DNA of 64,000 bases from Pseudodesulfovibrio indicus (GCF_001563225.1 NZ_CP014206.1:1984001-2048000); one strand, 5' to 3'. Counted from the stretch's first letter, positions 1 through 64,000 are shown. A program made the numbers and translations. The notes: a model not told the origin generated them from the sequence alone.

Positions 1-177
1 GACATTTCTGAAACAATGCCATGAAGATATGTACAAGCGATTTGAGTAGATATCCCGCAGACGACAAGACGAGGGGTGTTTTAACCCCTGCTATATTGTT
101 TTGTATTCAAAATACTGAATTAGTCATCAAGTACGGCAACACCCTCTCGAAGAGTACACCACTAGTCAGGGAAAGAC

Positions 178-1573
178 ATGAATCAACAATCATCACCAAC
201 ACAACGAGAGCACTATTTCTACGTAGCGATTGCCAAATTCTTATTCTACCACCCAGAACATGGTGTTATTTCGGTAGCCGACCCAATTAAATTAAAAGAC
301 GCTGAACAGTATGCACTAAGCCCTCTCATTCTCTATGGCCTGTCTGTAGCGGGGGTACCTATTCGTTGGATGACATATACTCCAGCCGATAAGCCAAGGG
401 CATTTCGAGATGTTCTAACAGAGGCATGGCGTGATGCCAAAGGTCTACGAGGAAAACCAAACATTTTGTGGATAAACCGCCACCTAGCCAAGGCCAGCCC
501 GGACTTGAAGCAAAAGTTGGGAAAAATGGATGTTGAACTAAAAATCGTTGACGCCAAAAACAAATCTCTTGCCGCCTCACTACGGTCAGCTCAAGATTCC
601 AGCAAATGGTTACTCGCCACACACAGCAGCACGGACAAATCACCTAGCGAGTCTATCAAAGCACTTTGTATGGATGCTCAACGCGACCATGACTACTCTG
701 TAATGGATGGTAATAGGGGCACAAGGAGCGGAAAGGAGAAAGAAATGGTCCAGCAATGGATGTCCCTTTCAGCACAAAAGCCGATCACCTCTGCACCATG
801 TGAACTTGATTGGGAACTTGGCCCATGGCTATCGTCTTGGGAGTCCTCTGTCCCACCAAACCTACCCCGCTATATCTACCACGGTGGATTCAAACACGGT
901 GGATTCAAACAAAGGCCTTGCCTTCTGATAGGGGAAAACGTGCTGGAGGATGTTGCTGAGGATATTTTTTTGGATGACCAATACTGCGACAACGTAGCAG
1001 AGATAGCCAAGAACCTCATAGCGTGTTGGCCCAACCCTCCGGTTCAGATCGCAAAGAGTATAGGAACCACTCTTAAAAGACTACAATGGTTCACATCAAA
1101 GGAAGCGGCCCTTGATCCTGCTGTTCGAGCAGCCTTAGAGGACCTACTCAGTATCACTTATGATGAACGCATCGGTAATTATTCTGAAGACGGACCATAT
1201 GTTCTGATAGCTCAAAAGCCACTAGCTCTCAAAAATGCATACGAATCTATATCCGATGGTGGAGATGCATCTCCTTGTGAGATTGTTCCTCAAAATGGAG
1301 CCGCAGACCCAAGCTGGCGGTATATTTTACTCAACACATATGGAAAACCACCTAGCATTGTGATGTCCCCCCCGTGGTGCAACAATTACAGATCGACTTC
1401 CCGATCTGTTTGTGAATTATGAGGGTATCACTCAAGTTTCTCACGAGTTCTATAAAGATGTTGTTGTCACCTGTGCTCAAGCCTGTCGTAGCCCAGAGGC
1501 CAACGTCCGTGAGATGAGAGCCTTTGCAAAACGCTACGAGAAAAACTGGAATAATTGCTTTTGGCAACTCTAA
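178..1573 (+). pseudogene. Frameshifted gene of unknown function
   Basis: An open frame from ATG 178 stops at 1422, but after a run of seven C (about 1377-1383) a neighbouring frame continues without interruption to TAA at 1573. Removing one C joins the two into a protein of about 464 residues. I recognise no domain. The product is soluble-looking, with no signal peptide or membrane segment, and has a short duplicated HGGFK-type motif around residues 238-246 from a local DNA duplication. The AT-rich composition differs from the core genes further right and suggests acquired DNA. Whether the frameshift is real, phase-variable or a consensus error cannot be decided here. Confidence 0.55.
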
Positions 1574-1615
1574 TAAAGAGATTCAAAACAACGCATAAAG
1601 ACTGGATTAATAAGT

Positions 1616-1816
1616 ATGACTGACACGACCTCAATAAAGACTCTTGGCCGATTCAAGCTCGGAGAAGATGTAATCGTGATCAAAGACGGGTCTGAAAATT
1701 ATGGTAAATACGGAGTTGTTTGGAAGATCAGGAACTACAACGACAACCCCAAAATTTCTGTCTCGTTTGATGGCGAAATATTCAACTATCGGCCAGAAGA
1801 CCTTGATCTAGCGTAA
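1616..1816 (+). CDS. Small hypothetical protein, SH3/KOW-like
   Basis: A 66-residue protein 42 bp after the preceding reading frame and in the same direction. The sequence has the look of a small beta-barrel: a GEDVIVIKDG start, then KYGVVWKI, then ISVSFDGEIFNYRPEDLDL, resembling SH3- or KOW-like folds that bind nucleic acid or protein. There is no recognisable catalytic motif. It may be cotranscribed with the unknown gene upstream. The family is not identified and the fold comparison is inference. Confidence 0.5.
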   Translation: MTDTTSIKTLGRFKLGEDVIVIKDGSENYGKYGVVWKIRNYNDNPKISVSFDGEIFNYRPEDLDLA

Positions 1817-1835
1817 ACGCAGTTAAGTAACAACT

Positions 1836-1860
1836 ATGGGGCTTCGGCCCATTTCTCAAC
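1836..1860 (+). terminator. Weak hairpin after the small hypothetical gene
   Basis: A short GC stem (ATGGGGC / GCCCAT with a TTCG loop) 20 bp after the stop codon, followed by loosely T-rich sequence. It is a plausible weak terminator separating the left genes from the cytochrome operon. Confidence 0.35.
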
Positions 1861-1994
1861 ACGTTTTCAGTTTTTCCCCGACTTCATCTCTTCCCAAAAA
1901 ACGCTACCCATTTTGTGTACAACCTGCTAGAGAACTTAACATCTCTGGCTGGGGGACAAATGCCAGAACTGGAATACTGCAACTTGGAGGAGGT

Positions 1995-2567
1995 ATGGAT
2001 CGAAAAAGAAAATCGATCTTGCTCATCGCTTTTGGAATCGTGATAGCATTCCCGATCTTTAGCATGACTTACTACACCATGGTGAGGACATCGACGCCTG
2101 AATTTTGTGGCTCATGTCATGAGATTCGTCCTGCCGTAATGGCATGGAAATCGTCAACGCATGTCAATAATGGTCAGGGTTTTGTGGCTGACTGTATGGA
2201 CTGTCATTTACCTGCACCCCATGATACATTTGACTTTTTTTATGCCAAAGCGGCTCACGGGCTCAAGGATGTCGTTGCCCACTTTACCGGTGGAGCGGAG
2301 ACCTATGACCGTCAAGTCATGAAAGAGCATGTCTGGTCAACCATGAAAAATGACCAGTGCATGAAATGCCATCGCAACCTGCTACATATGCCAGCGAAGC
2401 GGGGAGCAATGTTGGCGCATCGCAAAGTACTCTATGCCAACAATGGCGAGGAATACCGATGCACCGACTGTCACAGAGAATTGGTTCACAATGTCCGACA
2501 GTTCTACGACTACAAGCAGTTCAACGCTCCGTATCGAGCCAATGGCCTGCGAACTCTAGGGAAATAG
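1995..2567 (+). CDS. NapC/NrfH-family tetraheme cytochrome c, quinol dehydrogenase
   Basis: This 190-residue protein has one N-terminal membrane anchor (about residues 8-27) and four CxxCH haem motifs (CGSCH, CMDCH, CMKCH, CTDCH), the layout of NrfH/NapC quinol dehydrogenases. It would take electrons from menaquinol and pass them to the periplasmic octaheme cytochrome encoded 11 bp downstream. The start at 1995 is chosen because a strong AGGAGG lies three bases upstream and the anchor follows immediately; an upstream in-frame start at 1836 overlaps a hairpin and adds no conserved sequence. In bacteria with HAO-like reductases this partner is sometimes called HaoC. The exact subfamily is not resolved. 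Confidence 0.85.
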   Translation: MDRKRKSILLIAFGIVIAFPIFSMTYYTMVRTSTPEFCGSCHEIRPAVMAWKSSTHVNNGQGFVADCMDCHLPAPHDTFDFFYAKAAHGLKDVVAHFTGGAETYDRQVMKEHVWSTMKNDQCMKCHRNLLHMPAKRGAMLAHRKVLYANNGEEYRCTDCHRELVHNVRQFYDYKQFNAPYRANGLRTLGK

Positions 2568-2578
2568 GAGGGTTTGGA

Positions 2579-3958
2579 ATGAGAAGAAGCGTGATTATAA
2601 CACTGGCTATCGCGATGACCGCCCTTTTCGCGACAGCGGCGGCAGCACAAAACTTCCCGAAGGTTCGGGAATTGCGCATGGATAGGGCAACTCCACCTCA
2701 GGGTGTTGCCTGTATCGAATGTCATAAACAGGAAACTCCGGGCATCTTTGCCGATTGGGCTATGAGTCGACACGCCTCGGCAGGTATCACCTGCCTTGAC
2801 TGCCACCAGGCACAGCCCGGCGATAAAGATATCGCAGTAGACCACGAAAAATATTACTCCAGAGGCGATATGCCCATGGGAGAGAAACAGTACTTTGTTC
2901 CCATCGCCTCTCCCGTCACCCCCAAAGACTGCTCTCGTTGTCACCCTGATGAGGCTAAGCAGTACTCCAAAAGCAAGCACGCCAACACCGTTGAAATCAT
3001 GTGGAAGATTGATCCGTGGCTGAACGGAGGCATGAATTCAGACAATGAGCGCAAAACTGGTTGTTACTACTGCCACGGCACCGTTCTCAAGATGAAGGAC
3101 GGCAAACTCGACCCAGACACTTGGCCCAACGTCGGTGTTGGTCGTGTAAACTTGGATGGTTCCCTCGGTAGCTGCACCAGTTGTCATACCCGCCACCGCT
3201 TCTCGGTGATGGAAGCGCGCAAGCCTGAGACTTGTGGGCAGTGCCATCTTGGCCCAGACCATCCGCAAATTGAAATCTATAATGAATCCAAGCATGGCGA
3301 CATCTACCAGGCCTTCAAGCACGAGTATAACTTCGATTCCGCTCCCGGAGCATGGACTCCCGGTGTGGATTACCGCGCTCCGACCTGTGCCTCCTGTCAC
3401 ATGTCCGGTTCCGGTAAGCAGCCGACCACCCACGATGTGACCGAACGTCTCTCCTGGGAACTCCAGGCTCCGCTGACTGTGCGTCCGCAGGACTTCAAAC
3501 CGTTCCCTTCCGGCACCGACTGGAAAGTTGAGCGCGATAAGATGAAGGATATCTGCAAGCAGTGCCACGGCACCGCCTGGGTCGAAGACCATTACACCCA
3601 GACCGACAAAGCAGTTGAAGAGTATAACGAAGTGTACTTCAAGCCTGCTAAGAAGATGCTTGATGACCTTTACGCCAAGGGGCTTCTCGACAAGACAAAG
3701 TTCTTCGATGAACACGTTGAAGTTGAGTACTATGAACTGTGGCACCACGAAGGTCGTCGCGCAAGAATGGGTTCTGCCATGATGGCCCCGGACTATGCAT
3801 GGTGGCATGGGTTCTATGAGTGCAAGCACCGCTACAACAAGTTCATGGAAGAAGCGCGTCACCTCATTGAAACCAACACCAAGGCCTACAAGTACCCTGA
3901 CTTCCCGAACACTGGTGGAGATACCACCAAGCCTGTGGAAGTTTTTGGCAAGCAGTAA
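2579..3958 (+). CDS. HAO-like octaheme cytochrome c
   Basis: A 459-residue secreted protein with a signal peptide cleaved near residue 23 and eight CxxCH motifs (CIECH, CLDCH, CSRCH, CYYCH, CTSCH, CGQCH, CASCH, CKQCH). Haem count, spacing and the C-terminal block around WHHEGRRARMG and DYAWWHGFYE match the hydroxylamine oxidoreductase family. In anaerobes with a NapC/NrfH partner, such proteins (epsilon-HAO) work as reductases of nitrite or hydroxylamine rather than as oxidases. The preferred start has GGAGG upstream. The adjacent tetraheme cytochrome is the likely electron donor. Placement beside hcp, HPP and the flavodiiron gene supports a role in nitrogen-oxide metabolism or detoxification; the reaction direction is inferred. 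Confidence 0.85.
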   Translation: MRRSVIITLAIAMTALFATAAAAQNFPKVRELRMDRATPPQGVACIECHKQETPGIFADWAMSRHASAGITCLDCHQAQPGDKDIAVDHEKYYSRGDMPMGEKQYFVPIASPVTPKDCSRCHPDEAKQYSKSKHANTVEIMWKIDPWLNGGMNSDNERKTGCYYCHGTVLKMKDGKLDPDTWPNVGVGRVNLDGSLGSCTSCHTRHRFSVMEARKPETCGQCHLGPDHPQIEIYNESKHGDIYQAFKHEYNFDSAPGAWTPGVDYRAPTCASCHMSGSGKQPTTHDVTERLSWELQAPLTVRPQDFKPFPSGTDWKVERDKMKDICKQCHGTAWVEDHYTQTDKAVEEYNEVYFKPAKKMLDDLYAKGLLDKTKFFDEHVEVEYYELWHHEGRRARMGSAMMAPDYAWWHGFYECKHRYNKFMEEARHLIETNTKAYKYPDFPNTGGDTTKPVEVFGKQ

Positions 3959-3982
3959 GCCACCTAACCGTTACCAATATCA

Positions 3983-4014
3983 AGAGGGAGGGGCTTGAGC
4001 CCCTCCCTCTTTTT
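3983..4014 (+). terminator. Rho-independent terminator of the cytochrome operon
   Basis: A perfect 12-bp GC-rich stem (AGAGGGAGGGGC / GCCCCTCCCTCT) with a TTGA loop and a T run, starting 25 bp after the octaheme gene. Confidence 0.9.
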
Positions 4015-4162
4015 ATATTCAGCACTTGAACCGATGATTGATTCCTTTAACGCCACTAACCGATTCCTATTGATGAGGTCATGTTTAGTAGATATGATGC
4101 GAGTGTTTTTGCTTGAGTTTAGAGACGCTACACTCTCACAGTTTCAAACAGCACGGAAACCT

Positions 4163-4366
4163 ATGCTTACCTATACCTTGATTGGCCTGTTGGCCTTTAT
4201 AGCGGGCCTTGTTTTTGGAAGATATATTTTGCCCTTTCCCCTATGGGATAGAGGGGGTTCCCTCACCCGCCGAAATCGTAGGCAACCAGCCAACTTGAAT
4301 CGTTTCAATTTTGACAAACAAAAAAAATACGAAAAGGAAGGCCGAAAATTTCCATTTTCATATTAA
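4163..4366 (+). CDS. Possible small membrane protein
   Basis: An open frame extends from 3995, but that start lies inside a terminator, so the ATG at 4163 is preferred. It gives 67 residues: a single hydrophobic helix (LIGLLAFIAGLVFGRYI) followed by a basic, polar tail rich in Asn, Lys and Arg. No family is recognised and no convincing ribosome-binding site is seen. It may be spurious. Confidence 0.3.
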   Translation: MLTYTLIGLLAFIAGLVFGRYILPFPLWDRGGSLTRRNRRQPANLNRFNFDKQKKYEKEGRKFPFSY

Positions 4367-4458
4367 TGAACTGTCGTCTGCCAAAAGAGAAGCATTCGAC
4401 AACCACTCAGCAACGATTGATTTTTTATAGAAGATTAGCTGGCAACGAGTGTTATTAA

Positions 4459-4472
4459 TTGACCCAGGTCAA
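4459..4472. promoter_or_regulatory. FNR/CRP-type palindrome, candidate HcpR operator
   Basis: A perfect inverted repeat TTGACC-CA-GGTCAA about 137 bp upstream of hcp. FNR/CRP-family regulators bind such palindromes, and HcpR, a member of that family, controls hcp and nitrite/NO genes in Desulfovibrio. No HcpR gene lies in the window, so the assignment is inference. Confidence 0.5.
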
Positions 4473-4609
4473 AGACAACTCCGACCAATGAAGCTAAACT
4501 ATGCCCCAACAGACTTAATAACTCAGTGTGATGACGATTAGGATAGTATCGTATCTTTCCTACTCTATTGAGATTTTCAAGCGACAACCCTTAACGTGAG
4601 GAGACATGT

Positions 4610-6271
4610 ATGTTCTGTTACCAATGTCAAGAAACGGCTAAAAACGCAGGTTGCACAATCAAAGGAATGTGCGGAAAGCCGGAGGAAACGGCCAATCTTC
4701 AAGATCTTCTGATTTTTGTCCTTAGAGGTATCGCGGTATATGGAGAAAAACTTAAGGAATTGGGACAGCCGGACCGGACAAATGATGATTTTGTACTCCA
4801 AGGATTATTTGCGACCATTACCAACGCCAATTGGGATGATGTCCGTTTCGAAGGCATGATTGAAGATGCCCTGAATCGCCGTGACGCGCTCAAAGCGAAA
4901 TTCATGGATGGTTACAAGGCAAAAAATGGCAAAGAATATACAGACTCTCTGCCCGAGGCAGCGACGTGGAGTGGGCCGGTTTCTTCTTTTGCGGAGAAGG
5001 CCAAAACCGTCGGCATCCAGGCCACTGAAGATGAAGACGTACGCTCCCTGCGTGAATTTTTGATCATCGGTCTCAAAGGCGTCGCCGCATATGCTGAGCA
5101 CGCTGCTGTCCTCGGCTACCGTAAGCCGGAAATCGATGACTTCATGCTTGAAGCACTGGCTTCTACAACCAAAGACCTGTCTGTGGATGAAATGGTCGGC
5201 CTGGTTATGAAGGCTGGAGAAATCGCAGTCACAACGATGGCTCTGCTGGATGAGGCCAACACCACCACATACGGAAATCCGGAAATCACCGAAGTCAACA
5301 TCGGCGTGGGTAACAAACCCGGCATCCTTATCAGCGGCCATGACCTCAAGGACATGGAAGAGCTGCTCAAGCAGACTGAGGGAACGGGCATCGACGTCTA
5401 TACGCATGGCGAGATGCTCCCTGCCAACTACTATCCGGCCTTCAAGAAGTATGACCACTTCGTAGGCAACTATGGTGGTTCATGGTGGCATCAGAACACG
5501 GAATTCGAGGACTTCAATGGCCCAATCCTTCTGACCACCAACTGTCTCGTGCCGCTTAAGAAAAGCAACACCTACCTCGACCGTCTCTATACAACGGGCG
5601 TCGTGGGGTACGAAGGAGCCACGCATATCGCCGAGCGTCCCGAAGGCGGAGCCAAGGACTTTTCGGGGATCATTGCCCAGGCAAAGCAGTGTTCGCCCCC
5701 TACGGAACTCGAAAAGGGCACCATCGTCGGCGGCTTCGCGCATCATCAGGTCACCGCATTGGCCGACAAAGTCGTGGATGCCGTCAAGTCGGGTGCGATC
5801 AAGCGGTTCGTGGTCATGGCAGGTTGTGATGGACGCCAGAAGTCTCGCGAGTACTACACGGAAGTCGCAGAAAACCTTCCCAAAGACACGGTTATCCTGA
5901 CCGCCGGATGTGCCAAGTTCCGCTATAACAAGCTGGACCTCGGTGACATCGGCGGTATCCCGCGTGTGCTCGACGCAGGACAGTGCAATGACTCCTATTC
6001 CCTCGCTGTCATTGCACTCAAGCTCAAGGAGATATTTGAACTGGAAGACATCAATGATCTCCCGGTGTCCTACGACATCGCCTGGTACGAACAAAAGGCC
6101 GTTGCGGTACTTCTCGCTCTGCTCTTCCTGGGCGTCAAAGGCATCCGTCTTGGACCGACTCTGCCTGGATTTCTGTCTCCCAATGTCGCCAAGGTCGTCA
6201 TAGAGAAATTTGACCTCAAGCCCATTGGAACCGTTCAGGAAGACATCGCTGCCATGATGGCTGGCAAATAA
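4610..6271 (+). CDS. hcp: Hybrid cluster protein (hydroxylamine reductase)
   Basis: This 553-residue protein begins [15 protein letters not shown], with cysteines at 3, 6, 15 and 21 that hold the N-terminal Fe-S cluster of class I Hcp, as in Desulfovibrio. Downstream blocks with conserved Cys, His and Glu residues (for example [27 protein letters not shown]) match the ligands of the hybrid 4Fe-2O-2S cluster. Length and order fit the family. The enzyme is cytoplasmic; it reduces hydroxylamine in vitro and acts as an NO reductase in nitrosative-stress defence. A GAGG sequence precedes the ATG. It has its own terminator and an upstream FNR-type palindrome, so it is probably monocistronic and induced by nitrogen oxides. 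Confidence 0.97.
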
Positions 6272-6282
6272 CATCAATAGCC

Positions 6283-6322
6283 CAGTGCCCGCCGGATTGC
6301 AGTTCGGCGGGCACTGCTTTTT
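6283..6322 (+). terminator. Rho-independent terminator of hcp
   Basis: A 12-bp stem (CAGTGCCCGCCG / CGGCGGGCACTG) with a 10-base loop and a T run, 12 bp after the hcp stop. Confidence 0.92.
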
Positions 6323-6385
6323 CCTGACTTTCAAGTTGGCATGCACGATTCACCAAAATCCGCATGCGTCGATAAAAGAGCGACA

Positions 6386-6979
6386 ATGAAAAAACAGTGT
6401 GATCCTTTAATGCTGACAGATGAAGACATCCTCGATGCCATGCAAGCCATGCAGGGCTATGTGGACATTACACCGGGGACGTTCAAAGAAATTTATTCGA
6501 TATCGTATGATTTGGCTTTGAAAAGAATCAGATCATTGGGAAAAGCGGAAGAGATCATGACCGCGCCCGTTCATTGCTTGAACAAAGAAATGAGCCTCAC
6601 AGAGGCGGCTTCTTTCATGGCCGAACACGGCATCAGCGGCGCGCCGGTCATCGATCACAAAGGGATTGTCTGCGGGGTCATTTCTGAGAAGGATTTTCTC
6701 CGCAAAATGGGACTGCCAACAACCGCAGGCATCATGTCCGTCGTTGGAGAATGTCTGACAGTCAACAAGTGCTTGGTTTCCGGCCTGCGAGACCATTACG
6801 TCCATGAAATAATGAGCCAGCCTCCCGTATCCGCACGGGAGGAAACAACGCTGGCTGAAATCTCACAACTGTTCACGAACCATTCAATAAATCGAATCCC
6901 CATCTGCAATATGGATGGATACCCCCTCGGAATCATAACGAGAAGCGATCTCGTCAGCTCCATGTGTCAAACGGTGTAA
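6386..6979 (+). CDS. Two-CBS-domain protein, partner of the HPP protein
   Basis: A 197-residue protein with a short N-terminal helical domain (LTDEDILDAMQAMQGYVDITPG) and two CBS domains (about residues 50-110 and 140-195; EIMTAPVHCL and EIMSQPPVSA begin them). CBS pairs bind adenine nucleotides and gate partner proteins. It lies three bases before the HPP gene. In other bacteria HPP and CBS domains occur fused in one polypeptide, so this pair is a split form and the CBS protein probably regulates the HPP protein. The ATG at 6386 is preferred to the in-frame ATG at 6341 because a purine-rich AAGAGCG lies just upstream; both are possible. Confidence 0.85.
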   Translation: MKKQCDPLMLTDEDILDAMQAMQGYVDITPGTFKEIYSISYDLALKRIRSLGKAEEIMTAPVHCLNKEMSLTEAASFMAEHGISGAPVIDHKGIVCGVISEKDFLRKMGLPTTAGIMSVVGECLTVNKCLVSGLRDHYVHEIMSQPPVSAREETTLAEISQLFTNHSINRIPICNMDGYPLGIITRSDLVSSMCQTV

Positions 6980-6982
6980 TAG

Positions 6983-7519
6983 ATGAATATTTTTGGAAAA
7001 ATGAAAGGAACCACACAGAGTCCTCCCAGAGTCGGAAGCTCAGAGGTAGTCTGGTCGTGGATAGGCGCCTTTCTCGGCATTGCGCTTGTGGGTTCATTTC
7101 AATCTTTGATTGTCGATAGCATTGACCGCAACCTTCTGATCGGTTCATTCGGAGCCACGGCAGTCCTCGTCTACGGAGCGATACGCAGCCCGTTGGCGCA
7201 GCCACGAAACGTCCTCGGCGGACATGTCCTCTCGGCGATAGTCGGTGTGCTGTCATTTCAGATAGCGGGGGACATCACCTGGCTGGCGGCGGCCCTGGCC
7301 GTATCTACCGCCATAGCGTTGATGCACGTAACCAAGACATTACACCCTCCGGGTGGTGCGACCGCGCTCATAGCCGTGATCGGCGGCGATTCGATCCACA
7401 ACCTGGGATATTTTTATGCGCTGATTCCGGTTGGTCTCGGAGCGATTCTTCTCCTCGCAGTCGCATTAGTGGTCAACAATATGGCCGGTAAGCGGCGTTA
7501 TCCCGAGTTCTGGCTTTAA
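6983..7519 (+). CDS. HPP-family membrane protein, possible nitrite transporter
   Basis: A 178-residue inner-membrane protein with about four hydrophobic helices and the signature HPPGGATAL, with its preceding KTL, that names the HPP family. Plant and cyanobacterial HPP proteins have been linked to nitrite transport. Here the gene sits between hcp and the flavodiiron gene and follows its CBS partner by three bases, so nitrite handling is a reasonable guess. Substrate and direction are not shown by the sequence. Confidence 0.85.
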   Translation: MNIFGKMKGTTQSPPRVGSSEVVWSWIGAFLGIALVGSFQSLIVDSIDRNLLIGSFGATAVLVYGAIRSPLAQPRNVLGGHVLSAIVGVLSFQIAGDITWLAAALAVSTAIALMHVTKTLHPPGGATALIAVIGGDSIHNLGYFYALIPVGLGAILLLAVALVVNNMAGKRRYPEFWL

Positions 7520-7576
7520 ATTGGCTAGCTTCAAAGCGAATACGCTTCAACCAATCACACCATAAAGGGGGATAAA

Positions 7577-8764
7577 ATGAGTTTCAAACTGACAGAGAGC
7601 GTTACCTGGGTCGGTAAGATTGATTGGGAATTACAAAAATTCCATGGAGAGGAGTACTCAACTTTCAAAGGCTCTTCTTACAATTCATACCTCGTCCGAG
7701 ATGAAAAAACAGTTCTGATCGACACGGTCTATGGCCCCTTTGGAAAGGACTTCGTCGCCAATCTGGAAAGAGAAATCGATTTGGACAAGATCGACTACAT
7801 CGTCATGAACCACTGCGAGGTGGATCATAGCGGGGGGCTACCGGAACTCATGCGCCGCATACCGGACGTACCGATTTACTGTTCAGCCCAAGCGGTAAAA
7901 ATACTGAAAGGCTACTACCACTCTGACTGGAATTTCCAGGTGGTCAAAACGGGAGATACTCTCTCCCTGGGAGAGAAAACCCTATCCTTCATTTCAGCCC
8001 CGATGCTCCATTGGCCGGACTCCATGTTCACCTATATGGACAAGGAGAACGTCTTATTCAGCAACGACGCCTTTGGTCACCATCTCGCATCCGACCTAAT
8101 GTACAACGATTTGGTCGATCAGGAAGAACTCATGAACGAATGCATAAAATATTATGCAAACATCCTCACGCCGTTCAGCAAGTTAGTGACAAAAAAGATC
8201 AACGAAGTGGTTGGGCTGGGATTGCCCGTTGACTTCATCTTCCCCAGCCATGGCATCATGTGGCGCGACAATCCTCTTCAGATCGTCCAGAAATACCTGG
8301 AATGGGCCGACGACTACCAGGAAGATCAAGTGACCATCATTTATGACACAATGTGGAACAGCACGCGGGACATGGCCGAAGCTATAGCCTCAGGAATCCG
8401 CCAGGCAAACAAAGAGGTCGTCATCAAAATACTCCATGTCGGACAACGCGATAAGAATGACATTCTCACGGAGATCTTCCGCTCCAAAATGGTGGTGGCC
8501 GGTTGTTCGACCATCAACAAAGGCATTCTCTCCCATATGGCGGGCATGCTCGAAATGATCCACGGGCTCTCCTTCAAGAACAAAAAGGGTGCCGCCTTCG
8601 GCTCCTACGGCTGGTCGGGAGAGAGTGTCAAAATGATTTCTGACAGTCTTGAAAAAGCAGGAATAGAAGTGGTCGCGGAAGGTTTAAAGACACTGTGGAA
8701 ACCCGACGATGCAGGTCGTCAGGAATGCGAAGCATACGGTCGGCAACTCGCTGAATATTTATAG
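7577..8764 (+). CDS. roo: Flavodiiron protein (rubredoxin:oxygen / NO oxidoreductase)
   Basis: This 395-residue protein has an N-terminal metallo-beta-lactamase domain with the diiron ligands NHCEVDHSGG (H79, E81, D83, H84), H145, D164 and H225, and a C-terminal flavodoxin domain (about residues 250-395) that binds FMN. It matches Desulfovibrio Roo in length and order. Roo-type enzymes reduce O2 to water, and NO to N2O, using rubredoxin as donor; a rubredoxin lies at 19771 but is not linked. AAGGGGG precedes the ATG, and the cupin gene follows 18 bp later, probably cotranscribed. The neighbourhood of hcp and the octaheme cytochrome suggests combined NO/O2 protection. Confidence 0.95.
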   Translation: MSFKLTESVTWVGKIDWELQKFHGEEYSTFKGSSYNSYLVRDEKTVLIDTVYGPFGKDFVANLEREIDLDKIDYIVMNHCEVDHSGGLPELMRRIPDVPIYCSAQAVKILKGYYHSDWNFQVVKTGDTLSLGEKTLSFISAPMLHWPDSMFTYMDKENVLFSNDAFGHHLASDLMYNDLVDQEELMNECIKYYANILTPFSKLVTKKINEVVGLGLPVDFIFPSHGIMWRDNPLQIVQKYLEWADDYQEDQVTIIYDTMWNSTRDMAEAIASGIRQANKEVVIKILHVGQRDKNDILTEIFRSKMVVAGCSTINKGILSHMAGMLEMIHGLSFKNKKGAAFGSYGWSGESVKMISDSLEKAGIEVVAEGLKTLWKPDDAGRQECEAYGRQLAEYL

Positions 8765-8782
8765 CCTTAATAAGGAGATAAC

Positions 8783-9112
8783 ATGAGTAAGACCAAGAAA
8801 GTCGGCGTAGCTTTTGGAGTTGAGGGATCGATTCAATATGCCGATGACTCCGTCGTCAGCCAGACTCTGCTCAACAAAGATACCGGAACAATCACCCTCT
8901 TCGCCTTTGACGAAGGCCAGGGATTGAGCGAACACACAGCCCCGTTTGATGCAGTCGTCCACATTCTGGACGGACAAGCCCAGATCACCATTGGCGGAGA
9001 GTCTCATATTGCCGGTAAAGGCGAGATGATCATCATGCCTGCCAACATTCCTCATGCTCTTCATGCCGAGCAAAAGTTTAAGATGCTCCTGACCATGATT
9101 CGCGGGAGCTAA
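8783..9112 (+). CDS. Small cupin-domain protein
   Basis: A 109-residue single-cupin protein. The two cupin motifs are visible: EHTAPFDAVVHILDGQAQITIGG and GEMIIMPANIPHALHA. Metal-ligand histidines are partly present (H in SEHT, H in VVHI and IPHAL). It follows roo by 18 bp with an AAGGAG site, so it is probably in the same operon. Small cupins of this type are common beside redox-stress genes in anaerobes; the function is unknown. Confidence 0.85.
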   Translation: MSKTKKVGVAFGVEGSIQYADDSVVSQTLLNKDTGTITLFAFDEGQGLSEHTAPFDAVVHILDGQAQITIGGESHIAGKGEMIIMPANIPHALHAEQKFKMLLTMIRGS

Positions 9113-9198
9113 CCCATAACATCCATAACCCCTAGTAGCACCTAAGGGTGCGCCAACGACTGGGTATAATTTGTATATTCTTTTGTATATTCCACGAA

Positions 9199-9231
9199 AA
9201 AAGGCTTAGAAGGAAAACCTTCTAAGCCTTT
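9199..9231. terminator. Bidirectional terminator-like hairpin
   Basis: A 14-bp perfect stem AAAGGCTTAGAAGG / CCTTCTAAGCCTTT with an AAAA loop. It closes the roo-cupin unit and faces the tRNA relic on the other strand. Confidence 0.75.
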
Positions 9232-9239
9232 ATAATCAT

Positions 9240-9290
9240 TGGTGGAGCTGGACAGAATCGAACTGACGACCTCTTGAATGCCATTCAAGC
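9240..9290 (-). pseudogene. 3'-half tRNA-Ala(GGC) relic
   Basis: On the minus strand the sequence gives an intact anticodon arm (CTTGA-ATGGCAT-TCAAG, anticodon GGC), a variable region, a T-arm with TTCGATT and one stem mismatch, a 3' acceptor strand and CCA. The sequence 5' of the anticodon arm has no D-arm or 5' acceptor strand, so this cannot be a functional tRNA. Such 3' fragments are typical attachment-site scars of integrative elements. Confidence 0.7.
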
Positions 9291-9450
9291 GGACATACCT
9301 TTCGACTTTTTAGCAGCCTGCTATTCATTTAATTTCAGGCATATATTATTCACATAAGAACGAGTTCTTTTTAGCTTCCCAACACAATTCTTTGAGTCCC
9401 CGCTCCACATGACGTGGAGCGGGGCTTTTCATTTCCATAGGAGGAAAACC

Positions 9451-10434
9451 ATGAATAGCGTTTTGAAAGAATTACAATCCCTCCAGCCCGCAGAACATGA
9501 TGCCGGTGAGATTTTTAGCGGTAAAAAGTCCAATCGGAAAGTGCGCGGATTTATGGCCCCGTGCTCGTTTACCCCAGATCTCAACCCGGAATACCTGTTC
9601 CATGACTCCAGCCGCGATGCCGTGGTCTGGTTTATGGAATCGTCCGATCCGCTGTACGTGTTCGGACCTGCCGGTTCAGGCAAGACGAGCCTCATCAAGC
9701 AGCTTGCTGCCAAGCTCAATTACCCGGTGTTCGACATTACCGGCCATGGACGGTTGGAGTTCCCGGATATGGTCGGGCATCTTACCGTGGAAGATTCCAA
9801 CATGACCTTCCAGTACGGGCCGCTTGCGCTGGCCATGAAGTTCGGCGGGCTCTTCCTCCTGAACGAAATCGACTTGCTTGATCCAGCGACTGCCGCTGGC
9901 CTGAACGGTATTTTGGACGGAGATCCACTGTGCATTCCCGAGAACGGAGGGGAGGTCATCAAGCCCCATCCACTGTTCCGGTTTGCGGCCACAGCCAACA
10001 CCAATGGTGGGACCGATGAGACCGGACTCTACCAGGGAACACTTCGGCAGAACCTTGCCTTCATGGATCGGTTCTGGCTTTGCGAAATCGGTTACCCCAG
10101 TCCTAAAGCCGAGCAGGAACTATTGCATCGCAAGGCTCCGGGACTCCCCAAAGACGTGCGGACCAAGATGGTGGATTACGCCAATGAGGTCCGCAAACTG
10201 TTTATGGGTGAGGCTGACGGTAATTTCCGCGACACCATCGAAGTGACGTTCTCGACCCGTACTCTGATTCGCTGGGCAGATCTGACCGTCCGATTCCAAC
10301 CGCTTGCCCGCCAAGGCATCCAACCCGTGACTTACGCATTAGACCGCGCCCTCGGCTATCGTGCCACACCGGAAACCCGGACCGTGCTGCACGAGCTGGC
10401 TCAGCGCATTTTTCCCCAGGAAACCAAGGAGTAA
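9451..10434 (+). CDS. MoxR/CobS-type AAA+ ATPase
   Basis: A 327-residue ATPase with Walker A GPAGSGKTS (about residue 72), a Walker B/sensor region LLNEIDLLD and ATANTNG, typical of the MoxR/CobS branch of AAA+ proteins that pair with VWA-domain partners. ATG 9451 has GGAGG upstream; an in-frame start at 9409 lies before that site. It begins a tight operon: the DUF3150 gene starts 3 bp after its stop and the VWA gene follows. Such trios occur on integrative elements and phages, where the ATPase is thought to remodel a protein target together with the VWA protein. The actual target is unknown. Confidence 0.88.
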   Translation: MNSVLKELQSLQPAEHDAGEIFSGKKSNRKVRGFMAPCSFTPDLNPEYLFHDSSRDAVVWFMESSDPLYVFGPAGSGKTSLIKQLAAKLNYPVFDITGHGRLEFPDMVGHLTVEDSNMTFQYGPLALAMKFGGLFLLNEIDLLDPATAAGLNGILDGDPLCIPENGGEVIKPHPLFRFAATANTNGGTDETGLYQGTLRQNLAFMDRFWLCEIGYPSPKAEQELLHRKAPGLPKDVRTKMVDYANEVRKLFMGEADGNFRDTIEVTFSTRTLIRWADLTVRFQPLARQGIQPVTYALDRALGYRATPETRTVLHELAQRIFPQETKE

Positions 10435-10437
10435 ACT

Positions 10438-11406
10438 ATGAATACGCATACTGACATTACCGTGCTCGACAACCTGATGGCCCTGAACCTGGATGTGAGC
10501 ATCTGGACTGCCCGCAAGAAACTGACGCCTGCCGACTTCGGCGGAGCGGAATTGCCGCCCGGAGAACTCGCGTCGCTCGGCAGCAAGAAGGTCTGCGACC
10601 CGAGGGAACTGCGTGTCTTTGGCACCCTCAAGGCCCGTGCGGTAAACCTTCTTGATCGGACCGGCGTCCGTTTCCTCGGCGGCTGGGCTATCCCCGAAGA
10701 CAAGGCTGATGAAATCGTGACCGAACTGACAACCATCCGGGATGATTTCCTGATGGCAAAAGAACAGTTCCTGAATCGGTATGACCAGGCTGTGCAAAAC
10801 TGGATCGCTCAGCATCCCGGCTGGGAGCGGCTGATCGGCGCTTCGACGGTCAGTGCGGATTACGTCCGCAGCCGTATCGGCTTCAAGTGGCAGTTGTTCA
10901 AGCTGCTTCCGCCCACGGATGGTACTGTCCACCAGGGACTGCATGAGGAAGTGAGCGAACTCGGCGACACGCTCTTCGGCGAAGTCGCCAAGGCAGCAAC
11001 CGATACCTGGCATCGCTGCTTCGAGGGCAAGGATAAAGTGACCCACAAGGCGCTGTCGCCCCTACGCTCCATCCACAGCAAACTGTCTGGTCTCAGCTTT
11101 GTTGAACCCCGCGTCATGCCTGTGATGGATCTCCTTGATACTGCCTTCAACCGCATGCCCAAACGAGGGCATATCCAGGGAAGTGCGTTGGTCATGCTTC
11201 AGGGGGTGGTGTCGCTGCTGCGAGATCCGGCTACACTCCTTGTACATGGGCAGAAGATCCTGGAAGGGCATGATGCGGCAGACATCCTGTCAGGTCTGGT
11301 TGCGGATACGATTCCGGCTGTGCGGGAGAAAGTACCTGCCGCAACGATCGGTTTTGTGCCTGAGTCGGTGCATCAGCACGCAATCGACAGCCATGGGCTT
11401 TGGTGA
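10438..11406 (+). CDS. DUF3150-type protein
   Basis: A 322-residue soluble protein, the middle gene of the AAA-VWA operon. The N-terminal LNLDVSIWTARKKLTPADFG and the following mostly helical sequence resemble DUF3150 proteins, which are regularly encoded between CobS-like ATPases and CobT-like VWA proteins on mobile elements. No catalytic motif can be seen. It begins 3 bp after the ATPase stop. The family assignment is from memory of context and the N-terminal motif; function unknown. Confidence 0.7.
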   Translation: MNTHTDITVLDNLMALNLDVSIWTARKKLTPADFGGAELPPGELASLGSKKVCDPRELRVFGTLKARAVNLLDRTGVRFLGGWAIPEDKADEIVTELTTIRDDFLMAKEQFLNRYDQAVQNWIAQHPGWERLIGASTVSADYVRSRIGFKWQLFKLLPPTDGTVHQGLHEEVSELGDTLFGEVAKAATDTWHRCFEGKDKVTHKALSPLRSIHSKLSGLSFVEPRVMPVMDLLDTAFNRMPKRGHIQGSALVMLQGVVSLLRDPATLLVHGQKILEGHDAADILSGLVADTIPAVREKVPAATIGFVPESVHQHAIDSHGLW

Positions 11407-11411
11407 TCGTC

Positions 11412-13001
11412 ATGACGAACAACCTCATCATGAAGTCCCTGCCTATGGTCGCCTCCGTTCTTGGACGGAAATACGGTGTGAAAGTCGTCATCGGCGGCAA
11501 GGGCGCGTACACGGACGGCAATACTGTCCACCTGCCTGCACTCCCTCTGGAATGCAGTGAGACCCTCATCGGTCTGGCCCGTGGCTACATCGACCATGAG
11601 GCTGCACATATCCGGGAAACCCGGTTTGACTGGCTTCGTCTGGCGAACCTGACGCCGCTGGAGATGCACGTGTGGAACACTTTTGAGGACTGGCGCGTGG
11701 AACATCGGTTGGCCAAACTGTTTCCTGGTTGCAGGCAGAACTTCAACTGGCTCATTCTGCATCTGTTCGGCAATGACAACGAGCAGGCAACTGATCCGGC
11801 CATGGCTGTGCTCAACTGGCTGTTGCTGTCAGTCCGGGCGTGGGACGTTCCTTCGTTGATCGGCCAGCGTGATGGCGTGGGCAGCTTCATCGAAAGCCAT
11901 TATCCGGGGTTGATCTCTCGACTGAACCACGTCCTGAAGAAGGTGCATGCGTACTGTGATTCGACCCAGGATTGCATCCTCTACGCACGGGAGGTCGTTT
12001 CGATCCTCAAGGACAAATTGGCCTCTGAACTCCAGGCAAACAGGGGCGATCAATCGGATAAGAAGGCTGTGATAGGCAGTTCTGATGGGCTACCCTTGGA
12101 TACTGTCAGCATCGATTCGAGACGCCAGCTTGAGTGCCTGGTTCACGCTGATGAAAACGACTTGCCCACGGACCTTGGTGAGACTCTGGCCGCCAAACTG
12201 CGGGATGAGACGCCGGTAAACCTGGACGAGTCCCTTCGAGTGGCACAACTGGGAACCAAGAGCGTAAAGCCCATCGAGCCCGAGGGCATTGTTGCCACAA
12301 AGCGGGCGTCGATTGCCCTGTGGACCCAGCTCCAGGGACTGCTGCAATCCTCAGTGCTCACGCGAAGCAAGATCGGTCGTCATGGTCGATTGGATGCACG
12401 GCAACTACATAGAGTCTCGGTGGCTGATGCTCGTGTATTCAAGCGCAACGGGCGCAAGATCGGCATCGACACTGCTGTGCATATCCTACTGGACTGCTCA
12501 GGCTCCATGCGAAGGCGTATCATGCTGACGACCCAGATCTGTCATGCCGTGGCCACGGCCCTGGATTCCATCAACGGTATCAAAGTGGCTGTGACGGCAT
12601 TCCCGGCAGGTTCTCCCACAGACGGTGGAAATGAGAATAGCTCTGACCCCACGGTCTGCCCGATACTGAGGCACGGAGAACGACTTCACGCCAACTTCGA
12701 CATGACCGCTACCGGCTGTACGCCTCTCGGTGAAGCCTTGTGGTGGGTGCTTCAGCAAATGCAACCGCTTCTCGAATCGAGGAAGATAATCCTGATCCTG
12801 ACGGACGGCGATCCGGATTCATTCCAACTTGCCCTTGATGCAGTTGAAGAGGGCAGAAGGTTCGGCGTCGAGATCTACGGCCTAGGCGTCCTGTCCGAGA
12901 CCATCAATAAACTGCTTCCTGACCACAGTCGTACTGTCAATGACCTGTCCGAGTTGGCCCCAGCCATGTTCGGCATGTTGCGCAGTGCACTCGTCCGATA
13001 A
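11412..13001 (+). CDS. VWA-domain protein, CobT-like
   Basis: A 529-residue protein. The N-terminal part contains a metallopeptidase-like DHEAAHIRET motif around residue 65 (HExxH form), and the C-terminal third is a von Willebrand A domain with an intact MIDAS motif DCSGSMRRR and LTDGDPDS. This arrangement resembles CobT-like partners of MoxR/CobS ATPases. It follows the DUF3150 gene almost without a gap; GTG 11403 or ATG 11412 could be the start. The HExxH motif raises the possibility of proteolytic activity, but the motif is also seen in inactive relatives. Confidence 0.85.
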   Translation: MTNNLIMKSLPMVASVLGRKYGVKVVIGGKGAYTDGNTVHLPALPLECSETLIGLARGYIDHEAAHIRETRFDWLRLANLTPLEMHVWNTFEDWRVEHRLAKLFPGCRQNFNWLILHLFGNDNEQATDPAMAVLNWLLLSVRAWDVPSLIGQRDGVGSFIESHYPGLISRLNHVLKKVHAYCDSTQDCILYAREVVSILKDKLASELQANRGDQSDKKAVIGSSDGLPLDTVSIDSRRQLECLVHADENDLPTDLGETLAAKLRDETPVNLDESLRVAQLGTKSVKPIEPEGIVATKRASIALWTQLQGLLQSSVLTRSKIGRHGRLDARQLHRVSVADARVFKRNGRKIGIDTAVHILLDCSGSMRRRIMLTTQICHAVATALDSINGIKVAVTAFPAGSPTDGGNENSSDPTVCPILRHGERLHANFDMTATGCTPLGEALWWVLQQMQPLLESRKIILILTDGDPDSFQLALDAVEEGRRFGVEIYGLGVLSETINKLLPDHSRTVNDLSELAPAMFGMLRSALVR

Positions 13002-13024
13002 CCTCTCATCATCACGAGGAAAAA

Positions 13025-13360
13025 ATGAGTGAAGAGACTCCCAAATGCCCGAGCTGCGGCAGTTCGGATCATGTCGTATTGGTAAATGCTTCCCAGAAGA
13101 TCGGCACGGCGATCGGCGGTGCTGCTGGCGGAGCCGTCGGATACTACAGCACTTCCGCAGGAGCGACCGCAGGCGGAATCATCGGCTCCGTAATTCCTGT
13201 CGTCGGAACCGGCATCGGTGTCCTCACCGGTGGATTGGCTGGGGCGGTAGCTGGATTCTTTGCCGGGTCAGCCGTGGGCAACCAAATCGGCGAGCACATT
13301 GACCGGCACATTATCTGTGAATGGCGCTGCAACCTGTGCGGCACAGAATTCGATAAGTAA
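13025..13360 (+). CDS. Split zinc-ribbon protein with glycine-zipper membrane segment
   Basis: A 111-residue protein. CPSC near the N terminus and CNLC near the C terminus form the two halves of a putative zinc ribbon. Between them lie about 70 residues of glycine-rich hydrophobic repeats (GTAIGGAAGGAVGYY, GGLAGAVAGFFAGSAVGNQ) like a glycine zipper that inserts in membranes. It lies 23 bp after the VWA gene with an AGGA site and is probably in the same transcript. No function is known. Confidence 0.75.
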   Translation: MSEETPKCPSCGSSDHVVLVNASQKIGTAIGGAAGGAVGYYSTSAGATAGGIIGSVIPVVGTGIGVLTGGLAGAVAGFFAGSAVGNQIGEHIDRHIICEWRCNLCGTEFDK

Positions 13361-13375
13361 ACCAAGGAGAAAATC

Positions 13376-13555
13376 ATGCGAGACTTTTGGACATTTATTG
13401 GTGCAGTAGTTGTCGGCATTCTGGCCGTTACTGGTGTTTACGCGCTGGAAGAGGATGAAAAGCCTCGTTTCGTCGAACACGAGGAGGATGAGTTGGAGGA
13501 TGAAATTGAAGAGGAAACGGCTGACGATGAAAGACTGATCGTCCGGGCTTCGTAA
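13376..13555 (+). CDS. Small acidic membrane-anchored protein
   Basis: A 59-residue open frame starting ATG 13376, with AAGGAG 8 bp upstream, 15 bp after the zinc-ribbon gene. One hydrophobic helix (FIGAVVVGILAVTGVYAL) is followed by a strongly acidic tail dominated by Glu and Asp. The position, ribosome-binding site and following terminator argue that it is the last gene of the AAA-VWA transcript. Not recognised as a family. Confidence 0.6.
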   Translation: MRDFWTFIGAVVVGILAVTGVYALEEDEKPRFVEHEEDELEDEIEEETADDERLIVRAS

Positions 13556-13560
13556 AGAAG

Positions 13561-13591
13561 AGAGCCACTGGCATTTGCTGGTGGTTCTTTT
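13561..13591 (+). terminator. Terminator of the AAA-VWA operon
   Basis: An imperfect stem (AGAGCCACTGG / CTGGTGGTTCT) with a T run, five bases after the last small gene. Confidence 0.75.
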
Positions 13592-13662
13592 AATTTTTAT
13601 AGACTATATCTATTGTTTGTATTAATTGTATAAATTTTTGAAAGTGAGTATCAATCAAAAAA

Positions 13663-13681
13663 GTTGTACAGGGGTTGTACA
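13663..13681. repeat. Tandem GTTGTACA repeat
   Basis: Two copies of GTTGTACA separated by three G, about 60 bp from the 3' end of tRNA-Ala. It could be an integrase arm site or operator; this is not established. Confidence 0.4.
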
Positions 13682-13688
13682 AAATGGC

Positions 13689-13737
13689 AAAAAACAAAAA
13701 TCCTATCAGCTAACTTGCTGATAGGATTTTTGTTTTT
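13689..13737 (-). terminator. Terminator following tRNA-Ala
   Basis: A perfect stem of about 21 bp (core ATCCTATCAGC / GCTGATAGGAT) flanked by A and T runs. Read on the minus strand it directly follows the tRNA 3' end. It is symmetric and could also stop leftover plus-strand transcription. Confidence 0.8.
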
Positions 13738-13813
13738 TGGTGGAGACGAAGAGATTTGAACTCTCGACCCCTGCCTTGCGAAGGCAGTGCTCTCCCAGCT
13801 GAGCTACGTCCCC
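13738..13813 (-). tRNA. tRNA-Ala (anticodon CGC)
   Basis: A 76-nt cloverleaf read on the minus strand: acceptor GGGGACG / CGTCTCC, D-arm GCTCAGCTGGGAGAGC, anticodon arm CTGCC-TTCGCAA-GGCAG with CGC, T-arm GAGAG-TTCAAAT-CTCTT and encoded CCA. It sits at the step from the AT-richer left region to the GC-rich core, with its 3' end facing the accessory region. Confidence 0.95.
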
Positions 13814-13870
13814 GTGTTGGTGGAGCGTTGTTACCGCTTTTCGTCGGGAAGCTCAAGCATTTTGACGGGG

Positions 13871-15337
13871 TCAAAGGCGCATTGTTTTCAGGATGGTCTC
13901 CGCGCGGTTGTCGTAGGTGTGGTCGCGGAGGATGCATTCGCGCCAGGCTCGTTGCAGATCGCGGCGGGTTCGGGTGTCCTCGCGGTGGCGGATGACCAGG
14001 TCGTGGATTTCCTCCGGGCGGGCGTAGGCTATGGGGTCGGTCAGCTCCGGCGGGAAGATGGACAGGCCGGGATGGGTGTCGGTGATCAGGTAACCGCCCG
14101 CGCACCACACGTCGAAGTTGCGCTGGTTCAGCCCGGCCGGGAGCTGGAGGCCGGTGACGTTCAGGGTCACGGCCGCCTCGCGGTACACGGCGGGCAAGTG
14201 GGCGTAGTAGTCCAGCGGCCCGCGCAGGTCCGCGTCCGGGTTGGCCAGCCCGCGCCAGCCGTCGTCGCCGAAGACCGTGATCCTGCCCGCCGCCTCCAGG
14301 CAGCGGAACTTCCAGGCGCGGGAGGCGAACTCCGCGCCCGCGCCCACGGCCCGGCCCGCGTTGCCCGGCCAGAGCGCGTCCACGCCCAGCCGGTCCCGCC
14401 ACCAATGGTAGTCGTAGCGCCGAGTCCCGGTGTCGCCGAGCACCAGGGCGCGCGCCTCGTCCCCCACGGTCTCGCCCGCGAAGAATTTGTCCCTGTCCGG
14501 GAAGGCCGAGCGGCCCACGAACACGAGCTTGCCCGCAAGGTCGCGGGCGTGGTCCGGCAGGACGGTGCCGTCCAGGAGCGCGGGCGCGGCGGCCAGGGGC
14601 AGGTGCGTGACCTTGCGCGCCCCGGCCTTAATGAGCGGGCCGATGAAGCTGTGGTCCGTGACGAACAGCCGGACGTCGCGCCAGTAGCCCGAGCGCACCG
14701 AGGGCAGCACGTTGAACGGGTTGTCCACCAGCCACACGCCCACCTCGGTACCGGCCTCGCGGAGCAGGGCGCAGGCCAGGCCGTAGTGGTCCAGCCCCTT
14801 GAAGTTGATCGAGAAGAACAGGTCGGGTACGCCCTCGCGCAGCAGGTCGGGCAGCACACTCCCCGGATGCTTGCCCAAGGCTTCGTGATCGATGTGGCGC
14901 ACCGAATACCCCTTGGCCGTGAACGCCGCGGTCAGTTCGGCAATGAGCAGGTCGGCGTCGCCGCAGGGCAGCCAGACCGTGCGCTCGAGCCGGGTGCGGG
15001 AGTGACCGCCCAGGGTCAGGCGGGCCGTGAGGGGCGCGAAAAAGGAGGGGAACGCCCGGTGCGCGGGCAGGTAGCGCGCCGCGCGCGCACGGTCGGCCAG
15101 GGGCGCGGTGAACTCGTCCGGGCTTATATGTATGAAATGGGCCGGAACCCTGGCCGCGTACCCGTCGATCTGGTCCATGAAGGCCTGGCTCTCCAGGTAG
15201 AGGACCGGCTTGTCCGGGGGAAGGTCGAACCATTCCGGCAGCTTGTCCGGCTCGGGACCGAGACCGAGGAAGACCGTGGGGGACTGGCCCGAACCGCGCC
15301 CCGGCCGCCATTCGAACTGGTCGGCGGACGCGGGCAT
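13871..15337 (-). CDS. CgeB-like glycosyltransferase family protein
   Basis: About 488 residues, soluble. The C-terminal half has features of group 1-type transferases of the CgeB/DUF3880 kind: LVFVGRSAFPDR, ITVFGDDGW, then VTLNVTGLQLPAGLNQRNFDVWCAGGYLITD, which resembles the nucleotide-sugar binding E/G-rich region with LNQRNFD. The N-terminal half contains WLPCGDADLLIAEL and FFSINFKGLDHYG. Substrate unknown; surface glycan or flagellin modification is possible. Start uncertain: ATG 15337 has no good ribosome site, and GTG 15391 in the same frame is an alternative. It is divergent from rlmE. Confidence 0.72.
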   Translation of the reverse strand: MPASADQFEWRPGRGSGQSPTVFLGLGPEPDKLPEWFDLPPDKPVLYLESQAFMDQIDGYAARVPAHFIHISPDEFTAPLADRARAARYLPAHRAFPSFFAPLTARLTLGGHSRTRLERTVWLPCGDADLLIAELTAAFTAKGYSVRHIDHEALGKHPGSVLPDLLREGVPDLFFSINFKGLDHYGLACALLREAGTEVGVWLVDNPFNVLPSVRSGYWRDVRLFVTDHSFIGPLIKAGARKVTHLPLAAAPALLDGTVLPDHARDLAGKLVFVGRSAFPDRDKFFAGETVGDEARALVLGDTGTRRYDYHWWRDRLGVDALWPGNAGRAVGAGAEFASRAWKFRCLEAAGRITVFGDDGWRGLANPDADLRGPLDYYAHLPAVYREAAVTLNVTGLQLPAGLNQRNFDVWCAGGYLITDTHPGLSIFPPELTDPIAYARPEEIHDLVIRHREDTRTRRDLQRAWRECILRDHTYDNRAETILKTMRL

Positions 15338-15460
15338 GGACTTGGTCAAACCCAGTTCGTCCGCGATGGTGGCATATCGGGGTCTTTGCACGTCGTTCGC
15401 TTGGCTTTTTCGGCGGATTCGGCTACTAAGCGCTCCACGCCGCATTGACGGAGCGATACC

Positions 15461-16060
15461 ATGAAACAATACCAGGACAAATACTTCAAACGGGCCAAAA
15501 AGGAAAACTACGCCGCGCGCTCGGTCTACAAGCTCAAGGAGATGGACAAGAAGTTCCAGATCTTCAAGAAGGGCCAGACCGTTCTCGACCTCGGCGCGGC
15601 TCCCGGCTCCTGGACCCAGTTCGCCGGAGAGCGCGTGGGACCGGAGGGGCGCGTGCTGGCCGTGGACATCCAGACCACCAAGCATTCCTTTGCGGACAAC
15701 ATCATCTTTCTCCAGGCGGACGTGTTCTCCGACGCGCCCGAGCTGCTGGAGGCGATGGAGCCGCTGACGCCCTTCGACGTCATTATCAGCGACATGGCCC
15801 CCAAGACAACCGGAATCAAGTTCGCGGACCAGGCCAATTCGCTCGAACTGTGCGAGCGCGCCTTCGAGGTGGCGCTCAAGCGCCTCAAGAAGGGCGGCCA
15901 CTTCGCGGTCAAGATATTCGAGGGCGGCGAGATCAACGACTACCGGAACATGATCCGCCCGTATTTCGAGAAGATAAAGAATTTCAAGCCGTACAGTTCC
16001 CGGTCCGAGAGCAAGGAGATATTCATCGTTGCGCTTGGCTTTAAGGGCGTTGACGGGTAG
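15461..16060 (+). CDS. rlmE: 23S rRNA 2'-O-ribose U2552 methyltransferase RlmE
   Basis: A 199-residue Rossmann methyltransferase of the FtsJ/RrmJ family. The SAM-binding motif [13 protein letters not shown] and the K-D-K-E catalytic set are visible (K in [15 protein letters not shown] in [11 protein letters not shown] in [11 protein letters not shown] near the C terminus). It methylates U2552 of 23S rRNA late in large-subunit assembly. It lies 52 bp before yebC and may share a transcript with yebC and ruvC. Confidence 0.96.
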
Positions 16061-16112
16061 AAGATTGGACCGACCACAAAAATAGACTGCATCGAGATAT
16101 TCAGGAGGAAAT

Positions 16113-16856
16113 ATGGCCGGACATAGTAAATGGGCAAACATTCAGCACCGCAAGGGTCGCCAGGACGCCAAGAAGGCGAAATTTTTCACCAAGGCGGCCA
16201 AGGACATCATCCTGGCGGCCAAGGCGGGCGGCGGCAACCCGGATGACAACTCCACCCTGCGGCTGGCCATTCAGAAGGCCAAAGCGGTGAACCTGCCCAA
16301 GGACAGGATCGAGAACGCCATCAAGAAGGGCACCGGCGAACTGGCCGGCGGCGATCTGGCGGAGATCATGTACGAGGGATACGGGCCGGGCGGCGTCGCC
16401 ATGCTCGTGGAAGTGGCCACCGACAACAAGAACCGCACCGTGGCCGAAATTCGCCACGCCTTTTCCAAGCACGGCGGCAACATGGCGGAGAACGGCGCGG
16501 TGTCGTACCTGTTCAACCGCAAGGGCGTCATCGTCTTCAACAAGGAAAAGTTCACCGAGGACCAGCTGATGGAAATCGGCCTGGAAGCCGGTGCCGAGGA
16601 CATCATCGACGACGGCGATTCCTTCACCGTGCACACCGCCCCCGGCGATTTCATGGTCGTGCAGCAGGCGTTCGCCGACGCGGGCATGGAATACGAGTCC
16701 GCCGAGTTCAACATGGTCCCCGAGACCTACGTTCCGGTGGACGCCTCCGTGGGCAAGAAGGTCATGAACCTGTTCGACGCCCTGGACGACAACGACGACA
16801 CCCAGAACGTCTACATGAACGCCGACCTGCCCGACGACCTGTTCGACGAGGAATAG
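16113..16856 (+). CDS. YebC/PmpR-family (TACO1-like) protein
   Basis: A 247-residue protein starting MAGHSKWANIQHRKGRQDAKK, the invariant opening of the YebC family, followed by the GGGNPDDNSTLR and NRTVAEIRHAFSKHGGN blocks. Family members act as transcription regulators or, as recently shown, translation factors that help ribosomes through difficult sequences. AGGAGG precedes the ATG. ruvC follows 4 bp later, an arrangement conserved in many bacteria. Confidence 0.95.
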   Translation: MAGHSKWANIQHRKGRQDAKKAKFFTKAAKDIILAAKAGGGNPDDNSTLRLAIQKAKAVNLPKDRIENAIKKGTGELAGGDLAEIMYEGYGPGGVAMLVEVATDNKNRTVAEIRHAFSKHGGNMAENGAVSYLFNRKGVIVFNKEKFTEDQLMEIGLEAGAEDIIDDGDSFTVHTAPGDFMVVQQAFADAGMEYESAEFNMVPETYVPVDASVGKKVMNLFDALDDNDDTQNVYMNADLPDDLFDEE

Positions 16857-16860
16857 GCGC

Positions 16861-17364
16861 ATGGCGGAAGGGCTGGTCGTTCTGGGCCTGGACCCCGGTT
16901 CAAGGGTCACGGGCTACGGCTTCGTCCGGGAGCTCTCGGGCAGGGCCGAGCTGGTCGCCACCGGCACCATCCGCACCCCGGTAAAAAAAGACATGGCCAC
17001 CCGCATGGGCGTGCTCTTCGACTCCCTCCAGGAGTTGATTCGCGAGCACTGTCCTGCGGAAGCGGCCATTGAAAACGTTTTCGTCGCAAAGAACCCCTCG
17101 TCCGCCCTCAAGCTGGGGCAGGCGAGGGGCGCCTGCATGGCGGCCTGCGCCACCAACAAGATCCCCATGGGCGAGTACGAGCCGTCCAAGATCAAGAAGA
17201 ACCTGGTTGGCCTGGGCAACGCGCCCAAGTCCCAGGTGGCCTTCATGGTCGCCCACTGCCTGGGGATCAAGAAGCCCGACTGGCCCGAGGACGCCTCCGA
17301 CGCCCTGGCCGTGGCCATCTGCCATCTCAACGAGCGGCGGATGCGCAGGCTGACGGGAGCGTAG
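16861..17364 (+). CDS. ruvC: Holliday junction resolvase RuvC
   Basis: A 167-residue endonuclease with the RNase H-like catalytic acids visible: D in LGLDPGSRVTGYGF, E in AAIENVFVAKNPSS and the two D in WPEDASDALAVAICH. It cuts Holliday junctions made by RuvAB. Length is normal. It starts 4 bp after yebC. Unusually, ruvAB are about 0.7 kb away with an opposite-strand gene between. Confidence 0.96.
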   Translation: MAEGLVVLGLDPGSRVTGYGFVRELSGRAELVATGTIRTPVKKDMATRMGVLFDSLQELIREHCPAEAAIENVFVAKNPSSALKLGQARGACMAACATNKIPMGEYEPSKIKKNLVGLGNAPKSQVAFMVAHCLGIKKPDWPEDASDALAVAICHLNERRMRRLTGA

Positions 17365-17376
17365 CCGTTTCCAAGG

Positions 17377-17421
17377 CGCGAAAAAAGGCCCGTCCGGTCA
17401 TGCCGGACGGGCCTTTTCGCG
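17377..17421. terminator. Bidirectional terminator
   Basis: A long stem (CGCGAAAAAAGGCCCGTCCGG and its complement) between the convergent ruvC and secreted-protein genes, with A/T runs on both sides. Confidence 0.9.
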
Positions 17422-17433
17422 TCGTTTGCGCGG

Positions 17434-17931
17434 CTACTTCTTGGGCTTCTTGTTCCCCTTGTCCTTGCTCTTGTCCTTGCCCATGCCCTTGTCCTTGTTC
17501 TTGCCTTGGCCCTTGCCGTTGGCGGAGGGGTGCACGCCGCATTCCTTGGCGATGCGGCCCCAGCCCATGCCGGAGTTGCGCATGGCGCGGATCTCGTCGC
17601 TGGTCTTGCCGCACTCCAGCGCCAGGGCGTCCACCCGGGCGTTGTCCAGGTTGTTCGACGCCTTGTTGTAGCGGTCGCGGGCCTGCTGGTAATCCATCTC
17701 CGCCGCCGTCTGCTCCTGCTCGGTCGCGCCCTTGCGGTTGCGCACCGCGTCGAGGATGTCCTTGGCCTTCCGGAGCTCGTCCGAGGAGTTGGCGGCCTCT
17801 TCGACAACGGCTTCGCCCACCAGGGAGATCAGCTCATCCTGGGTCATGGGATCGGCCTCCTGGGCAAAGGCCGGGAGGGAGAAGGCCAGCACCAGGGCAA
17901 GGGTCATGAGTGCGTATGCGATTTTGGTCAT
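17434..17931 (-). CDS. Secreted protein with Lys/Gly-rich tail
   Basis: A 165-residue protein with a clear signal peptide (MTKIAYALMTLALVLAFSLP, cleaved after AFA at about 23), a helical middle with heptad-like charge pattern (about residues 45-105), a conserved-looking patch SGMGWGRIAKECGVHPSANG, and a 30-residue tail made almost only of Lys, Gly, Asp and Asn. No domain recognised; similar short secreted proteins are common in desulfovibrios. It is inserted between ruvC and ruvA on the opposite strand. Confidence 0.75.
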   Translation of the reverse strand: MTKIAYALMTLALVLAFSLPAFAQEADPMTQDELISLVGEAVVEEAANSSDELRKAKDILDAVRNRKGATEQEQTAAEMDYQQARDRYNKASNNLDNARVDALALECGKTSDEIRAMRNSGMGWGRIAKECGVHPSANGKGQGKNKDKGMGKDKSKDKGNKKPKK

Positions 17932-18088
17932 GATGACTCCTGTTATTGAAGGTTTGTTCCACTATACCCCTTTCGGAAAAAGATGGAAGTCGTTTGTTGG
18001 CAATACGTTGAAACCGCACCTTTGGTCACGGCGGATATCCTTTGAATTGCATCCGATCTTCGGCTACTGTCCGGCGAGGAGGGAACGC

Positions 18089-18700
18089 ATGATCGGGTAT
18101 CTCAAGGGTGAACTGCTGTCCGCGGACGAGAGGGGGCTGCTCCTGCTCACTCCCGGCGGCGTGGGCTACGAGGTGGCCGCGCCCACTTCGGTGCTGGCCA
18201 AGCTGCCCGCCAAGGGCGGCGAGGTGCGGCTGTTCGTCCACACCCAGGTGGGGGAGAAGGCCATCGACCTGTTCGGCTTCCTGGACGCCGACGACCTGGA
18301 CCTGTTCCGGACCCTCATCTCCATCGACAAGCTCGGGCCGAAGAAGGCCATGGCCATCCTGTCCATGTTCGACGCCGCCCACCTCCGCGAGATAGCCTAT
18401 CGCGAGGACGTCACGACCTTGTCCACCGTGCCCGGCATCGGCCCCAAGTCCGCCAAGCAGATCCTCTGGAATCTCAAGGACAAGGTGGACAAGCTGACCC
18501 CGGTGACCACCCGCGCCGCCGCCGGTCCGCAGGGGCCGCAGGGCGAGTACCTGGACGCGCTTGCGGGCCTCAAGGGGTTGGGCTACTCTGAGGACGAGGC
18601 CCGGCCCCTGCTGCTGGACGTCTTAGACGAAGAACCCGATCTCGACGCCGCCGGGGCCATCCGCGCGGTGCTCAAGAAAATCAACGCGGCACGCTCATGA
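18089..18700 (+). CDS. ruvA: Holliday junction helicase subunit RuvA
   Basis: A 203-residue protein starting [10 protein letters not shown], with the OB-fold N-terminal domain, helix-hairpin-helix motifs ([16 protein letters not shown] and [16 protein letters not shown]) and the C-terminal domain III that contacts RuvB. It binds junction DNA and loads RuvB. The start at 18089 is chosen for a GAGGAGG site 8 bp upstream; the longer open frame to 17732 overlaps the opposite-strand gene. It overlaps ruvB by 4 bp (ATGA). Confidence 0.96.
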
Positions 18701-19683
18701 GCAAATGCACTCTTCCCGAGGAAAACGTCCGGCCCAGAAGCCTCTCCGACTTCATCGGACAGGTTGACCTGCGCACCAACCTCGACGTCTTCATCAGGGC
18801 GGCGCGGGAGCGCGAACGCTCGCTGGACCACACCCTGTTCTACGGCAACCCCGGCCTGGGCAAGACCACCCTGGCCCGGATCATGGCCTCCGAGCTGGGC
18901 GTGAACATGGTCTCCACCTCCGGTCCGGTCATGGAGCGATCCGGCGACCTGGCCGCCATCCTGACCAACCTGGAGCGCGGCGACATCCTGTTCATCGACG
19001 AGATCCACCGCATGCCGCCCACCGTCGAGGAAGTCCTGTATCCGGCCATGGAGGACTTCCAGATCGACCTGGTCATCGGCTCCGGCCCCGGGGCGCGCAC
19101 GGTGAAGCTCGACCTGGAGCCGTTCACCCTGGTGGGGGCCACCACCAGGCTCGGACTGCTGACCTCGCCCCTGCGCGACCGGTTCGGCTGCATCTTCCGC
19201 ATCGAATTCTATTCGCCCGAGGAGCTGGGCCTTATCGTCGAGCGCAGCGCCAAGATTCTCGGCGTGGAGGTGGAGCCCGAGGGCGCGCTGGTCATCGGCC
19301 GCCGTTCGCGCGGCACCCCGCGCATCGCCAACCGGCTGCTCCGGCGCGTGCGCGACTACGCCCTGGTGCACGGCGACGGCGTGGTCACCCGCGAGCTGGC
19401 CGAGTCCTCCCTGGAGCGCCTCGACGTGGACCAGTACGGGCTGGACAACATGGACCGCAAGATCCTCTCGCTCATGGTCGAGAACTTCAACGGCGGCCCG
19501 GTGGGGCTCAAGACCATCGCCGCGGCCTGCGCCGAAGAGGTCCGGACCATCGAGGACATCTACGAGCCGTACCTGATCCAGTGCGGCTTCCTCAAGCGCA
19601 CCCCGCGCGGCCGCGTTGCCACGGCCAAGGCGTACCAACACCTCAAGCTGCGCATGGAAGACGACCAGCGGTCGCTGTTCTAG
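18697..19683 (+). CDS. ruvB: Holliday junction branch-migration ATPase RuvB
   Basis: A 328-residue AAA+ motor with Walker [10 protein letters not shown], Walker [11 protein letters not shown], arginine-finger region SPLRDRFG and the C-terminal winged helix ([21 protein letters not shown]). Family length is normal. It is translationally coupled to ruvA by a 4-bp overlap. Confidence 0.97.
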
Positions 19684-19770
19684 CCGGTAGTCATTCCCAA
19701 GAAAACAGTTGTTTCCCCACCCCGTTCTGGTATCGTTTGGACAAACGAGAAACCAATGGAGGTACCAGAT

Positions 19771-19926
19771 ATGGACAAATGGGAATGTCCCTGCGGTTAC
19801 GTGTACGATCCCGCCGAGGGTGATCCGGACAACAATATCCCCATCGGGACCAAGTTCGAAGACCTGCCGGACGACTGGGTTTGCCCCAAGTGCGGCGCGG
19901 AAAAGGAATATTTCGAAAAACTGTAA
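19771..19926 (+). CDS. Rubredoxin with C-x-C first knuckle
   Basis: A 51-residue rubredoxin: [17 protein letters not shown] at the N terminus, the aromatic and proline core [20 protein letters not shown] and an acidic tail. The second knuckle is the normal C-x2-C-G, but the first is C-P-C-G, one residue shorter than the usual C-x2-C-G-Y. It carries one Fe(Cys)4 centre and would serve as a one-electron donor, for example to Roo-type oxidases. ATG 19771 has GGAGG at 19758-19762. It stands alone, 87 bp after ruvB. Confidence 0.9.
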
Positions 19927-20103
19927 AAAAGTCGTCTAAGCCCATTGCCATCATCCGCCGAAACGGCGTATGGTTGAGCCAAGTCAAAGGAAGCGTTTCA
20001 AGGCAACGCCCGACAAACCTCAAGATTCTGTTTTAGCGGCAGAGTTTCCGAGTTTCAAGGCAACCCCTAAAACCAATGATCCTTTGGTAGAGGCCCGGAG
20101 TAC

Positions 20104-20172
20104 GGCAACCTCGCAAACAAACAGAAAAGGCCCCATGAATTGGGGCCTTTTCTGTTTGTTTGCGAGGTTGCC
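20104..20172. repeat. Perfect 32-bp inverted repeat
   Basis: Arms of 32 bp, perfectly complementary, with a 5-base loop; the centre is GGCCCCATGAATTGGGGCC flanked by AAAA/TTTT. It may act as a strong bidirectional terminator between rubredoxin and the CPBP gene, but the length suggests a repeat element. Confidence 0.8.
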
Positions 20173-20350
20173 GGGCGGCGGCTTGCGGGCGCGGGGGAGA
20201 GCCGCTGTTTGGGGCTGACGCCCCAAAAGCGCTCCAAGGAAGAGGCGGTTGACAAAACATGGCCTTCGCTCCAGCAAGCGAAGGTCTTTCAGCGCGTCCA
20301 GCCCCGCGAAGCGGCGACAAAAAGTTTTGGAAGGAAGAGGGGATGGGGGT

Positions 20351-20408
20351 CCGGGGGAAGGGGAGAAGGAAACCTTTTCCAAAAGGTTTCCCTCTCCCCT
20401 TCCCCCGG
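20351..20408. repeat. Near-perfect 28-bp inverted repeat
   Basis: A stem of about 28 bp (GGAAACCTTTT / AAAAGGTTTCC at the tip and GGGGGAAGGGG / CCCCTTCCCCC at the base) with one mismatch and a 2-base loop, located 20 bp past the 3' end of the minus-strand CPBP gene. Confidence 0.75.
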
Positions 20409-20427
20409 CCGCCGGAGGCGTCCCTCC

Positions 20428-21309
20428 TCAATCCCGCCGGAGGCGGGGGAGGACGGCCATGGTGAGGGCGGCGAGGGCGAGCCAGGTGAGGACGCCGGTG
20501 AAGCCCATGGCGCCGCCGAGCAGGGGGTGGGCGTCGGGGAACATCCAGCCCCAGATGCCGTAGCCCTGGGCGTTGGCCGCGCCGTGCAGGAAGGCGGCGA
20601 GGAGCGCGGACCGGTAGTGCAGGGTCATCTCGTTGAGGAACAGGCCGAAGGCGAGGCAGACGAGGCACATCATGAGGACGCCCGCCACGGGATAGCCGGG
20701 GTAGTTGAGGCCCGCCAGGATGAGGGGCGCGTGCCAGACGCCCCAGACCATGCCGAGGACGACGTAGGCCCGGAGCTTGCCGAGCGGCATGAGCCGGGGC
20801 AGGAGATAGCCGCGCCAGCCCAGTTCCTCGCCCAGGCCGAAGACGAAATTGATGAGCGGCCCGACGACCACGGAGAGGGGCAGCATGAGCTTGAGGGCCG
20901 CGTCCATGCCGATGGGCTGGCCGCTGACGGCGGCCAGGCTGTTCAGGTCCGGGTCGATGGAGGACAGGCCCAGCGCCCAGGTGAGCAGGTACATGACGGC
21001 GTAGGCCAGCGGGATGAGCGGTACGGCCAGGAAGTAGGGGCCGACGGACCCCATGCGCAGGAGCAGTGCGGGGACCAGGCCGCGCAGGCCGGTCCGTTCG
21101 GTGACCAGGGTCACGGCCAGGGCGACCAGGCCGGGAATCCACATCACTCCCATGAGCCACAGCCCGGGCGCGGACTTGCCGACCAGGTCGTCGAAACGCA
21201 ACCCTTCGCCGATGACCGCGTATTCGACGGTCCAGGTCAGGGCCAGGGTCAGGAGGACGTAGGCCAGGACCGGGCCGGGCCTGAACGGTGCGGTCCGCGG
21301 ATCAGGCAT
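20428..21309 (-). CDS. CPBP-family intramembrane metalloprotease
   Basis: A 293-residue polytopic membrane protein with about eight hydrophobic helices and the CPBP/Abi motifs GEELGWRGYLLPRL (EExxxR), WHAP and LHGAAN, which supply the metal-binding and catalytic residues. Such proteins process prenylated or membrane-bound peptides and are often stress- or self-immunity-related. Its ATG overlaps the end of the aldolase gene by 8 bp, so translation is coupled. The substrate is unknown and the link with the two metabolic genes upstream is unexplained. Confidence 0.85.
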   Translation of the reverse strand: MPDPRTAPFRPGPVLAYVLLTLALTWTVEYAVIGEGLRFDDLVGKSAPGLWLMGVMWIPGLVALAVTLVTERTGLRGLVPALLLRMGSVGPYFLAVPLIPLAYAVMYLLTWALGLSSIDPDLNSLAAVSGQPIGMDAALKLMLPLSVVVGPLINFVFGLGEELGWRGYLLPRLMPLGKLRAYVVLGMVWGVWHAPLILAGLNYPGYPVAGVLMMCLVCLAFGLFLNEMTLHYRSALLAAFLHGAANAQGYGIWGWMFPDAHPLLGGAMGFTGVLTWLALAALTMAVLPRLRRD

Positions 21310-22468
21310 ATTCGGCGATCCTCTCGAAATACAGTTCGCGGCAGCGGTTCTCGATGTCGAGCAGCCGGGCGAAGGGTTCGTTGAAGTCGGCGGTCCCGGC
21401 GGTGAACAGGCCGTGGCCGTGGACGATGGCCGCCCCTTCGGAGGCCATGGCCGGGGGCAGGGTGTTGCACAGTCCGGTGGGGCCGGTGCCGACCTCGCCC
21501 GGCACGATGGGGACACCGTCCACGGTGCGGCATTCGGTGCAGCGGATGTGGCACTCGCCCCGGTTGGGGCAGTCGGCCTTGGCGCAGTCCATGGACATGA
21601 TCACCGTGAACCGGGGATGGCCGTGCAGGATGCAGGTGGAGTCAGAGCGGCGGTACACGTCCTCGTGGGCGGTCAGTTCGCTGGACGCGGTCAGTCCGGT
21701 GGTGGCGCTGCCGTCCATGGGGCAGGGATCGACGCATCCCTCCAGTTCGTCCAGGGAGGAGCCGGTCTGGGAGATGAGGATGGTGTCACCCAACCGAAGG
21801 GAGATGTTCCCGAAAAAGGAGTCCACCAGCCCGTGGCCCACCACCTGGCGTCCCGCCTCGAAGATGGCCGTGAGCGCCTTTTCCTCGGTGTCCAGGGGGG
21901 CGGGAGCGAGGGCGGGCGGCGCGGTGCGCGGCGCGGGCAGCAGGGACACGGCGCGCTCGAAGGCGGCGCGGTAATCGTGGTCCAGGGTCCCTTGCCGGGC
22001 GCGGTTCAGATATTCGGAAAAGAAGAGCACGAAGCAGGAGAACAGGGCCGAGGAAAGGTAGACGAACCCCTGTTCCGGGCTGACCGAGCCGCAGGAGACC
22101 ACGCCCAGGCCGGGCAGGACCACAACCTTGCGCTTCTCGAGCTGCGCGCCCATGGCGTCGGCGGTGAACTCGCGGCAGACCGGGATGTCGTGCAGGAAGG
22201 TGCGGGTCTCGGTGTCCTCGGGACGGATGGTCCCGGGCCAGCGTTCGGCCAGAAAGTCGAGGATGGTTTGGTACGGCTCGGCCGGGCGGGAAAAGACCAG
22301 GGAATTGATGGACAGCCGGTCGAACAGTCCGGCCAGGACCTCAGTGCGCGGGTCCTCGCGGTTCCAGACGAGTTCGGCGTCCAGGCCGCCGATGAGCGGC
22401 GCGTCCTCGGATGAGGCCAGCCCCTGGGCCAGGAGTTTGGCCGCGTATTTTTCGCACAGGTCTTTCAT
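21302..22468 (-). CDS. Class II aldolase/adducin-family protein
   Basis: A 388-residue protein. The C-terminal half (about residues 195-388) is a class II aldolase/adducin domain: SFFGNISLRLGDTILISQTG, ILHGHPRF and AIVHGHGLFTAG carry the zinc-ligand histidines. The N-terminal half is an unassigned alpha/beta domain. A five-cysteine patch (CAKADCPNRGECHIRCTEC) is inserted inside the aldolase domain between the HGH motif and the last histidine motif, which is not usual for the family. It overlaps the aldehyde oxidoreductase gene by 4 bp, so it may release or use the aldehyde handled by that enzyme. Confidence 0.85.
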   Translation of the reverse strand: MKDLCEKYAAKLLAQGLASSEDAPLIGGLDAELVWNREDPRTEVLAGLFDRLSINSLVFSRPAEPYQTILDFLAERWPGTIRPEDTETRTFLHDIPVCREFTADAMGAQLEKRKVVVLPGLGVVSCGSVSPEQGFVYLSSALFSCFVLFFSEYLNRARQGTLDHDYRAAFERAVSLLPAPRTAPPALAPAPLDTEEKALTAIFEAGRQVVGHGLVDSFFGNISLRLGDTILISQTGSSLDELEGCVDPCPMDGSATTGLTASSELTAHEDVYRRSDSTCILHGHPRFTVIMSMDCAKADCPNRGECHIRCTECRTVDGVPIVPGEVGTGPTGLCNTLPPAMASEGAAIVHGHGLFTAGTADFNEPFARLLDIENRCRELYFERIAEYA

Positions 22469-24216
22469 CGCGTCAGGCCCAGCCGTTCAAGGGTGCGGTC
22501 CGTGGGCTGGCCGGACGGGTCCAGGCCGCGCACCGCGTAGTAGTTGTTCAGGGCCCGCAGGAACTCGTCGCGGTCGATGGGCTTGATCTCCATGCCGGGG
22601 CCGGAGGTGCCGGGTTCGGTGAAGAATCGCTGCGGCAGGTCGTCGTCCGCCACGGTGAAGCCGTTGGCAACGTTCATGAGCCGCTCGTTGACCGTGATCC
22701 GTTCGCCGGTTTCCAGCAGGGACTGGGCCGAGAACTCGAGGCCGGTGACCGCTTCCAGAACCTTGGCGTATTCCTCCAGCCCGGCGGCCAGGAAGATGAG
22801 GCGGCAACCGTTCATGGAGTCGGCGGCGGCCAGGCCGTCCTCGGCCAGCTTGATGATCCGCGCCTTGCCGCTGAAGGAGAAGCGGTCCGTGGCCACGGGC
22901 TTGCGCAGGATCTCGTGGCTCAGGGAGAAGGCCCGCTGGTGGCACCCGCCGCGCGTGGACACCGCGTAGGACAGGGCCAGCCCCATGGCCCCGCGCGGGT
23001 CGTAGGCGGGCAGCTCCAGCCCCTTGACGGTCATGGCCGTGTCCGGGGTCCCCAGGGTCCGGGCGAGAAAGGCCGCGCCCCGGCCGAGGTCGCCGCCTTC
23101 GGCCATGTCGTGCAGGGCGGTGCGCAGGGATTTGGCGTTGAAGTCCTGGCCGGTGTGCTCCCGCAGGCAGGCGAGCGTCGCCGCCGTGGACACGGTCTCC
23201 AGGCCGAGGCGGGAGCAGATGTCCGCGCCGAGCAGGGCCAGGTCCGGGTCCGGGTTGCCGATGAGCGCGGTGAAGTGGGCCAGGGTCTCGTAGCCGGGCA
23301 TGGCGTGGCCGGTCCCGGCGATGCGGCGGCAGCGGATATGGCAGCCGAGACAGCCGTGGGCGCGCGGGGAGTATCGCTTGGCGATGGCCGCCGCGCCCGT
23401 GTCGGCGGCGTGTTCGAACCGGGTGCGCCTGAAGTTGTCCGTGGGCATCATCCGGCGGGCGTCCATGAGGTCGTAGAGCGCACCGGTGCCCCACTCGGAG
23501 AAGCCGTAGCGGCCCATGAGCACGGGCGAGGCGGCGGTCAGGCGCAGGATGGCCCGGCGCGCCTCGGCCAGTCCGTCCGGGTCGCGGACCGGGACGTCCC
23601 CGGTGCCGCGCACGGTCAAATATTTGAGATTCTTGGCCGCGAAGACCAGCCCCAGACCGCCGCGCACGTTGCCGTGGCGATGGTCCACGGCCACGGTGGC
23701 CAGCGGCGAGCCGTTTTCGGCCGCCGGGCCGATGCAGGCCAGGGACGTGTCCTCGGGCAGCCGCTGCTCCAGGGTGTCCAGGACGGCGTCCGTGTCCCGT
23801 CCCCAGAGGTCGGTCTCCACCACGCGCACCCCGGCGTCGTCGATCTCGATGCCGCAGGGGACGTTGCCGCGCCCGGTTATCACCAGGCCGTCGAAGCCCG
23901 CCTTCTTGAGGCGCGTGGGCAGCCCGCCGCCGATGGACCCGTCGCAGATGGCTCCGGTCAGGGGCGAGCGGGTCATGATGGTTCCCCGGCCAGAGGTGGG
24001 GGAATCCGTGCCGGTCAGGGGACCCGTGAAGATGAGCAGGGGGAGGTCCGGGTCGGTGTGCTCGCGGGCGGCAAAGGGGCGCAGGTAATGACCGGCCAGG
24101 CCGCGCCCGCCGAGGAAGGCGCGGTACAGGTCGTCGTCCGGGTGATCAAGGGTGATCGCGCCCGACGTCAGGTCTATGCAAAGGACCGTGCCGGTCCAGC
24201 CGAATCGTCCGCTCAT
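22465..24216 (-). CDS. aor: Tungsten aldehyde:ferredoxin oxidoreductase
   Basis: A 583-residue protein of the AOR family. The first domain contains TGPLTGTDSPTSGR and GSIGGGLPTRLKKAGFDGLVI, which bind the tungstopterin. The 4Fe-4S cysteines are CLGCHIRC (C-x2-C-x3-C) and a fourth in DSMNGCRLIF. It oxidises an aldehyde to the acid and reduces ferredoxin in the cytoplasm. It leads a three-gene minus-strand operon with the aldolase and CPBP genes (4- and 8-bp overlaps). A WtpABC-type tungstate transporter about 6 kb away fits the cofactor need. The aldehyde substrate is unknown; the aldolase neighbour suggests an aldol product. Confidence 0.93.
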   Translation of the reverse strand: MSGRFGWTGTVLCIDLTSGAITLDHPDDDLYRAFLGGRGLAGHYLRPFAAREHTDPDLPLLIFTGPLTGTDSPTSGRGTIMTRSPLTGAICDGSIGGGLPTRLKKAGFDGLVITGRGNVPCGIEIDDAGVRVVETDLWGRDTDAVLDTLEQRLPEDTSLACIGPAAENGSPLATVAVDHRHGNVRGGLGLVFAAKNLKYLTVRGTGDVPVRDPDGLAEARRAILRLTAASPVLMGRYGFSEWGTGALYDLMDARRMMPTDNFRRTRFEHAADTGAAAIAKRYSPRAHGCLGCHIRCRRIAGTGHAMPGYETLAHFTALIGNPDPDLALLGADICSRLGLETVSTAATLACLREHTGQDFNAKSLRTALHDMAEGGDLGRGAAFLARTLGTPDTAMTVKGLELPAYDPRGAMGLALSYAVSTRGGCHQRAFSLSHEILRKPVATDRFSFSGKARIIKLAEDGLAAADSMNGCRLIFLAAGLEEYAKVLEAVTGLEFSAQSLLETGERITVNERLMNVANGFTVADDDLPQRFFTEPGTSGPGMEIKPIDRDEFLRALNNYYAVRGLDPSGQPTDRTLERLGLTR

Positions 24217-24308
24217 GGGAGGAATCTTTCACGAACCGCCTGAAAAGGCAACCGGTTGGCCGTCTTGACCCCGTCCGCGAAATGGGTATCCTGTGCGCCG
24301 GAGGAATG

Positions 24309-24836
24309 ATGGCCGAAAAGAAGATCGACAAGTCCCGCCGCAACTTCCTGTTCGGGGCCGTGCGCCGCATAAAGAGGGAGGACGCCCAGCCCGTGGCGTC
24401 CACCGCCGGGTGCATCGACACCGTCAAGGCGGCCAACGCGTTGTACGTGGACGAGAAGTGGGAGGAGGCGCGCCTGAAATACAAGGAGTGCCTGGAGGGC
24501 GACAAGAACGACGCGGACGTGCGCTACCGGCTGGGGGTCTGCTCCTACAAGGTGGGCAAGTACCGGCAGGCCAAGCTGGAGTTCGAGCGCTGCCTGCGCA
24601 TCGACCAGGGGTACTCCGACGCCTTCCTCTATCTGGGACTGACTCTGGTCCGCCTGGGCCGTTCGGACAAGGCTCCGGGCGTGTGGGGGCGGTACTTCAA
24701 CCCGTCCTGCGTGAAGGTCATGCGCGAGCTGAACCTGCAGCTGGGGCTCATGGAGTCGGGCCAGCCCGACCCGGACGAGGAGATCGCCCTGGCCGTGGAA
24801 AAGGCCATAGCCGAATCCGGCGACCAGGTCGGCTAG
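24309..24836 (+). CDS. Tetratricopeptide-repeat protein
   Basis: A 175-residue protein with three TPR-like units (about residues 42-140: ANALYVDEKWEEARLKYKECL, RLGVCSYKVGKYRQAKLEFE, AFLYLGLTLVRLGRSDKA). The N terminus KSRRNFLFG resembles a twin-arginine motif, but what follows is charged rather than hydrophobic, so it is not exported that way. It diverges from the aor operon with a 92-bp spacer. ATG 24309 is used (GGAGG 4 bp upstream); 24306 is also ATG. A scaffold role is likely; the partner is unknown. Confidence 0.78.
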   Translation: MAEKKIDKSRRNFLFGAVRRIKREDAQPVASTAGCIDTVKAANALYVDEKWEEARLKYKECLEGDKNDADVRYRLGVCSYKVGKYRQAKLEFERCLRIDQGYSDAFLYLGLTLVRLGRSDKAPGVWGRYFNPSCVKVMRELNLQLGLMESGQPDPDEEIALAVEKAIAESGDQVG

Positions 24837-24845
24837 CCGCAAACG

Positions 24846-24889
24846 CGCAAAAAGCCCCGCCACCGAAAACGGTGGCGGGGCTTTTTGCG
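24846..24889. terminator. Terminator of the TPR gene
   Basis: A 19-bp stem (CGCAAAAAGCCCCGCCACC / GGTGGCGGGGCTTTTTGCG) with a six-base loop, 10 bp after the stop. Confidence 0.9.
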
Positions 24890-24976
24890 GCATAACAATG
24901 TCATGAGATGGCGTAAGTCTCGAAGATTCGAGAACAATTCACTTAACGACGCAGATCGCCGCTTATCAACTGTCTG

Positions 24977-25453
24977 CTAGCAATGGCCCTTGGGCTCGTC
25001 GTCGTTGTTGGTCTGGCGGGCGATCTTGGCCATCTGGGCGCGGATGTAGTTGGCGGCCAGGTCGCCCAGCTCGTCGTTGTCCCCGCCGCGCATGCCGTGC
25101 TGGCGCAGGTCCTCGTCGATCTGTTTCTCCATGCGCGCGGACTCCAGGAACATGATGTAGGCCAGGACCAGGGCGCCGTTGTTGCCGTCGCACCCGTCGC
25201 ACAACAGTTCGATGTTCTTGAGCGGGACGGTCTCCATGAGCCGGTCGATGAACATGGTGATCCACTTCTCGTAGAGATCGTGCATGATGGGCGGGATGAG
25301 GCTGGCCACCTGCTCGGAGGCGTTGCCCGCCGTGCCGGTGACGGCCATGAATTCGTTCAGGGCCTCCTGGCGCTTGGTCTCGTCCTGCTCTTCGACCTTG
25401 GCCATGATGGTGGAGAAGATATGGGTTCGGATCTGTTTTTTGTTCATGCTCAT
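24977..25453 (-). CDS. Conserved hypothetical soluble protein
   Basis: A 158-residue acidic, mostly helical protein: MSMNKKQIRTHIFSTIMAKV at the start, a middle ELLCDGCDGNNGALVLAYIMFLESARMEKQ with CDGCDGNNG, and a C-terminal KGHC. No family known to me. ATG 25453 (GGAG about 11 bp upstream) is preferred to the longer frame to 25510. It stands alone between convergent and divergent neighbours. Confidence 0.7.
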   Translation of the reverse strand: MSMNKKQIRTHIFSTIMAKVEEQDETKRQEALNEFMAVTGTAGNASEQVASLIPPIMHDLYEKWITMFIDRLMETVPLKNIELLCDGCDGNNGALVLAYIMFLESARMEKQIDEDLRQHGMRGGDNDELGDLAANYIRAQMAKIARQTNNDDEPKGHC

Positions 25454-25663
25454 TGATGGTTGTCTCCGCTGGGTGATCAATCCTTCGACGCGACTTACTG
25501 TGTATCGCAATGTGACGGGGCGGGCAAGGGGCCGAGGGCGCTGATTGTTCTGTTTTTTGGCCCGTTGTGCGGTTTTTAGCGTTTCCTTTCAAGGGGAAAG
25601 AGGGTACTTTTCGGCTTGACGCCGTTATCCCGGACCGCACCGGAGCACACAAGGACACACCCC

Positions 25664-26950
25664 ATGGAATCCCTCTTCACCACCCTGGCCCCGTTTCTCA
25701 AAGTCCTGTTCGCCTTTTTGATCATGCTCGCGGGCATGCGCTTCAAGATCGGCCTCGGCCTGTCCATCCTGGCGGGCGGCGCGATCATGGGGCTGCTCTT
25801 CGGCATGGGGCTGCTGCCCATAGCCCGGACCGGGGTGCTCGCCCTGACCCAGGAGAAGTTCCTCTTCCTCGCGGCCATCGTGGGCTTCATCCTGATCCTG
25901 AGCGACGCCATGGAGCGGTCCGGCCAGTCCAAGCGGCTCATGGAGGCGCTGTCCGGCTTCCTGACCAGCCCCCGGCTGCGGCTGGTCTTCTTCCCCGCGC
26001 TCATCGGCCTCCTGCCCATGCCGGGCGGGGCGGTCTTTTCCGCGCCCATGATCAAGACCGTGTCCGAGGACATGCGCATCTCCAACTCCGACCGGGCCGT
26101 GCTCAACTACTGGTTCCGCCACGTCTGGGAGCTGATCTGGCCCCTGTATCCGGGGATCATCCTGACCCTGGCCCTGGCGGACATCCAGATTATCGACCTC
26201 ATCTCCTACACCTGGCCCGGCACCCCGATCATGCTCCTGGCCGGCTGGATATTCTTCCTGCGGCCCGGCGTGCTGGGGGCCAAGGATTTGGCCATCCCGA
26301 TGCTGCCGGTCAAGCGCAGCAAGTCCGCCGCCCTGCGCGAAGGGCTGCCGCTGCTCATCGCCATCGTCGGGGCCATCGGGCTGGAGACGTCCATCGCGGC
26401 GTTCGCCCCGACCATCCCCTTCGAGCTCGGCGTGGTGGCCGCCCTGGCCGGTGCCGTGGTCTGCGTCATGGTCCAGAACACCCAGCTGGGGCTGAAGTTC
26501 CTGCGCGACGTGCTGACCAAGAAATCCCTGTGGTCCATGATCTTCGTCATCACCGCCATCTTCGTGTTCAAGGACATCCTCCAGGCCGCGGGCGTGGTCG
26601 AGGAGATGGCCCGGGTGGCGGGCGGCGAGGCGGCCCTGTTCGCCTCGGCGGCGTTCCTGCCGTTCCTGGTGGGGCTGGTGGCCGGCATCAACGTGGCCTT
26701 TGTCGGCGCGACCTTCCCGCTGCTGCTCGGCGTGCTGGCTTCGCTGGGCATGCAGGACCAGATGATCCCGTACATCGTCCTGGCCACCTTCTGCGGGTTC
26801 ACCGGGGTCATGATCTCGCCCATCCACATCTGCTTCATCCTGACCTGCGAGTACTTCCAGTGCGATCTGGCCAGCACCTGGCGCAAGGTGGTGGGGCCGT
26901 GCCTGGTTTTCCTGGCGTCGGGCGTGGGGCTGTTCTTCCTCTATGTCTAA
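25664..26950 (+). CDS. DUF401-family permease
   Basis: A 428-residue integral membrane protein with about ten to eleven hydrophobic helices. The motifs LPMPGGAVFSAPMI and the second-half counterpart ISPIHICFILTCEYF show the two-fold organisation of the GntP/DUF401-like ion-transporter families. It probably transports an organic anion; substrate unknown. The start is ATG 25664; the region before it to 25616 shows no conserved sequence. No linked catabolic gene. Confidence 0.8.
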   Translation: MESLFTTLAPFLKVLFAFLIMLAGMRFKIGLGLSILAGGAIMGLLFGMGLLPIARTGVLALTQEKFLFLAAIVGFILILSDAMERSGQSKRLMEALSGFLTSPRLRLVFFPALIGLLPMPGGAVFSAPMIKTVSEDMRISNSDRAVLNYWFRHVWELIWPLYPGIILTLALADIQIIDLISYTWPGTPIMLLAGWIFFLRPGVLGAKDLAIPMLPVKRSKSAALREGLPLLIAIVGAIGLETSIAAFAPTIPFELGVVAALAGAVVCVMVQNTQLGLKFLRDVLTKKSLWSMIFVITAIFVFKDILQAAGVVEEMARVAGGEAALFASAAFLPFLVGLVAGINVAFVGATFPLLLGVLASLGMQDQMIPYIVLATFCGFTGVMISPIHICFILTCEYFQCDLASTWRKVVGPCLVFLASGVGLFFLYV

Positions 26951-27041
26951 GGGGGTCGGAATTCCTTGCTCCTTGGTGGGTTTTTAGGTAGATGGCTAAC
27001 TTTGCCGAGGGGACCATACCAACTTTGAGAGGGAGCCGTTC

Positions 27042-27422
27042 ATGAGCCGATACGGGCACATTTTCACCGAGGACATCTTGCGCACCATCTTTCCGCAGGA
27101 GCGGACCGAAGCCTTTTTCGACGCCTTGTTCGGCGACGCCGAAGAAGGAAGCTACGACATCGCCCTGGCCTATGCGGGCGATTCGGGCGAGCAGCTCGAT
27201 TTCGAGTTGCGGCTGACCCAGCGTCCCGGCAAGTGTCTGGCCTGCAACCTGACCTACGGGCTGCCCCAGGTCTTTTCCCGCCATCCGATCATCAATGTGG
27301 GCGGCATCGCCGAGGAAGTGGCCAAACACGCCGGGAGCGACGCAGCCGCCTGGCAGCTCGGCACGACCCGCGAGATTTCCCGCGAGCTGCACGTCATCCC
27401 GCTGACCATCACCTTGGGCTGA
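27042..27422 (+). CDS. Conserved hypothetical protein, Desulfovibrio type
   Basis: A 126-residue soluble protein beginning MSRYGHIFTEDILRTIFPQERTEAFFDALFGDAEEGSYDI, with CLACNLTYGLP in the middle. I recall similar single-domain proteins in desulfovibrios, carried under misleading automatic names, but no function. GAGAGGGAG precedes the ATG. It is monocistronic with its own terminator. Confidence 0.75.
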   Translation: MSRYGHIFTEDILRTIFPQERTEAFFDALFGDAEEGSYDIALAYAGDSGEQLDFELRLTQRPGKCLACNLTYGLPQVFSRHPIINVGGIAEEVAKHAGSDAAAWQLGTTREISRELHVIPLTITLG

Positions 27423-27434
27423 CGCCCGAAGCGC

Positions 27435-27475
27435 GAGAAAAAAACGGCCCGGAGCAATCCGGGCCGTTTTTTTGC
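27435..27475. terminator. Bidirectional terminator
   Basis: A stem AAAACGGCCCGG / CCGGGCCGTTTT with A and T runs on both sides, between convergent genes. Confidence 0.9.
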
Positions 27476-27502
27476 GTCCTGTGCCGGGTTGCCGGTCGGA
27501 GG

Positions 27503-28432
27503 CTAGTGCAGGGAGTCTATCTCCAGGGGCTCGCCCTTTTCCGGGGCCAGGCGCAGGGTCAGGGCGTCCTTGGCGCAGGACAGGGTGCACACCCCGCAGC
27601 CCATGCAGCGGTCCTCGCGGATGAACGCGCCGTTCTTGTCGAAGCCGATGGCCTTGAACTGGCACTTCTGGGCGCAGGTCCCGCAGCGGGTGCACTTGTC
27701 CTGGTCCACCACGGCCAGATAGCCCGACGAGCAGAGCATCTTGATGTCCATGGCGTGGGCCTTCATGGCCCCGCAGCAGCAGGAGCAGCAGTTGCAGATG
27801 GCGTAGAACCGGCCGAGCATGACGTCCTTGAAGAAGGCGTGGGACACGTGCCCGCGCGCCTGTTCGGCCCGGACGATCTCCACGGCCTCGTCCGCGGTGA
27901 TGGCGCGGGTGCGGGAGGGGTGGTGCTCCAGCATGAAGGAGGCGAAGGGGTCGCCGATGAGCAGGCAGACGTCGATGGGCGTGCAGGGATTCTTCATCCC
28001 GGACCGGCAGGGGCAGTCCAGGAGGACGATCTTCTCCGGGTTTCCCAGGATGATCTCTCGGGCGCGGGTGTAGGGCAGGACGCTCTCCGGAATTTCCGTG
28101 TTCACCGGGCGGTCCAGCCGGATCAGCTTGGTGGCCTCGTTAAGGGGCAGGGGTTTGCCGTGGTAGGCATCGCCCCAGGTGGCCTTGTCCTGTCCCAGGT
28201 CCCCGGTTCGGCTCCGGGGGGAGTCCTTGAAGGGGTGCACCCGGTCGATGATGAAGATCAACGGCACCCAGAGCCAGCGCCACCAGGGGTCCTTGTCCCC
28301 GGCCAGGCCGATGTAGTGGTAGCACCAGCGGCCGTAGACGTAGCCGTGGATGAAGTCGAACAGGGACATGCCCTTGTCCCGGCAGGCGCGGTAGTAGTTC
28401 AGGGTCGATTGCTTGACGAAGGGAGGTCTCAT
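27503..28432 (-). CDS. Cys-rich 4Fe-4S ferredoxin-like protein
   Basis: A 309-residue protein. The C-terminal part has two 4Fe-4S binding motifs (CTRCGTCAQKC and CMGCGVCTLSC). Upstream of these lie a CPCRSGMKNPC motif and a dense cluster CNCCSCCCG, giving additional metal-binding possibilities. The N-terminal 120 residues are aromatic-rich with one possible membrane-associated helix (WLWVPLIFIIDRV). Similar proteins are found in sulfate reducers; the redox partner is unknown. Monocistronic on the minus strand, diverging from the DUF202 gene. Confidence 0.8.
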   Translation of the reverse strand: MRPPFVKQSTLNYYRACRDKGMSLFDFIHGYVYGRWCYHYIGLAGDKDPWWRWLWVPLIFIIDRVHPFKDSPRSRTGDLGQDKATWGDAYHGKPLPLNEATKLIRLDRPVNTEIPESVLPYTRAREIILGNPEKIVLLDCPCRSGMKNPCTPIDVCLLIGDPFASFMLEHHPSRTRAITADEAVEIVRAEQARGHVSHAFFKDVMLGRFYAICNCCSCCCGAMKAHAMDIKMLCSSGYLAVVDQDKCTRCGTCAQKCQFKAIGFDKNGAFIREDRCMGCGVCTLSCAKDALTLRLAPEKGEPLEIDSLH

Positions 28433-28555
28433 GGCGGACTCTATTGTTGAAGGTGCAACGAGTATGGTGGGATTGTATCGTTTAAACCCGCGAAGTCAAC
28501 ATCTTGGCGGGCGACAATCCCGCTCCGTTCTGCTACACCGGTGGCGGAGGATGCG

Positions 28556-28945
28556 ATGAGCGACGCGAGCGAAGACCTGAGAACGAGACTGGCCCGGGAA
28601 CGGAACGACATGGCCAGGAACCGCACCCGGTTGGCCAACCGGCGGACCTTTCTGGCCTGGTGTCGGACCTCCCTGGCCTTCATGACCTTCGGCTTCCTGC
28701 TGGAGAAGGTGGACGCCTTCGTGGCCATGCAAAAGTTAACCGTGCCGCCCAAGGTCCTGACCGAGCTGGCGATGCTCGGCAAGTTCGCCTTCCTGGGCGG
28801 GCCGGTGCTCATGTTCTTCGCGGGCTGGCGCTACTACCGGCTGGAGAAGGAGCTCGGCTTCGATTCCGGCGATCTCTACGTGGTCCCGGAGATGCTCCTT
28901 TTCGGCGTCATCCTGGCCAGCGCGGTCATCTACCTGTTCATCTAG
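28556..28945 (+). CDS. DUF202-family membrane protein
   Basis: A 129-residue protein: a charged N terminus with NRTRLANRRTFLAWCRTSLAFM (the DUF202/YidH motif around the first membrane helix) and three hydrophobic helices. ATG 28556 has GGAGG 6 bp upstream; the in-frame ATG 28541 lies before that site. It is followed 7 bp later by the EamA-like transporter gene, so the two are probably cotranscribed. Function unknown. Confidence 0.82.
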   Translation: MSDASEDLRTRLARERNDMARNRTRLANRRTFLAWCRTSLAFMTFGFLLEKVDAFVAMQKLTVPPKVLTELAMLGKFAFLGGPVLMFFAGWRYYRLEKELGFDSGDLYVVPEMLLFGVILASAVIYLFI

Positions 28946-28952
28946 CCCGATC

Positions 28953-29891
28953 ATGTTCCGAATCATCCTCCTCGGCGTCCTGGCCGCGCTCTTCTTTTCC
29001 TCGACCTTTGTCCTGAACCGGGCCATGAGCCTGGAAGGGGGCCACTGGGTGTGGTCCGCCTCTCTGCGCTATTTCTGGATGCTCGCCATGCTCCTCGGCT
29101 GGCTCGCGGCCACGGGTAAGGCCCGGCTGGCGCGGGAGTCCGTGGCCCTGTACCGGAGCCACTGGGTGTTCTGGACCGTGGCCGGGTCCATCGGTTTCGG
29201 GGTGTTCTACGCGCTGATTACCTTCAGTTCGGTGTTCGCGCCGGGCTGGGTGGTGGCCGCCACCTGGCAGACCACCATCCTGGCCACGCCGTTGGTGTTG
29301 CTCGGTTTCGGGCGCAGGGTGCCGCTCAAGGCCCTGGCCCTGACCGCGCTGATCTTCGCCGGGGTGGTCCTGGTCAACATCGAGCAGGCCACCCAGACCG
29401 GGCTGCGCGAGGTGCTCCTCGGCGCCCTGCCCGTGCTGGTGGCGGCCTTTGCCTATCCGCTCGGCAACCAGCTGGTCTGGGAGGCGCGGCGGGGCGAGAA
29501 AACGTACCTGCCCGCCATCGATCATCCGGCCATGGACGACCCGTTCTGCCGGGTGCTGCTCCTGACGCTCGGCTCCCTGCCCCTGTGGTTCGCGCTCATC
29601 CTCTTCACCGCGCCGCCGCTCCCGTCCATGGGCCAGCTGGCCCAGACCGCCGTTGTCGCCGCCTGTTCCGGGGTGATCGCCACCAGCCTGTTCCTGGTGG
29701 CCCGGCACACGGCCTCGTCCACGGCGGAACTGGCCGCCGCGGACTGCACGCAGTCCATGGAAGTGGTCTTTTCGCTGGTCGGGGAGGCGCTGCTCCTGGG
29801 CCACGTCATGCCCGGTCTGCTGGGTTGGCTCGGCATCGGCCTGACCATGGGCGGCCTGACCCTCTACATCACGGTGCAGAGCCGGAGTTAA
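28953..29891 (+). CDS. DMT-superfamily efflux transporter
   Basis: A 312-residue protein with about ten membrane helices in two halves, resembling the multidrug-resistance efflux / EamA group of the drug-metabolite transporter superfamily. The first helix LGVLAALFFSSTFVLNRAM and the second-half CTQSMEVVFSLVGEALLLG are characteristic. Substrate unknown. It follows the DUF202 gene by 7 bp. Confidence 0.82.
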   Translation: MFRIILLGVLAALFFSSTFVLNRAMSLEGGHWVWSASLRYFWMLAMLLGWLAATGKARLARESVALYRSHWVFWTVAGSIGFGVFYALITFSSVFAPGWVVAATWQTTILATPLVLLGFGRRVPLKALALTALIFAGVVLVNIEQATQTGLREVLLGALPVLVAAFAYPLGNQLVWEARRGEKTYLPAIDHPAMDDPFCRVLLLTLGSLPLWFALILFTAPPLPSMGQLAQTAVVAACSGVIATSLFLVARHTASSTAELAAADCTQSMEVVFSLVGEALLLGHVMPGLLGWLGIGLTMGGLTLYITVQSRS

Positions 29892-30065
29892 AGAGTATAG
29901 TCACGAGAGATTCCGCTGCGTTTGCAGGGTGTTCCAACTGGCTGCGTTGTCGGGAAAAATGAATCTCGACGTAGCTCGACTACGCCTGCGATCCTTTTTT
30001 ACCTTCCGCCTTGCCGCTTGAAATACAGTGCGAAACTCGCGTCGAAAATTTCGTCACGACACCCT

Positions 30066-31118
30066 CTAGCCCTCGGGCGGCATGTGGTGGAGGTGCTCCC
30101 CGGCAAAGCCGACGGTCACCTCGGCCCCGGCGTCCAGGCCCCGGCTGAGGACCATGTGCCGGTCCACCAGGGCTGTCAGCATCTGGTCGCCGCAGCGCAC
30201 CGCCGCGGTCCAGGTGAATCCCTCGCGCTCCAGCCGCTCCACGGTTCCGTCCAACGTCTGCCATCCCTCGGGAAAATCGGTCTTGCAGCCCACGAAGGCG
30301 TCCTCGGGCCTGAGGGCCGCGAACCCGGCCTCACGGCGCGGGACTTCGGGCAGCCCGTCGAAGGTCCGCCCGGCAAAGGCGCACAGCCCGTTCGCATAGG
30401 TGGCCGGGAACACGTTGGTCATGCCCACGAAGGCGGCGGCGAACGGCGTGGCCGGACGGCGGAAGATGTTGGACACCGTGTCCTGCTGGTGCAGGACCCC
30501 GTCCTTGATGACCGCGCCGCGCTCGGCCAGGATCATGGCGTCCGTGAAGTCGTGGGTGACCATGAGGAAGGTGGTCCCGGTGGTTTGATGCACGGTCTGA
30601 AGGGTCCGGCGCAGCTCGCCCCGGAACTGCGGGTCCAGGGAGGAGAGCGGTTCGTCCAGCAGGACCACGTCCGGGCGGCAGGCCAGGGCGCGGGCCAGGG
30701 CCGTGCGCTGCTTCTCGCCGCCGGAAAGGTGTTCGGGCCGCCGGTTCTCCAGCCTCGACAGGCCCAGCTCGGCGAGCAGGGCGCGGGCCTCGCGCCGTCC
30801 CTCACGCCTGTCGATACCGTGATACCGCTGGCCGAACATGACGTTGTCCAGCACGGTCAGGTGCGGAAACAGGGCGTGGTCCTGGTAGACCAGGCTGACC
30901 CTGCGCTCCTCCGGGGCCAGCCGGGTGACGTCGCGTCCGTCGATCCGCACGGTCCCGCCGTCCGGGCGGAGCAGCCCGGCCACGGTCTCCAGGACCAGGG
31001 TCTTGCCCGACCCGGTGGAACCCATCAGGGCGAAGAATTCCCCCTTGCGCACGTGCAGGGAGACGCGGTCCAGGGTGAAGCCGGGCAGGTTGATGGTCAG
31101 GTCGGTGAGGCGGATCAT
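30066..31118 (-). CDS. wtpC: Tungstate/molybdate ABC transporter ATPase WtpC
   Basis: A 350-residue ATPase with Walker A GSTGSGKT, signature LSGGEKQRTALARAL, Walker B VVLLDEP and H-loop VTHD, followed by a C-terminal regulatory domain (about residues 240-350). It overlaps the permease gene by 4 bp and energises it. The start is ATG 31118; the longer open frame upstream belongs to a shadow of the permease gene. The assignment to tungstate/molybdate rests on the linked binding protein. Confidence 0.88.
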   Translation of the reverse strand: MIRLTDLTINLPGFTLDRVSLHVRKGEFFALMGSTGSGKTLVLETVAGLLRPDGGTVRIDGRDVTRLAPEERRVSLVYQDHALFPHLTVLDNVMFGQRYHGIDRREGRREARALLAELGLSRLENRRPEHLSGGEKQRTALARALACRPDVVLLDEPLSSLDPQFRGELRRTLQTVHQTTGTTFLMVTHDFTDAMILAERGAVIKDGVLHQQDTVSNIFRRPATPFAAAFVGMTNVFPATYANGLCAFAGRTFDGLPEVPRREAGFAALRPEDAFVGCKTDFPEGWQTLDGTVERLEREGFTWTAAVRCGDQMLTALVDRHMVLSRGLDAGAEVTVGFAGEHLHHMPPEG

Positions 31119-31942
31119 GCGCGTTCCCCCTTGGGCAGGGACAGGGAGCGCAGGAGCAGGAAGAAGAGCATGCTGACCAGGATCAGGATGACGGCCACTG
31201 GCTGGGAGTACTTGAGGCCGTAGGCCGTGAACCGCTCGTACATGAGCACCGGCGCGATCATCGGGTGGTAGGCCACGATGATGATGGCCCCGAATTCCGA
31301 CAGGGCGCGGGCCATGCACATGATCATGCCGACCAGCATGTAGCGCCAGCACAGGGGCAGGGTGACGCGGAAAAAGGTGGCCCCGGCCCCGGCCCCCAGG
31401 GAGCGCGAGACGTTCTCCAGCCGCCGGGGGATGGACTCCATGCCCGACTTGGCCGCGTTGACGTAGAAAGGCAGCCCCACGAACACGAGCACGGCCACGA
31501 TGCCCGTGGTGGTGCCCATGATCTCCACGCCCATGGATTGCAGGAACGCGCCGAAGGCGGTGTTCGGGCTGGTCAGGCCGAGCAGGGCGATGCCCACCAC
31601 CGGGTGGGGGATCATGATCGGCAGATCGACCAGGCTCTCGACCACCTTCTTGCCCGGAAATTCGTTGCGCGCCAGCAGATAGGCCAGCGGGGTGCCGAAC
31701 ACGAAGGCGATGGCCGCTGCCGCCGCCGAGGTGGACATGGACAGCCAGACCGAGCCGAGGACCTCGGCGTCGCCCAGGGTCTCGACGAACACCTCCCAGG
31801 TGGGGCCGGTCAGGGTGGTGGCCATGGGCACGCCGATGAACAGCAGCACCAGCGCGGCCGAGACGAGCATCCACCCCTGGAATATGCGGCCGGGGAGGGA
31901 CCGCATGAAGCCGTTCCCTCCCCGTATTGTCGTTTCAGGCAC
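31115..31942 (-). CDS. wtpB: Tungstate/molybdate ABC transporter permease WtpB
   Basis: A 275-residue inner-membrane permease with six predicted helices and an EAA-type loop (ENVSRSLGAGAGATFFRVTLP) that contacts the ATPase. It lies 3 bp from the binding-protein gene and overlaps wtpC by 4 bp. Two nearby in-frame ATGs (31942, 31906) are possible starts. Confidence 0.88.
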   Translation of the reverse strand: MPETTIRGGNGFMRSLPGRIFQGWMLVSAALVLLFIGVPMATTLTGPTWEVFVETLGDAEVLGSVWLSMSTSAAAAAIAFVFGTPLAYLLARNEFPGKKVVESLVDLPIMIPHPVVGIALLGLTSPNTAFGAFLQSMGVEIMGTTTGIVAVLVFVGLPFYVNAAKSGMESIPRRLENVSRSLGAGAGATFFRVTLPLCWRYMLVGMIMCMARALSEFGAIIIVAYHPMIAPVLMYERFTAYGLKYSQPVAVILILVSMLFFLLLRSLSLPKGERA

Positions 31943-31945
31943 CGG

Positions 31946-32926
31946 CTACTTGGCCACGGTGGCCAGGGGCTTCAGGGATTCGGGCAGCTTGTCCATGCCC
32001 GCCGCGCCAACGCGCACCGGAACGAACGGGGGCTGGCCCAGGTCCTTGAGGATCTTCAGTCCGCCCTCGGGCGAGAACAGGTAGGCCAGGAAGGCGTCGG
32101 CGGCCTCGGAGTTCGGGGCCTTGTCGAGCTTGGTGATGCCGTAGGTGATGGAGGAGCCCTTGCGCTCGATGAAGGTGCCGGGCTTGGAGCCGGTGACCTT
32201 GACCGTGGCCGAGGCGTAGAAGTCGTCCATGGTGTAGTCGCCGAGGTTCAGGTGGCTGTCCAGGGTGACGTACTTCAGGCCGTGCTGCACGGCCACGGAG
32301 AGGTATTCCCAGGCGTAGTCCATATGCCCGGACTGGAGCAGGGAGATCAGCTCCACGGACTTGGGCCGGACGTTCTTCTCGGGCCGGTTGGCCAGGAACT
32401 GGTCATAGAGGCCGGGCCGCTTGTAGAACTTCTCGGCCAGCTGCAGGACCATCAGGGAGCGGTAGCCGCAGGGATCGAGGTTGGGATCTGAGTGGCCCCA
32501 GACCACGCCGTCGCGGAGCAGGATGTCCGCCCAGTTGTCGGAAGTGATCTCATTGGCGAACTTGGACTGGTCCGTGTAGCACAGGACCATCTGGTTGGTG
32601 GCGAAGCGGATGTTCCAGGAGGCGAACTTGGGAATCAGGTTCTTGTCGATGACCACGTAGTCGGCCGAGGCCATGATGTCGGCGGGCTTGCCCACTTCCG
32701 AGATCATGCGGGCCATCTTGGTGGAGCCGCCGGACTCGCGCAGGACGTCCACCTTGGGGTACATGGCCTCGAAGTTCTTCTCGATGGCGTCGAAGGGAAC
32801 GGACAGGGAACCGGCATGGAAGATGATCAGCTTGCCGGACGGCTCGGCCTGGACGTTCCCGGCCGCGACCAGCAGCCCCAGGGTCAGGGCCAGAGCCGCA
32901 AAAACTTTCGTGAAGCGAAAAGACAT
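31946..32926 (-). CDS. wtpA: Tungstate/molybdate-binding protein WtpA
   Basis: A 326-residue periplasmic protein with a signal peptide cleaved after VQA (about 27). The first strand [21 protein letters not shown] and the following [27 protein letters not shown] are the hallmark of WtpA proteins, which bind tungstate with high affinity, rather than of TupA or classical ModA. It is the first gene of wtpABC. The AAGGAG site lies at 32936-32941. The upstream 200 bp contain no ModE-like palindrome that I can see. It probably supplies tungsten to the AOR enzyme encoded 8 kb away. Confidence 0.9.
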
Positions 32927-33096
32927 TTCATGTTCTCCTTGGCTTGTAAGGGTAGAAATATGTTTGGAACAACACAATACAGCCAAGAAGGATTTTGTGT
33001 CAATTGCCTAGTTAAATCATACTCTTAAAGTACGCAATTGGGTCACATTAGGCCCGTTGAGGAGGGGGTTGGGTCATTTCAGTCCCGGGTTTCGGC

Positions 33097-33131
33097 ACAA
33101 AAAAAAGGCTGCGCCGAAACGCAGCCTTTTG
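33097..33131 (-). terminator. Terminator of typA
   Basis: An 11-bp stem AAAAGGCTGCG / CGCAGCCTTTT with a long T run when read on the minus strand, 20 bp past the typA stop. Confidence 0.9.
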
Positions 33132-33149
33132 ATGGCGGTTCAAGGGATT

Positions 33150-34997
33150 CTAGTTCCCGTCCTTGGCCTTTTTCTTCTTTCCTTCCTCACGATGTCGCAC
33201 CAGGGCGGAAAGCTCGGTTTTGCGCAGCCGGATGGACTTGGGGGTGACTTCGACCTCCTCGTCGTCCTTGATGAAGTTCAGGGCGTATTCCAGGGTCATG
33301 GGCTTGACCGGGGTCAGGACCACGGCCTCGTCCTTGCCCGAGGCGCGCATGTTGGTCAGCTTCTTTTCCTTGGCCGGGTTGACGTTGATGTCGTTCTCCC
33401 GGTTGTGCTCGCCGATGATCATGCCCTCGTAGCAGGGATCGCCGGGGACCACGAAGATGCGGCCGCGCGGCTCCAGGTTGAACAGGCCGTAGGCCACGGC
33501 CTTGCCGGAGCGGTCGGAGACCAGGGAGCCGGTGTACCGGGAGGTGAACTCGCCCCGGTATTCGCCGTACCCCTCAAGGTAGGAGTTCATGATGCCGGTG
33601 CCCTTGGTGTCGGTCAGGAATTCGTCGCGGTAGCCGATGAGGGCGCGGGCCGGGACCGAGAATTCGAGGCGCACGCGGCCGGTGCCGTGGTTGACCATGT
33701 TGGTCATGCGGCCCTTGCGGACCTGGATCTTCTCGGTGACGATGCCCATGAAGGCCTCGTCGCAGTCCACGTAGAGGTGCTCGATGGGCTCCAGGCGCTG
33801 GCCGTTCTCGTACTTGAAGATGACCTCGGGACGGCCCACGGAGAGCTCGAACCCCTCGCGGCGCATCTGCTCCACCAGGATGGCCATCTGGAACTCGCCG
33901 CGTCCCTTGACCAGGTAGGCGTCGCGGCCTTCGGTGTCCTCCACCTGGATGGCCACGTTGAGCAGGGTCTCCTTGTGGAGCCGCTCGCGGATCTTGTTGG
34001 TCTGGACCAGCTTGCCCTCCTGGCCCGCCAGGGGCGAGGTGTTGATGCCGAAGCGCATGGACACGGTGGGTTCGTCCACGGTGATGCGCGGCAACGCCTT
34101 GGGGGCTTCCTTGGTGCAGATGGTGTCGCCGATGTGCACGTCCTCGATGCCCGCGATGACGATGATGTCGCCGGGTTCGCAGGTCTCGGCGGGGACGACC
34201 TTGAGGCCGTCGTAGGTCTGGAGCTTGGTGACCTTCAGGGGCACGGTGCGGCCTCCGTCGGCGATGTTCAGCAGCTGGTCGTTGGACCGGGCCACGCCGT
34301 GGTGCACCTTGCCGATGGCCAGACGGCCCAGGTAGTCGGAGTACGAGAGGTCGGAGACGAGCATCTGGAACGGCTCCTCCGGGTCGTGGACCGGGCCGGG
34401 GACCTTGTCCACGATCATGTCGAGGAGGATGTGCAGGTTCTCGCCGCGCTCGTCCGGGGAGTCCATGGCGATGCCGTCGCGGCCGATGGCGTAGAGCAGG
34501 GGAAAGTCGAGTTGGTCTTCGCTGGCGTCCAGGTCGATGAACAGGTCGTAGATCTCGTTCAGCACCTCGTCCGGACGGGCGTCCTGGCGGTCGACCTTGT
34601 TGATGACGACCATCAGGGAGAGGCCCTGCTCCAGGGCCTTCTTGAGCACGAACCGGGTCTGGGGCAGCGGGCCCTCGGAGGCGTCCACCAGCAGGATGGC
34701 GCCGTCGGCCATGGACAGGGAACGCTCCACCTCGCCGCCGAAGTCGGCGTGGCCGGGGGTGTCGATGATGTTGATCTTGGTGTTCTTCCAGCTGATCGAA
34801 CAGTTCTTGGCCGCGATGGTGATGCCGCGTTCGCGCTCCAGGTCCATGGAGTCCATGATGCGTTCGTCCACGTCCTGGCCGTCACGGAAGAGGCCGGACT
34901 GCTTGAACATGGCGTCCACCAGGGTGGTTTTGCCGTGGTCGACGTGGGCGATGATGGCGATATTGCGAAGCCGGTTGTTGTGTACCTTGTTGCTCAT
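33150..34997 (-). CDS. typA: Ribosome-associated GTPase TypA/BipA
   Basis: A 615-residue translational GTPase with G1 AHVDHGKTT, G3 DTPGHADFGGE and G4 INKVDRQDA, followed by EF-G-like domains and the BipA-specific C terminus (VEVTPKSIRLRKTELSALVR). It acts on the ribosome under stress and in 50S assembly. ATG 34997 is chosen because the family starts a few residues before the P-loop and GGAGAA precedes it; the longer frame to 35138 is not conserved. Confidence 0.96.
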   Translation of the reverse strand: MSNKVHNNRLRNIAIIAHVDHGKTTLVDAMFKQSGLFRDGQDVDERIMDSMDLERERGITIAAKNCSISWKNTKINIIDTPGHADFGGEVERSLSMADGAILLVDASEGPLPQTRFVLKKALEQGLSLMVVINKVDRQDARPDEVLNEIYDLFIDLDASEDQLDFPLLYAIGRDGIAMDSPDERGENLHILLDMIVDKVPGPVHDPEEPFQMLVSDLSYSDYLGRLAIGKVHHGVARSNDQLLNIADGGRTVPLKVTKLQTYDGLKVVPAETCEPGDIIVIAGIEDVHIGDTICTKEAPKALPRITVDEPTVSMRFGINTSPLAGQEGKLVQTNKIRERLHKETLLNVAIQVEDTEGRDAYLVKGRGEFQMAILVEQMRREGFELSVGRPEVIFKYENGQRLEPIEHLYVDCDEAFMGIVTEKIQVRKGRMTNMVNHGTGRVRLEFSVPARALIGYRDEFLTDTKGTGIMNSYLEGYGEYRGEFTSRYTGSLVSDRSGKAVAYGLFNLEPRGRIFVVPGDPCYEGMIIGEHNRENDINVNPAKEKKLTNMRASGKDEAVVLTPVKPMTLEYALNFIKDDEEVEVTPKSIRLRKTELSALVRHREEGKKKKAKDGN

Positions 34998-35170
34998 GAG
35001 TTCTCCGATAATAGGTAATAGGCGCACGCGCGCAGGGAAGCGGTTAACCGAAAGCGGCAGGGCTGGCAAGCGGAGATTTCGCGTCGGGTGCGTGAAGCGC
35101 ATTGAATTTCTGGCCGGTTTGTATACAGTAAGCCGCAACCATCCTTAGTCTTACTCGAACGGAGAGCCCC

Positions 35171-36400
35171 ATGGGTGACGCTTCCCCTTCCACCGGCAAG
35201 GTAATAACGACGGCGCTTATCGTCACCGGGAACATGGTTGGCGCGGGCATTCTGGCCCTGCCCATCAACCTGGGGCCTTCGGGGTTCCTGCCCGCCGTGC
35301 TCGGGGCCGTGGCCGTCTGGGCGATTATGACCTGCACCGGGATCATCATCGCGCGCCAGCCCTTTCTGGCCCAGAACAGCGACGCGGACCTGCCGACCTT
35401 TTTCGAGGAGGTCCTCGGTCCCGCCGGGAAATGGTTCTCGGTGGCCGCCAACCTGATCATCCTCTACGGGCTGCTCACCGCTTACCTCGCGGGCGTGGCC
35501 TCGGTGGCCGCCAGCTCGGTTCCGATCCATCTCCCGGATTGGGCGTGGCTGCTCCTCTATTTCTGCGCGGCGACCCTGCTCGCCTCCTTCGGCAGCGTGG
35601 TGATGCGCAAGGGCAACGCCGTGCTGATGACCGTCATGTGGCTGCTGTTCGGCGCGCTGCTGGTCCTGGTCGCCCCCCATTTCCGGGGCATGGACCTGCG
35701 GGCGGGCGATGTGCGTTTCTTCACCTCCGGGCTGCCCATCCTGGTCACGGCGTTCAATTTTCACAACGTGGTCCCGACCATCTGCCGGACCCTGAACAAC
35801 GACCGCAGGGCCGTGACCAGGGCCATCTGGCTGGGGTCTGGCATCGGCGCGGCCATGACCCTGCTGTGGACCGTGGCGGTCATGTTCACGCTGCCCATGG
35901 AGGCCCCGGACGGCGTGTCCATCATCGCCGCCTTCAAGGCAGGCGTGCCCGCCACGGTGCCGCTCGTCCAGCTCATCCGGTCGCCGGTCTTCATCAAGGC
36001 GTCCATCGGGTTCGCCGTGGTGGCCATGACCACGTCCTACATGGCCACGGGCGTGGCCCTGGTCTCCTTTCTCAAGGACGTGGCCGGAAAGCGGGTCCGC
36101 TCCGGGGCGGTCATCTGGCTCATGGCCTTCATCCCGCCCATCGGCATCGGTCTTCTCTATCCGAACATCTTTCTGGAGGCCCTGAACATCGTGGGCGGCT
36201 TCGGCGTGGGCACCCTGTTCGGCATCCTGCCCGGCGTCCTGCTCATCCGGCAGGGCGAGGCCGGATCGCGGACCCGGCGCATGGGCTGGCTTCTGGTCAG
36301 CGCCTTCGCCTGCGTCCTGCTGGTGGAGCTGGCCCAGGAAACCGGCATGCTGGCCATCAACCCGGACGTGGAGTACTGGTCCGGCCATGTCTACCAATAA
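35171..36400 (+). CDS. Amino-acid permease, HAAAP-like
   Basis: A 409-residue protein with about eleven membrane helices. The start LIVTGNMVGAGILALPINLG is the conserved first helix of the aromatic/hydroxy amino-acid permease (HAAAP) and related APC families. It lies 12 bp before aspA, so the likely substrate is aspartate or a related amino acid, but that is inference from the neighbour. Confidence 0.82.
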   Translation: MGDASPSTGKVITTALIVTGNMVGAGILALPINLGPSGFLPAVLGAVAVWAIMTCTGIIIARQPFLAQNSDADLPTFFEEVLGPAGKWFSVAANLIILYGLLTAYLAGVASVAASSVPIHLPDWAWLLLYFCAATLLASFGSVVMRKGNAVLMTVMWLLFGALLVLVAPHFRGMDLRAGDVRFFTSGLPILVTAFNFHNVVPTICRTLNNDRRAVTRAIWLGSGIGAAMTLLWTVAVMFTLPMEAPDGVSIIAAFKAGVPATVPLVQLIRSPVFIKASIGFAVVAMTTSYMATGVALVSFLKDVAGKRVRSGAVIWLMAFIPPIGIGLLYPNIFLEALNIVGGFGVGTLFGILPGVLLIRQGEAGSRTRRMGWLLVSAFACVLLVELAQETGMLAINPDVEYWSGHVYQ

Positions 36401-36412
36401 GGAATCAAGGCT

Positions 36413-37822
36413 ATGAGCAAAGAACGAATCGAGCACGACAGCCTGGGCGAAGTGGCCGTTCCGGCGGACGCCTATTACGGGGTCCAGGCCCGGCGCGCCA
36501 TGGACAACTTCCACATCTCCGGCATTCCCATGTCCCATTACCCCCGGCTCATCGACGCCCTGGCCTACGTCAAGATGGCCGCGGCCGAGGCCAACAGTTC
36601 ATTGGGGATGCTGGACGAGGACAAGGCCAGGGCCATAGCCCGCGCCTGCGAGGAGATACTGTCCGGCAAGCTGCACGACCAGTTCGTGGTGGACGTCATG
36701 CAGGGCGGGGCCGGGACCTCGGCCAACATGAACGCCAACGAGGTCATCTGCAACCGCGCCCTGGAGCTCATGGGGTTCGCCAAGGGCGAATACGACAGGC
36801 TCCACCCGCTCAACGACGTGAACATGTCCCAGTCCACCAACGACGTGTACCCGTCCGCCCTGAACATCGCCCTGATCCTCGACATCCGCGAGCTGATCGA
36901 CGCCATGGACGTGCTGCGCAAGGCGCTGAAGCGAAAGGGCGAGGAGTTTTCCGACGTGCTCAAGATGGGCCGCACCCAGCTCCAGGACGCCGTGCCCATG
37001 ACCCTGGGGCAGGAGTTCTCGGCCTGGTCGGTGATGATCGGCGAGGACATGCAGCGCCTCGACGAGGCCCAACTCCTGGTCCACGAGATCAACATGGGGG
37101 CCACGGCCATCGGCACCGGCCTGAACTCCCACCCGGACTACGCCCGGACCGTGACCGAGAAGCTGGTCAAGTACACCACGCTCCAGCTCGTCTCCTCCCC
37201 GGACCTGGTGGAGGCCACCCAGGACACGGGCGTCTACGTGCAGCTCTCCGGCGTGCTCAAGCGCGCGGCCGTGAAGCTGTCCAAAATCTGCAACGACCTG
37301 CGGCTGCTCTCCAGCGGGCCGCGCTGCGGGCTGAACGAGATCAACCTGCCGCCCATGCAGCCCGGTTCGTCGATCATGCCGGGCAAGGTCAATCCGGTCA
37401 TTCCGGAGGTGGTCAACCAGGTGGCCTTCATGGTCATCGGCCACGACGTCACCGTGACCATGGCCTCCGAGGCGGGCCAGCTGGAGCTGAACGTCATGGA
37501 GCCGGTCATCGGGTTCTCCCTGTTCCAGTCCATGAACATGCTGCGGCGGGCCTGCCTGACCCTGGCGGACAAGTGCGTTTCCGGGATCACGGCCAACCGG
37601 GAGCGGTGCCGCGAGCTGGTGGAGAACTCCATCGGCCTGGTCACGGCGCTCAACCCGTACATCGGCTACGAGAAGTCCGCCGAGATCGCCAAGGAGGCCA
37701 TGCGCACCGGCGGGTCGGTCTACCAGATCGTGCTGGAGAAGGGCTATCTGAGCCGAGAGGAGCTGGACGACATCCTCCGCCCGGAGAACATGGTCAAGCC
37801 GAGGTACGTGCATCGCAGGTGA
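36413..37822 (+). CDS. aspA: Aspartate ammonia-lyase
   Basis: A 469-residue member of the fumarase/aspartase superfamily. The signature GSSIMPGKVNP and the blocks MNANEVICNRALEL, SQSTNDVYPSA and GRTQLQDAVPMTLGQEF are present. Length matches aspartase rather than fumarase C usage, and the permease next door supports aspartate as substrate. It makes fumarate and ammonia, which can feed fumarate respiration or the reductive C4 branch. AAGGA precedes the ATG. Confidence 0.92.
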   Translation: MSKERIEHDSLGEVAVPADAYYGVQARRAMDNFHISGIPMSHYPRLIDALAYVKMAAAEANSSLGMLDEDKARAIARACEEILSGKLHDQFVVDVMQGGAGTSANMNANEVICNRALELMGFAKGEYDRLHPLNDVNMSQSTNDVYPSALNIALILDIRELIDAMDVLRKALKRKGEEFSDVLKMGRTQLQDAVPMTLGQEFSAWSVMIGEDMQRLDEAQLLVHEINMGATAIGTGLNSHPDYARTVTEKLVKYTTLQLVSSPDLVEATQDTGVYVQLSGVLKRAAVKLSKICNDLRLLSSGPRCGLNEINLPPMQPGSSIMPGKVNPVIPEVVNQVAFMVIGHDVTVTMASEAGQLELNVMEPVIGFSLFQSMNMLRRACLTLADKCVSGITANRERCRELVENSIGLVTALNPYIGYEKSAEIAKEAMRTGGSVYQIVLEKGYLSREELDDILRPENMVKPRYVHRR

Positions 37823-37956
37823 ATCGCGAGCCCCGCTCCGTGGCCTCCTGCGGGCGAGGATTGCTTTTTATTCGAAGTTCCTCTAGGGTTTTCTAGACTA
37901 AATCGAGAAAATCTCCCGTTTTCCGTCGCCCCGACACGGGGCGGCCAGGAGGCTGC

Positions 37957-38714
37957 ATGCGACAAGTCACAGCGTTGCTCGCGGGGCTGGCCCTGCTCAC
38001 CCTGGCCGGTTGCGGGTCCATGAACCCGTATCCGCAGCACGTCTATTCCAAGCCCCCCTCCGAACGCGCCCAGAGCGGCACGCTCGACCCCAAGACTCGC
38101 CCCTACACGGTCCTCGGCAGGACCTACTATCCACTCCAGACGCCGCGCGGGTACGACGAGGTGGGCCTGGCCTCCTGGTACGGCCGCGATTTCCACGGCA
38201 AGAAGACGGCCAACGGCCAGATCTACAACATGTACGGGGTGTCCGCGGCCCACAAGACCCTGCCCTTGGGGTCCCGCGTGCGGGTTACCAACCTGGAGAA
38301 CGAGCGCAGCGTGGTCCTGGTCATCAATGACCGGGGACCGTTCGTGAACCAGCGCATCCTCGACCTCTCCTACGGCGCGGCCAAAAAGCTCGGCACCGTG
38401 GACCGGGGCGTGGCCAAGGTCCGGGTCACGGCCCTGGACAGCTGGACCCGGGGCCCGCGCCCGAGCGGATTTCCGTGGCCGCAGTCAAACGGTACCAGGT
38501 GCGGGTCGGGGCCTTCGCCGTGCGCGACAACGCCGAGCGCGTACACCGGCGGCTGGTGGGCGCAGGCTACCCCGGCGCGAGCATCGCCATGGTCTCCCGC
38601 GACGGCCAGGTACTGCACATCGTGGTGGCCGGCAGCTTCGCCGACAGGGATCAGGCGGAGCGGGTCCTGGAGGCCCTGAAACGCGAATTTCCGACCAGCT
38701 ACATTATCAGTTGA
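37957..38714 (+). pseudogene. rlpA: RlpA-like lipoprotein, frameshifted between DPBB and SPOR domains
   Basis: The first part (from ATG 37957, AGGAGG upstream) is a lipoprotein signal (lipobox LAGC) and a double-psi beta-barrel domain of RlpA type (GLASWYGRDFHGKKTANG, VVLVINDRGPFVNQRILDLSYGAAK). Near 38450, in a GC run, the frame must step back one base to continue into PERISVAAVKRYQVRVGAFAV, a SPOR domain that binds denuded septal peptidoglycan and ends at 38714. One added base would give about 252 residues, the normal layout. RlpA is a septal lytic transglycosylase. The break may be a true mutation or a missing base in the consensus. Confidence 0.8.
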
Positions 38715-38784
38715 AATCGGTCCGAAGTACTGGCATAGCTTCCAGGTTTTGTATAAAACTTTTGATGGGCGGCGCTTTTAGGGC

Positions 38785-38813
38785 TTCCCATAACTTTGGC
38801 GAGAGTGTATGAT
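38785..38813 (+). promoter_or_regulatory. Candidate promoter of the HU gene
   Basis: TTCCCA and TATGAT separated by 17 bp, about 60 bp before the HU start. The -10 is good and the -35 weak. Confidence 0.4.
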
Positions 38814-38875
38814 ACGGAGAACTGATCGCGTGTCACAAGTAAATAGCATCAAAAAACCACTATAGGAGTTTTTCT

Positions 38876-39148
38876 ATGACCAAAGCTGAACTCGTAGCGA
38901 AGATCGCTGAAAAGAACGGCACTTCCAAAGCTCAGGCCGAAGCCGCCATGAACGCCATCCTGGACACCATTCAGGAAGAGCTGGCCGCCGGCAACAAACT
39001 GACCCTGACCGGCTTCGGCACCTTCAGCGTCAGCGAGCGCAAGGCCCGCACTGGCCGCAATCCTCGCACCGGCACCGCCCTGAACATCCCGGCCTGCAAG
39101 GTTGCCCAGTTCAAGCCCGGCAAGGTCCTGAAGGAAGCGGTACGATAA
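38876..39148 (+). CDS. hup: HU-family DNA-binding protein
   Basis: A 90-residue nucleoid protein with MTKAELVAKIAEKNGTSKAQ and the DNA-binding arm motif GRNPRTG. It bends DNA as a dimer. AGGAG sits 8 bp before the ATG. It marks the boundary of the GC-rich core; the recombinase operon begins straight after its terminator. Confidence 0.95.
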   Translation: MTKAELVAKIAEKNGTSKAQAEAAMNAILDTIQEELAAGNKLTLTGFGTFSVSERKARTGRNPRTGTALNIPACKVAQFKPGKVLKEAVR

Positions 39149-39187
39149 TTTATTTGGTAAAGTCTTAGCACTTTATTCAGTGAATGC

Positions 39188-39219
39188 AAGGGGGTATGTC
39201 TTTACGGCATACCCCCTTT
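39188..39219 (+). terminator. Terminator of the HU gene
   Basis: An 11-bp stem AAGGGGGTATG / CATACCCCCTT followed by T, 40 bp after the stop. Confidence 0.88.
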
Positions 39220-39268
39220 ACTTGTGGCTGTTTTCTTTATAATGTTTATAAAAATAAAGGTAAATTTT

Positions 39269-40537
39269 ATGGGTGAATCATACAAAGTGATCGATGTTCG
39301 ATATGACACAGGAGAGCATATGCCTGTGTTGGTCGCTCCAGATGGAAGTGTGCCAGCATTACCTGCTTTTTATGTGACAAGCATCTGCCGTCCTAAAGAC
39401 TCATCTTCTACAATGAAGATAAAATTGACCTCTATAAAACACTTTTATCAATGGGCGGATTTGTGTGGAATTGATCTTGATGAGCGTTTTAGTCGTCGAG
39501 AAGTCTTAACTCCAATTGAAATTGATAGCTTGATTTACGCTTGCAGTCTTCAATTCAAATGTATGCTTTCCAATTTCAATATTGCATCTGGGGCAAGCAC
39601 TCGTCGCGGTGTTGTTAGCCTTAATCCTCAACAGGAAATGAAGAGTGTTAATGCCGCAACGCATTATTCAAGATTAAGGCAAATTCATGCCTACACAGAT
39701 TGGTTCTTTTTAGAGAGCATAAAAAATATGGACCCTCGCAGCTCTGCATACAAAGAGGCATTGAGTAACAAACATAATATGCTCTCTTGGTTAAAAGAAA
39801 GAACTCCTAAAGCAACCGTAGTCGGTGGGAACAGTCTTGTTCCACCAAAGGGATTTGACTTGAGTGTTCAGCAACGGATTATGGAAGTTATAGAGTCTGA
39901 TCACCCTGAGAATCCTTGGAAAAATGACTTCGTTAAAATTAGGAACCAACTATATATAACCATCTGTCTGGCCCTTGGAATAAGACTAGGTGAAACGTTA
40001 AAAATTAAAACAGAAGATGTTGTCCTGTCTGGAAAAACTCCTCATATCGCAATTCGTAGGCGTGTGGATGATCCCAAAGACAAGAGAAAGCGCGCCCCAA
40101 AAGTAAAAACTAAAGAACGCCCTTTAGCTATTGGTAGAGATTGGTATCCCTTGCTCCGTTTATACATAGATAAATACTGGCGCAGGATGAGAAACGCCAG
40201 AAAACATGGATATTTGTTTGTTTCTCGATATGGGAATGAATTTTCCTATGAAGCAGCAATGAAAATCTTCTATCAGTTAAGGCAAAAAGTTCCGGGAATG
40301 CCTGACAACCTAACCCAACATTTGATTCGACATGCCTGGAATGAGCGTTTTTCGGAAGCAGGAGAGGCTAAAGGAACTCCACATGATGTTATGATGGAAT
40401 CTCGCCGCTTTCTCATGGGGTGGTCTGTAAATTCCCGAATGCCAGACCTTTATGATCGCAGATTTACTATACGAAAGGCTGATGAGATTTCATTAGAGAT
40501 GCAGGATAATTTCTTTAAGAAGGATTCTAAGGAATGA
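39269..40537 (+). CDS. Tyrosine recombinase 1
   Basis: A 422-residue site-specific recombinase. Catalytic positions can be read: R in LGIRLGETLKI, H and R in LTQHLIRHAWNERF, and the tyrosine in RMPDLYDRRF. The N-terminal half is a helical DNA-binding domain. Start ATG 39269 has AAGG about 10 bp upstream; the GTG at 39224 lies almost in the HU terminator. It overlaps recombinase 2 by 4 bp (ATGA). Confidence 0.88.
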   Translation: MGESYKVIDVRYDTGEHMPVLVAPDGSVPALPAFYVTSICRPKDSSSTMKIKLTSIKHFYQWADLCGIDLDERFSRREVLTPIEIDSLIYACSLQFKCMLSNFNIASGASTRRGVVSLNPQQEMKSVNAATHYSRLRQIHAYTDWFFLESIKNMDPRSSAYKEALSNKHNMLSWLKERTPKATVVGGNSLVPPKGFDLSVQQRIMEVIESDHPENPWKNDFVKIRNQLYITICLALGIRLGETLKIKTEDVVLSGKTPHIAIRRRVDDPKDKRKRAPKVKTKERPLAIGRDWYPLLRLYIDKYWRRMRNARKHGYLFVSRYGNEFSYEAAMKIFYQLRQKVPGMPDNLTQHLIRHAWNERFSEAGEAKGTPHDVMMESRRFLMGWSVNSRMPDLYDRRFTIRKADEISLEMQDNFFKKDSKE

Positions 40538-42158
40538 GTGTCTCTTCTCTCGGTTACTATATTCAAAGCGGTTCTCGCTTCACTAGAGATGGTTATGAGT
40601 ATGACCCCTCGGATGATCACTGGTATATTGTGGGTGCTGGTAGAGGACGTCACTTTCGCTTTGATGAAATGAGAAAGTGCTTGTCCTCAAAGTTGGTCGA
40701 TGAAGTAAAGATAGGCTTAGTCGTCTCTTTAGACAAATTGGCAGTCGCTACAGCTCAACTTCATTATCGATACTTTTTGACTTTTTTGCGTGAAATGTAT
40801 CAGCACGAAAGCGAAGTTGATAGCATCACAGGTTTGGATTTCGTGAATTTTACCCAAGTCTGTGAGCCTGCTTACAGCAAAACACTAAGGCGATTTTTGA
40901 GAATTCTGCATAATCTAGGCCTTGGGGGCTGACTTCCGATGACATTGAATTAATTAACCAAGTATACTTGCGTCCTCCCGAGCCATATCTGGCCCAAAAA
41001 ACACTAGATCCAATTAGAGGTCCCTACACAGTTGAAGAGTTTGAAGGCCTGCGTTCTGCTATCCATAAAGCATACGAAAATTGCAAAATAGGAGATGAAT
41101 ATTACATTATATTGATTCTAGTAAACGTGTTTGGGTTGAGGCCAAAGCAAATAGCAGTACTAAAGATTTGTGATTTTCTTATAAGTGCGACTGAGGCAGG
41201 GGGAATAGAGTATTCTTTGAATGTCCCCCGTGTGAAGCAGAGAGACGTTGGAGAACGCACTGCTTTTACAAATAGAAAGCTAGGGTCCGAAATCGGGGAG
41301 TATCTCAATCTTTGGATTGATGAACTAAAAAACGAGATATCTTTCCGGGGCATTAAACTCAAATACGATGAAGGATTATTTCCTCTTTTCCCTCTTTGGA
41401 AACCAAGAAAGAAAGAGATAAACATAAAGAGCCAAGGAGATTATGAATATCACTCTGGCAACGATAGGATTGCCCAAATTGCATGTTCTCAGATTCGCAG
41501 AGCAATAAGCGAGAAATCCCATCGGACAGGTGAAAATCTGGCTGTGGGTTCACGTCGTGCTCGACATTACATTGGAACAACCATGGCAGTAAATGGTTGT
41601 GGACGACGAGTGATTGCCCATGCTTTAGATCATTCTCATCTGCATTCATGCAAAGCATATATTCAGTTTGGGCAAGAAGCTATTGATGAAATTGATAAGA
41701 AATTAGCTCCTCATCAGAAACCTCTGATCGACGCTTTTCGAGGGCGGCTCATCGAAAAGCCAAACCTCTTCGGTACTAGGCAAACATACAATCCTGTCCG
41801 GTCCTCCTTGAATACTGAAGAACTGGGGATGTGTGTGAACCCTTCAGGGTGTGCAATCTATTCGATTGATATAGGTGAACCAAGCTCCTTTCTCGCTAGA
41901 GTTCCTTTCTCTTGTTATCGTTGTTGGAATTTTAATGCTTTCAATAATCTAGAAGTTCACAAGGAGCATCTTGAAATTCTCAAACGAGAAAAGCAACTGT
42001 CTCTGAAGTCCTTTAATGAAGAAGGACTCAACACACAGCCGGGGCTTGCTGTGAGCTATGCCCCGATGATTCGAGCAGTAGAAGATGTTATCGCTAAAAT
42101 CGAAGCAGGCGATATCTCTGAGTTCGACCTTGAAACCGATATGGTTGATTCCTTCTGA
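40534..42158 (+). pseudogene. Tyrosine recombinase 2, frameshifted
   Basis: The first frame (40534-40932, 132 residues) ends at a TGA just after five G; restoring one G lets the reading continue through LTSDDIELINQVYLRPPEPY into the open frame that runs to 42158, giving about 541 residues. The catalytic domain is in the second part: R in VFGLRPKQIAVLK, RRARHYIGTTM as the H/R box, and the tyrosine in HSCKAYI. A C-terminal zinc-binding-like pattern follows (CVNPSGC, FSCYRC). If the gap is real the recombinase may be inactive; if it is an indel error the gene is complete. Confidence 0.8.
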
Positions 42159-42166
42159 GGTCCAAT

Positions 42167-42631
42167 ATGCCCAAGAGTATTACTCCTGAAATTCTCTCTA
42201 AATTAGAGCCATACCTTGAACAGCTAGATCAATCCTGGGAGGCCCAACCCGAAGGCCTGCGCCAGCCCACTTTGCCTATCACACCTGATGGTAAGGTTAA
42301 CGTGAGGGGCATTGCCAAGGCTATTGGCCTGCGACAATCTCAGGAACAACATTTCTTTCGCAAGCCAGAACTGGCCAGCCCTGTAAACGCGCTTGCTCAA
42401 GTTCAAGGGGTCAAGTCTATTGGCTCCAGGCTGCTCTCAGATCAGCACGACAAGGCTGCCGTAGATCGCCTTGCAAGGACCGCAACGGAAAGGAATGACC
42501 TTGCCCGCGCTTTAGCAGAGAAAGAAGCTGAAATCGAATCCTTACGCGAAGAGAATACCATGTTGTTATCGCGGTTGGCTCAGATCGAGTCCGTTGGTGC
42601 TGCAATCCGTACCGAGTCACCGGAGGATTAA
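42167..42631 (+). CDS. Small HTH/coiled-coil protein 1
   Basis: A 154-residue protein with a helical N-terminal part containing VNVRGIAKAIGLRQSQEQHFF, which looks like a helix-turn-helix, and a long coiled coil (about residues 105-145: RNDLARALAEKEAEIESLREEN). Small proteins of this layout accompany multi-recombinase elements as accessory factors. It starts 8 bp after recombinase 2 and its stop shares a base with the helicase start (TAATG). No family proven. Confidence 0.65.
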   Translation: MPKSITPEILSKLEPYLEQLDQSWEAQPEGLRQPTLPITPDGKVNVRGIAKAIGLRQSQEQHFFRKPELASPVNALAQVQGVKSIGSRLLSDQHDKAAVDRLARTATERNDLARALAEKEAEIESLREENTMLLSRLAQIESVGAAIRTESPED

Positions 42632-44766
42632 TGCAGATCCATGTGCAGCGCATAGTCAGTCAAAAGGCTTACGGGACCATCTTCGCGGGTGAAGTTCTCG
42701 ATGGCGAGCAGACAGGTTGTTCCATCCAGGTAAAAGCATATGCTGCGCGTCTGGTTGGCATACCCTCTTTGGGTGAAACATGGGAAGTCTCAGGACCAAT
42801 CAAGAGCACTAAATGGGGTGATCAGGTAGAGGCTGAATATGCCTATCGTCAAAGGCCTACAGGTAAACTCATAGTCTCTTTTTTGTCGAGTAACTGCCCC
42901 GGCATCGGCCTGACTCGCGCAAAGCGTTTATGGGACAAATGGGGCAACGATCTGGCTGATGTTCTCTCTAATGGCAACATCGCTGAGATCTCAGAGGTTC
43001 TCGCTCCAAGTCGCCCCCTGCTTTCTGTTCGGCTGGCCTCTCTTGTCTGCCGTGAGTGGAATAAGCAAGAAGCCGAATCTGACCTAGCTGCTTGGTTTCA
43101 AAAACATGGCATTGACTCTCCAAAGCTCTTGAGAATGTGCGCCAACACCTTCGGTAAACAAGCTGTGGATCGACTCCGCAGCAACCCGTGGTGTCTGGCC
43201 TCAATGATGAATTGGGAACAATGCGATGCCATTGGCCTCAAAGTGCTGGCTGAGATTGGATCGGCTGCACCGGAGCGGTCAAACAAACGACTCCTTGGGG
43301 CCGTTGATTCTGCTACCAGAGATATTCTGGCGTCCGGCTCAACCTCTGTTGGCCTCTTTGATCTTGAATCGTTTCTAGAAGACAAATTGGACGATTCCAA
43401 ATCTATTCTCGATGCGGTGCAGCTCGGTCTTCATTACGGCGCTATCATTTCTCAAGATGGCAAGTGGATGCCGCCCGGATCAGCCTACATGGAAAGGGCT
43501 GTCGTTGGTGCTTTGCGACAACTTGATGACGATGGCCAGATCAACGTCGAAGAACGGAACGTCAGAGATATTTTAACAACGCTCAGTGCTGGCCATGTGA
43601 AACCCGACCAAGAACAGTTTCAGGCCATGATCCACATTCTCCGGTCTCCTTTATCCTGCCTCATTGGCGGGGCCGGAACAGGCAAAACTACGATCCTGCG
43701 CTACGTCGTGCGGCTCTGGCGCAGACTTGGCGGCAATGTCTTGATGGCAACTCTTTCCGGTAAGGCAGCTTTGAAACTGTCTCAATCAACTGGCCTGCTG
43801 GCAAAAACGTTGACTCGCACCTTGGTCGAACTCCAAGAGGATCACGACGAAGAAGGACACGACCTGGCTGAAATCAACGAAAGGACTCTGGTGGTCATAG
43901 ATGAAGCCAGTATGGTTGATCTTGCTACATTCCACGCGCTGATGAAGCACATGAAGAAAGGTTCCCGGCTGCTTCTGGCCGGTGATCCGGCGCAGTTGCC
44001 CCCAATTGGCTTCGGCCTCGTCTTCCATGAGCTTGTGAAGGACGACTCTCTCACGGTTCGGCTCAACAAAATTTATCGTCAGACCGCAGACAGCGGTATT
44101 CCAAAGGTTGCAAAGGCTTTGCGCGAAAGGTGCATGCCAACCTTTTCTCAGTATCAAGGCCGAAGGGAAGGCGTGTCCTTAATCCCGGCCTCATTGGACT
44201 CTATTCCGGCAATTGTCGAACAGGTAGCAGAAGACCTTGGCGGTTTCGACGGGGAGCTGATGATTGTAACGGCAACCAACCGTGGTCCGGCTGGTGTAGG
44301 TCGTCTCAATCGTCTCTTTCACGACAAGTACAAGCAGCAGGCAAGGTTACCCGAACTCAAGGGCAGCTTGGGCCAATACTTCTGCCCAGGAGAGCCGGTG
44401 ATCCATTTGAAGAACGACTACCAACGAACAGTCTTCAACGGCAGCTTGGGCAAGGTGCTGGACGTGGATCGTGACGAATACAACCTCACGGCAAACCTTG
44501 ATGGTAAAGTTGTCAGCTTCGATGCGAGCCAGCTCATCGACCTTTCATTGGCCTATTCGATCACCTGTCACAAGTGCCAGGGCAGCCAAGTGAAGCGAGT
44601 CATTATCCCTGTCTACCAGACGAGATTACTTGACCCCTCATGGGTCTATACGGCGATAACGCGAGCAGAAATACAGGTCGTGCTCATAGGAGACAAAAAA
44701 GAAATAGAACGGGCCTTAGAACGGAAATTCGCGGCTGATTGTCGCAGTGTAGGATTTAGGTGGTAG
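42631..44766 (+). CDS. RecD2-like SF1B DNA helicase
   Basis: A 711-residue helicase. The N-terminal region (about 1-330) resembles the OB/HHH part of RecD2. Walker A is GGAGTGKTT (about residue 348), followed by LVVIDEASM (motif II), LLLAGDPAQLPPIG (motif III), LNKIYRQ, and the UvrD_C_2 motifs ITCHKCQGSQ and YTAITRAE. It moves 5'-3' on DNA in known relatives. It sits between two recombinase genes in the same transcript, which suggests a role in movement of the element, such as processing or replication of the excised DNA. Confidence 0.88.
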   Translation: MQIHVQRIVSQKAYGTIFAGEVLDGEQTGCSIQVKAYAARLVGIPSLGETWEVSGPIKSTKWGDQVEAEYAYRQRPTGKLIVSFLSSNCPGIGLTRAKRLWDKWGNDLADVLSNGNIAEISEVLAPSRPLLSVRLASLVCREWNKQEAESDLAAWFQKHGIDSPKLLRMCANTFGKQAVDRLRSNPWCLASMMNWEQCDAIGLKVLAEIGSAAPERSNKRLLGAVDSATRDILASGSTSVGLFDLESFLEDKLDDSKSILDAVQLGLHYGAIISQDGKWMPPGSAYMERAVVGALRQLDDDGQINVEERNVRDILTTLSAGHVKPDQEQFQAMIHILRSPLSCLIGGAGTGKTTILRYVVRLWRRLGGNVLMATLSGKAALKLSQSTGLLAKTLTRTLVELQEDHDEEGHDLAEINERTLVVIDEASMVDLATFHALMKHMKKGSRLLLAGDPAQLPPIGFGLVFHELVKDDSLTVRLNKIYRQTADSGIPKVAKALRERCMPTFSQYQGRREGVSLIPASLDSIPAIVEQVAEDLGGFDGELMIVTATNRGPAGVGRLNRLFHDKYKQQARLPELKGSLGQYFCPGEPVIHLKNDYQRTVFNGSLGKVLDVDRDEYNLTANLDGKVVSFDASQLIDLSLAYSITCHKCQGSQVKRVIIPVYQTRLLDPSWVYTAITRAEIQVVLIGDKKEIERALERKFAADCRSVGFRW

Positions 44767-44767
44767 A

Positions 44768-46816
44768 ATGAGCAAAGCACAGATCATTCTTTTCAAGCCC
44801 AAACGTGAGGTAGACGCAATCGAGAATGTCAGTGCCTTCATTGAGATGGCCAAGAATGAGTTGACGGTGTTTGGTGCTGATCTTGATTGGGATGCAACCA
44901 CCTGGGACATGAGTGACCATTATAAGAGCAGGGGGGGCGTTTACAGGAATCTCATTTGGGGCAATTGGGACACCAATCGCCACAGCACAGGAGAACCTTT
45001 ACAGGCCCCTCTGGGTGATTTTGCCAAAGCATATATTAGGTATTCTCAGGGACTTAAAAAGAATAAATCTCCACACGCACCTCTCAATGCTTTTAGAGCG
45101 TTGGAACGTGTTTTGTTAGAAATGTCGTTGGCTCCATGCATTACTCAAGTCACTGTCGATGTGCTCAACAGGAGCCAGTCTCTTCTTTCCAAGCGATACA
45201 AAAATGGAGCGAGGGATGGACAAGCTCTTCAGAAACTATCAGCTTTTTTAAACGAAAATAGAATGTTGATTTATCCACCTTTTCAGTGGAAACACTCTAT
45301 TAGAAGGGAAAAGACGGACAATGTTGATTTCAATGGTGACGGAACTGACAAACTTCCAACAGACACTTGCTTATATGCTATAGCAGACGTTTTTCATTCA
45401 TCATCAGACCCAGTAAATAGGCTCGCTGCTGGTATCGCTATTATCTTACTCTCCAACCCATGCAGAGTTGGAGAGGTTTTAACTTTGGATAAAGATTGTT
45501 TGGTGCATGGTCATCAAGGAAAATCTGATGGGCTTGGACTTAGGATTTTCCCGGAAAAAGGTGGAGAGCCATTTGTTAAGCCCATTCAGGGTGTTTGGCG
45601 TGACATTCTTCAGGATGTTGTTGATGAGGTTCTAGAGCTGTCCACAGAAGGAAGGAAAATAGCTAAGTGGTATGAAGATAATCCAACCCAAATGTATCTT
45701 CCTCCCGAGTTTTCCCCCCTAAGAGGAGAGGAATATATCGACAGCACAACAGCGATGAAGTTGTTAAAAGTTTCTAGCACAACCCTCTCTAGTGGTATCG
45801 TTTCTAAACATGGGATCATGTTAGAATATGGTGGCTACATGAAGCCTAAACTGATGCGATTTTCTGATTTGGAGAAGTTTGTGCTAACTTTGCTGCCAAA
45901 AGACTTTCCTTTTCGCCACCAGTCCTCTGGCTTGAAATACTCAGACAGCCTTTTTGTCTTTCCTTATAATTTTTTCCGATCCTACGACACATACTCCAGT
46001 GTCATGGTCCAAAAACTGGTTTATAGCACTTTGTCTAATCTCTATGGGGCAGAAACCGGTCATGAGTCTGGGAAGTCGATTTTTGAGAAGTATGGTCTTT
46101 ACGAGCCTGATGGATCAAAGATTCGCTTCCGACCCCACTCAGCTAGGCATTACCAAGACAGCCTTTTAGATCATAGTCATGTCTCCCAAACGTTCAGAGC
46201 TTTTTACGCTGGGCGCAAGGATGTTAGACAGAATGAAGCTTATTCCCATGCTTCACTTCTAGACAAAGCTGATAAGTCATTGGGTATCTATGATCAAAGC
46301 CAACTGTCGCCAGCAAACGTTGATAGCTCATTAGACGTTTTTAATCAGCCTGAAGCTTTAGCGGGATTACTCAGAACTCACTATGAGGACACTGTTCATG
46401 TGACTGATGTAGGGTACTGCGTTATGGGCAGCGAAAGAATATGTGACAAATTTAATGATCATCTCCTCTGTAGCGACCACGTTTACATTAAGGGCGATGT
46501 TCGCCTTTATGCGAATCTGCCTGAACGTGTACGCTTTTATGAAAACTTGGTTGAAAATCGGAAACTGACCATGTTGCCTACGGGAGTAGATGTTGCGCTT
46601 AAACACGACGAACAAACGCTTTATGTCCTAAAGTCAATCCTAGCTGTCTTGTCTGACAAAACGGTCCCAGACGGATCGTTTTTTAGACTGCTACCAGGTA
46701 GTGATTATTCTAGGATGCGCCTAGCTTACTACAAAAGAAATAATAAACTCTTAGGGCAAACTAACTCTGCCACTATTCCTCTTATAAAGGTTGGTGAATT
46801 ATGCCTCCGCACTTAG
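44768..46816 (+). CDS. Large tyrosine recombinase 3 with insert
   Basis: A 682-residue protein. The catalytic core is divided: R in SNPCRVGEVLTL (about residue 235), then a roughly 200-residue stretch with an excisionase-like helix-turn-helix (YIDSTTAMKLLKVSSTTL), then RPHSARHYQDSLLDHSH (H/R box) and a candidate tyrosine in VRQNEAYSH. A Cys/His patch follows (YCVMGSERICDKF, HLLCSDH). Large recombinases of this shape occur as the second or third member of recombinase-trio elements. It starts 1 bp after the helicase and overlaps the next gene by 16 bp. Activity is plausible but not certain. Confidence 0.75.
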   Translation: MSKAQIILFKPKREVDAIENVSAFIEMAKNELTVFGADLDWDATTWDMSDHYKSRGGVYRNLIWGNWDTNRHSTGEPLQAPLGDFAKAYIRYSQGLKKNKSPHAPLNAFRALERVLLEMSLAPCITQVTVDVLNRSQSLLSKRYKNGARDGQALQKLSAFLNENRMLIYPPFQWKHSIRREKTDNVDFNGDGTDKLPTDTCLYAIADVFHSSSDPVNRLAAGIAIILLSNPCRVGEVLTLDKDCLVHGHQGKSDGLGLRIFPEKGGEPFVKPIQGVWRDILQDVVDEVLELSTEGRKIAKWYEDNPTQMYLPPEFSPLRGEEYIDSTTAMKLLKVSSTTLSSGIVSKHGIMLEYGGYMKPKLMRFSDLEKFVLTLLPKDFPFRHQSSGLKYSDSLFVFPYNFFRSYDTYSSVMVQKLVYSTLSNLYGAETGHESGKSIFEKYGLYEPDGSKIRFRPHSARHYQDSLLDHSHVSQTFRAFYAGRKDVRQNEAYSHASLLDKADKSLGIYDQSQLSPANVDSSLDVFNQPEALAGLLRTHYEDTVHVTDVGYCVMGSERICDKFNDHLLCSDHVYIKGDVRLYANLPERVRFYENLVENRKLTMLPTGVDVALKHDEQTLYVLKSILAVLSDKTVPDGSFFRLLPGSDYSRMRLAYYKRNNKLLGQTNSATIPLIKVGELCLRT

Positions 46817-47202
46817 ATGAAAAGTTGGTTAACAAAATAGTCTATATCATAGATGAGTGGACAGGGAAGCTCACCTGGCCCCTTATTGTCGAAGCCGTAG
46901 AGCGTTCTCTTGGTTGGCGGTATTCAAGGCAAACCTTGTCAAAATATAGCGGTATTAAAGACGCTTACTATCGCAAAAAAGATCAGTTGAGCGGTGAAGA
47001 GTTTGAGCCTGTGTACTATACACCCCGGCAAATGAAGAAAGTTCTAGATAGGCTGGAGCGGTTAGAAAAGGAAAACTCGCGAATGAAAAAACAGATTGAA
47101 ATCCTCACTGGACAACTAGCCCAATGGGCATACAACGCAAATGTTAGAGGGGTAACAAAAGCGGATTTGGATGTTCCCCTGCCACCAGTCAATAGATCAT
47201 AG
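46801..47202 (+). CDS. Small HTH/coiled-coil protein 2
   Basis: A 133-residue protein with an N-terminal helix-turn-helix-like half (LTWPLIVEAVERSLGWRYSRQTLSKYSGIKDAY) and a C-terminal coiled coil (LDRLERLEKENSRMKKQIEIL). The layout resembles the small TnpC/DUF6262-like partners of Tn554-type recombinases. It overlaps recombinase 3 by 16 bp and is the last gene of the operon. Confidence 0.65.
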   Translation: MPPHLDEKLVNKIVYIIDEWTGKLTWPLIVEAVERSLGWRYSRQTLSKYSGIKDAYYRKKDQLSGEEFEPVYYTPRQMKKVLDRLERLEKENSRMKKQIEILTGQLAQWAYNANVRGVTKADLDVPLPPVNRS

Positions 47203-47599
47203 TGAGCGTTGATTTTTGAGACCCAGAGCTTTGACTCCTTCGTCGAAAGAATCTCCTTATTGGTTCTGATCTGTCACCCGTTTTGTCGGGGGGGGATTTG
47301 GAAATATATTGTCTTCTTTCAACTTGCATATATTCTTTCTGCTAAAGGTCCATAATCGGTTACTTTGCGAGTGGAAGCACTGTCAATCGACTCGTCATCG
47401 CAATTAGTCATGCGTTTCAACATAATCTTCTGAGCCTGAAGAACGCATCTCGTGTAAGCAAAGCATGCTCGCAATTGCTACTTATTCTAGTTGGCGCTTC
47501 GTATCGTTCTAACCAGTACGCAGTGGCTTAACACTATGTATATTTGACCACGATAGCTTCGTGCATTTCATGAGCTAGGGCAAAGGTGCTTTATGCATG

Positions 47600-47650
47600 T
47601 GTGTCCATTTTTTAAACACAATGGGTGTGGTGCGCCTAAAAAATGGACAA
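47600..47650. promoter_or_regulatory. Pair of putative activator sites (UAS), inverted
   Basis: Two copies of a motif with core TAAAAAATGGACA, one on each strand (47600-47620 reversed and 47630-47650 forward), forming an inverted repeat about 100-150 bp upstream of the sigma-54 promoter. Related copies occur at 58091-58142 and 61193-61215. Confidence 0.6.
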
Positions 47651-47747
47651 ATATTGATGGAGTGTTCAAATATACGTCCCAACAAAAGACTAATTTTTAG
47701 AAAATAAAGTAATATATTTTAAGCTGTTATTTTTATCTGCGCTTCTT

Positions 47748-47762
47748 TGGCACACCGATTGC
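47748..47762 (+). promoter_or_regulatory. Sigma-54 (-24/-12) promoter
   Basis: TGGCAC-ACCGA-TTGC, a perfect match to the TGGCAC-N5-TTGC consensus, 45 bp before the ZraP-like gene. Confidence 0.85.
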
Positions 47763-47807
47763 CTTATAGTTTTCAATTACACAATTTAACTATCGGAGGA
47801 TTAACTC

Positions 47808-48284
47808 ATGAAGAAGACTATTATGGTACTCGCACTGGTTATGACTGTTGCATTTATTTCAACTAACGCTATGGCGTGGGGAATGAACGGCTGGAATGGA
47901 AACGGCCACAACATGCATTACAATAATGGAGTCAACTCCCAAGTTAACTCTCAAGCCTATCAGGATTTCCTGAATGACACTGCTAAGCTCCGAGCTAGTA
48001 TTGCGGCAGACCAAGTCGAATTGTCAGCTATCATGGCCAGTCCGTCCCCTGACGCAAAGAGGGCTCGAACCGTGACAGAGCAGATGAACGAGAAGATTGC
48101 CAAGCTGAATGAAAAGGCAGCTGCACAGAATCTTCCCCAGATGGGCAACGGCAGATACGGCATGATGGGTAACGGCATGATGGGCAACGGCATGATGGGC
48201 AACGGTATGATGGGCAACGGCATGATGGGCAACGGTATGATGGGTCCCGGCATGATGAACAATGGCTACCATGGTTGCTGGTAG
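47808..48284 (+). CDS. ZraP-like periplasmic metal-binding protein with GMMGN repeats
   Basis: A 158-residue secreted protein. The signal peptide ends at AMA (about 23). The middle (DFLNDTAKLRASIAADQVELSAIMASPSPDAKRARTVTEQM) is the helical hairpin of ZraP/CpxP-type (LTXXQ) chaperones, and the tail consists of six GMMGN repeats ending in GCW. Met-rich repeats suggest binding of copper, zinc or similar ions. GGAGG precedes the ATG. Transcription is expected from the sigma-54 promoter; a SHOCT gene follows after an intercistronic hairpin. Paralogue: the gene at 57514. Confidence 0.85.
   Translation: MKKTIMVLALVMTVAFISTNAMAWGMNGWNGNGHNMHYNNGVNSQVNSQAYQDFLNDTAKLRASIAADQVELSAIMASPSPDAKRARTVTEQMNEKIAKLNEKAAAQNLPQMGNGRYGMMGNGMMGNGMMGNGMMGNGMMGNGMMGPGMMNNGYHGCW
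48159..48248 (+). repeat. Tandem 15-bp coding repeat
   Basis: Six copies of GGCATGATGGGCAAC-type units in frame, encoding GMMGN (last unit GMMGP). Such repeats change number easily. Confidence 0.9.
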
Positions 48285-48294
48285 ATAACTTACT

Positions 48295-48322
48295 TGACGG
48301 GAGGGGCTTTCCCCTCTCGTCA
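48295..48322 (+). promoter_or_regulatory. Intercistronic hairpin
   Basis: A perfect 12-bp stem (TGACGGGAGGGG / CCCCTCTCGTCA allowing one G-T) between the ZraP-like and SHOCT genes without a T run. It probably stabilises the upstream message or lowers downstream expression. Confidence 0.6.
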
Positions 48323-48343
48323 TAGTGTTGAGGAGAGCCCATA

Positions 48344-48595
48344 ATGTGGTATTCAAATTGGGGACATCACGGGTCTGGTTGGAGCATGGGGGGCGGTTTG
48401 CTTGGCATGGTGCTAAACCTGTTGATAATCATTTCCTTGGTTTATCTCGCCACCCGACTATTTAAACACTTCAGAGCACGTCCAAACGTGAATGGATATT
48501 CCAGCGATCATTTACAGATTCTCAAACGCAGATTTGCAAACAGCGAAATTGATGAAGAAGAATTTGAGAAATTGCGCAAAAACTTAGAAGCGTAA
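48344..48595 (+). CDS. SHOCT-domain small membrane protein
   Basis: An 83-residue protein with a Gly/His/Trp-rich N terminus (MWYSNWGHHGSGWSMGGG), one membrane helix and a C-terminal SHOCT domain (LQILKRRFANSEIDEEEFEKLRKNL). It is paired with the ZraP-like gene. A paralogue at 57190 is paired with the second ZraP-like gene. SHOCT domains are short protein-interaction elements; the function is unknown. Confidence 0.85.
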   Translation: MWYSNWGHHGSGWSMGGGLLGMVLNLLIIISLVYLATRLFKHFRARPNVNGYSSDHLQILKRRFANSEIDEEEFEKLRKNLEA

Positions 48596-48764
48596 AATCT
48601 ATGTCTATCATCATGCGTCTACATAACAATGTCTTCTCTTTGTTAAGCGTATTTGGCTCGTAGTCTTTGAAGCACAGTTGACACTCGACAAACGAATGAA
48701 TAGGTGTTCATATGGCCCGTGCCTGCTAGTTGGCTCTGCCATTTTGAAAAGGATAGAGGACACC

Positions 48765-50873
48765 ATGACTACGAAAAAATTCGGATTGAAAAACTTGGAC
48801 TGCGCTGCTTGTGCAGCAAAGCTTGAGAACGGCCTTAATGATATGGAAACCATAGATAAGGCTGTGGTTGATTTTGCAACAATGACGCTTTTTATTACAG
48901 CTGAGGATGTGGCTGATATTGAAGCTAAGGTGAAGGTAATTGAGCCAGAAGTAGGCATTATCGATTATTCCAACCTCCCTGCTTCCAGCGAAGCAGCACA
49001 AGAAGAGAGCGACAAGCCACGTGATTTAATTCTCCTGGCAGTCGCTGGGGCTATGTTTATTTTTACCCTTGTGTATGAGGATGTGTTCCACCAAACAAAG
49101 TGGAGTGGCTGGGAAGTCCCATTTGTCCTTGTCGCCTATTTTCTTGCGGGATGGAACGTTCTTTTGGGGGCACTCAAGACCATCAAGAAAGGCCTGTTTT
49201 TTGATGAAAACGTGCTGATGACCATCGCTACGATCGGGGCAATTGCGATCCATGCGTACCCGGAAGCTGTGGGCATCATGATTTTCTTCAAGGTCGGTGA
49301 ATTGCTTCAAGGGTTTGCAGTCAATCGGTCTCGTCGCTCAATCAAGTCTTTGCTGGCCTCAAGGCCGGATAAAGCTTTTTTGTTGGAGCTTGATGGTCTG
49401 AAAGAAGTAAAGCCGGAAATGGTTCAGGTAGGACAATCCGTTGTGGTCAAGCCTGGAGACAAGATCCCTCTGGACGGTGAAGTGACCAGCGGCTCATCGC
49501 AGATTGACACTTCTGCTTTGACGGGAGAGTCCGTACCCATCGTAGTCGAAGAAGGCGATAGCGTCCTCGCGGGCCAAATCTGCAAGACAGGCGCACTGAC
49601 AATCAAGGTAACCCGTCCCTTTGAGGAGTCTTCCATAGCTAAGGTTATGGATTTGGTGGAGAACGCCACGGCAAATAAGGCCAAGACCGAGAAATTTATC
49701 ACTCGCTTTTCCCGATACTACACCCCATTTGTCGTCTTTTTGGCGGCAGGCATCGCACTTATTCCGCCTCTGTTCATGGGAGCGAGTTTTAGCGAATGGA
49801 TATACAGGGCACTGGTTCTGCTTGTTATATCTTGCCCCTGTGCACTGGTTGTCAGTATCCCTCTTGGATATTTTGGAGGAATTGGCCGATCTTCAATGCA
49901 AGGCATTCTTGTCAAGGGCTCGAATTATCTTGATGTACTGGCATCTGTTACCACAGTCGCCTTTGACAAGACGGGCACACTGACGGAAGGCGTTTTCAAG
50001 GTAAATGATGTCGTCACAAACAATGGGTTCACTAAAGATTCACTGATCGAATTTGCCGCAGCAGCTGAATACCATTCAACTCATCCTATCGCTGTCTCTA
50101 TTGTCGATATACAGAACGCCAAAGGAGAGCCAGTCCAGGAATCAAAGATATCCGAGCATACTGTTCGTTCTGGCATGGGGGTTGAAGCTGTTTACGAAGG
50201 ACATAGAGTCCTTGTCGGCAACAACCGCCTTATGGAGAAAAACGGGGTAGAGTACCAGAATAAGAACTATGAAGGCACTATTGCCCATGTGTCCGTAGAC
50301 GGTAAATACGCTGGGCACATAGCTATCGGAGACAATTTGCGCTCCGATGCACGCCAGGCCATTCGCTCTCTCAAGGATATGGGGGTGAAAGAAGTAGTCA
50401 TGCTGACGGGCGATAATGAACAGACAGCTGCTGCTGTGGCCAAGACCCTAGGTCTGGACAGCTTTCATGCAAACCTGTTGCCGGAAGACAAGGTTGATTA
50501 CTTTGAGAAGATCAATTCGAACAATCGAGATAGTGGAAAAATCGCGTTTGTAGGGGATGGGATTAACGATGCGCCTGTCATTGCTAGGGCGGATGTTGGC
50601 ATCGCGATGGGAGCTATGGGAAGTGATGCAGCCGTGGAAACTGCTGATGTCGTTCTTATGGTGGATTCTCCCCTCAAGGTTGCTGAAGCTATTTCCATTG
50701 CCAAGCAGACTCGGCGAATCGTCTGGCAGAACATACTGCTGGCTTTCGTCGTCAAGGGGATCTTCATCTCGTTTGGTGCATTTGGTTTGGCCACGATGTG
50801 GGAAGCTGTTTTTGCGGATGTTGGAACGGCATTGTTGGCCTTGGCAAACTCCGCTAGAATTCTGAAGAGTTAA
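48765..50873 (+). CDS. zntA: Zn/Cd/Pb-transporting P-type ATPase, ZntA-like
   Basis: A 702-residue P1B-type ATPase. There is an N-terminal HMA domain with CAAC, a CPC motif in membrane helix 6 (ISCPCALVVS), the phosphorylation site DKTGTLTEG, the HP locus STHPI and the GDGINDAP hinge. K in the AFVVKGIF helix and D in the VFADVGTALLA helix match the ZntA zinc-site lysine and aspartate, so the Zn/Cd/Pb subgroup is favoured over copper. It exports metal from the cytoplasm. ATG 48765 (GAGGA upstream) is preferred to 48678. No MerR-type regulator is nearby; a separate sigma-70-type promoter is possible. Confidence 0.92.
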   Translation: MTTKKFGLKNLDCAACAAKLENGLNDMETIDKAVVDFATMTLFITAEDVADIEAKVKVIEPEVGIIDYSNLPASSEAAQEESDKPRDLILLAVAGAMFIFTLVYEDVFHQTKWSGWEVPFVLVAYFLAGWNVLLGALKTIKKGLFFDENVLMTIATIGAIAIHAYPEAVGIMIFFKVGELLQGFAVNRSRRSIKSLLASRPDKAFLLELDGLKEVKPEMVQVGQSVVVKPGDKIPLDGEVTSGSSQIDTSALTGESVPIVVEEGDSVLAGQICKTGALTIKVTRPFEESSIAKVMDLVENATANKAKTEKFITRFSRYYTPFVVFLAAGIALIPPLFMGASFSEWIYRALVLLVISCPCALVVSIPLGYFGGIGRSSMQGILVKGSNYLDVLASVTTVAFDKTGTLTEGVFKVNDVVTNNGFTKDSLIEFAAAAEYHSTHPIAVSIVDIQNAKGEPVQESKISEHTVRSGMGVEAVYEGHRVLVGNNRLMEKNGVEYQNKNYEGTIAHVSVDGKYAGHIAIGDNLRSDARQAIRSLKDMGVKEVVMLTGDNEQTAAAVAKTLGLDSFHANLLPEDKVDYFEKINSNNRDSGKIAFVGDGINDAPVIARADVGIAMGAMGSDAAVETADVVLMVDSPLKVAEAISIAKQTRRIVWQNILLAFVVKGIFISFGAFGLATMWEAVFADVGTALLALANSARILKS

Positions 50874-50892
50874 AATAATTTTACCTCAAGAA

Positions 50893-50930
50893 AAGCCCGC
50901 CTCACTGTTAAGTCACAGTGAGGCGGGCTT
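50893..50930. terminator. Bidirectional terminator
   Basis: A 16-bp stem AAGCCCGCCTCACTGT / ACAGTGAGGCGGGCTT between the convergent ATPase and Dsb-like genes, with short A/T runs. Confidence 0.85.
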
Positions 50931-50965
50931 CATTATTTATCAACTGAGATCCAAAAATATTGCTA

Positions 50966-51598
50966 CTACTTACATATTGCTTTTTTATCCAAAGCAGTTA
51001 GCCAGTGCTGCGGTCCATAGCCCATGACGATATTCTCACCAGCCAGGAGAACAGGTGTCCCTGGCAGTCCAGCGGCCTTTGCGAGAGAAGCTCCCTTGAG
51101 AACCCGTTCACGATGGGTTCGACCAAGTTTGACAAAAAGTTTGGGTAACGTGGTGTTGGCCAGCAAACTAGGAAATTCTTCTGTAAATTGCATCAACACG
51201 CCCATGCGCGCTTCATTCAGATCTTTCGTCTTGGGTTGCTTGAGATCCGAATAAGCGAAATCGACCATTGTCTCCAGCCTATCTGAACCGACAAAGTCCT
51301 CGAGAATCCAAGCTGCCATGTCCGAGCCAATGAAGCTTTGTCGAGGGTAAAATAATAATTTTAAACTACGATACTTTTCCGGGTATTCTTTCAACAACTT
51401 GTGTCCAAGTCTGCAATGCCCACAAAGAGGATCAGTGGCTACGACGATATCAAAGTCGCCTTTACCTTTCAGCTCAACACGAGCGCTCTCCGTGAGAGTC
51501 AGGAACTTTGGCGCACAGCCATCCTCATCTGCAGCATAAGATTGTGGGGGGAATAGCATGGTCAAAGACAAAAATGAGATAATCAAAAGTGCTCGCAT
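50966..51598 (-). CDS. Periplasmic thioredoxin-like protein, DsbC/DsbG type
   Basis: A 210-residue protein with a signal peptide (to about 22, SYA) and a thioredoxin fold: active site PLCGHCRLGH and cis-proline loop GLPGTPVLL. CGHC is typical of DsbC/G isomerases and DsbA variants; the N-terminal dimerisation domain of DsbC is missing. It could maintain thiols of metal-binding or cytochrome proteins encoded nearby. Confidence 0.85.
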   Translation of the reverse strand: MRALLIISFLSLTMLFPPQSYAADEDGCAPKFLTLTESARVELKGKGDFDIVVATDPLCGHCRLGHKLLKEYPEKYRSLKLLFYPRQSFIGSDMAAWILEDFVGSDRLETMVDFAYSDLKQPKTKDLNEARMGVLMQFTEEFPSLLANTTLPKLFVKLGRTHRERVLKGASLAKAAGLPGTPVLLAGENIVMGYGPQHWLTALDKKAICK

Positions 51599-52552
51599 TG
51601 ATAGAACTACCTAGTCATTTGGGTTGAAAAGAATTTGGGCTTAGAGTTAGCGACCAATGCCGTATTCATATGCCAGGAATCAAAAAAGTATTTTAAAATG
51701 ACCAACATAAATCAGATGCACTAAATGTTCCATCCAATTAATCCAATTATATTGAGTTCCAGCTCAACCCAAACAAACAACGGTTGTTGGTGATTAACGC
51801 ATAATTGCACAAAACATAGTGAAAAGGGCCACATGGTGTGGCCCTTTTCGGTTTGGGGGGTGTTCAACAGTCAAGGAGGTATTGTGGTTAAACTGTTGCT
51901 GGTCCGGTATATGATCAAGTTCTACACTTATGAATTCTTCTGGGCGGGGGGAGAGAACCTCGCCTGAAGTGGAACAAAGGTAGAATCGTATTACCTAGTT
52001 CCCCCTATCCGTGCCGGATGCCACCATGGCTATCCGGCACGGAATCGGAGTTCTGCCACAACAACGTGGCAGCGAGGATGATGAGAGTGACTAAACATGC
52101 ATCTGCTCTCCCCTTTAGCAACAGCCGTGCCATATTTTTTATATAATAAAATCATGATGTTACTCTTTATTGGTCTGATTTTTGCCATGCGGATTGGGTG
52201 ATTGATTGCACACGATTCTTGCACTCATGTGCTACCTTTCGCATTCATCAGCAGGGTGAAACCCAACCAACTCCTCGCATCGGGCCTGCTTGATAAGGCG
52301 GGCGTACAGAAATGATGCACACCTGTGACACCCTTTGCACATCTTTCTTTCGCTCAACTTGCTGAAATCAAACATTTTTAGCAATTCCATACGGTTGCAG
52401 TATGGAATCTTAATTGCATAGCAATCTAATGTATGAAGTGAGTTCTGCTGAATTCACCGTAAGCACCTAGGGCGTGCATTTGAGCATCCAGACTTACACG
52501 AAAGAGTTTGTTGTTTTGGACTTGGTATTTATGTCAACTGTTTGGAGAAAAC
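51599..52552. other. Long intergenic region
   Basis: About 950 bp with no convincing protein gene. It contains a terminator hairpin at 51821-51849 not attached to a visible gene, and a second perfect stem (CCGTGCCGGAT / ATCCGGCACGG, 52009-52042) without a T run. A small RNA is possible. Confidence 0.55.
51821..51849. terminator. Orphan terminator hairpin
   Basis: A 13-bp stem GAAAAGGGCCACA / TGTGGCCCTTTTC with a 3-base loop in the middle of a gene-free region. Confidence 0.7.
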
Positions 52553-54448
52553 ATGCATGTATTAATGGAAGTTGGTCTTATGGCCGCAATGCTCTTGTCG
52601 TTGATCGCTGCTGCCTGGGCCTGTCTGGATACGTATCAGGGGCAGTCTGGTACATTGAGATGGCTGGAGAGAGGGCAGTACTCAGTTGTTTCTCTCCTTG
52701 TTCTGGCAAGTGGGATACTCTGGACAGCGTTGATGTCGCGGGACTTTTCCTTCAAATATGTTTATCAATATACGAGTCTCAACCTCCCGGACTTTTATGC
52801 TGTAACAGCCTTTTGGGCAGGACGTTCCGGCTCTCTCCTCTTCTGGCTACTCATCATCGCAGTGAGCGGAACCGTTTTTCTTAGAACCAAAAAATACAGT
52901 GATCTGCCTGAGCAAACCAAAGTGGCCTTTTGGTTACTGTTTTTCACAGTCCAAGGTTTTTTCCTTTTCCTGCTCACAAGTTTAAGCCAGCCATACATTG
53001 CGCTGTCTCCCGTGCCAGCCGACGGTGAGGGCTTGAACCCGCTTCTGCAAAATCCAGGGATGGCGTTCCATCCACCTCTACTTTTTCTGGGATACGGATT
53101 TCTTACGATCCCTGCATGCCTGTCTCTGTCCATGGCTCTGACAAAGGGTCAGGATGCTTGGATGAAATTGACTCGTGGCTGGGTTCTCCCTGCCTGGGCC
53201 TTTTTGAGCGCGGGGATCATACTCGGCGGCTGGTGGGCCTACATGGAGTTGGGTTGGGGCGGCTATTGGGCCTGGGACCCGGTGGAAAACGCTTCAATTA
53301 TCCCGTGGTTTGCAGCTACCGCATACCTTCACACGTCCATTCTTGGGCAACGGTATGGGCTCTTCAAACGAATCAATATTGTTCTCATCAACCTCGCTTT
53401 CCTATTGTGCATAGTCGGTACATATATTGTCCGTAGTGGAATTATTGAATCCGTGCACGCTTTCGGCGGCGGTGGCGTGGGAGGCCCTCTCCTCGTATTC
53501 ATATTGGCATACCTCTTTCTTGTTCTTGTCGGGACAGCGCAGGCCCACACCGACAAACCGAAACATGAGATGATTGCACTGAGCCGGCAAGGGCTTCTGG
53601 TCTTTTCCGTGTGGATTTTCCTGGCTCTGGGAAGTGTCATATTGCTCGGGACCATGTGGCCGGTTATCAGCCTGGGGTGGGAATCAAATCCTGTAGGCGT
53701 GACAGCAGGATTCTACAATACCGTAACTATGCCACTGTTTATCTGCATAGGGTTGCTGCTTCTCGTATGCCCATGGCTCTCATGGAAAGAAGGAATACAG
53801 CATCGGGAGCGCTTTATCATATCAACTCTGTCAGCGGTATGTCTTGGGGGTGCTGCATACTTCAGCGGGATTCGAATGGTTCTGCCGCTTGTCGGGTTCA
53901 GCGCCGGAGCCGGGGTAATCGTTTCAACCATCATGCTGGCATTGCAGAAAAAGGCACTGACAAGCAGGAGATTTTGGATTGCTCATGGCACACACCTCGG
54001 CATAGCATTGATGATTGTGGGGGTAGCCATATCCGGCCCGTACCAAAGTAAAAAGGAGCTGGTCTTGGCAGAAGGGCAAAGTTTTGCGTTTTCTGGATAC
54101 AATTTTGAATATAAAGAGATGGTCCATTCAGAGAGCAACGGTATCAAATCTCGTGTGGCGCGAATCATCGTAAGTCACAAAGGCAAAGAGATAGGTGTTC
54201 TTGAGCCATCTCAACTCATCTTTCCGAACAATGACCACCCACATACGGAAGTGTCGACCTTGTTCAGCTTTGGAAAGGAGCTTTACGCAACTATCCACGA
54301 TGTGGAGGATGGTCGTCTGGAGCCGTTAATCGTCAGCGTGAATCCGCTGGTGAATTGGGTATGGTTAGGCGGAACTTTCGTTTGCCTGTTCCCATTTATT
54401 GTCTTGCTGCCCAAGAGAAATAGAGAATCGGCTACCGCCGCAGAGTAG
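52553..54448 (+). CDS. CcmF/NrfE-type cytochrome c haem lyase
   Basis: A 631-residue protein with about 15 membrane helices. The WWD haem-handling motif is intact (WGGYWAWDPVENAS), and the flanking histidines and the periplasmic C-terminal domain fit CcmF/NrfE. It joins haem to apocytochrome c on the periplasmic side. ATG 52553 (GGAGAA upstream) starts directly before the first helix. The TPR gene 14 bp downstream is a CcmI/NrfG-like partner. No cytochrome gene lies next to it, so its client is unknown; a dedicated NrfEFG-like module is possible. Confidence 0.88.
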   Translation: MHVLMEVGLMAAMLLSLIAAAWACLDTYQGQSGTLRWLERGQYSVVSLLVLASGILWTALMSRDFSFKYVYQYTSLNLPDFYAVTAFWAGRSGSLLFWLLIIAVSGTVFLRTKKYSDLPEQTKVAFWLLFFTVQGFFLFLLTSLSQPYIALSPVPADGEGLNPLLQNPGMAFHPPLLFLGYGFLTIPACLSLSMALTKGQDAWMKLTRGWVLPAWAFLSAGIILGGWWAYMELGWGGYWAWDPVENASIIPWFAATAYLHTSILGQRYGLFKRINIVLINLAFLLCIVGTYIVRSGIIESVHAFGGGGVGGPLLVFILAYLFLVLVGTAQAHTDKPKHEMIALSRQGLLVFSVWIFLALGSVILLGTMWPVISLGWESNPVGVTAGFYNTVTMPLFICIGLLLLVCPWLSWKEGIQHRERFIISTLSAVCLGGAAYFSGIRMVLPLVGFSAGAGVIVSTIMLALQKKALTSRRFWIAHGTHLGIALMIVGVAISGPYQSKKELVLAEGQSFAFSGYNFEYKEMVHSESNGIKSRVARIIVSHKGKEIGVLEPSQLIFPNNDHPHTEVSTLFSFGKELYATIHDVEDGRLEPLIVSVNPLVNWVWLGGTFVCLFPFIVLLPKRNRESATAAE

Positions 54449-54462
54449 ATTGGAGAACAGGA

Positions 54463-55035
54463 ATGCAAAATACAACATCACGCCGCGGAAAGAATATAGT
54501 TCTAATGACATTGGCCATAGGCTTGGCAGTCATGGCCATGTCATCTTTTTTTTATCGTCTGCAAGGACCAGTACAAGCAACATCAAAGCCTGCTTCTCAG
54601 TCTGCACCCGCTGCAATGAGTCAGGAGAAAGGTGCTGAAATTCAAAAGTACATGGCAATGCTACAAGGAAATTCAGAGAATACTGAGGCATTGGTCGGAC
54701 TTGGCGAGCTCTTCATGCAAGCCGGTTCATGGGATAAGGCCTCATCATTCTGGCAACGATACTTGAAACTTGAATCGCAGGATGAAAAGGCTATCTACCA
54801 TTATGCGATAGCTCTTTTGAACCTGGACAAGTTTCATGAATCCGTAGCCCAATTTGAACGACTAGTTGCAATTAATCCAAAGAATTATCACGGATATTAC
54901 TATCTCGGAATGATTCATGTCTACTATTTGGATGATTCCAGCAAAGGCAAAGAATACCTGCAAAAGGTCATAGAACTCAATCCGGACGACAAGGAGATAG
55001 TAGGTGTGGTCCGTGAAGAGCTTGCTAAAATGTAA
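54463..55035 (+). CDS. Membrane-anchored TPR protein, CcmI/NrfG-like
   Basis: A 190-residue protein with one N-terminal membrane helix (IVLMTLAIGLAVMAMSSFFY) and three TPR units (about residues 75-180). Proteins of this kind hold apocytochrome c for the haem lyase. It follows the CcmF-like gene by 14 bp. Confidence 0.8.
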   Translation: MQNTTSRRGKNIVLMTLAIGLAVMAMSSFFYRLQGPVQATSKPASQSAPAAMSQEKGAEIQKYMAMLQGNSENTEALVGLGELFMQAGSWDKASSFWQRYLKLESQDEKAIYHYAIALLNLDKFHESVAQFERLVAINPKNYHGYYYLGMIHVYYLDDSSKGKEYLQKVIELNPDDKEIVGVVREELAKM

Positions 55036-55154
55036 TTATGTGGAGTCCGTGAGTGGATCTCATGATCACGGGCTCCATTTATCTATTAACTACAACAAAG
55101 ACATTTTTGACATCAACCTACCGGCATTTCTCAATGCTCACATTCTTGCTTAAT

Positions 55155-56447
55155 ATGAAAATACATACCCCCTTGATTACCTTGTTTCTCATTGCGTCTT
55201 TAGTCGGATGCTATGACCAGTCGCCTCCGGTGTCGAGGCCGACACAACCTCAGAATGATTTAGTGGGGGTTAAAGAGGAATGTACATTTCCTCCAAAGCG
55301 TTTAGTCGGTGTGGCCATGCTGAATCAAGTCTCAACCATATACGAAAATCCAGGGACCATAGTTGAGGTCGCACAAAATGATACATTGACTGAGATCCTT
55401 TCCAGAAAATCAGTGATGCCCAATGAAAGGTATGAACTGAGCAAAGCTGTATCAGAGTTTCATGACTTGCGGCGATTACGACCAGGTAACAAGATGGAGA
55501 TATGGCTGTCCGACGAAGTCAATGACAACGGTAGGCGATGCGTTGAAAGGTTTCGATTAATGACCGAGCGTGATTCGCTTATCGAGTTGACACATATCGA
55601 TCATGATATGTTTCCGGGGCAAAGGTTGGAACTGCAGCATAAGACCGAGACCAAGATCAACTCAGGTGAAATAAATACTTCCTTCTTTCTGTCGGCCAGG
55701 AAAAGCGGTGTACCGCGAGAAGTTCTTACCGAATTTTACAACATGTTCAGCTCCAGAGTCGACTTTCAGCGAGATATCCGCAAGGGAGACAGATACAGCA
55801 TCGTATACGAGGAGAATGACGATAGTCCACTGGGTGGTATCCATGCCGGACGACTGTTATACGCTTCTCTCACTCTGCCAGAGAAAACCATCGGGTATTA
55901 TCGTTATACCACACTTGATGGATATTCTGGATTCTTCAACGAAAATGGAGAAAGTGTTGATACCCATCTCCTTAAGACCCCTCTAAGCAGTGGCCATCTT
56001 TCTTCTGTTTTCGGCGCCAGGACGCACCCTGTATTGGGGTATAAAAGGATGCACAGAGGGATAGATTTCTCTGCCGCAATCGGGACCCCAATCCTGGCAG
56101 CGGGAGATGGAGTAGTTGAAAGAGTCGGTAGATACGGCAGCTACGGAAAATACGTCAGGATACGGCATGGCTCAGAGTATACAACCGGGTATGCCCATTT
56201 GAGCGCCTATGCCAAAGGAGTGAAACCCGGCGTTAGAGTTACCCAAGGTACCGTCATCGGATATGTTGGAAAAACCGGGCTTACAACAGGGCCGAATCTG
56301 CACTACGAAGTTTCCAGAGAGGGAAGACGGATAAATCCAATGACCTTGGAGCTCCCGCCAGTAAAAACTCTTCAGGGGAAAGATTTACGTAGATTCAAGA
56401 ATCTCCTGCGAGGATATGAATCTACCATGGCCCCCCTTTCGGTTTGA
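55155..56447 (+). CDS. M23-family metallopeptidase lipoprotein
   Basis: A 430-residue protein with a lipoprotein signal (MKIHTPLITLFLIASLVGC) and a C-terminal LytM/M23 domain with zinc ligands in HRGIDFSAAIGTPI and HYEVSREGRRINP. The middle resembles the OapA/LysM-like part of MepM/ShyA-type endopeptidases. It would cut peptidoglycan cross-links. The start is taken at the ATG that opens the lipoprotein signal; an upstream start at 55053 would bury it. It may belong to the preceding transcript. Confidence 0.82.
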   Translation: MKIHTPLITLFLIASLVGCYDQSPPVSRPTQPQNDLVGVKEECTFPPKRLVGVAMLNQVSTIYENPGTIVEVAQNDTLTEILSRKSVMPNERYELSKAVSEFHDLRRLRPGNKMEIWLSDEVNDNGRRCVERFRLMTERDSLIELTHIDHDMFPGQRLELQHKTETKINSGEINTSFFLSARKSGVPREVLTEFYNMFSSRVDFQRDIRKGDRYSIVYEENDDSPLGGIHAGRLLYASLTLPEKTIGYYRYTTLDGYSGFFNENGESVDTHLLKTPLSSGHLSSVFGARTHPVLGYKRMHRGIDFSAAIGTPILAAGDGVVERVGRYGSYGKYVRIRHGSEYTTGYAHLSAYAKGVKPGVRVTQGTVIGYVGKTGLTTGPNLHYEVSREGRRINPMTLELPPVKTLQGKDLRRFKNLLRGYESTMAPLSV

Positions 56448-57189
56448 TTGGCTATGAGCCAGAGGGTTAGCTGATTCCGCATATTGGGATCAAGCAGAAT
56501 GGAGATGCCCTCAAATCACAATCAACCGAGGGCGACATCAAGAGTCATCATCACGACAAATCCGAAGATACACCCTATTGTCGCCTGATCCCCATAGCCT
56601 GAAGCCTGTGATTCCGGAATGACTTCCTTAGAGGAGGTCATTTATTAAGCAACTTCAACTAAGAGAATCCCAACCGACTGTTTTTGATGTATTTTACCAT
56701 AGTCACTCGCCGTTGTGTATGAAAACTGAAAAAAAGCCGTGCCGTGAGTTCTCAATGGAAGAAGGCCGATGCAAGACAACGGCCTTCTTCGGGGGTGGAG
56801 GTTAAAGGGTTAATACGAGAGGTGTGTTTGAAATAATGGTTTTCAAATCGGTAAGCCTTTCGACTGGTGGCTCATGGGCTGGACGAAATCATACATATTG
56901 ATCGGCCTTGGAATGACACATGCCTTGTTTTTGCAATGAACTGCCAGCTTGTCTTCCTTGGTCCCGGACACCGTTTCCGATGCCCGGGATTTGGGGGAGG
57001 CACCGCCACATGACTTTGGCGGGATCGCGATGAGAAAGTATCTGGGGGCAAAGAAGTGCTCACACATGCACTTCATACATTTCTCATCTAAATTCATACA
57101 CTACTTATAAAATTTGCATTTTACTGTGCGGTATATAAATGGTTCTCAGTCTCGATTGCTCGCCACTTTGCCGACAAGTTGATCGGGAA
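56448..57189. other. Intergenic region with one doubtful small frame
   Basis: About 740 bp. It has a short stem (AGAAGGCCG / CGGCCTTCT near 56760-56793) without a T tract, and a doubtful cysteine-rich frame at 56843-57097. Otherwise I see nothing. Confidence 0.5.
56843..57097 (-). CDS. Doubtful small Cys-rich protein
   Basis: An 84-residue open frame starting MNLDEKCMKCMCEHFF with six cysteines in total. No ribosome-binding site of note and no family recognised. The Cys-rich start would fit a metal island, but the frame may be spurious. Confidence 0.25.
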   Translation of the reverse strand: MNLDEKCMKCMCEHFFAPRYFLIAIPPKSCGGASPKSRASETVSGTKEDKLAVHCKNKACVIPRPINMYDFVQPMSHQSKGLPI

Positions 57190-57447
57190 TTAGCCGACAA
57201 GAATATCCCGCATCCGTTGATATTCATCCTCAGAAATCTTTCCTTCGGCATATCTGGTCTTTAGTATCTCGAGTGACGCACTCTTGTCAGAGGCTGCAAT
57301 TTGTGTCGGGACAAATGCCCTGATGAGTCTGTAGATGAGATAGATCACGGCTAAGATCATAAGGAAGCTCAGCAGGCCACCAAATAATCCGCCACCCATG
57401 AACATCATGTTCGAGCCGAAGGGGGTCATCCAATCACAGTTCCACAT
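57190..57447 (-). CDS. SHOCT-domain small membrane protein, second copy
   Basis: An 85-residue paralogue of the protein at 48344: short Met/Trp-rich N terminus (MWNCDWMTPFGSNMM), a Gly-rich membrane helix and a SHOCT C terminus (LEILKTRYAEGKISEDEYQRMRDIL). It follows the second ZraP-like gene after a hairpin, in the same order as the first module. AAGGAG precedes the ATG on the minus strand. Confidence 0.85.
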   Translation of the reverse strand: MWNCDWMTPFGSNMMFMGGGLFGGLLSFLMILAVIYLIYRLIRAFVPTQIAASDKSASLEILKTRYAEGKISEDEYQRMRDILVG

Positions 57448-57475
57448 AAAAATTCTCCTTAGTGCTTGGGCGGAA

Positions 57476-57505
57476 AAAACGAGGGAGGAAAACCACCCTC
57501 GTTTT
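57476..57505 (-). promoter_or_regulatory. Intercistronic hairpin, second module
   Basis: A 10-bp stem AAAACGAGGG / CCCTCGTTTT between the ZraP-like and SHOCT genes, mirroring the hairpin at 48295. It may partly terminate transcription. Confidence 0.6.
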
Positions 57506-57513
57506 CCTATAAC

Positions 57514-57933
57514 TTACCAGCAGTTACCGAATCCATGATTGTGGCTTACGATGCCGCAGTTCCAGCCATTGCCATATCCGTAGCTCATCATCGGCCCGAA
57601 AGAAAGGTTTTGAGAGCGGGCCATTTCAGCGAGTCGGCTTTCACCAAGGCTAATGCTTTCTGTCAGTTGGCGCACTCGCTGGCTATCGGGATTAGGGCTG
57701 GCCATAAGAGCGTTCAATTCACCGCGTTCAGTTGCAATACGAGTTCTGAGAGTTTGGGTTTCGGCCATGAACGCGTCATACTGCGGGTTATTGTATGCAC
57801 GGCTTCCATTCATCATGTAGCCGTTGCCAGAACCGTATCCGTTGCCCCAACAATTCCAAGCGAAAGCGTTTACAGTGGACAGTCCAAGAACGAGAGCCAG
57901 GGCCAAAGTCAAAGTAATAGTTGCATTCCTCAT
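57514..57933 (-). CDS. ZraP-like periplasmic protein, second copy
   Basis: A 139-residue secreted protein; the signal peptide ends at AFA (about 25). The helical core QYDAFMAETQTLRTRIATERGELNALMASPNPDSQRVRQL aligns by eye with the gene at 47808, including ALMASPxPD, and the tail ends in GNCW. It lacks the GMMGN repeats and has Cys, Tyr, Gly and Trp instead. It is transcribed from a sigma-54 promoter; a strong AAGGAG precedes the ATG. Confidence 0.85.
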   Translation of the reverse strand: MRNATITLTLALALVLGLSTVNAFAWNCWGNGYGSGNGYMMNGSRAYNNPQYDAFMAETQTLRTRIATERGELNALMASPNPDSQRVRQLTESISLGESRLAEMARSQNLSFGPMMSYGYGNGWNCGIVSHNHGFGNCW

Positions 57934-57978
57934 TTAAAATCTCCTTAAGTTAGTTTTGTTCGATTATGCTTTCTTAAG

Positions 57979-57993
57979 GCAAGCAGCGTGCCA
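57979..57993 (-). promoter_or_regulatory. Sigma-54 (-24/-12) promoter
   Basis: Read on the minus strand: TGGCAC-GCTGC-TTGC, a perfect consensus match, 46 bp before the second ZraP-like gene. Confidence 0.87.
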
Positions 57994-58090
57994 ACAACTG
58001 ATGAAAAGTTGTAATCTTTTGAAAATATACATTAAATACCCTTCAGTGCTTGAGAAAAAGCAATCCATGAGTCTTGCCCTGAGTTCAGGG

Positions 58091-58142
58091 GTGCTTAAAA
58101 AATAATCGAAATGTGAGGCGAGTGTATAAAAAATGACCACAC
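58091..58142. promoter_or_regulatory. Pair of putative activator sites (UAS), same orientation
   Basis: GTGCTTAAAAAATAATCGA (58091) and GTGTATAAAAAATGACCAC (58122), about 100-150 bp upstream of the sigma-54 promoter. The second copy overlaps the T tract of the terminator at 58124-58162, so its role is less certain. Confidence 0.55.
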
Positions 58143-58162
58143 CCGAAAGGATGTGGCCATTT
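58124..58162 (-). terminator. Terminator of the minus-strand membrane-protein gene
   Basis: On the minus strand a stem AAATGGCCACATCC / GGGTGTGGTCATTT (mismatches) with loop TTTC is followed by a T run; it lies 120 bp past the gene at 58285. Confidence 0.7.
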
Positions 58163-58284
58163 ATAACGACAAGATGAATGAGTTAGCTGGTTAGTCGAAG
58201 CTTGAAATCTCCTCGAACCGAAAGGAGAACCTGTGGTGACTCGTTTTGGGTTTGTTGGGTTTCAACCGTCAGTGTGACAACCTG

Positions 58285-58875
58285 CTATCGGGTGGTTCTT
58301 CCCCAAGGCTTCAATACCGAAACACAAACGATGATGAACACGACCAATATTTGGAACACATCCATTGATATACGCATAAGATACACTATTAACGTCTCAG
58401 CAATTCCTTTTGCAGAAACTGTTTCAGAGTACGACACCAAGTTTTCCAGCCAAGGCATATACCAAATGAAGCCAAACACGAGATAGCCAATGTTTACAAT
58501 CCATTTGAAAAGAATCCATTTGAATTTGAAAAAGCCAAAGTTCGTGAGTGCTGCATAGGCAAATCCCGATAGCAAACAGCCAAATGCTGAGGGCACCACC
58601 AAATAAAGTTCGATATACATTGCCAACGCGCTGCTCGCATGGAGTTCAGCTGTGTTTTCCGGTTGGAAAAGACATTGAATAAGCGTCATACTTGCTGTCG
58701 CTCCACCCCACAGGCAGGCGCTGAACAAGTGTATTATCTTTATAATCCGCTGATGACGTGCTTTGACGTGATCTTTTCTCCACTTTTGAAACGTATACAT
58801 TGTCAGCATGAGGTTTTGCATACGCCTTTTGATGAAGTATCCAGGAGACATTTTCAACAATGCGTTATTCATCAT
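58285..58875 (-). CDS. Integral membrane protein, DUF2269-like
   Basis: A 196-residue protein with four to five membrane helices; IIKIIHLFSACLWGGATASM resembles the first helix of DUF2269-type proteins with a conserved His and Gly-Gly. Function unknown. Several in-frame ATG codons lie within the first 20 residues, so the start is uncertain. It has no visible sigma-54 promoter. Confidence 0.65.
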   Translation of the reverse strand: MMNNALLKMSPGYFIKRRMQNLMLTMYTFQKWRKDHVKARHQRIIKIIHLFSACLWGGATASMTLIQCLFQPENTAELHASSALAMYIELYLVVPSAFGCLLSGFAYAALTNFGFFKFKWILFKWIVNIGYLVFGFIWYMPWLENLVSYSETVSAKGIAETLIVYLMRISMDVFQILVVFIIVCVSVLKPWGRTTR

Positions 58876-59010
58876 ATTGAGTGCTTAACCCTATTTGTTT
58901 ATCCAGTATACTTGAAAGCGAAAGTTGTTTGCTCTCTTCCAATAAGCATACTTATGAAGCCTATAGTCGCGGGGGCAGGACGTAATTGGTAGTAATAAGA
59001 CGCCTCTACG

Positions 59011-61026
59011 CTACGTCTGCTGGCTGTCCGCCAACTCTTTTAGTTTATGGGCCATAGCTGCCAGATCTGCTGTCGCTTTTGCTGAGGTAGCCATCCCAAA
59101 CGATATTTCAGTGGATACGGCATCGACCTCTTGGATATAGTTGTTCACTGTGTCATTTATTGAAATCAACTCTTCCACCGCATGGGCAATGAGGCTAATC
59201 TGTTCAGAAGAAGTCTCAACTATTGGAACTATGCCTTCAAGGGATTCTCCTGACTCAGTAGCCAGGCCTGCAGCATGTTGAATTGCACCATTGGCCTTTT
59301 CCATCCCTTCAATATTATTTCGTACTCCATCTTGAATCTGTTCCACTGCTTGACCAACTTCCTTTGTGGCAGACATTGTTTTTTCAGCCAATTTGCGAAC
59401 CTCATCAGCAACGACAGCAAATCCTCTCCCGGCATCCCCGGCACGAGCGGCTTCTATGGCTGCATTTAAGGCCAATAAATTGGTTTGGTCTGCAATATCA
59501 CTGATCACATTGATGACTCGTCCAATTGAATCAGCCTGTCCCCCAAGAGAGGAAACGTTTTTCCTCAATTCATCAGACAGGACCTTTACTACGGATATAG
59601 CCTCTACTGCATTGGAAACGACAGAGGCACCTTGTCGTGCTTGTTCCTGAGCCTTTGTCGCTTGCTGTGATGCCTGTGATGCGCTTTCTGCTATCTCGTC
59701 AATTCTGATTTTGACCTGTCCCATCGCCTCAACACTTTGGGAGACCTTGGAGGTCTGCGCAGCGGCACCAGAGGAGACTTGATCCATCTGGATGGCTATA
59801 CCGTCAGTTGTTTCAGCGATGACCTGAGAAGCCTCGTCCACTTCAGCGTTTACTGTCTTAAGCTTTTCAAGGTGTTTGGCGACCTCCCTCTCGTTGGCGA
59901 CCATTTGAGTCACATCCCTGGCCACTTCCAAGAACCCCATGTTCTCACCAGCCTCATCTGTCACCTCTACAGCTTTGGGCTGGTAATAAACTGCAATACC
60001 GGCAGAATTTTCGTATTCAATGATACCGAGGTCCATTCCAACTTGGGAATTGGGGTGAAAGGGGGTACCACAAGTGCCTGTTTTAAATGTATCCGTGCAG
60101 TCCTGCCCTATGACCTTTTCTTCGGGAATGCTTGCCATTTGAATTGCTGCTGTGTTGGCTAGCTTGATTTCACCAGTCGCAGACGTCATAAAAATGGGAT
60201 CCGGGACAGCATTGAGGACAGCTTTATTGAGAGCCAATGATTTCCCAATCCTATCAAGGAGGAGGTCAATTGCTCGAGAAAGGTCTGCAATTTCATCGTG
60301 CCCTAAGATATTTATGCGTAAACTCGTTTCACCTTCCGCTATCCGGCCTGCCATAGCTGCAATAGACCGCAGTGGAGTGACTATACTCTGACGAACAAAG
60401 AGTATTACAAGTATGCAGGCAATCAGAACAATTGCTCCGCTTACAAAAATGACTATGCGCATGAGGTCGACAATCTCATCAGTCATATTTGCTGTATCGT
60501 GGGCCAAATCAATCTGGGTTGTGCGTAATTTTTCAATAAGCATTTCCAGCTTTTCAAAGACCTCACCAGTCTTTTCCTGGCCTGCATGCCCCATATTCAT
60601 TCCCTGTTCCCGAAACATAGTCACAGTTTTTATGTTTTCCATTATTAGGAATTCAAAGGACTCTTGAATGTCGGTGATTAATTGAAGATTTGCTTCATCT
60701 CCTTCTGATTGAAAGTGGGAAGAAAATTCTGAGGCAACTTCGGTAAAGGCAACCGACAGGCGATCAATTTCAGCTTGAAGGTTCTGCGTTGACTCTTGTT
60801 GCATGGCGAGGGTCGCATAATTTTGTTGAATGCGGAGCAGACTGTCTCCTAACTTGTCTGCGCTCAAAGCTCGGGGAAAAGACTCGTCGATTACTTCCAT
60901 AACGCTTTCATCAACCGAAGAAATGAGAATAAAGTTCAACGTGCTGTTAATCATGAATATGCATGCGATAATGGCGAAGCAGACTTTTAGCTTTGTTCCT
61001 ATTGTGTACCTTGCAAGAAATGCCAT
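59011..61026 (-). CDS. Methyl-accepting chemotaxis protein with PAS domain
   Basis: A 671-residue chemoreceptor. TM1 is at about 10-30, then a four-helix periplasmic domain, TM2 (IVIFVSGAIVLIACILVILF), HAMP, a PAS domain with two cysteines (GQDCTDTFKTGTC), and a signalling domain with the hairpin tip VISDIADQTNLLALNAAIEAARAGDAGRGFAVVADEVRKLAEKT region. It signals to CheA. ATG 61026 has GGGAGG upstream. The sigma-54-like promoter and motif copy upstream link it to the neighbouring two-component system, so it may report on the same metal or envelope signal. Confidence 0.92.
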   Translation of the reverse strand: MAFLARYTIGTKLKVCFAIIACIFMINSTLNFILISSVDESVMEVIDESFPRALSADKLGDSLLRIQQNYATLAMQQESTQNLQAEIDRLSVAFTEVASEFSSHFQSEGDEANLQLITDIQESFEFLIMENIKTVTMFREQGMNMGHAGQEKTGEVFEKLEMLIEKLRTTQIDLAHDTANMTDEIVDLMRIVIFVSGAIVLIACILVILFVRQSIVTPLRSIAAMAGRIAEGETSLRINILGHDEIADLSRAIDLLLDRIGKSLALNKAVLNAVPDPIFMTSATGEIKLANTAAIQMASIPEEKVIGQDCTDTFKTGTCGTPFHPNSQVGMDLGIIEYENSAGIAVYYQPKAVEVTDEAGENMGFLEVARDVTQMVANEREVAKHLEKLKTVNAEVDEASQVIAETTDGIAIQMDQVSSGAAAQTSKVSQSVEAMGQVKIRIDEIAESASQASQQATKAQEQARQGASVVSNAVEAISVVKVLSDELRKNVSSLGGQADSIGRVINVISDIADQTNLLALNAAIEAARAGDAGRGFAVVADEVRKLAEKTMSATKEVGQAVEQIQDGVRNNIEGMEKANGAIQHAAGLATESGESLEGIVPIVETSSEQISLIAHAVEELISINDTVNNYIQEVDAVSTEISFGMATSAKATADLAAMAHKLKELADSQQT

Positions 61027-61085
61027 TGTATTGTCCTCCCAGCTATAATTTGAATTTGAAGTGTTGATTAAGCGAGTTGTAGTTA

Positions 61086-61100
61086 GCAAGCCTTGCGCCA
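61086..61100 (-). promoter_or_regulatory. Probable sigma-54 promoter of the chemoreceptor gene
   Basis: Read on the minus strand: TGGCGC-AAGGC-TTGC, one mismatch (G for A) from consensus, with the essential GG and GC doublets kept, 60 bp before the start codon. Confidence 0.65.
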
Positions 61101-61192
61101 ATCCGACCGAATGTTGATAGTGCCATGAAATATCATGTTTTTTTGTTGGTGAGCCCGTAAGGTAGGGAATAAAGGCTTGCAAAGTCTAGAGG

Positions 61193-61215
61193 GGTGTGTC
61201 TAAAAAATAACCAAC
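61193..61215. promoter_or_regulatory. Putative activator site (UAS)
   Basis: GTGTGTCTAAAAAATAACCA, the fifth copy of the shared motif, about 95-115 bp upstream of the chemoreceptor promoter and 60 bp before the kinase start; it could serve both genes. Confidence 0.55.
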
Positions 61216-61274
61216 AAGCGGGTGGTGCTGACTAACAATTAACCACCTCTCCCCTCTGACAAAAGAGAATTACT

Positions 61275-63092
61275 ATGTTATCCACCAAAACTTTTAAGCT
61301 ATCCCAAGGAGGTATTTCTCCTTGGATCATCATTGGTATGAGTCTGATCCTTTTTCTCGCAATCAGCATACAAGCCTTCATGAATTACAACCGAGAAAAG
61401 GAGGTGATGGGAGAGTTTCTAAGCGCAAAAGGTGCTGCTCTTATTAAATCCTTTGAAGCTGGAGCCCGAACAGGGATGATGGGGAATATGGGACGAGGGG
61501 CAGGCCTACAGGCACTCTTGGAAGAAACTTCAACCTTGCCGGATATTCTTTATATTGCCCTTGTTGATAACGCTGGAAAGGTGCTGGCCCATAATGAAAA
61601 TAGTAAAATCGGGACGCAGTTCACTACGGCAGAAATGATGAGGTCAATTTCACCTACAGGGGATGCCCAATGGCGAGTTGTGGAGTCGGGAAAGAAGCCA
61701 ACTGCGTTTGAGGTATATAGTAGATTTCTTCCGTTGCAAAATCCAGCAGGTCTGCATGGTTCGTCCTCTATGCAGAATCGAAACATGATGCACGGGGCGC
61801 AGTGGGGTCATAAGGATGATTCTGATTGGTGCGCTCCGGGGGGCTGCCTGACTACGACAGACAACAATGTTCTGGCTTTAGATTCAGCACCTACGATATT
61901 TATTGGTATGGATGTCGCTCCTGTTGAGGCAGCTATGACTGAAGACCTCAAAATCACCGGCCTCACTTCTGGCATAATCCTGCTTTTAGGGCTGGCTGGT
62001 GTCGCTTCTCTTTTCTGGGCACAACGATACGCTAAATCCAAAAAGCTCCTTCAAGACACTCGTGCATTTGCTTCTGAAATGGTGGCCAGTCTCCCTGAAG
62101 GAATTATCGCTACTCAGCCCGATGGTGTGGTAACATATATAAATAATATTGCTTCAAACATGCTTGGAATTAATAGGGATCGGGCAAAGGGAAAGACCAT
62201 TGCGGACATTCTTCCCAGACAAGTGCAAACCATCTTGGTCTCTTTGCTAGAAGGAAGGAATGTTCAAGAGCGTGAGATTGAAATTGCTAGGTCCGACGGT
62301 GGGGTGTTGCCGCTTGCCATTATGGCGACGACAATCCTCACTGATGATAAACAGTCTGTTGGAGAAATGATAGTTCTGAGAGACCTGAGTCAAATCAAAC
62401 AACTCCAAAGGGAAGTACAGCAACAGGAAAAGATGGCTGCAATAGGCAATCTTGCTGCTGGGGTTGCGCATGAAGTAAGAAATCCGCTTAGTTCGATAAA
62501 AGGCTATGCTACCTATTTTAGCGGGTTGTTTGAGGAGGAATCTTCTAACAAAAAAGCTGCAGATATTATCATATCTGAAGTTGAGCGGCTTAATCGTGTT
62601 ATTTCGGAATTACTTGAAGTTGCAAGGCCTTCTGACATTCAACGCCGGGACACACAGCTTGACAGTTTGCTGGAGTCCACATTGGATTTGGTGAAACAGG
62701 AAGCTGAAAACTCAGGAGTTGTCATTTCGACTGTCATTAGCGATGGCCTCCCGCTCATGTCTCTCGATCCAGACCGTTTTTCCCAAGCCTTAATCAATCT
62801 ATATCTCAATGCGATCCAGGCCATGAAGGATGATGGAGGAACTATGGAGATTCTTGTTGCAACTGAACATGGCCACGTTTCCCTGACTATCAGTGACACA
62901 GGATGTGGCATTCCACCCTCAGATGTGGGTAATATTTTCGACCCATATTACACATCGAAATCTACGGGTACTGGTTTGGGGCTTTCCATTGTGCACAAAA
63001 TCATTGAAGCACATGGGGGAAAAATTGACGTAGACTCAACATTGGGAAGAGGCACTACTTTTAAAATTCAATTACCACACATCTCCAGATAG
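61275..63092 (+). CDS. Sensor histidine kinase, ZraS/NtrB-like
   Basis: A 605-residue kinase: TM1 about 16-36, a periplasmic sensor domain (about 37-226), TM2 about 227-248, PAS (about 262-370), HisKA with phospho-His 399 in [16 protein letters not shown], and an ATPase domain ([20 protein letters not shown]). The periplasmic loop at about 166-191 is rich in Met, His and Cys ([22 protein letters not shown]), a plausible metal site. The regulator gene starts 10 bp downstream. It probably senses periplasmic metal or envelope stress and drives the sigma-54 promoters in this island. Confidence 0.9.
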
Positions 63093-63102
63093 GTGCATAA
63101 TC

Positions 63103-64000
63103 ATGAGTGGATCAATACTGATTGTTGACGATGACAAGGCGCATCTTTCGATGCTTGAAACCATCTTTAGCGGTTGGGGGTATACAGCAACCGGAGCAGA
63201 GGATGGTGCTGATGCGATAGAAGAAGTCCGGGAGCGCTCTTTCGACTGTGTTCTTATGGATGTGCGTATGGCCAATATCGGCGGAATTGAGGCGCTACAA
63301 CGTATTCATGAATACAACCCTTCCATTCCTGTAATCATAATGACGGCCTATTCCTCTGTTGATGTTGCAGTAGAAGCCATGAAGTTAGGGGCATATGACT
63401 ATCTCACCAAGCCCTTAAATTTTGATGAGTTGAGGTTAGTCGTTGAACGCTCCTTGGAGCATATGTCTCTGGCCAAAGAGAATCGTTCCTTGAAGTTAAA
63501 GCTGTCTCAAGATTCACGTCTCGGCAATATAATTGGTTCGAGTGAAGTAATGTTAGAACTTACACAAATGGTCGAAACGGTAGCCCCGACAGAAGCCACT
63601 GTTCTCATCACGGGAGAGAGCGGAACAGGCAAGGAGTTGTTTGCAAGAGCTATCCATGATCTTAGTGATCGAAAAGACAATGAGTTAGTGACTGTGAATT
63701 GCGCTGCTTTGACTGATACCCTTCTTGAATCAGAGTTGTTCGGCCATGAGAAAGGAGCCTTTACCGGGGCCGACAAGCGACGTGAAGGGCGGTTCATGCA
63801 AGCCAACAAAGGGACCATCTTTTTGGACGAAGTCGGTGAAGTGCCGATGCCGATGCAAGCTAAGCTTCTGAGAGCTATTCAGGAACGAGAGATACAACGT
63901 GTTGGCAGTGACATTCCGATACATGTTGATGTCCGAATCATTGCAGCCACAAATCGAGACTTGCTTGATGAAGTGAAGGAAGGAAAATTTAGGGAAGATC
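63103..64000 (+). CDS. NtrC/ZraR-family sigma-54 response regulator (cut by window end)
   Basis: About 299 residues are visible. Receiver domain with D9-D11, phospho-acceptor D53 ([11 protein letters not shown]), T81 and K103. The AAA+ sigma-54 activation domain has Walker A GESGTGKE (171-178), the sigma-54 contact loop GAFTGAD (218-224) and LDEVGE. The C-terminal DNA-binding domain lies beyond the window. It is the natural activator of the sigma-54 promoters at 47748, 57979 and 61086. Confidence 0.93.

Follow-up and report, generated by a model that had tools for sequence, protein, structure and literature searches.

By sequence comparison, a six-gene cluster of Pseudodesulfovibrio indicus forms the left-end recombination operon of a GInt-type island of about 40.15 kb, which lies in the 3' end of an HU-family gene. 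The cluster was found in a stretch of 64,000 nucleotides (NZ_CP014206.1, 1984001 to 2048000), here called the window; positions are those of the window unless they are given for the genome. Two of its genes, C and D, encode a small protein and a RecD2-like helicase. The joint reading that we regard as probable is that of a GInt-type operon carrying an exchanged C-D cassette, which would assist the recombination or replication of the element; this assisting role we infer from sequence.

The initial annotation had described six tightly packed genes on the plus strand, AT-rich against the core. Both observations hold: six adjacent genes with overlapping or near-touching ends occupy 39224-47202 (Table 1), and their GC content is 41-53%, compared with about 65% in the upstream core. 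The operon placed at 39222-47202 is therefore real, but the element to which it belongs is much larger. Three tyrosine recombinases had been proposed, and A, B and E are recognizable as such by profile or fold (about 422, about 540 and 682 amino acids), although B is not intact in the window. Small genes accompany them, and the ends of the element are a short direct repeat.

Table 1. Features of the window that relate to the island
Feature	Position	Strand	Remarks
HU-family gene (target)	38876..39148	+	last codons element-derived
attL CTGAAGGAAGCGGT	39128..39141	+	left end of the ~40.15-kb element, within the last HU codons
Terminator-like hairpin	39188..39219	+	part of the element; after attL and before gene A
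Gene A, ginA-like tyrosine recombinase	39224..40537	+	PF00589, 8e-12; has R, HxxRH and Y
Gene B, ginB-like integrase (NF041502)	40534..42158	+	frame broken near 40922-40932
Segment 74% DNA-identical to copy 2	41816..44920	+	3' part of B, whole of C and D, 5' part of E
Gene C, small HTH-like/coiled-coil protein, 154 aa	42167..42631	+	cassette gene 1; VPA1267-related via intermediates
Gene D, RecD2-like SF1B helicase	42631..44766	+	cassette gene 2; Walker and TRA motifs
Gene E, ginC-like large tyrosine recombinase, 682 aa	44768..46816	+	predicted fold, invariant residues
Gene F, ginD-like small coiled-coil protein, 133 aa	46801..47202	+
Cargo	47203..64000		extends to genome 2063273, past the window edge
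Metal-type P-type ATPase (cargo)	48732-50873
CcmF-like gene (cargo)	52508-54448

Comparison with a second copy of the cluster in the same genome (copy 2) makes ATG 39269 a more probable start of gene A than GTG 39224. Gene B consists of two pieces in the window, 40534-40932 and 40914-42158, and the frame changes at a run of five G. The second part matches NF041502 with 201 bits (3e-59) and the intact, 537-residue gene B of copy 2 with 248 bits, against a cut-off of 350 that is exceeded by relatives of gene B at loci L035 and L089; from gene order and site we infer that NF041502 is GinB. Could the frame break be a programmed frameshift? No canonical slippery heptamer is present, and the gene is in one piece in copy 2 and in most relatives; this possibility was therefore rejected, and a lesion or a sequencing error in the G run is likelier. 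Because ginB is broken, the copy at the HU site is probably now stalled.

No curated profile matched genes C, E or F above its cut-off, and gene E had no Pfam or NCBIfam match. The predicted structure of E (mean pLDDT 79) has a tyrosine recombinase fold, with the Tn1549 integrase as top match (Z 13.7). Across 31 aligned E proteins, R233, K264, H457, R460 and Y492 never vary, nor do three cysteines; gene E therefore looks catalytically complete.

GInt stands for Genomic Island with three Integrases, a kind of element described by Bardaji et al. 2017 (PMC5385486). GInts have at the 5' end a gin operon, ginABCD, made up of three recombinase-like genes and a small partner, then cargo of 2.5-70 kb and a short AT-rich 3' end, and are flanked by imperfect direct repeats of 10-17 nt; they are site-specific and excise as a circle, for which all four gin genes are needed (PMC5385486). 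In Pseudomonas, ginABCD alone is enough for excision and integration, with staggered cuts of about 6 nt (PMC5385486). The present element has the same tripartite form, with the operon at its left end and an AT-rich right end over about 40.15 kb, and its repeats are 14 nt long with 12 identical positions around a site that is empty in congeners. A, B, E and F belong to the same HMM families as A-B-E-F operons found at the ssb genes of many genomes and plasmids, and follow the ginABCD order, interrupted by C-D. As in GInts, attL overlaps the end of a gene, and relatives are located at ssb genes as published. GinC has been described as lacking parts of the recombinase motif (PMC5385486, PMC10214605), whereas gene E of the window keeps the R, K, H, R and Y residues. 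Further differences from published GInts are the position of C-D between ginB and ginC, the HU target, the broken ginB of the window copy and a host of the Desulfobacterota type. This genome is the only one of 395 from the host phylum with a match to NF041502.

Which other families does the operon resemble? Tn554 consists of the recombinases TnpA and TnpB, plus TnpC; the present operon has three recombinases (A, B and E) and two small genes. Gamma-mobile-trio (GMT) elements are reportedly composed of GmtY-GmtZ-GmtX, a description said to be that of Mahata et al. in 2024. They too have a tyrosine recombinase operon, and often carry C-D in the form of a VPA1267-family protein and a RecD-like AAA ATPase. 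However, GmtY, GmtZ and GmtX are different proteins from those of the window: gene A scores 16.2 bits against a GmtY cut-off of 340, and no gmtZ or gmtX match was found in the window operon. Strand-biased circularizing integrative elements (SEs) have the layout intA-tfp-intB-srap, and their proteins were published as a cluster separate from GInts (PMC10214605). The likeness to SEs, which is drawn from their published description, lies in a left-end recombination operon of four genes with a small partner. On the plasmid pT75-VIM (L223), tmexCD-toprJ is found beside an operon called gin-type by the HMMs made here, while a tmexCD-toprJ carrier has been placed among the SEs (PMC10214605).

Where does the element begin and end? 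The insertion had been placed right after the HU terminator, and this has to be revised: the left end falls in the last HU codons, and the hairpin that follows belongs to the element. attL (CTGAAGGAAGCGGT) and attR (CTGAAGGACGCCGT, outside the window at L032:17274, genome 2063274) match at 12 of 14 positions, and the right end is at about 2063273 of the genome, some 15 kb past the edge of the window. The original HU tail, CTGAAGGACGCCGTGAAGTAG, is found at L032:17274, 40.15 kb downstream of CTGAAGGAAGCGGT at 39128. In congeners a terminator comes directly after the HU gene, and the closest congeners also have a convergent chemotaxis-receptor gene next; here the receptor gene is beside the old HU 3' end, about 40.1 kb downstream. 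When the flanks are joined, they give a single unbroken 3.4-kb alignment with congener G157 and similar ones with others. Because the joined flanks align to empty congener sites, the element can be seen to replace the last HU codons (HU ends in KEAVR here, in KDAVK in congeners) and to supply its own hairpin, for which the region 39170-39226 has a folding energy of -23.4 kcal/mol (z -5). The rightmost 200 bp of the element are 67.5% AT. The initial annotation had called for a comparison of insertions for ends, target and cargo; exact ends come from empty congener sites, the target is HU and the cargo is of the heavy-metal type.

This cargo is a predicted metal-stress set, with a P-type ATPase, CusCBA-type efflux, a sensor kinase and a sigma-54 regulator. 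Besides the genes in Table 1, its part within the window includes an M23 peptidase, an MCP-like protein, a histidine kinase and the sigma-54 regulator; the CusCBA-type efflux genes and a transposase are located past the window. Within the metal cargo, 47808-48284 and 57514-57933 encode small secreted Met/Gly-rich proteins that are Spy/ZraP-like by eye. Elsewhere in the window, positions 1-13813 form a lower-GC region that ends at tRNA-Ala(CGC) (13738-13813); its translations read as a cytochrome nitrite reductase, a hybrid-cluster protein, a flavodiiron protein and CbbQ/VWA-type proteins. An integrase is found about 7 kb upstream of the window (L003), and this region may be another island, located at a tRNA gene.

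What do the two cassette genes encode? The predicted structure of C is an HTH-like bundle with a long helix, for which a fold search gave no confident match. Compared directly, window gene C is below the threshold of the VPA1267 model, and the link is made via intermediates. Gene D bears out the proposal of a RecD2-like helicase in the operon, with a TIGR01448 score of 357 bits. It shares with RecD2 (TIGR01448; Deinococcus structure 3e1s) the helicase core, the HHH-type and SH3-type domains and, by homology, membership of the 5'-3' family. Unlike RecD2, it is under the equivalog cut-off of 500 and, among the matches listed, is always paired with C within multi-recombinase operons.

A comparison within the genome indicates how the cassette relates to its neighbours. 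Copy 2 (L031) reads A-B-C-D-E-F on the minus strand at about 1391160-1399090 of the genome. The element around it is about 25 kb long and interrupts a gene; the conceptual product of that gene, by reading of its translation, is like antibiotic-biosynthesis-type monooxygenases. Between the two copies, C is 79% and D 77-78% identical, while A, B, E and F are 41-58% identical. DNA identity is about 50% outside the similar segment listed in Table 1, and the step lies within the last part of B and the first part of E. At four-fold sites, A and F are near saturation whereas C and D are not (p = 0.004, D versus A and F), and the C-D stretch has a GC content of about 51% compared with about 42% in the flanking recombinase genes. 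Since identity, four-fold sites and GC all differ from those of the flanking genes, C-D seems to have a history of its own. Constraint alone as the source of the C-D identity is disfavoured, because the four-fold sites are less diverged and the identity step is inside B and E. The order A-B-C-D-E-F was found only in the two copies of this genome, and a short contig with C-D-E (L036) is consistent with it; the earlier remark was that no described element with this exact order was known, and the parent kind, GInt, is a described one. This contig (DONH01000217.1, 3.2 kb) is labelled Planctomycetaceae and is 83% identical to the window over C-D-E; it is possibly a mis-binned contig of a relative of the host.

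How widespread is the cassette? A helicase alignment was scanned against one genome per species (84,980 genomes), giving at least 80 loci chosen by similarity to D. Genes were called in all open frames with HMMs built here from the first copies and three GMT plasmids, in four rounds of refinement. The genes are kept together elsewhere, as had been expected: among the matches listed, C adjoins and precedes D at all 74 loci with room for it, and recombinase-element genes are present at every one of the 67 loci that have 5.5 kb or more upstream. These 67, again among the matches listed, comprise 37 GInt, 17 GMT and 13 partial or other loci, the GInt and SE-like assignments resting on the HMMs made in the present analysis. 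Several of the 13 are SE-like by their layout, A-x-x-x-C-D, and several SE-like loci carry C-D. C was found at none of 80 viral RecD-like control loci and at none of 17 same-family RecD2-like control loci (with flanks of only about 1.5 kb), and no locus of either set had two or more element genes. A chance neighbourhood of RecD2 genes and integrases is ruled out by both control sets.

The usual order in related operons is A-B-E-F-C-D. Because most relatives read in this way, A-B-E-F (ginABCD) can be taken as the basic unit and C-D as a separate cassette. C-D has been found after ginD, in the ginB/ginC interval (this genome and, in part, L036), after gmtX, between gmtZ and gmtX (L198) and before gmtY (L090, L097). 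Twelve plasmid gin operons found through E read A-B-E-F, a few of them broken or incomplete, and all are without C-D. The ssb target is used by gin operons both with and without the cassette; thus, C-D is optional, and the choice of target does not depend on it. In one operon (L089), ginB (NF041502) and VPA1267 (NF040697) are both above their cut-offs. The NCBI family VPA1267_fam (NF040697) covers the small partner in GMT, and a helicase is annotated beside that partner. As to a match with a known family that has a described helicase gene, which the initial annotation had named as refuting, GInt does match, with no helicase in the main text of its paper, and GMT has the annotated helicase beside VPA1267_fam.

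Some individual loci can be added. One Paraburkholderia contig (L076) has tandem helicase-bearing gin operons, E-F-C-D followed by A-B-E-F-C-D. GMT with the cassette is present on conjugative plasmids of E. coli and Providencia (L196, pEC732_IMP14; L197, p16Pre36-NDM), whose names refer to carbapenemase genes. The helicase of the plasmid L197 is identical to that of a GMT on the chromosome of Providencia rettgeri (L102); in both a minus-strand gene follows, annotated as an integron integrase on the plasmid.

Has the cassette moved between element classes? On a tree built from 85 helicases the GInt label has to change 13 times, and well-supported branches force 12 of these changes. In a mixture-model tree without the four longest rows (GInt versus GMT only) it needs 10, all forced; both trees come from quick searches with SH-aLRT support only. 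The window helicase groups with those of Alpha- and Betaproteobacteria GMT and SE-like loci, and not with most GInt helicases. A GInt (L098) and a GMT (L091) share a single block of 2,625 bp at 94.1% identity, from the start of C to just past D, and their fetched flanks have no match beyond it. The same sharing of C-D only is seen for L058 and L075 (86%) and for L094 and L092 (83%). Trees and alignments together show that C-D has been exchanged as a unit among GInts, GMTs and elements that are SE-like by layout. Such repeated swapping between kinds of island suggests a helicase step in their movement.

Might the cassette serve some other purpose? One proposal is that C-D acts in defence or counter-defence, for example on RecBCD or phage DNA, outside transposition and in a slot common to islands. 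Such islands often carry defence genes; Avs4 and a type ISP restriction enzyme are among the gin-linked cargo genes of plasmids, D resembles the RecD-type helicases of candidate defence systems, and the cassette is absent from the twelve plasmid operons. However, cargo has no fixed linkage of the kind seen for C-D, which is within the recombination operon (between ginB and ginC, between gmtZ and gmtX, or before gmtY), and no nuclease or sensor domain was seen in profile searches of C and D or in the predicted structure of C. This proposal is unlikely. It is more doubtful still that C-D controls the inheritance or copy number of the excised circle, with C as a DNA-binding regulator and D as a replicative helicase, so that the island would be a transient plasmid and the cassette would have no part in strand exchange. 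Replication systems commonly pair a helicase with a DNA-binding partner, and SE intermediates are double-stranded nicked circles (PMC10214605), but a replication initiator or origin was not among the features identified in the element, and a role in strand processing would agree just as well with a place in the recombination operon. The initial proposal of a composite of two fused recombinase units, to which the window order lends itself (A-B-C plus D-E-F), is very hard to sustain, given that A-B-E-F is contiguous in relatives, with C-D after it or without C-D, and that operons with D-E-F alone or A-B-C alone were not seen.

If, as we favour, C-D assists recombination or replication of the element, how might it act? 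C would bind DNA, perhaps at the element ends, partner D and bring it to a nicked strand-exchange intermediate. D would then unwind this intermediate, allowing the circular form to be completed or copied. The cassette would raise transposition frequency or host range and would not be strictly required. Since ginABCD suffices in Pseudomonas (PMC5385486) and the plasmid operons have no cassette, GInts in general do not depend on D for their movement. SEs show strand-biased joining and nicked double-stranded circular intermediates, and a copy-out route that needs further processing has been proposed for them (PMC10214605). A broader idea, put forward tentatively, is that one portable cassette serves at least three element classes because all of them have a transposition step in which strands must be unwound, for example copy-out from a nicked intermediate. 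If this is true, the cassette would mark a replicative mechanism that GInts, GMTs and SE-like elements have in common, and would make it testable.

GInt and GMT are already known, as is the small-partner family in GMT (NF040697). No helicase is mentioned in the main texts on GInts and SEs (PMC5385486, PMC10214605), and the literature search found no published link of the cassette to GInts. The GMT side may be partly described already. As far as checked, the apparent novelty is in the position of the cassette between ginB and ginC, its spread among GInts and its swapping from one class of element to another.

The route by which GInts and SEs move seems to be unusual and often yields no empty donor site, and how their intermediate is processed is an open question (PMC10214605). 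A helicase cassette that is always found with recombination operons, among the matches listed, and that is swapped as a precise block of about 2.6 kb is a possible missing step, and C-D offers a clean target for knock-out. The cassette ties together GInts, GMTs and probably SEs through common parts, and it is islands of these kinds that carry metal-resistance, antibiotic-resistance and defence genes.
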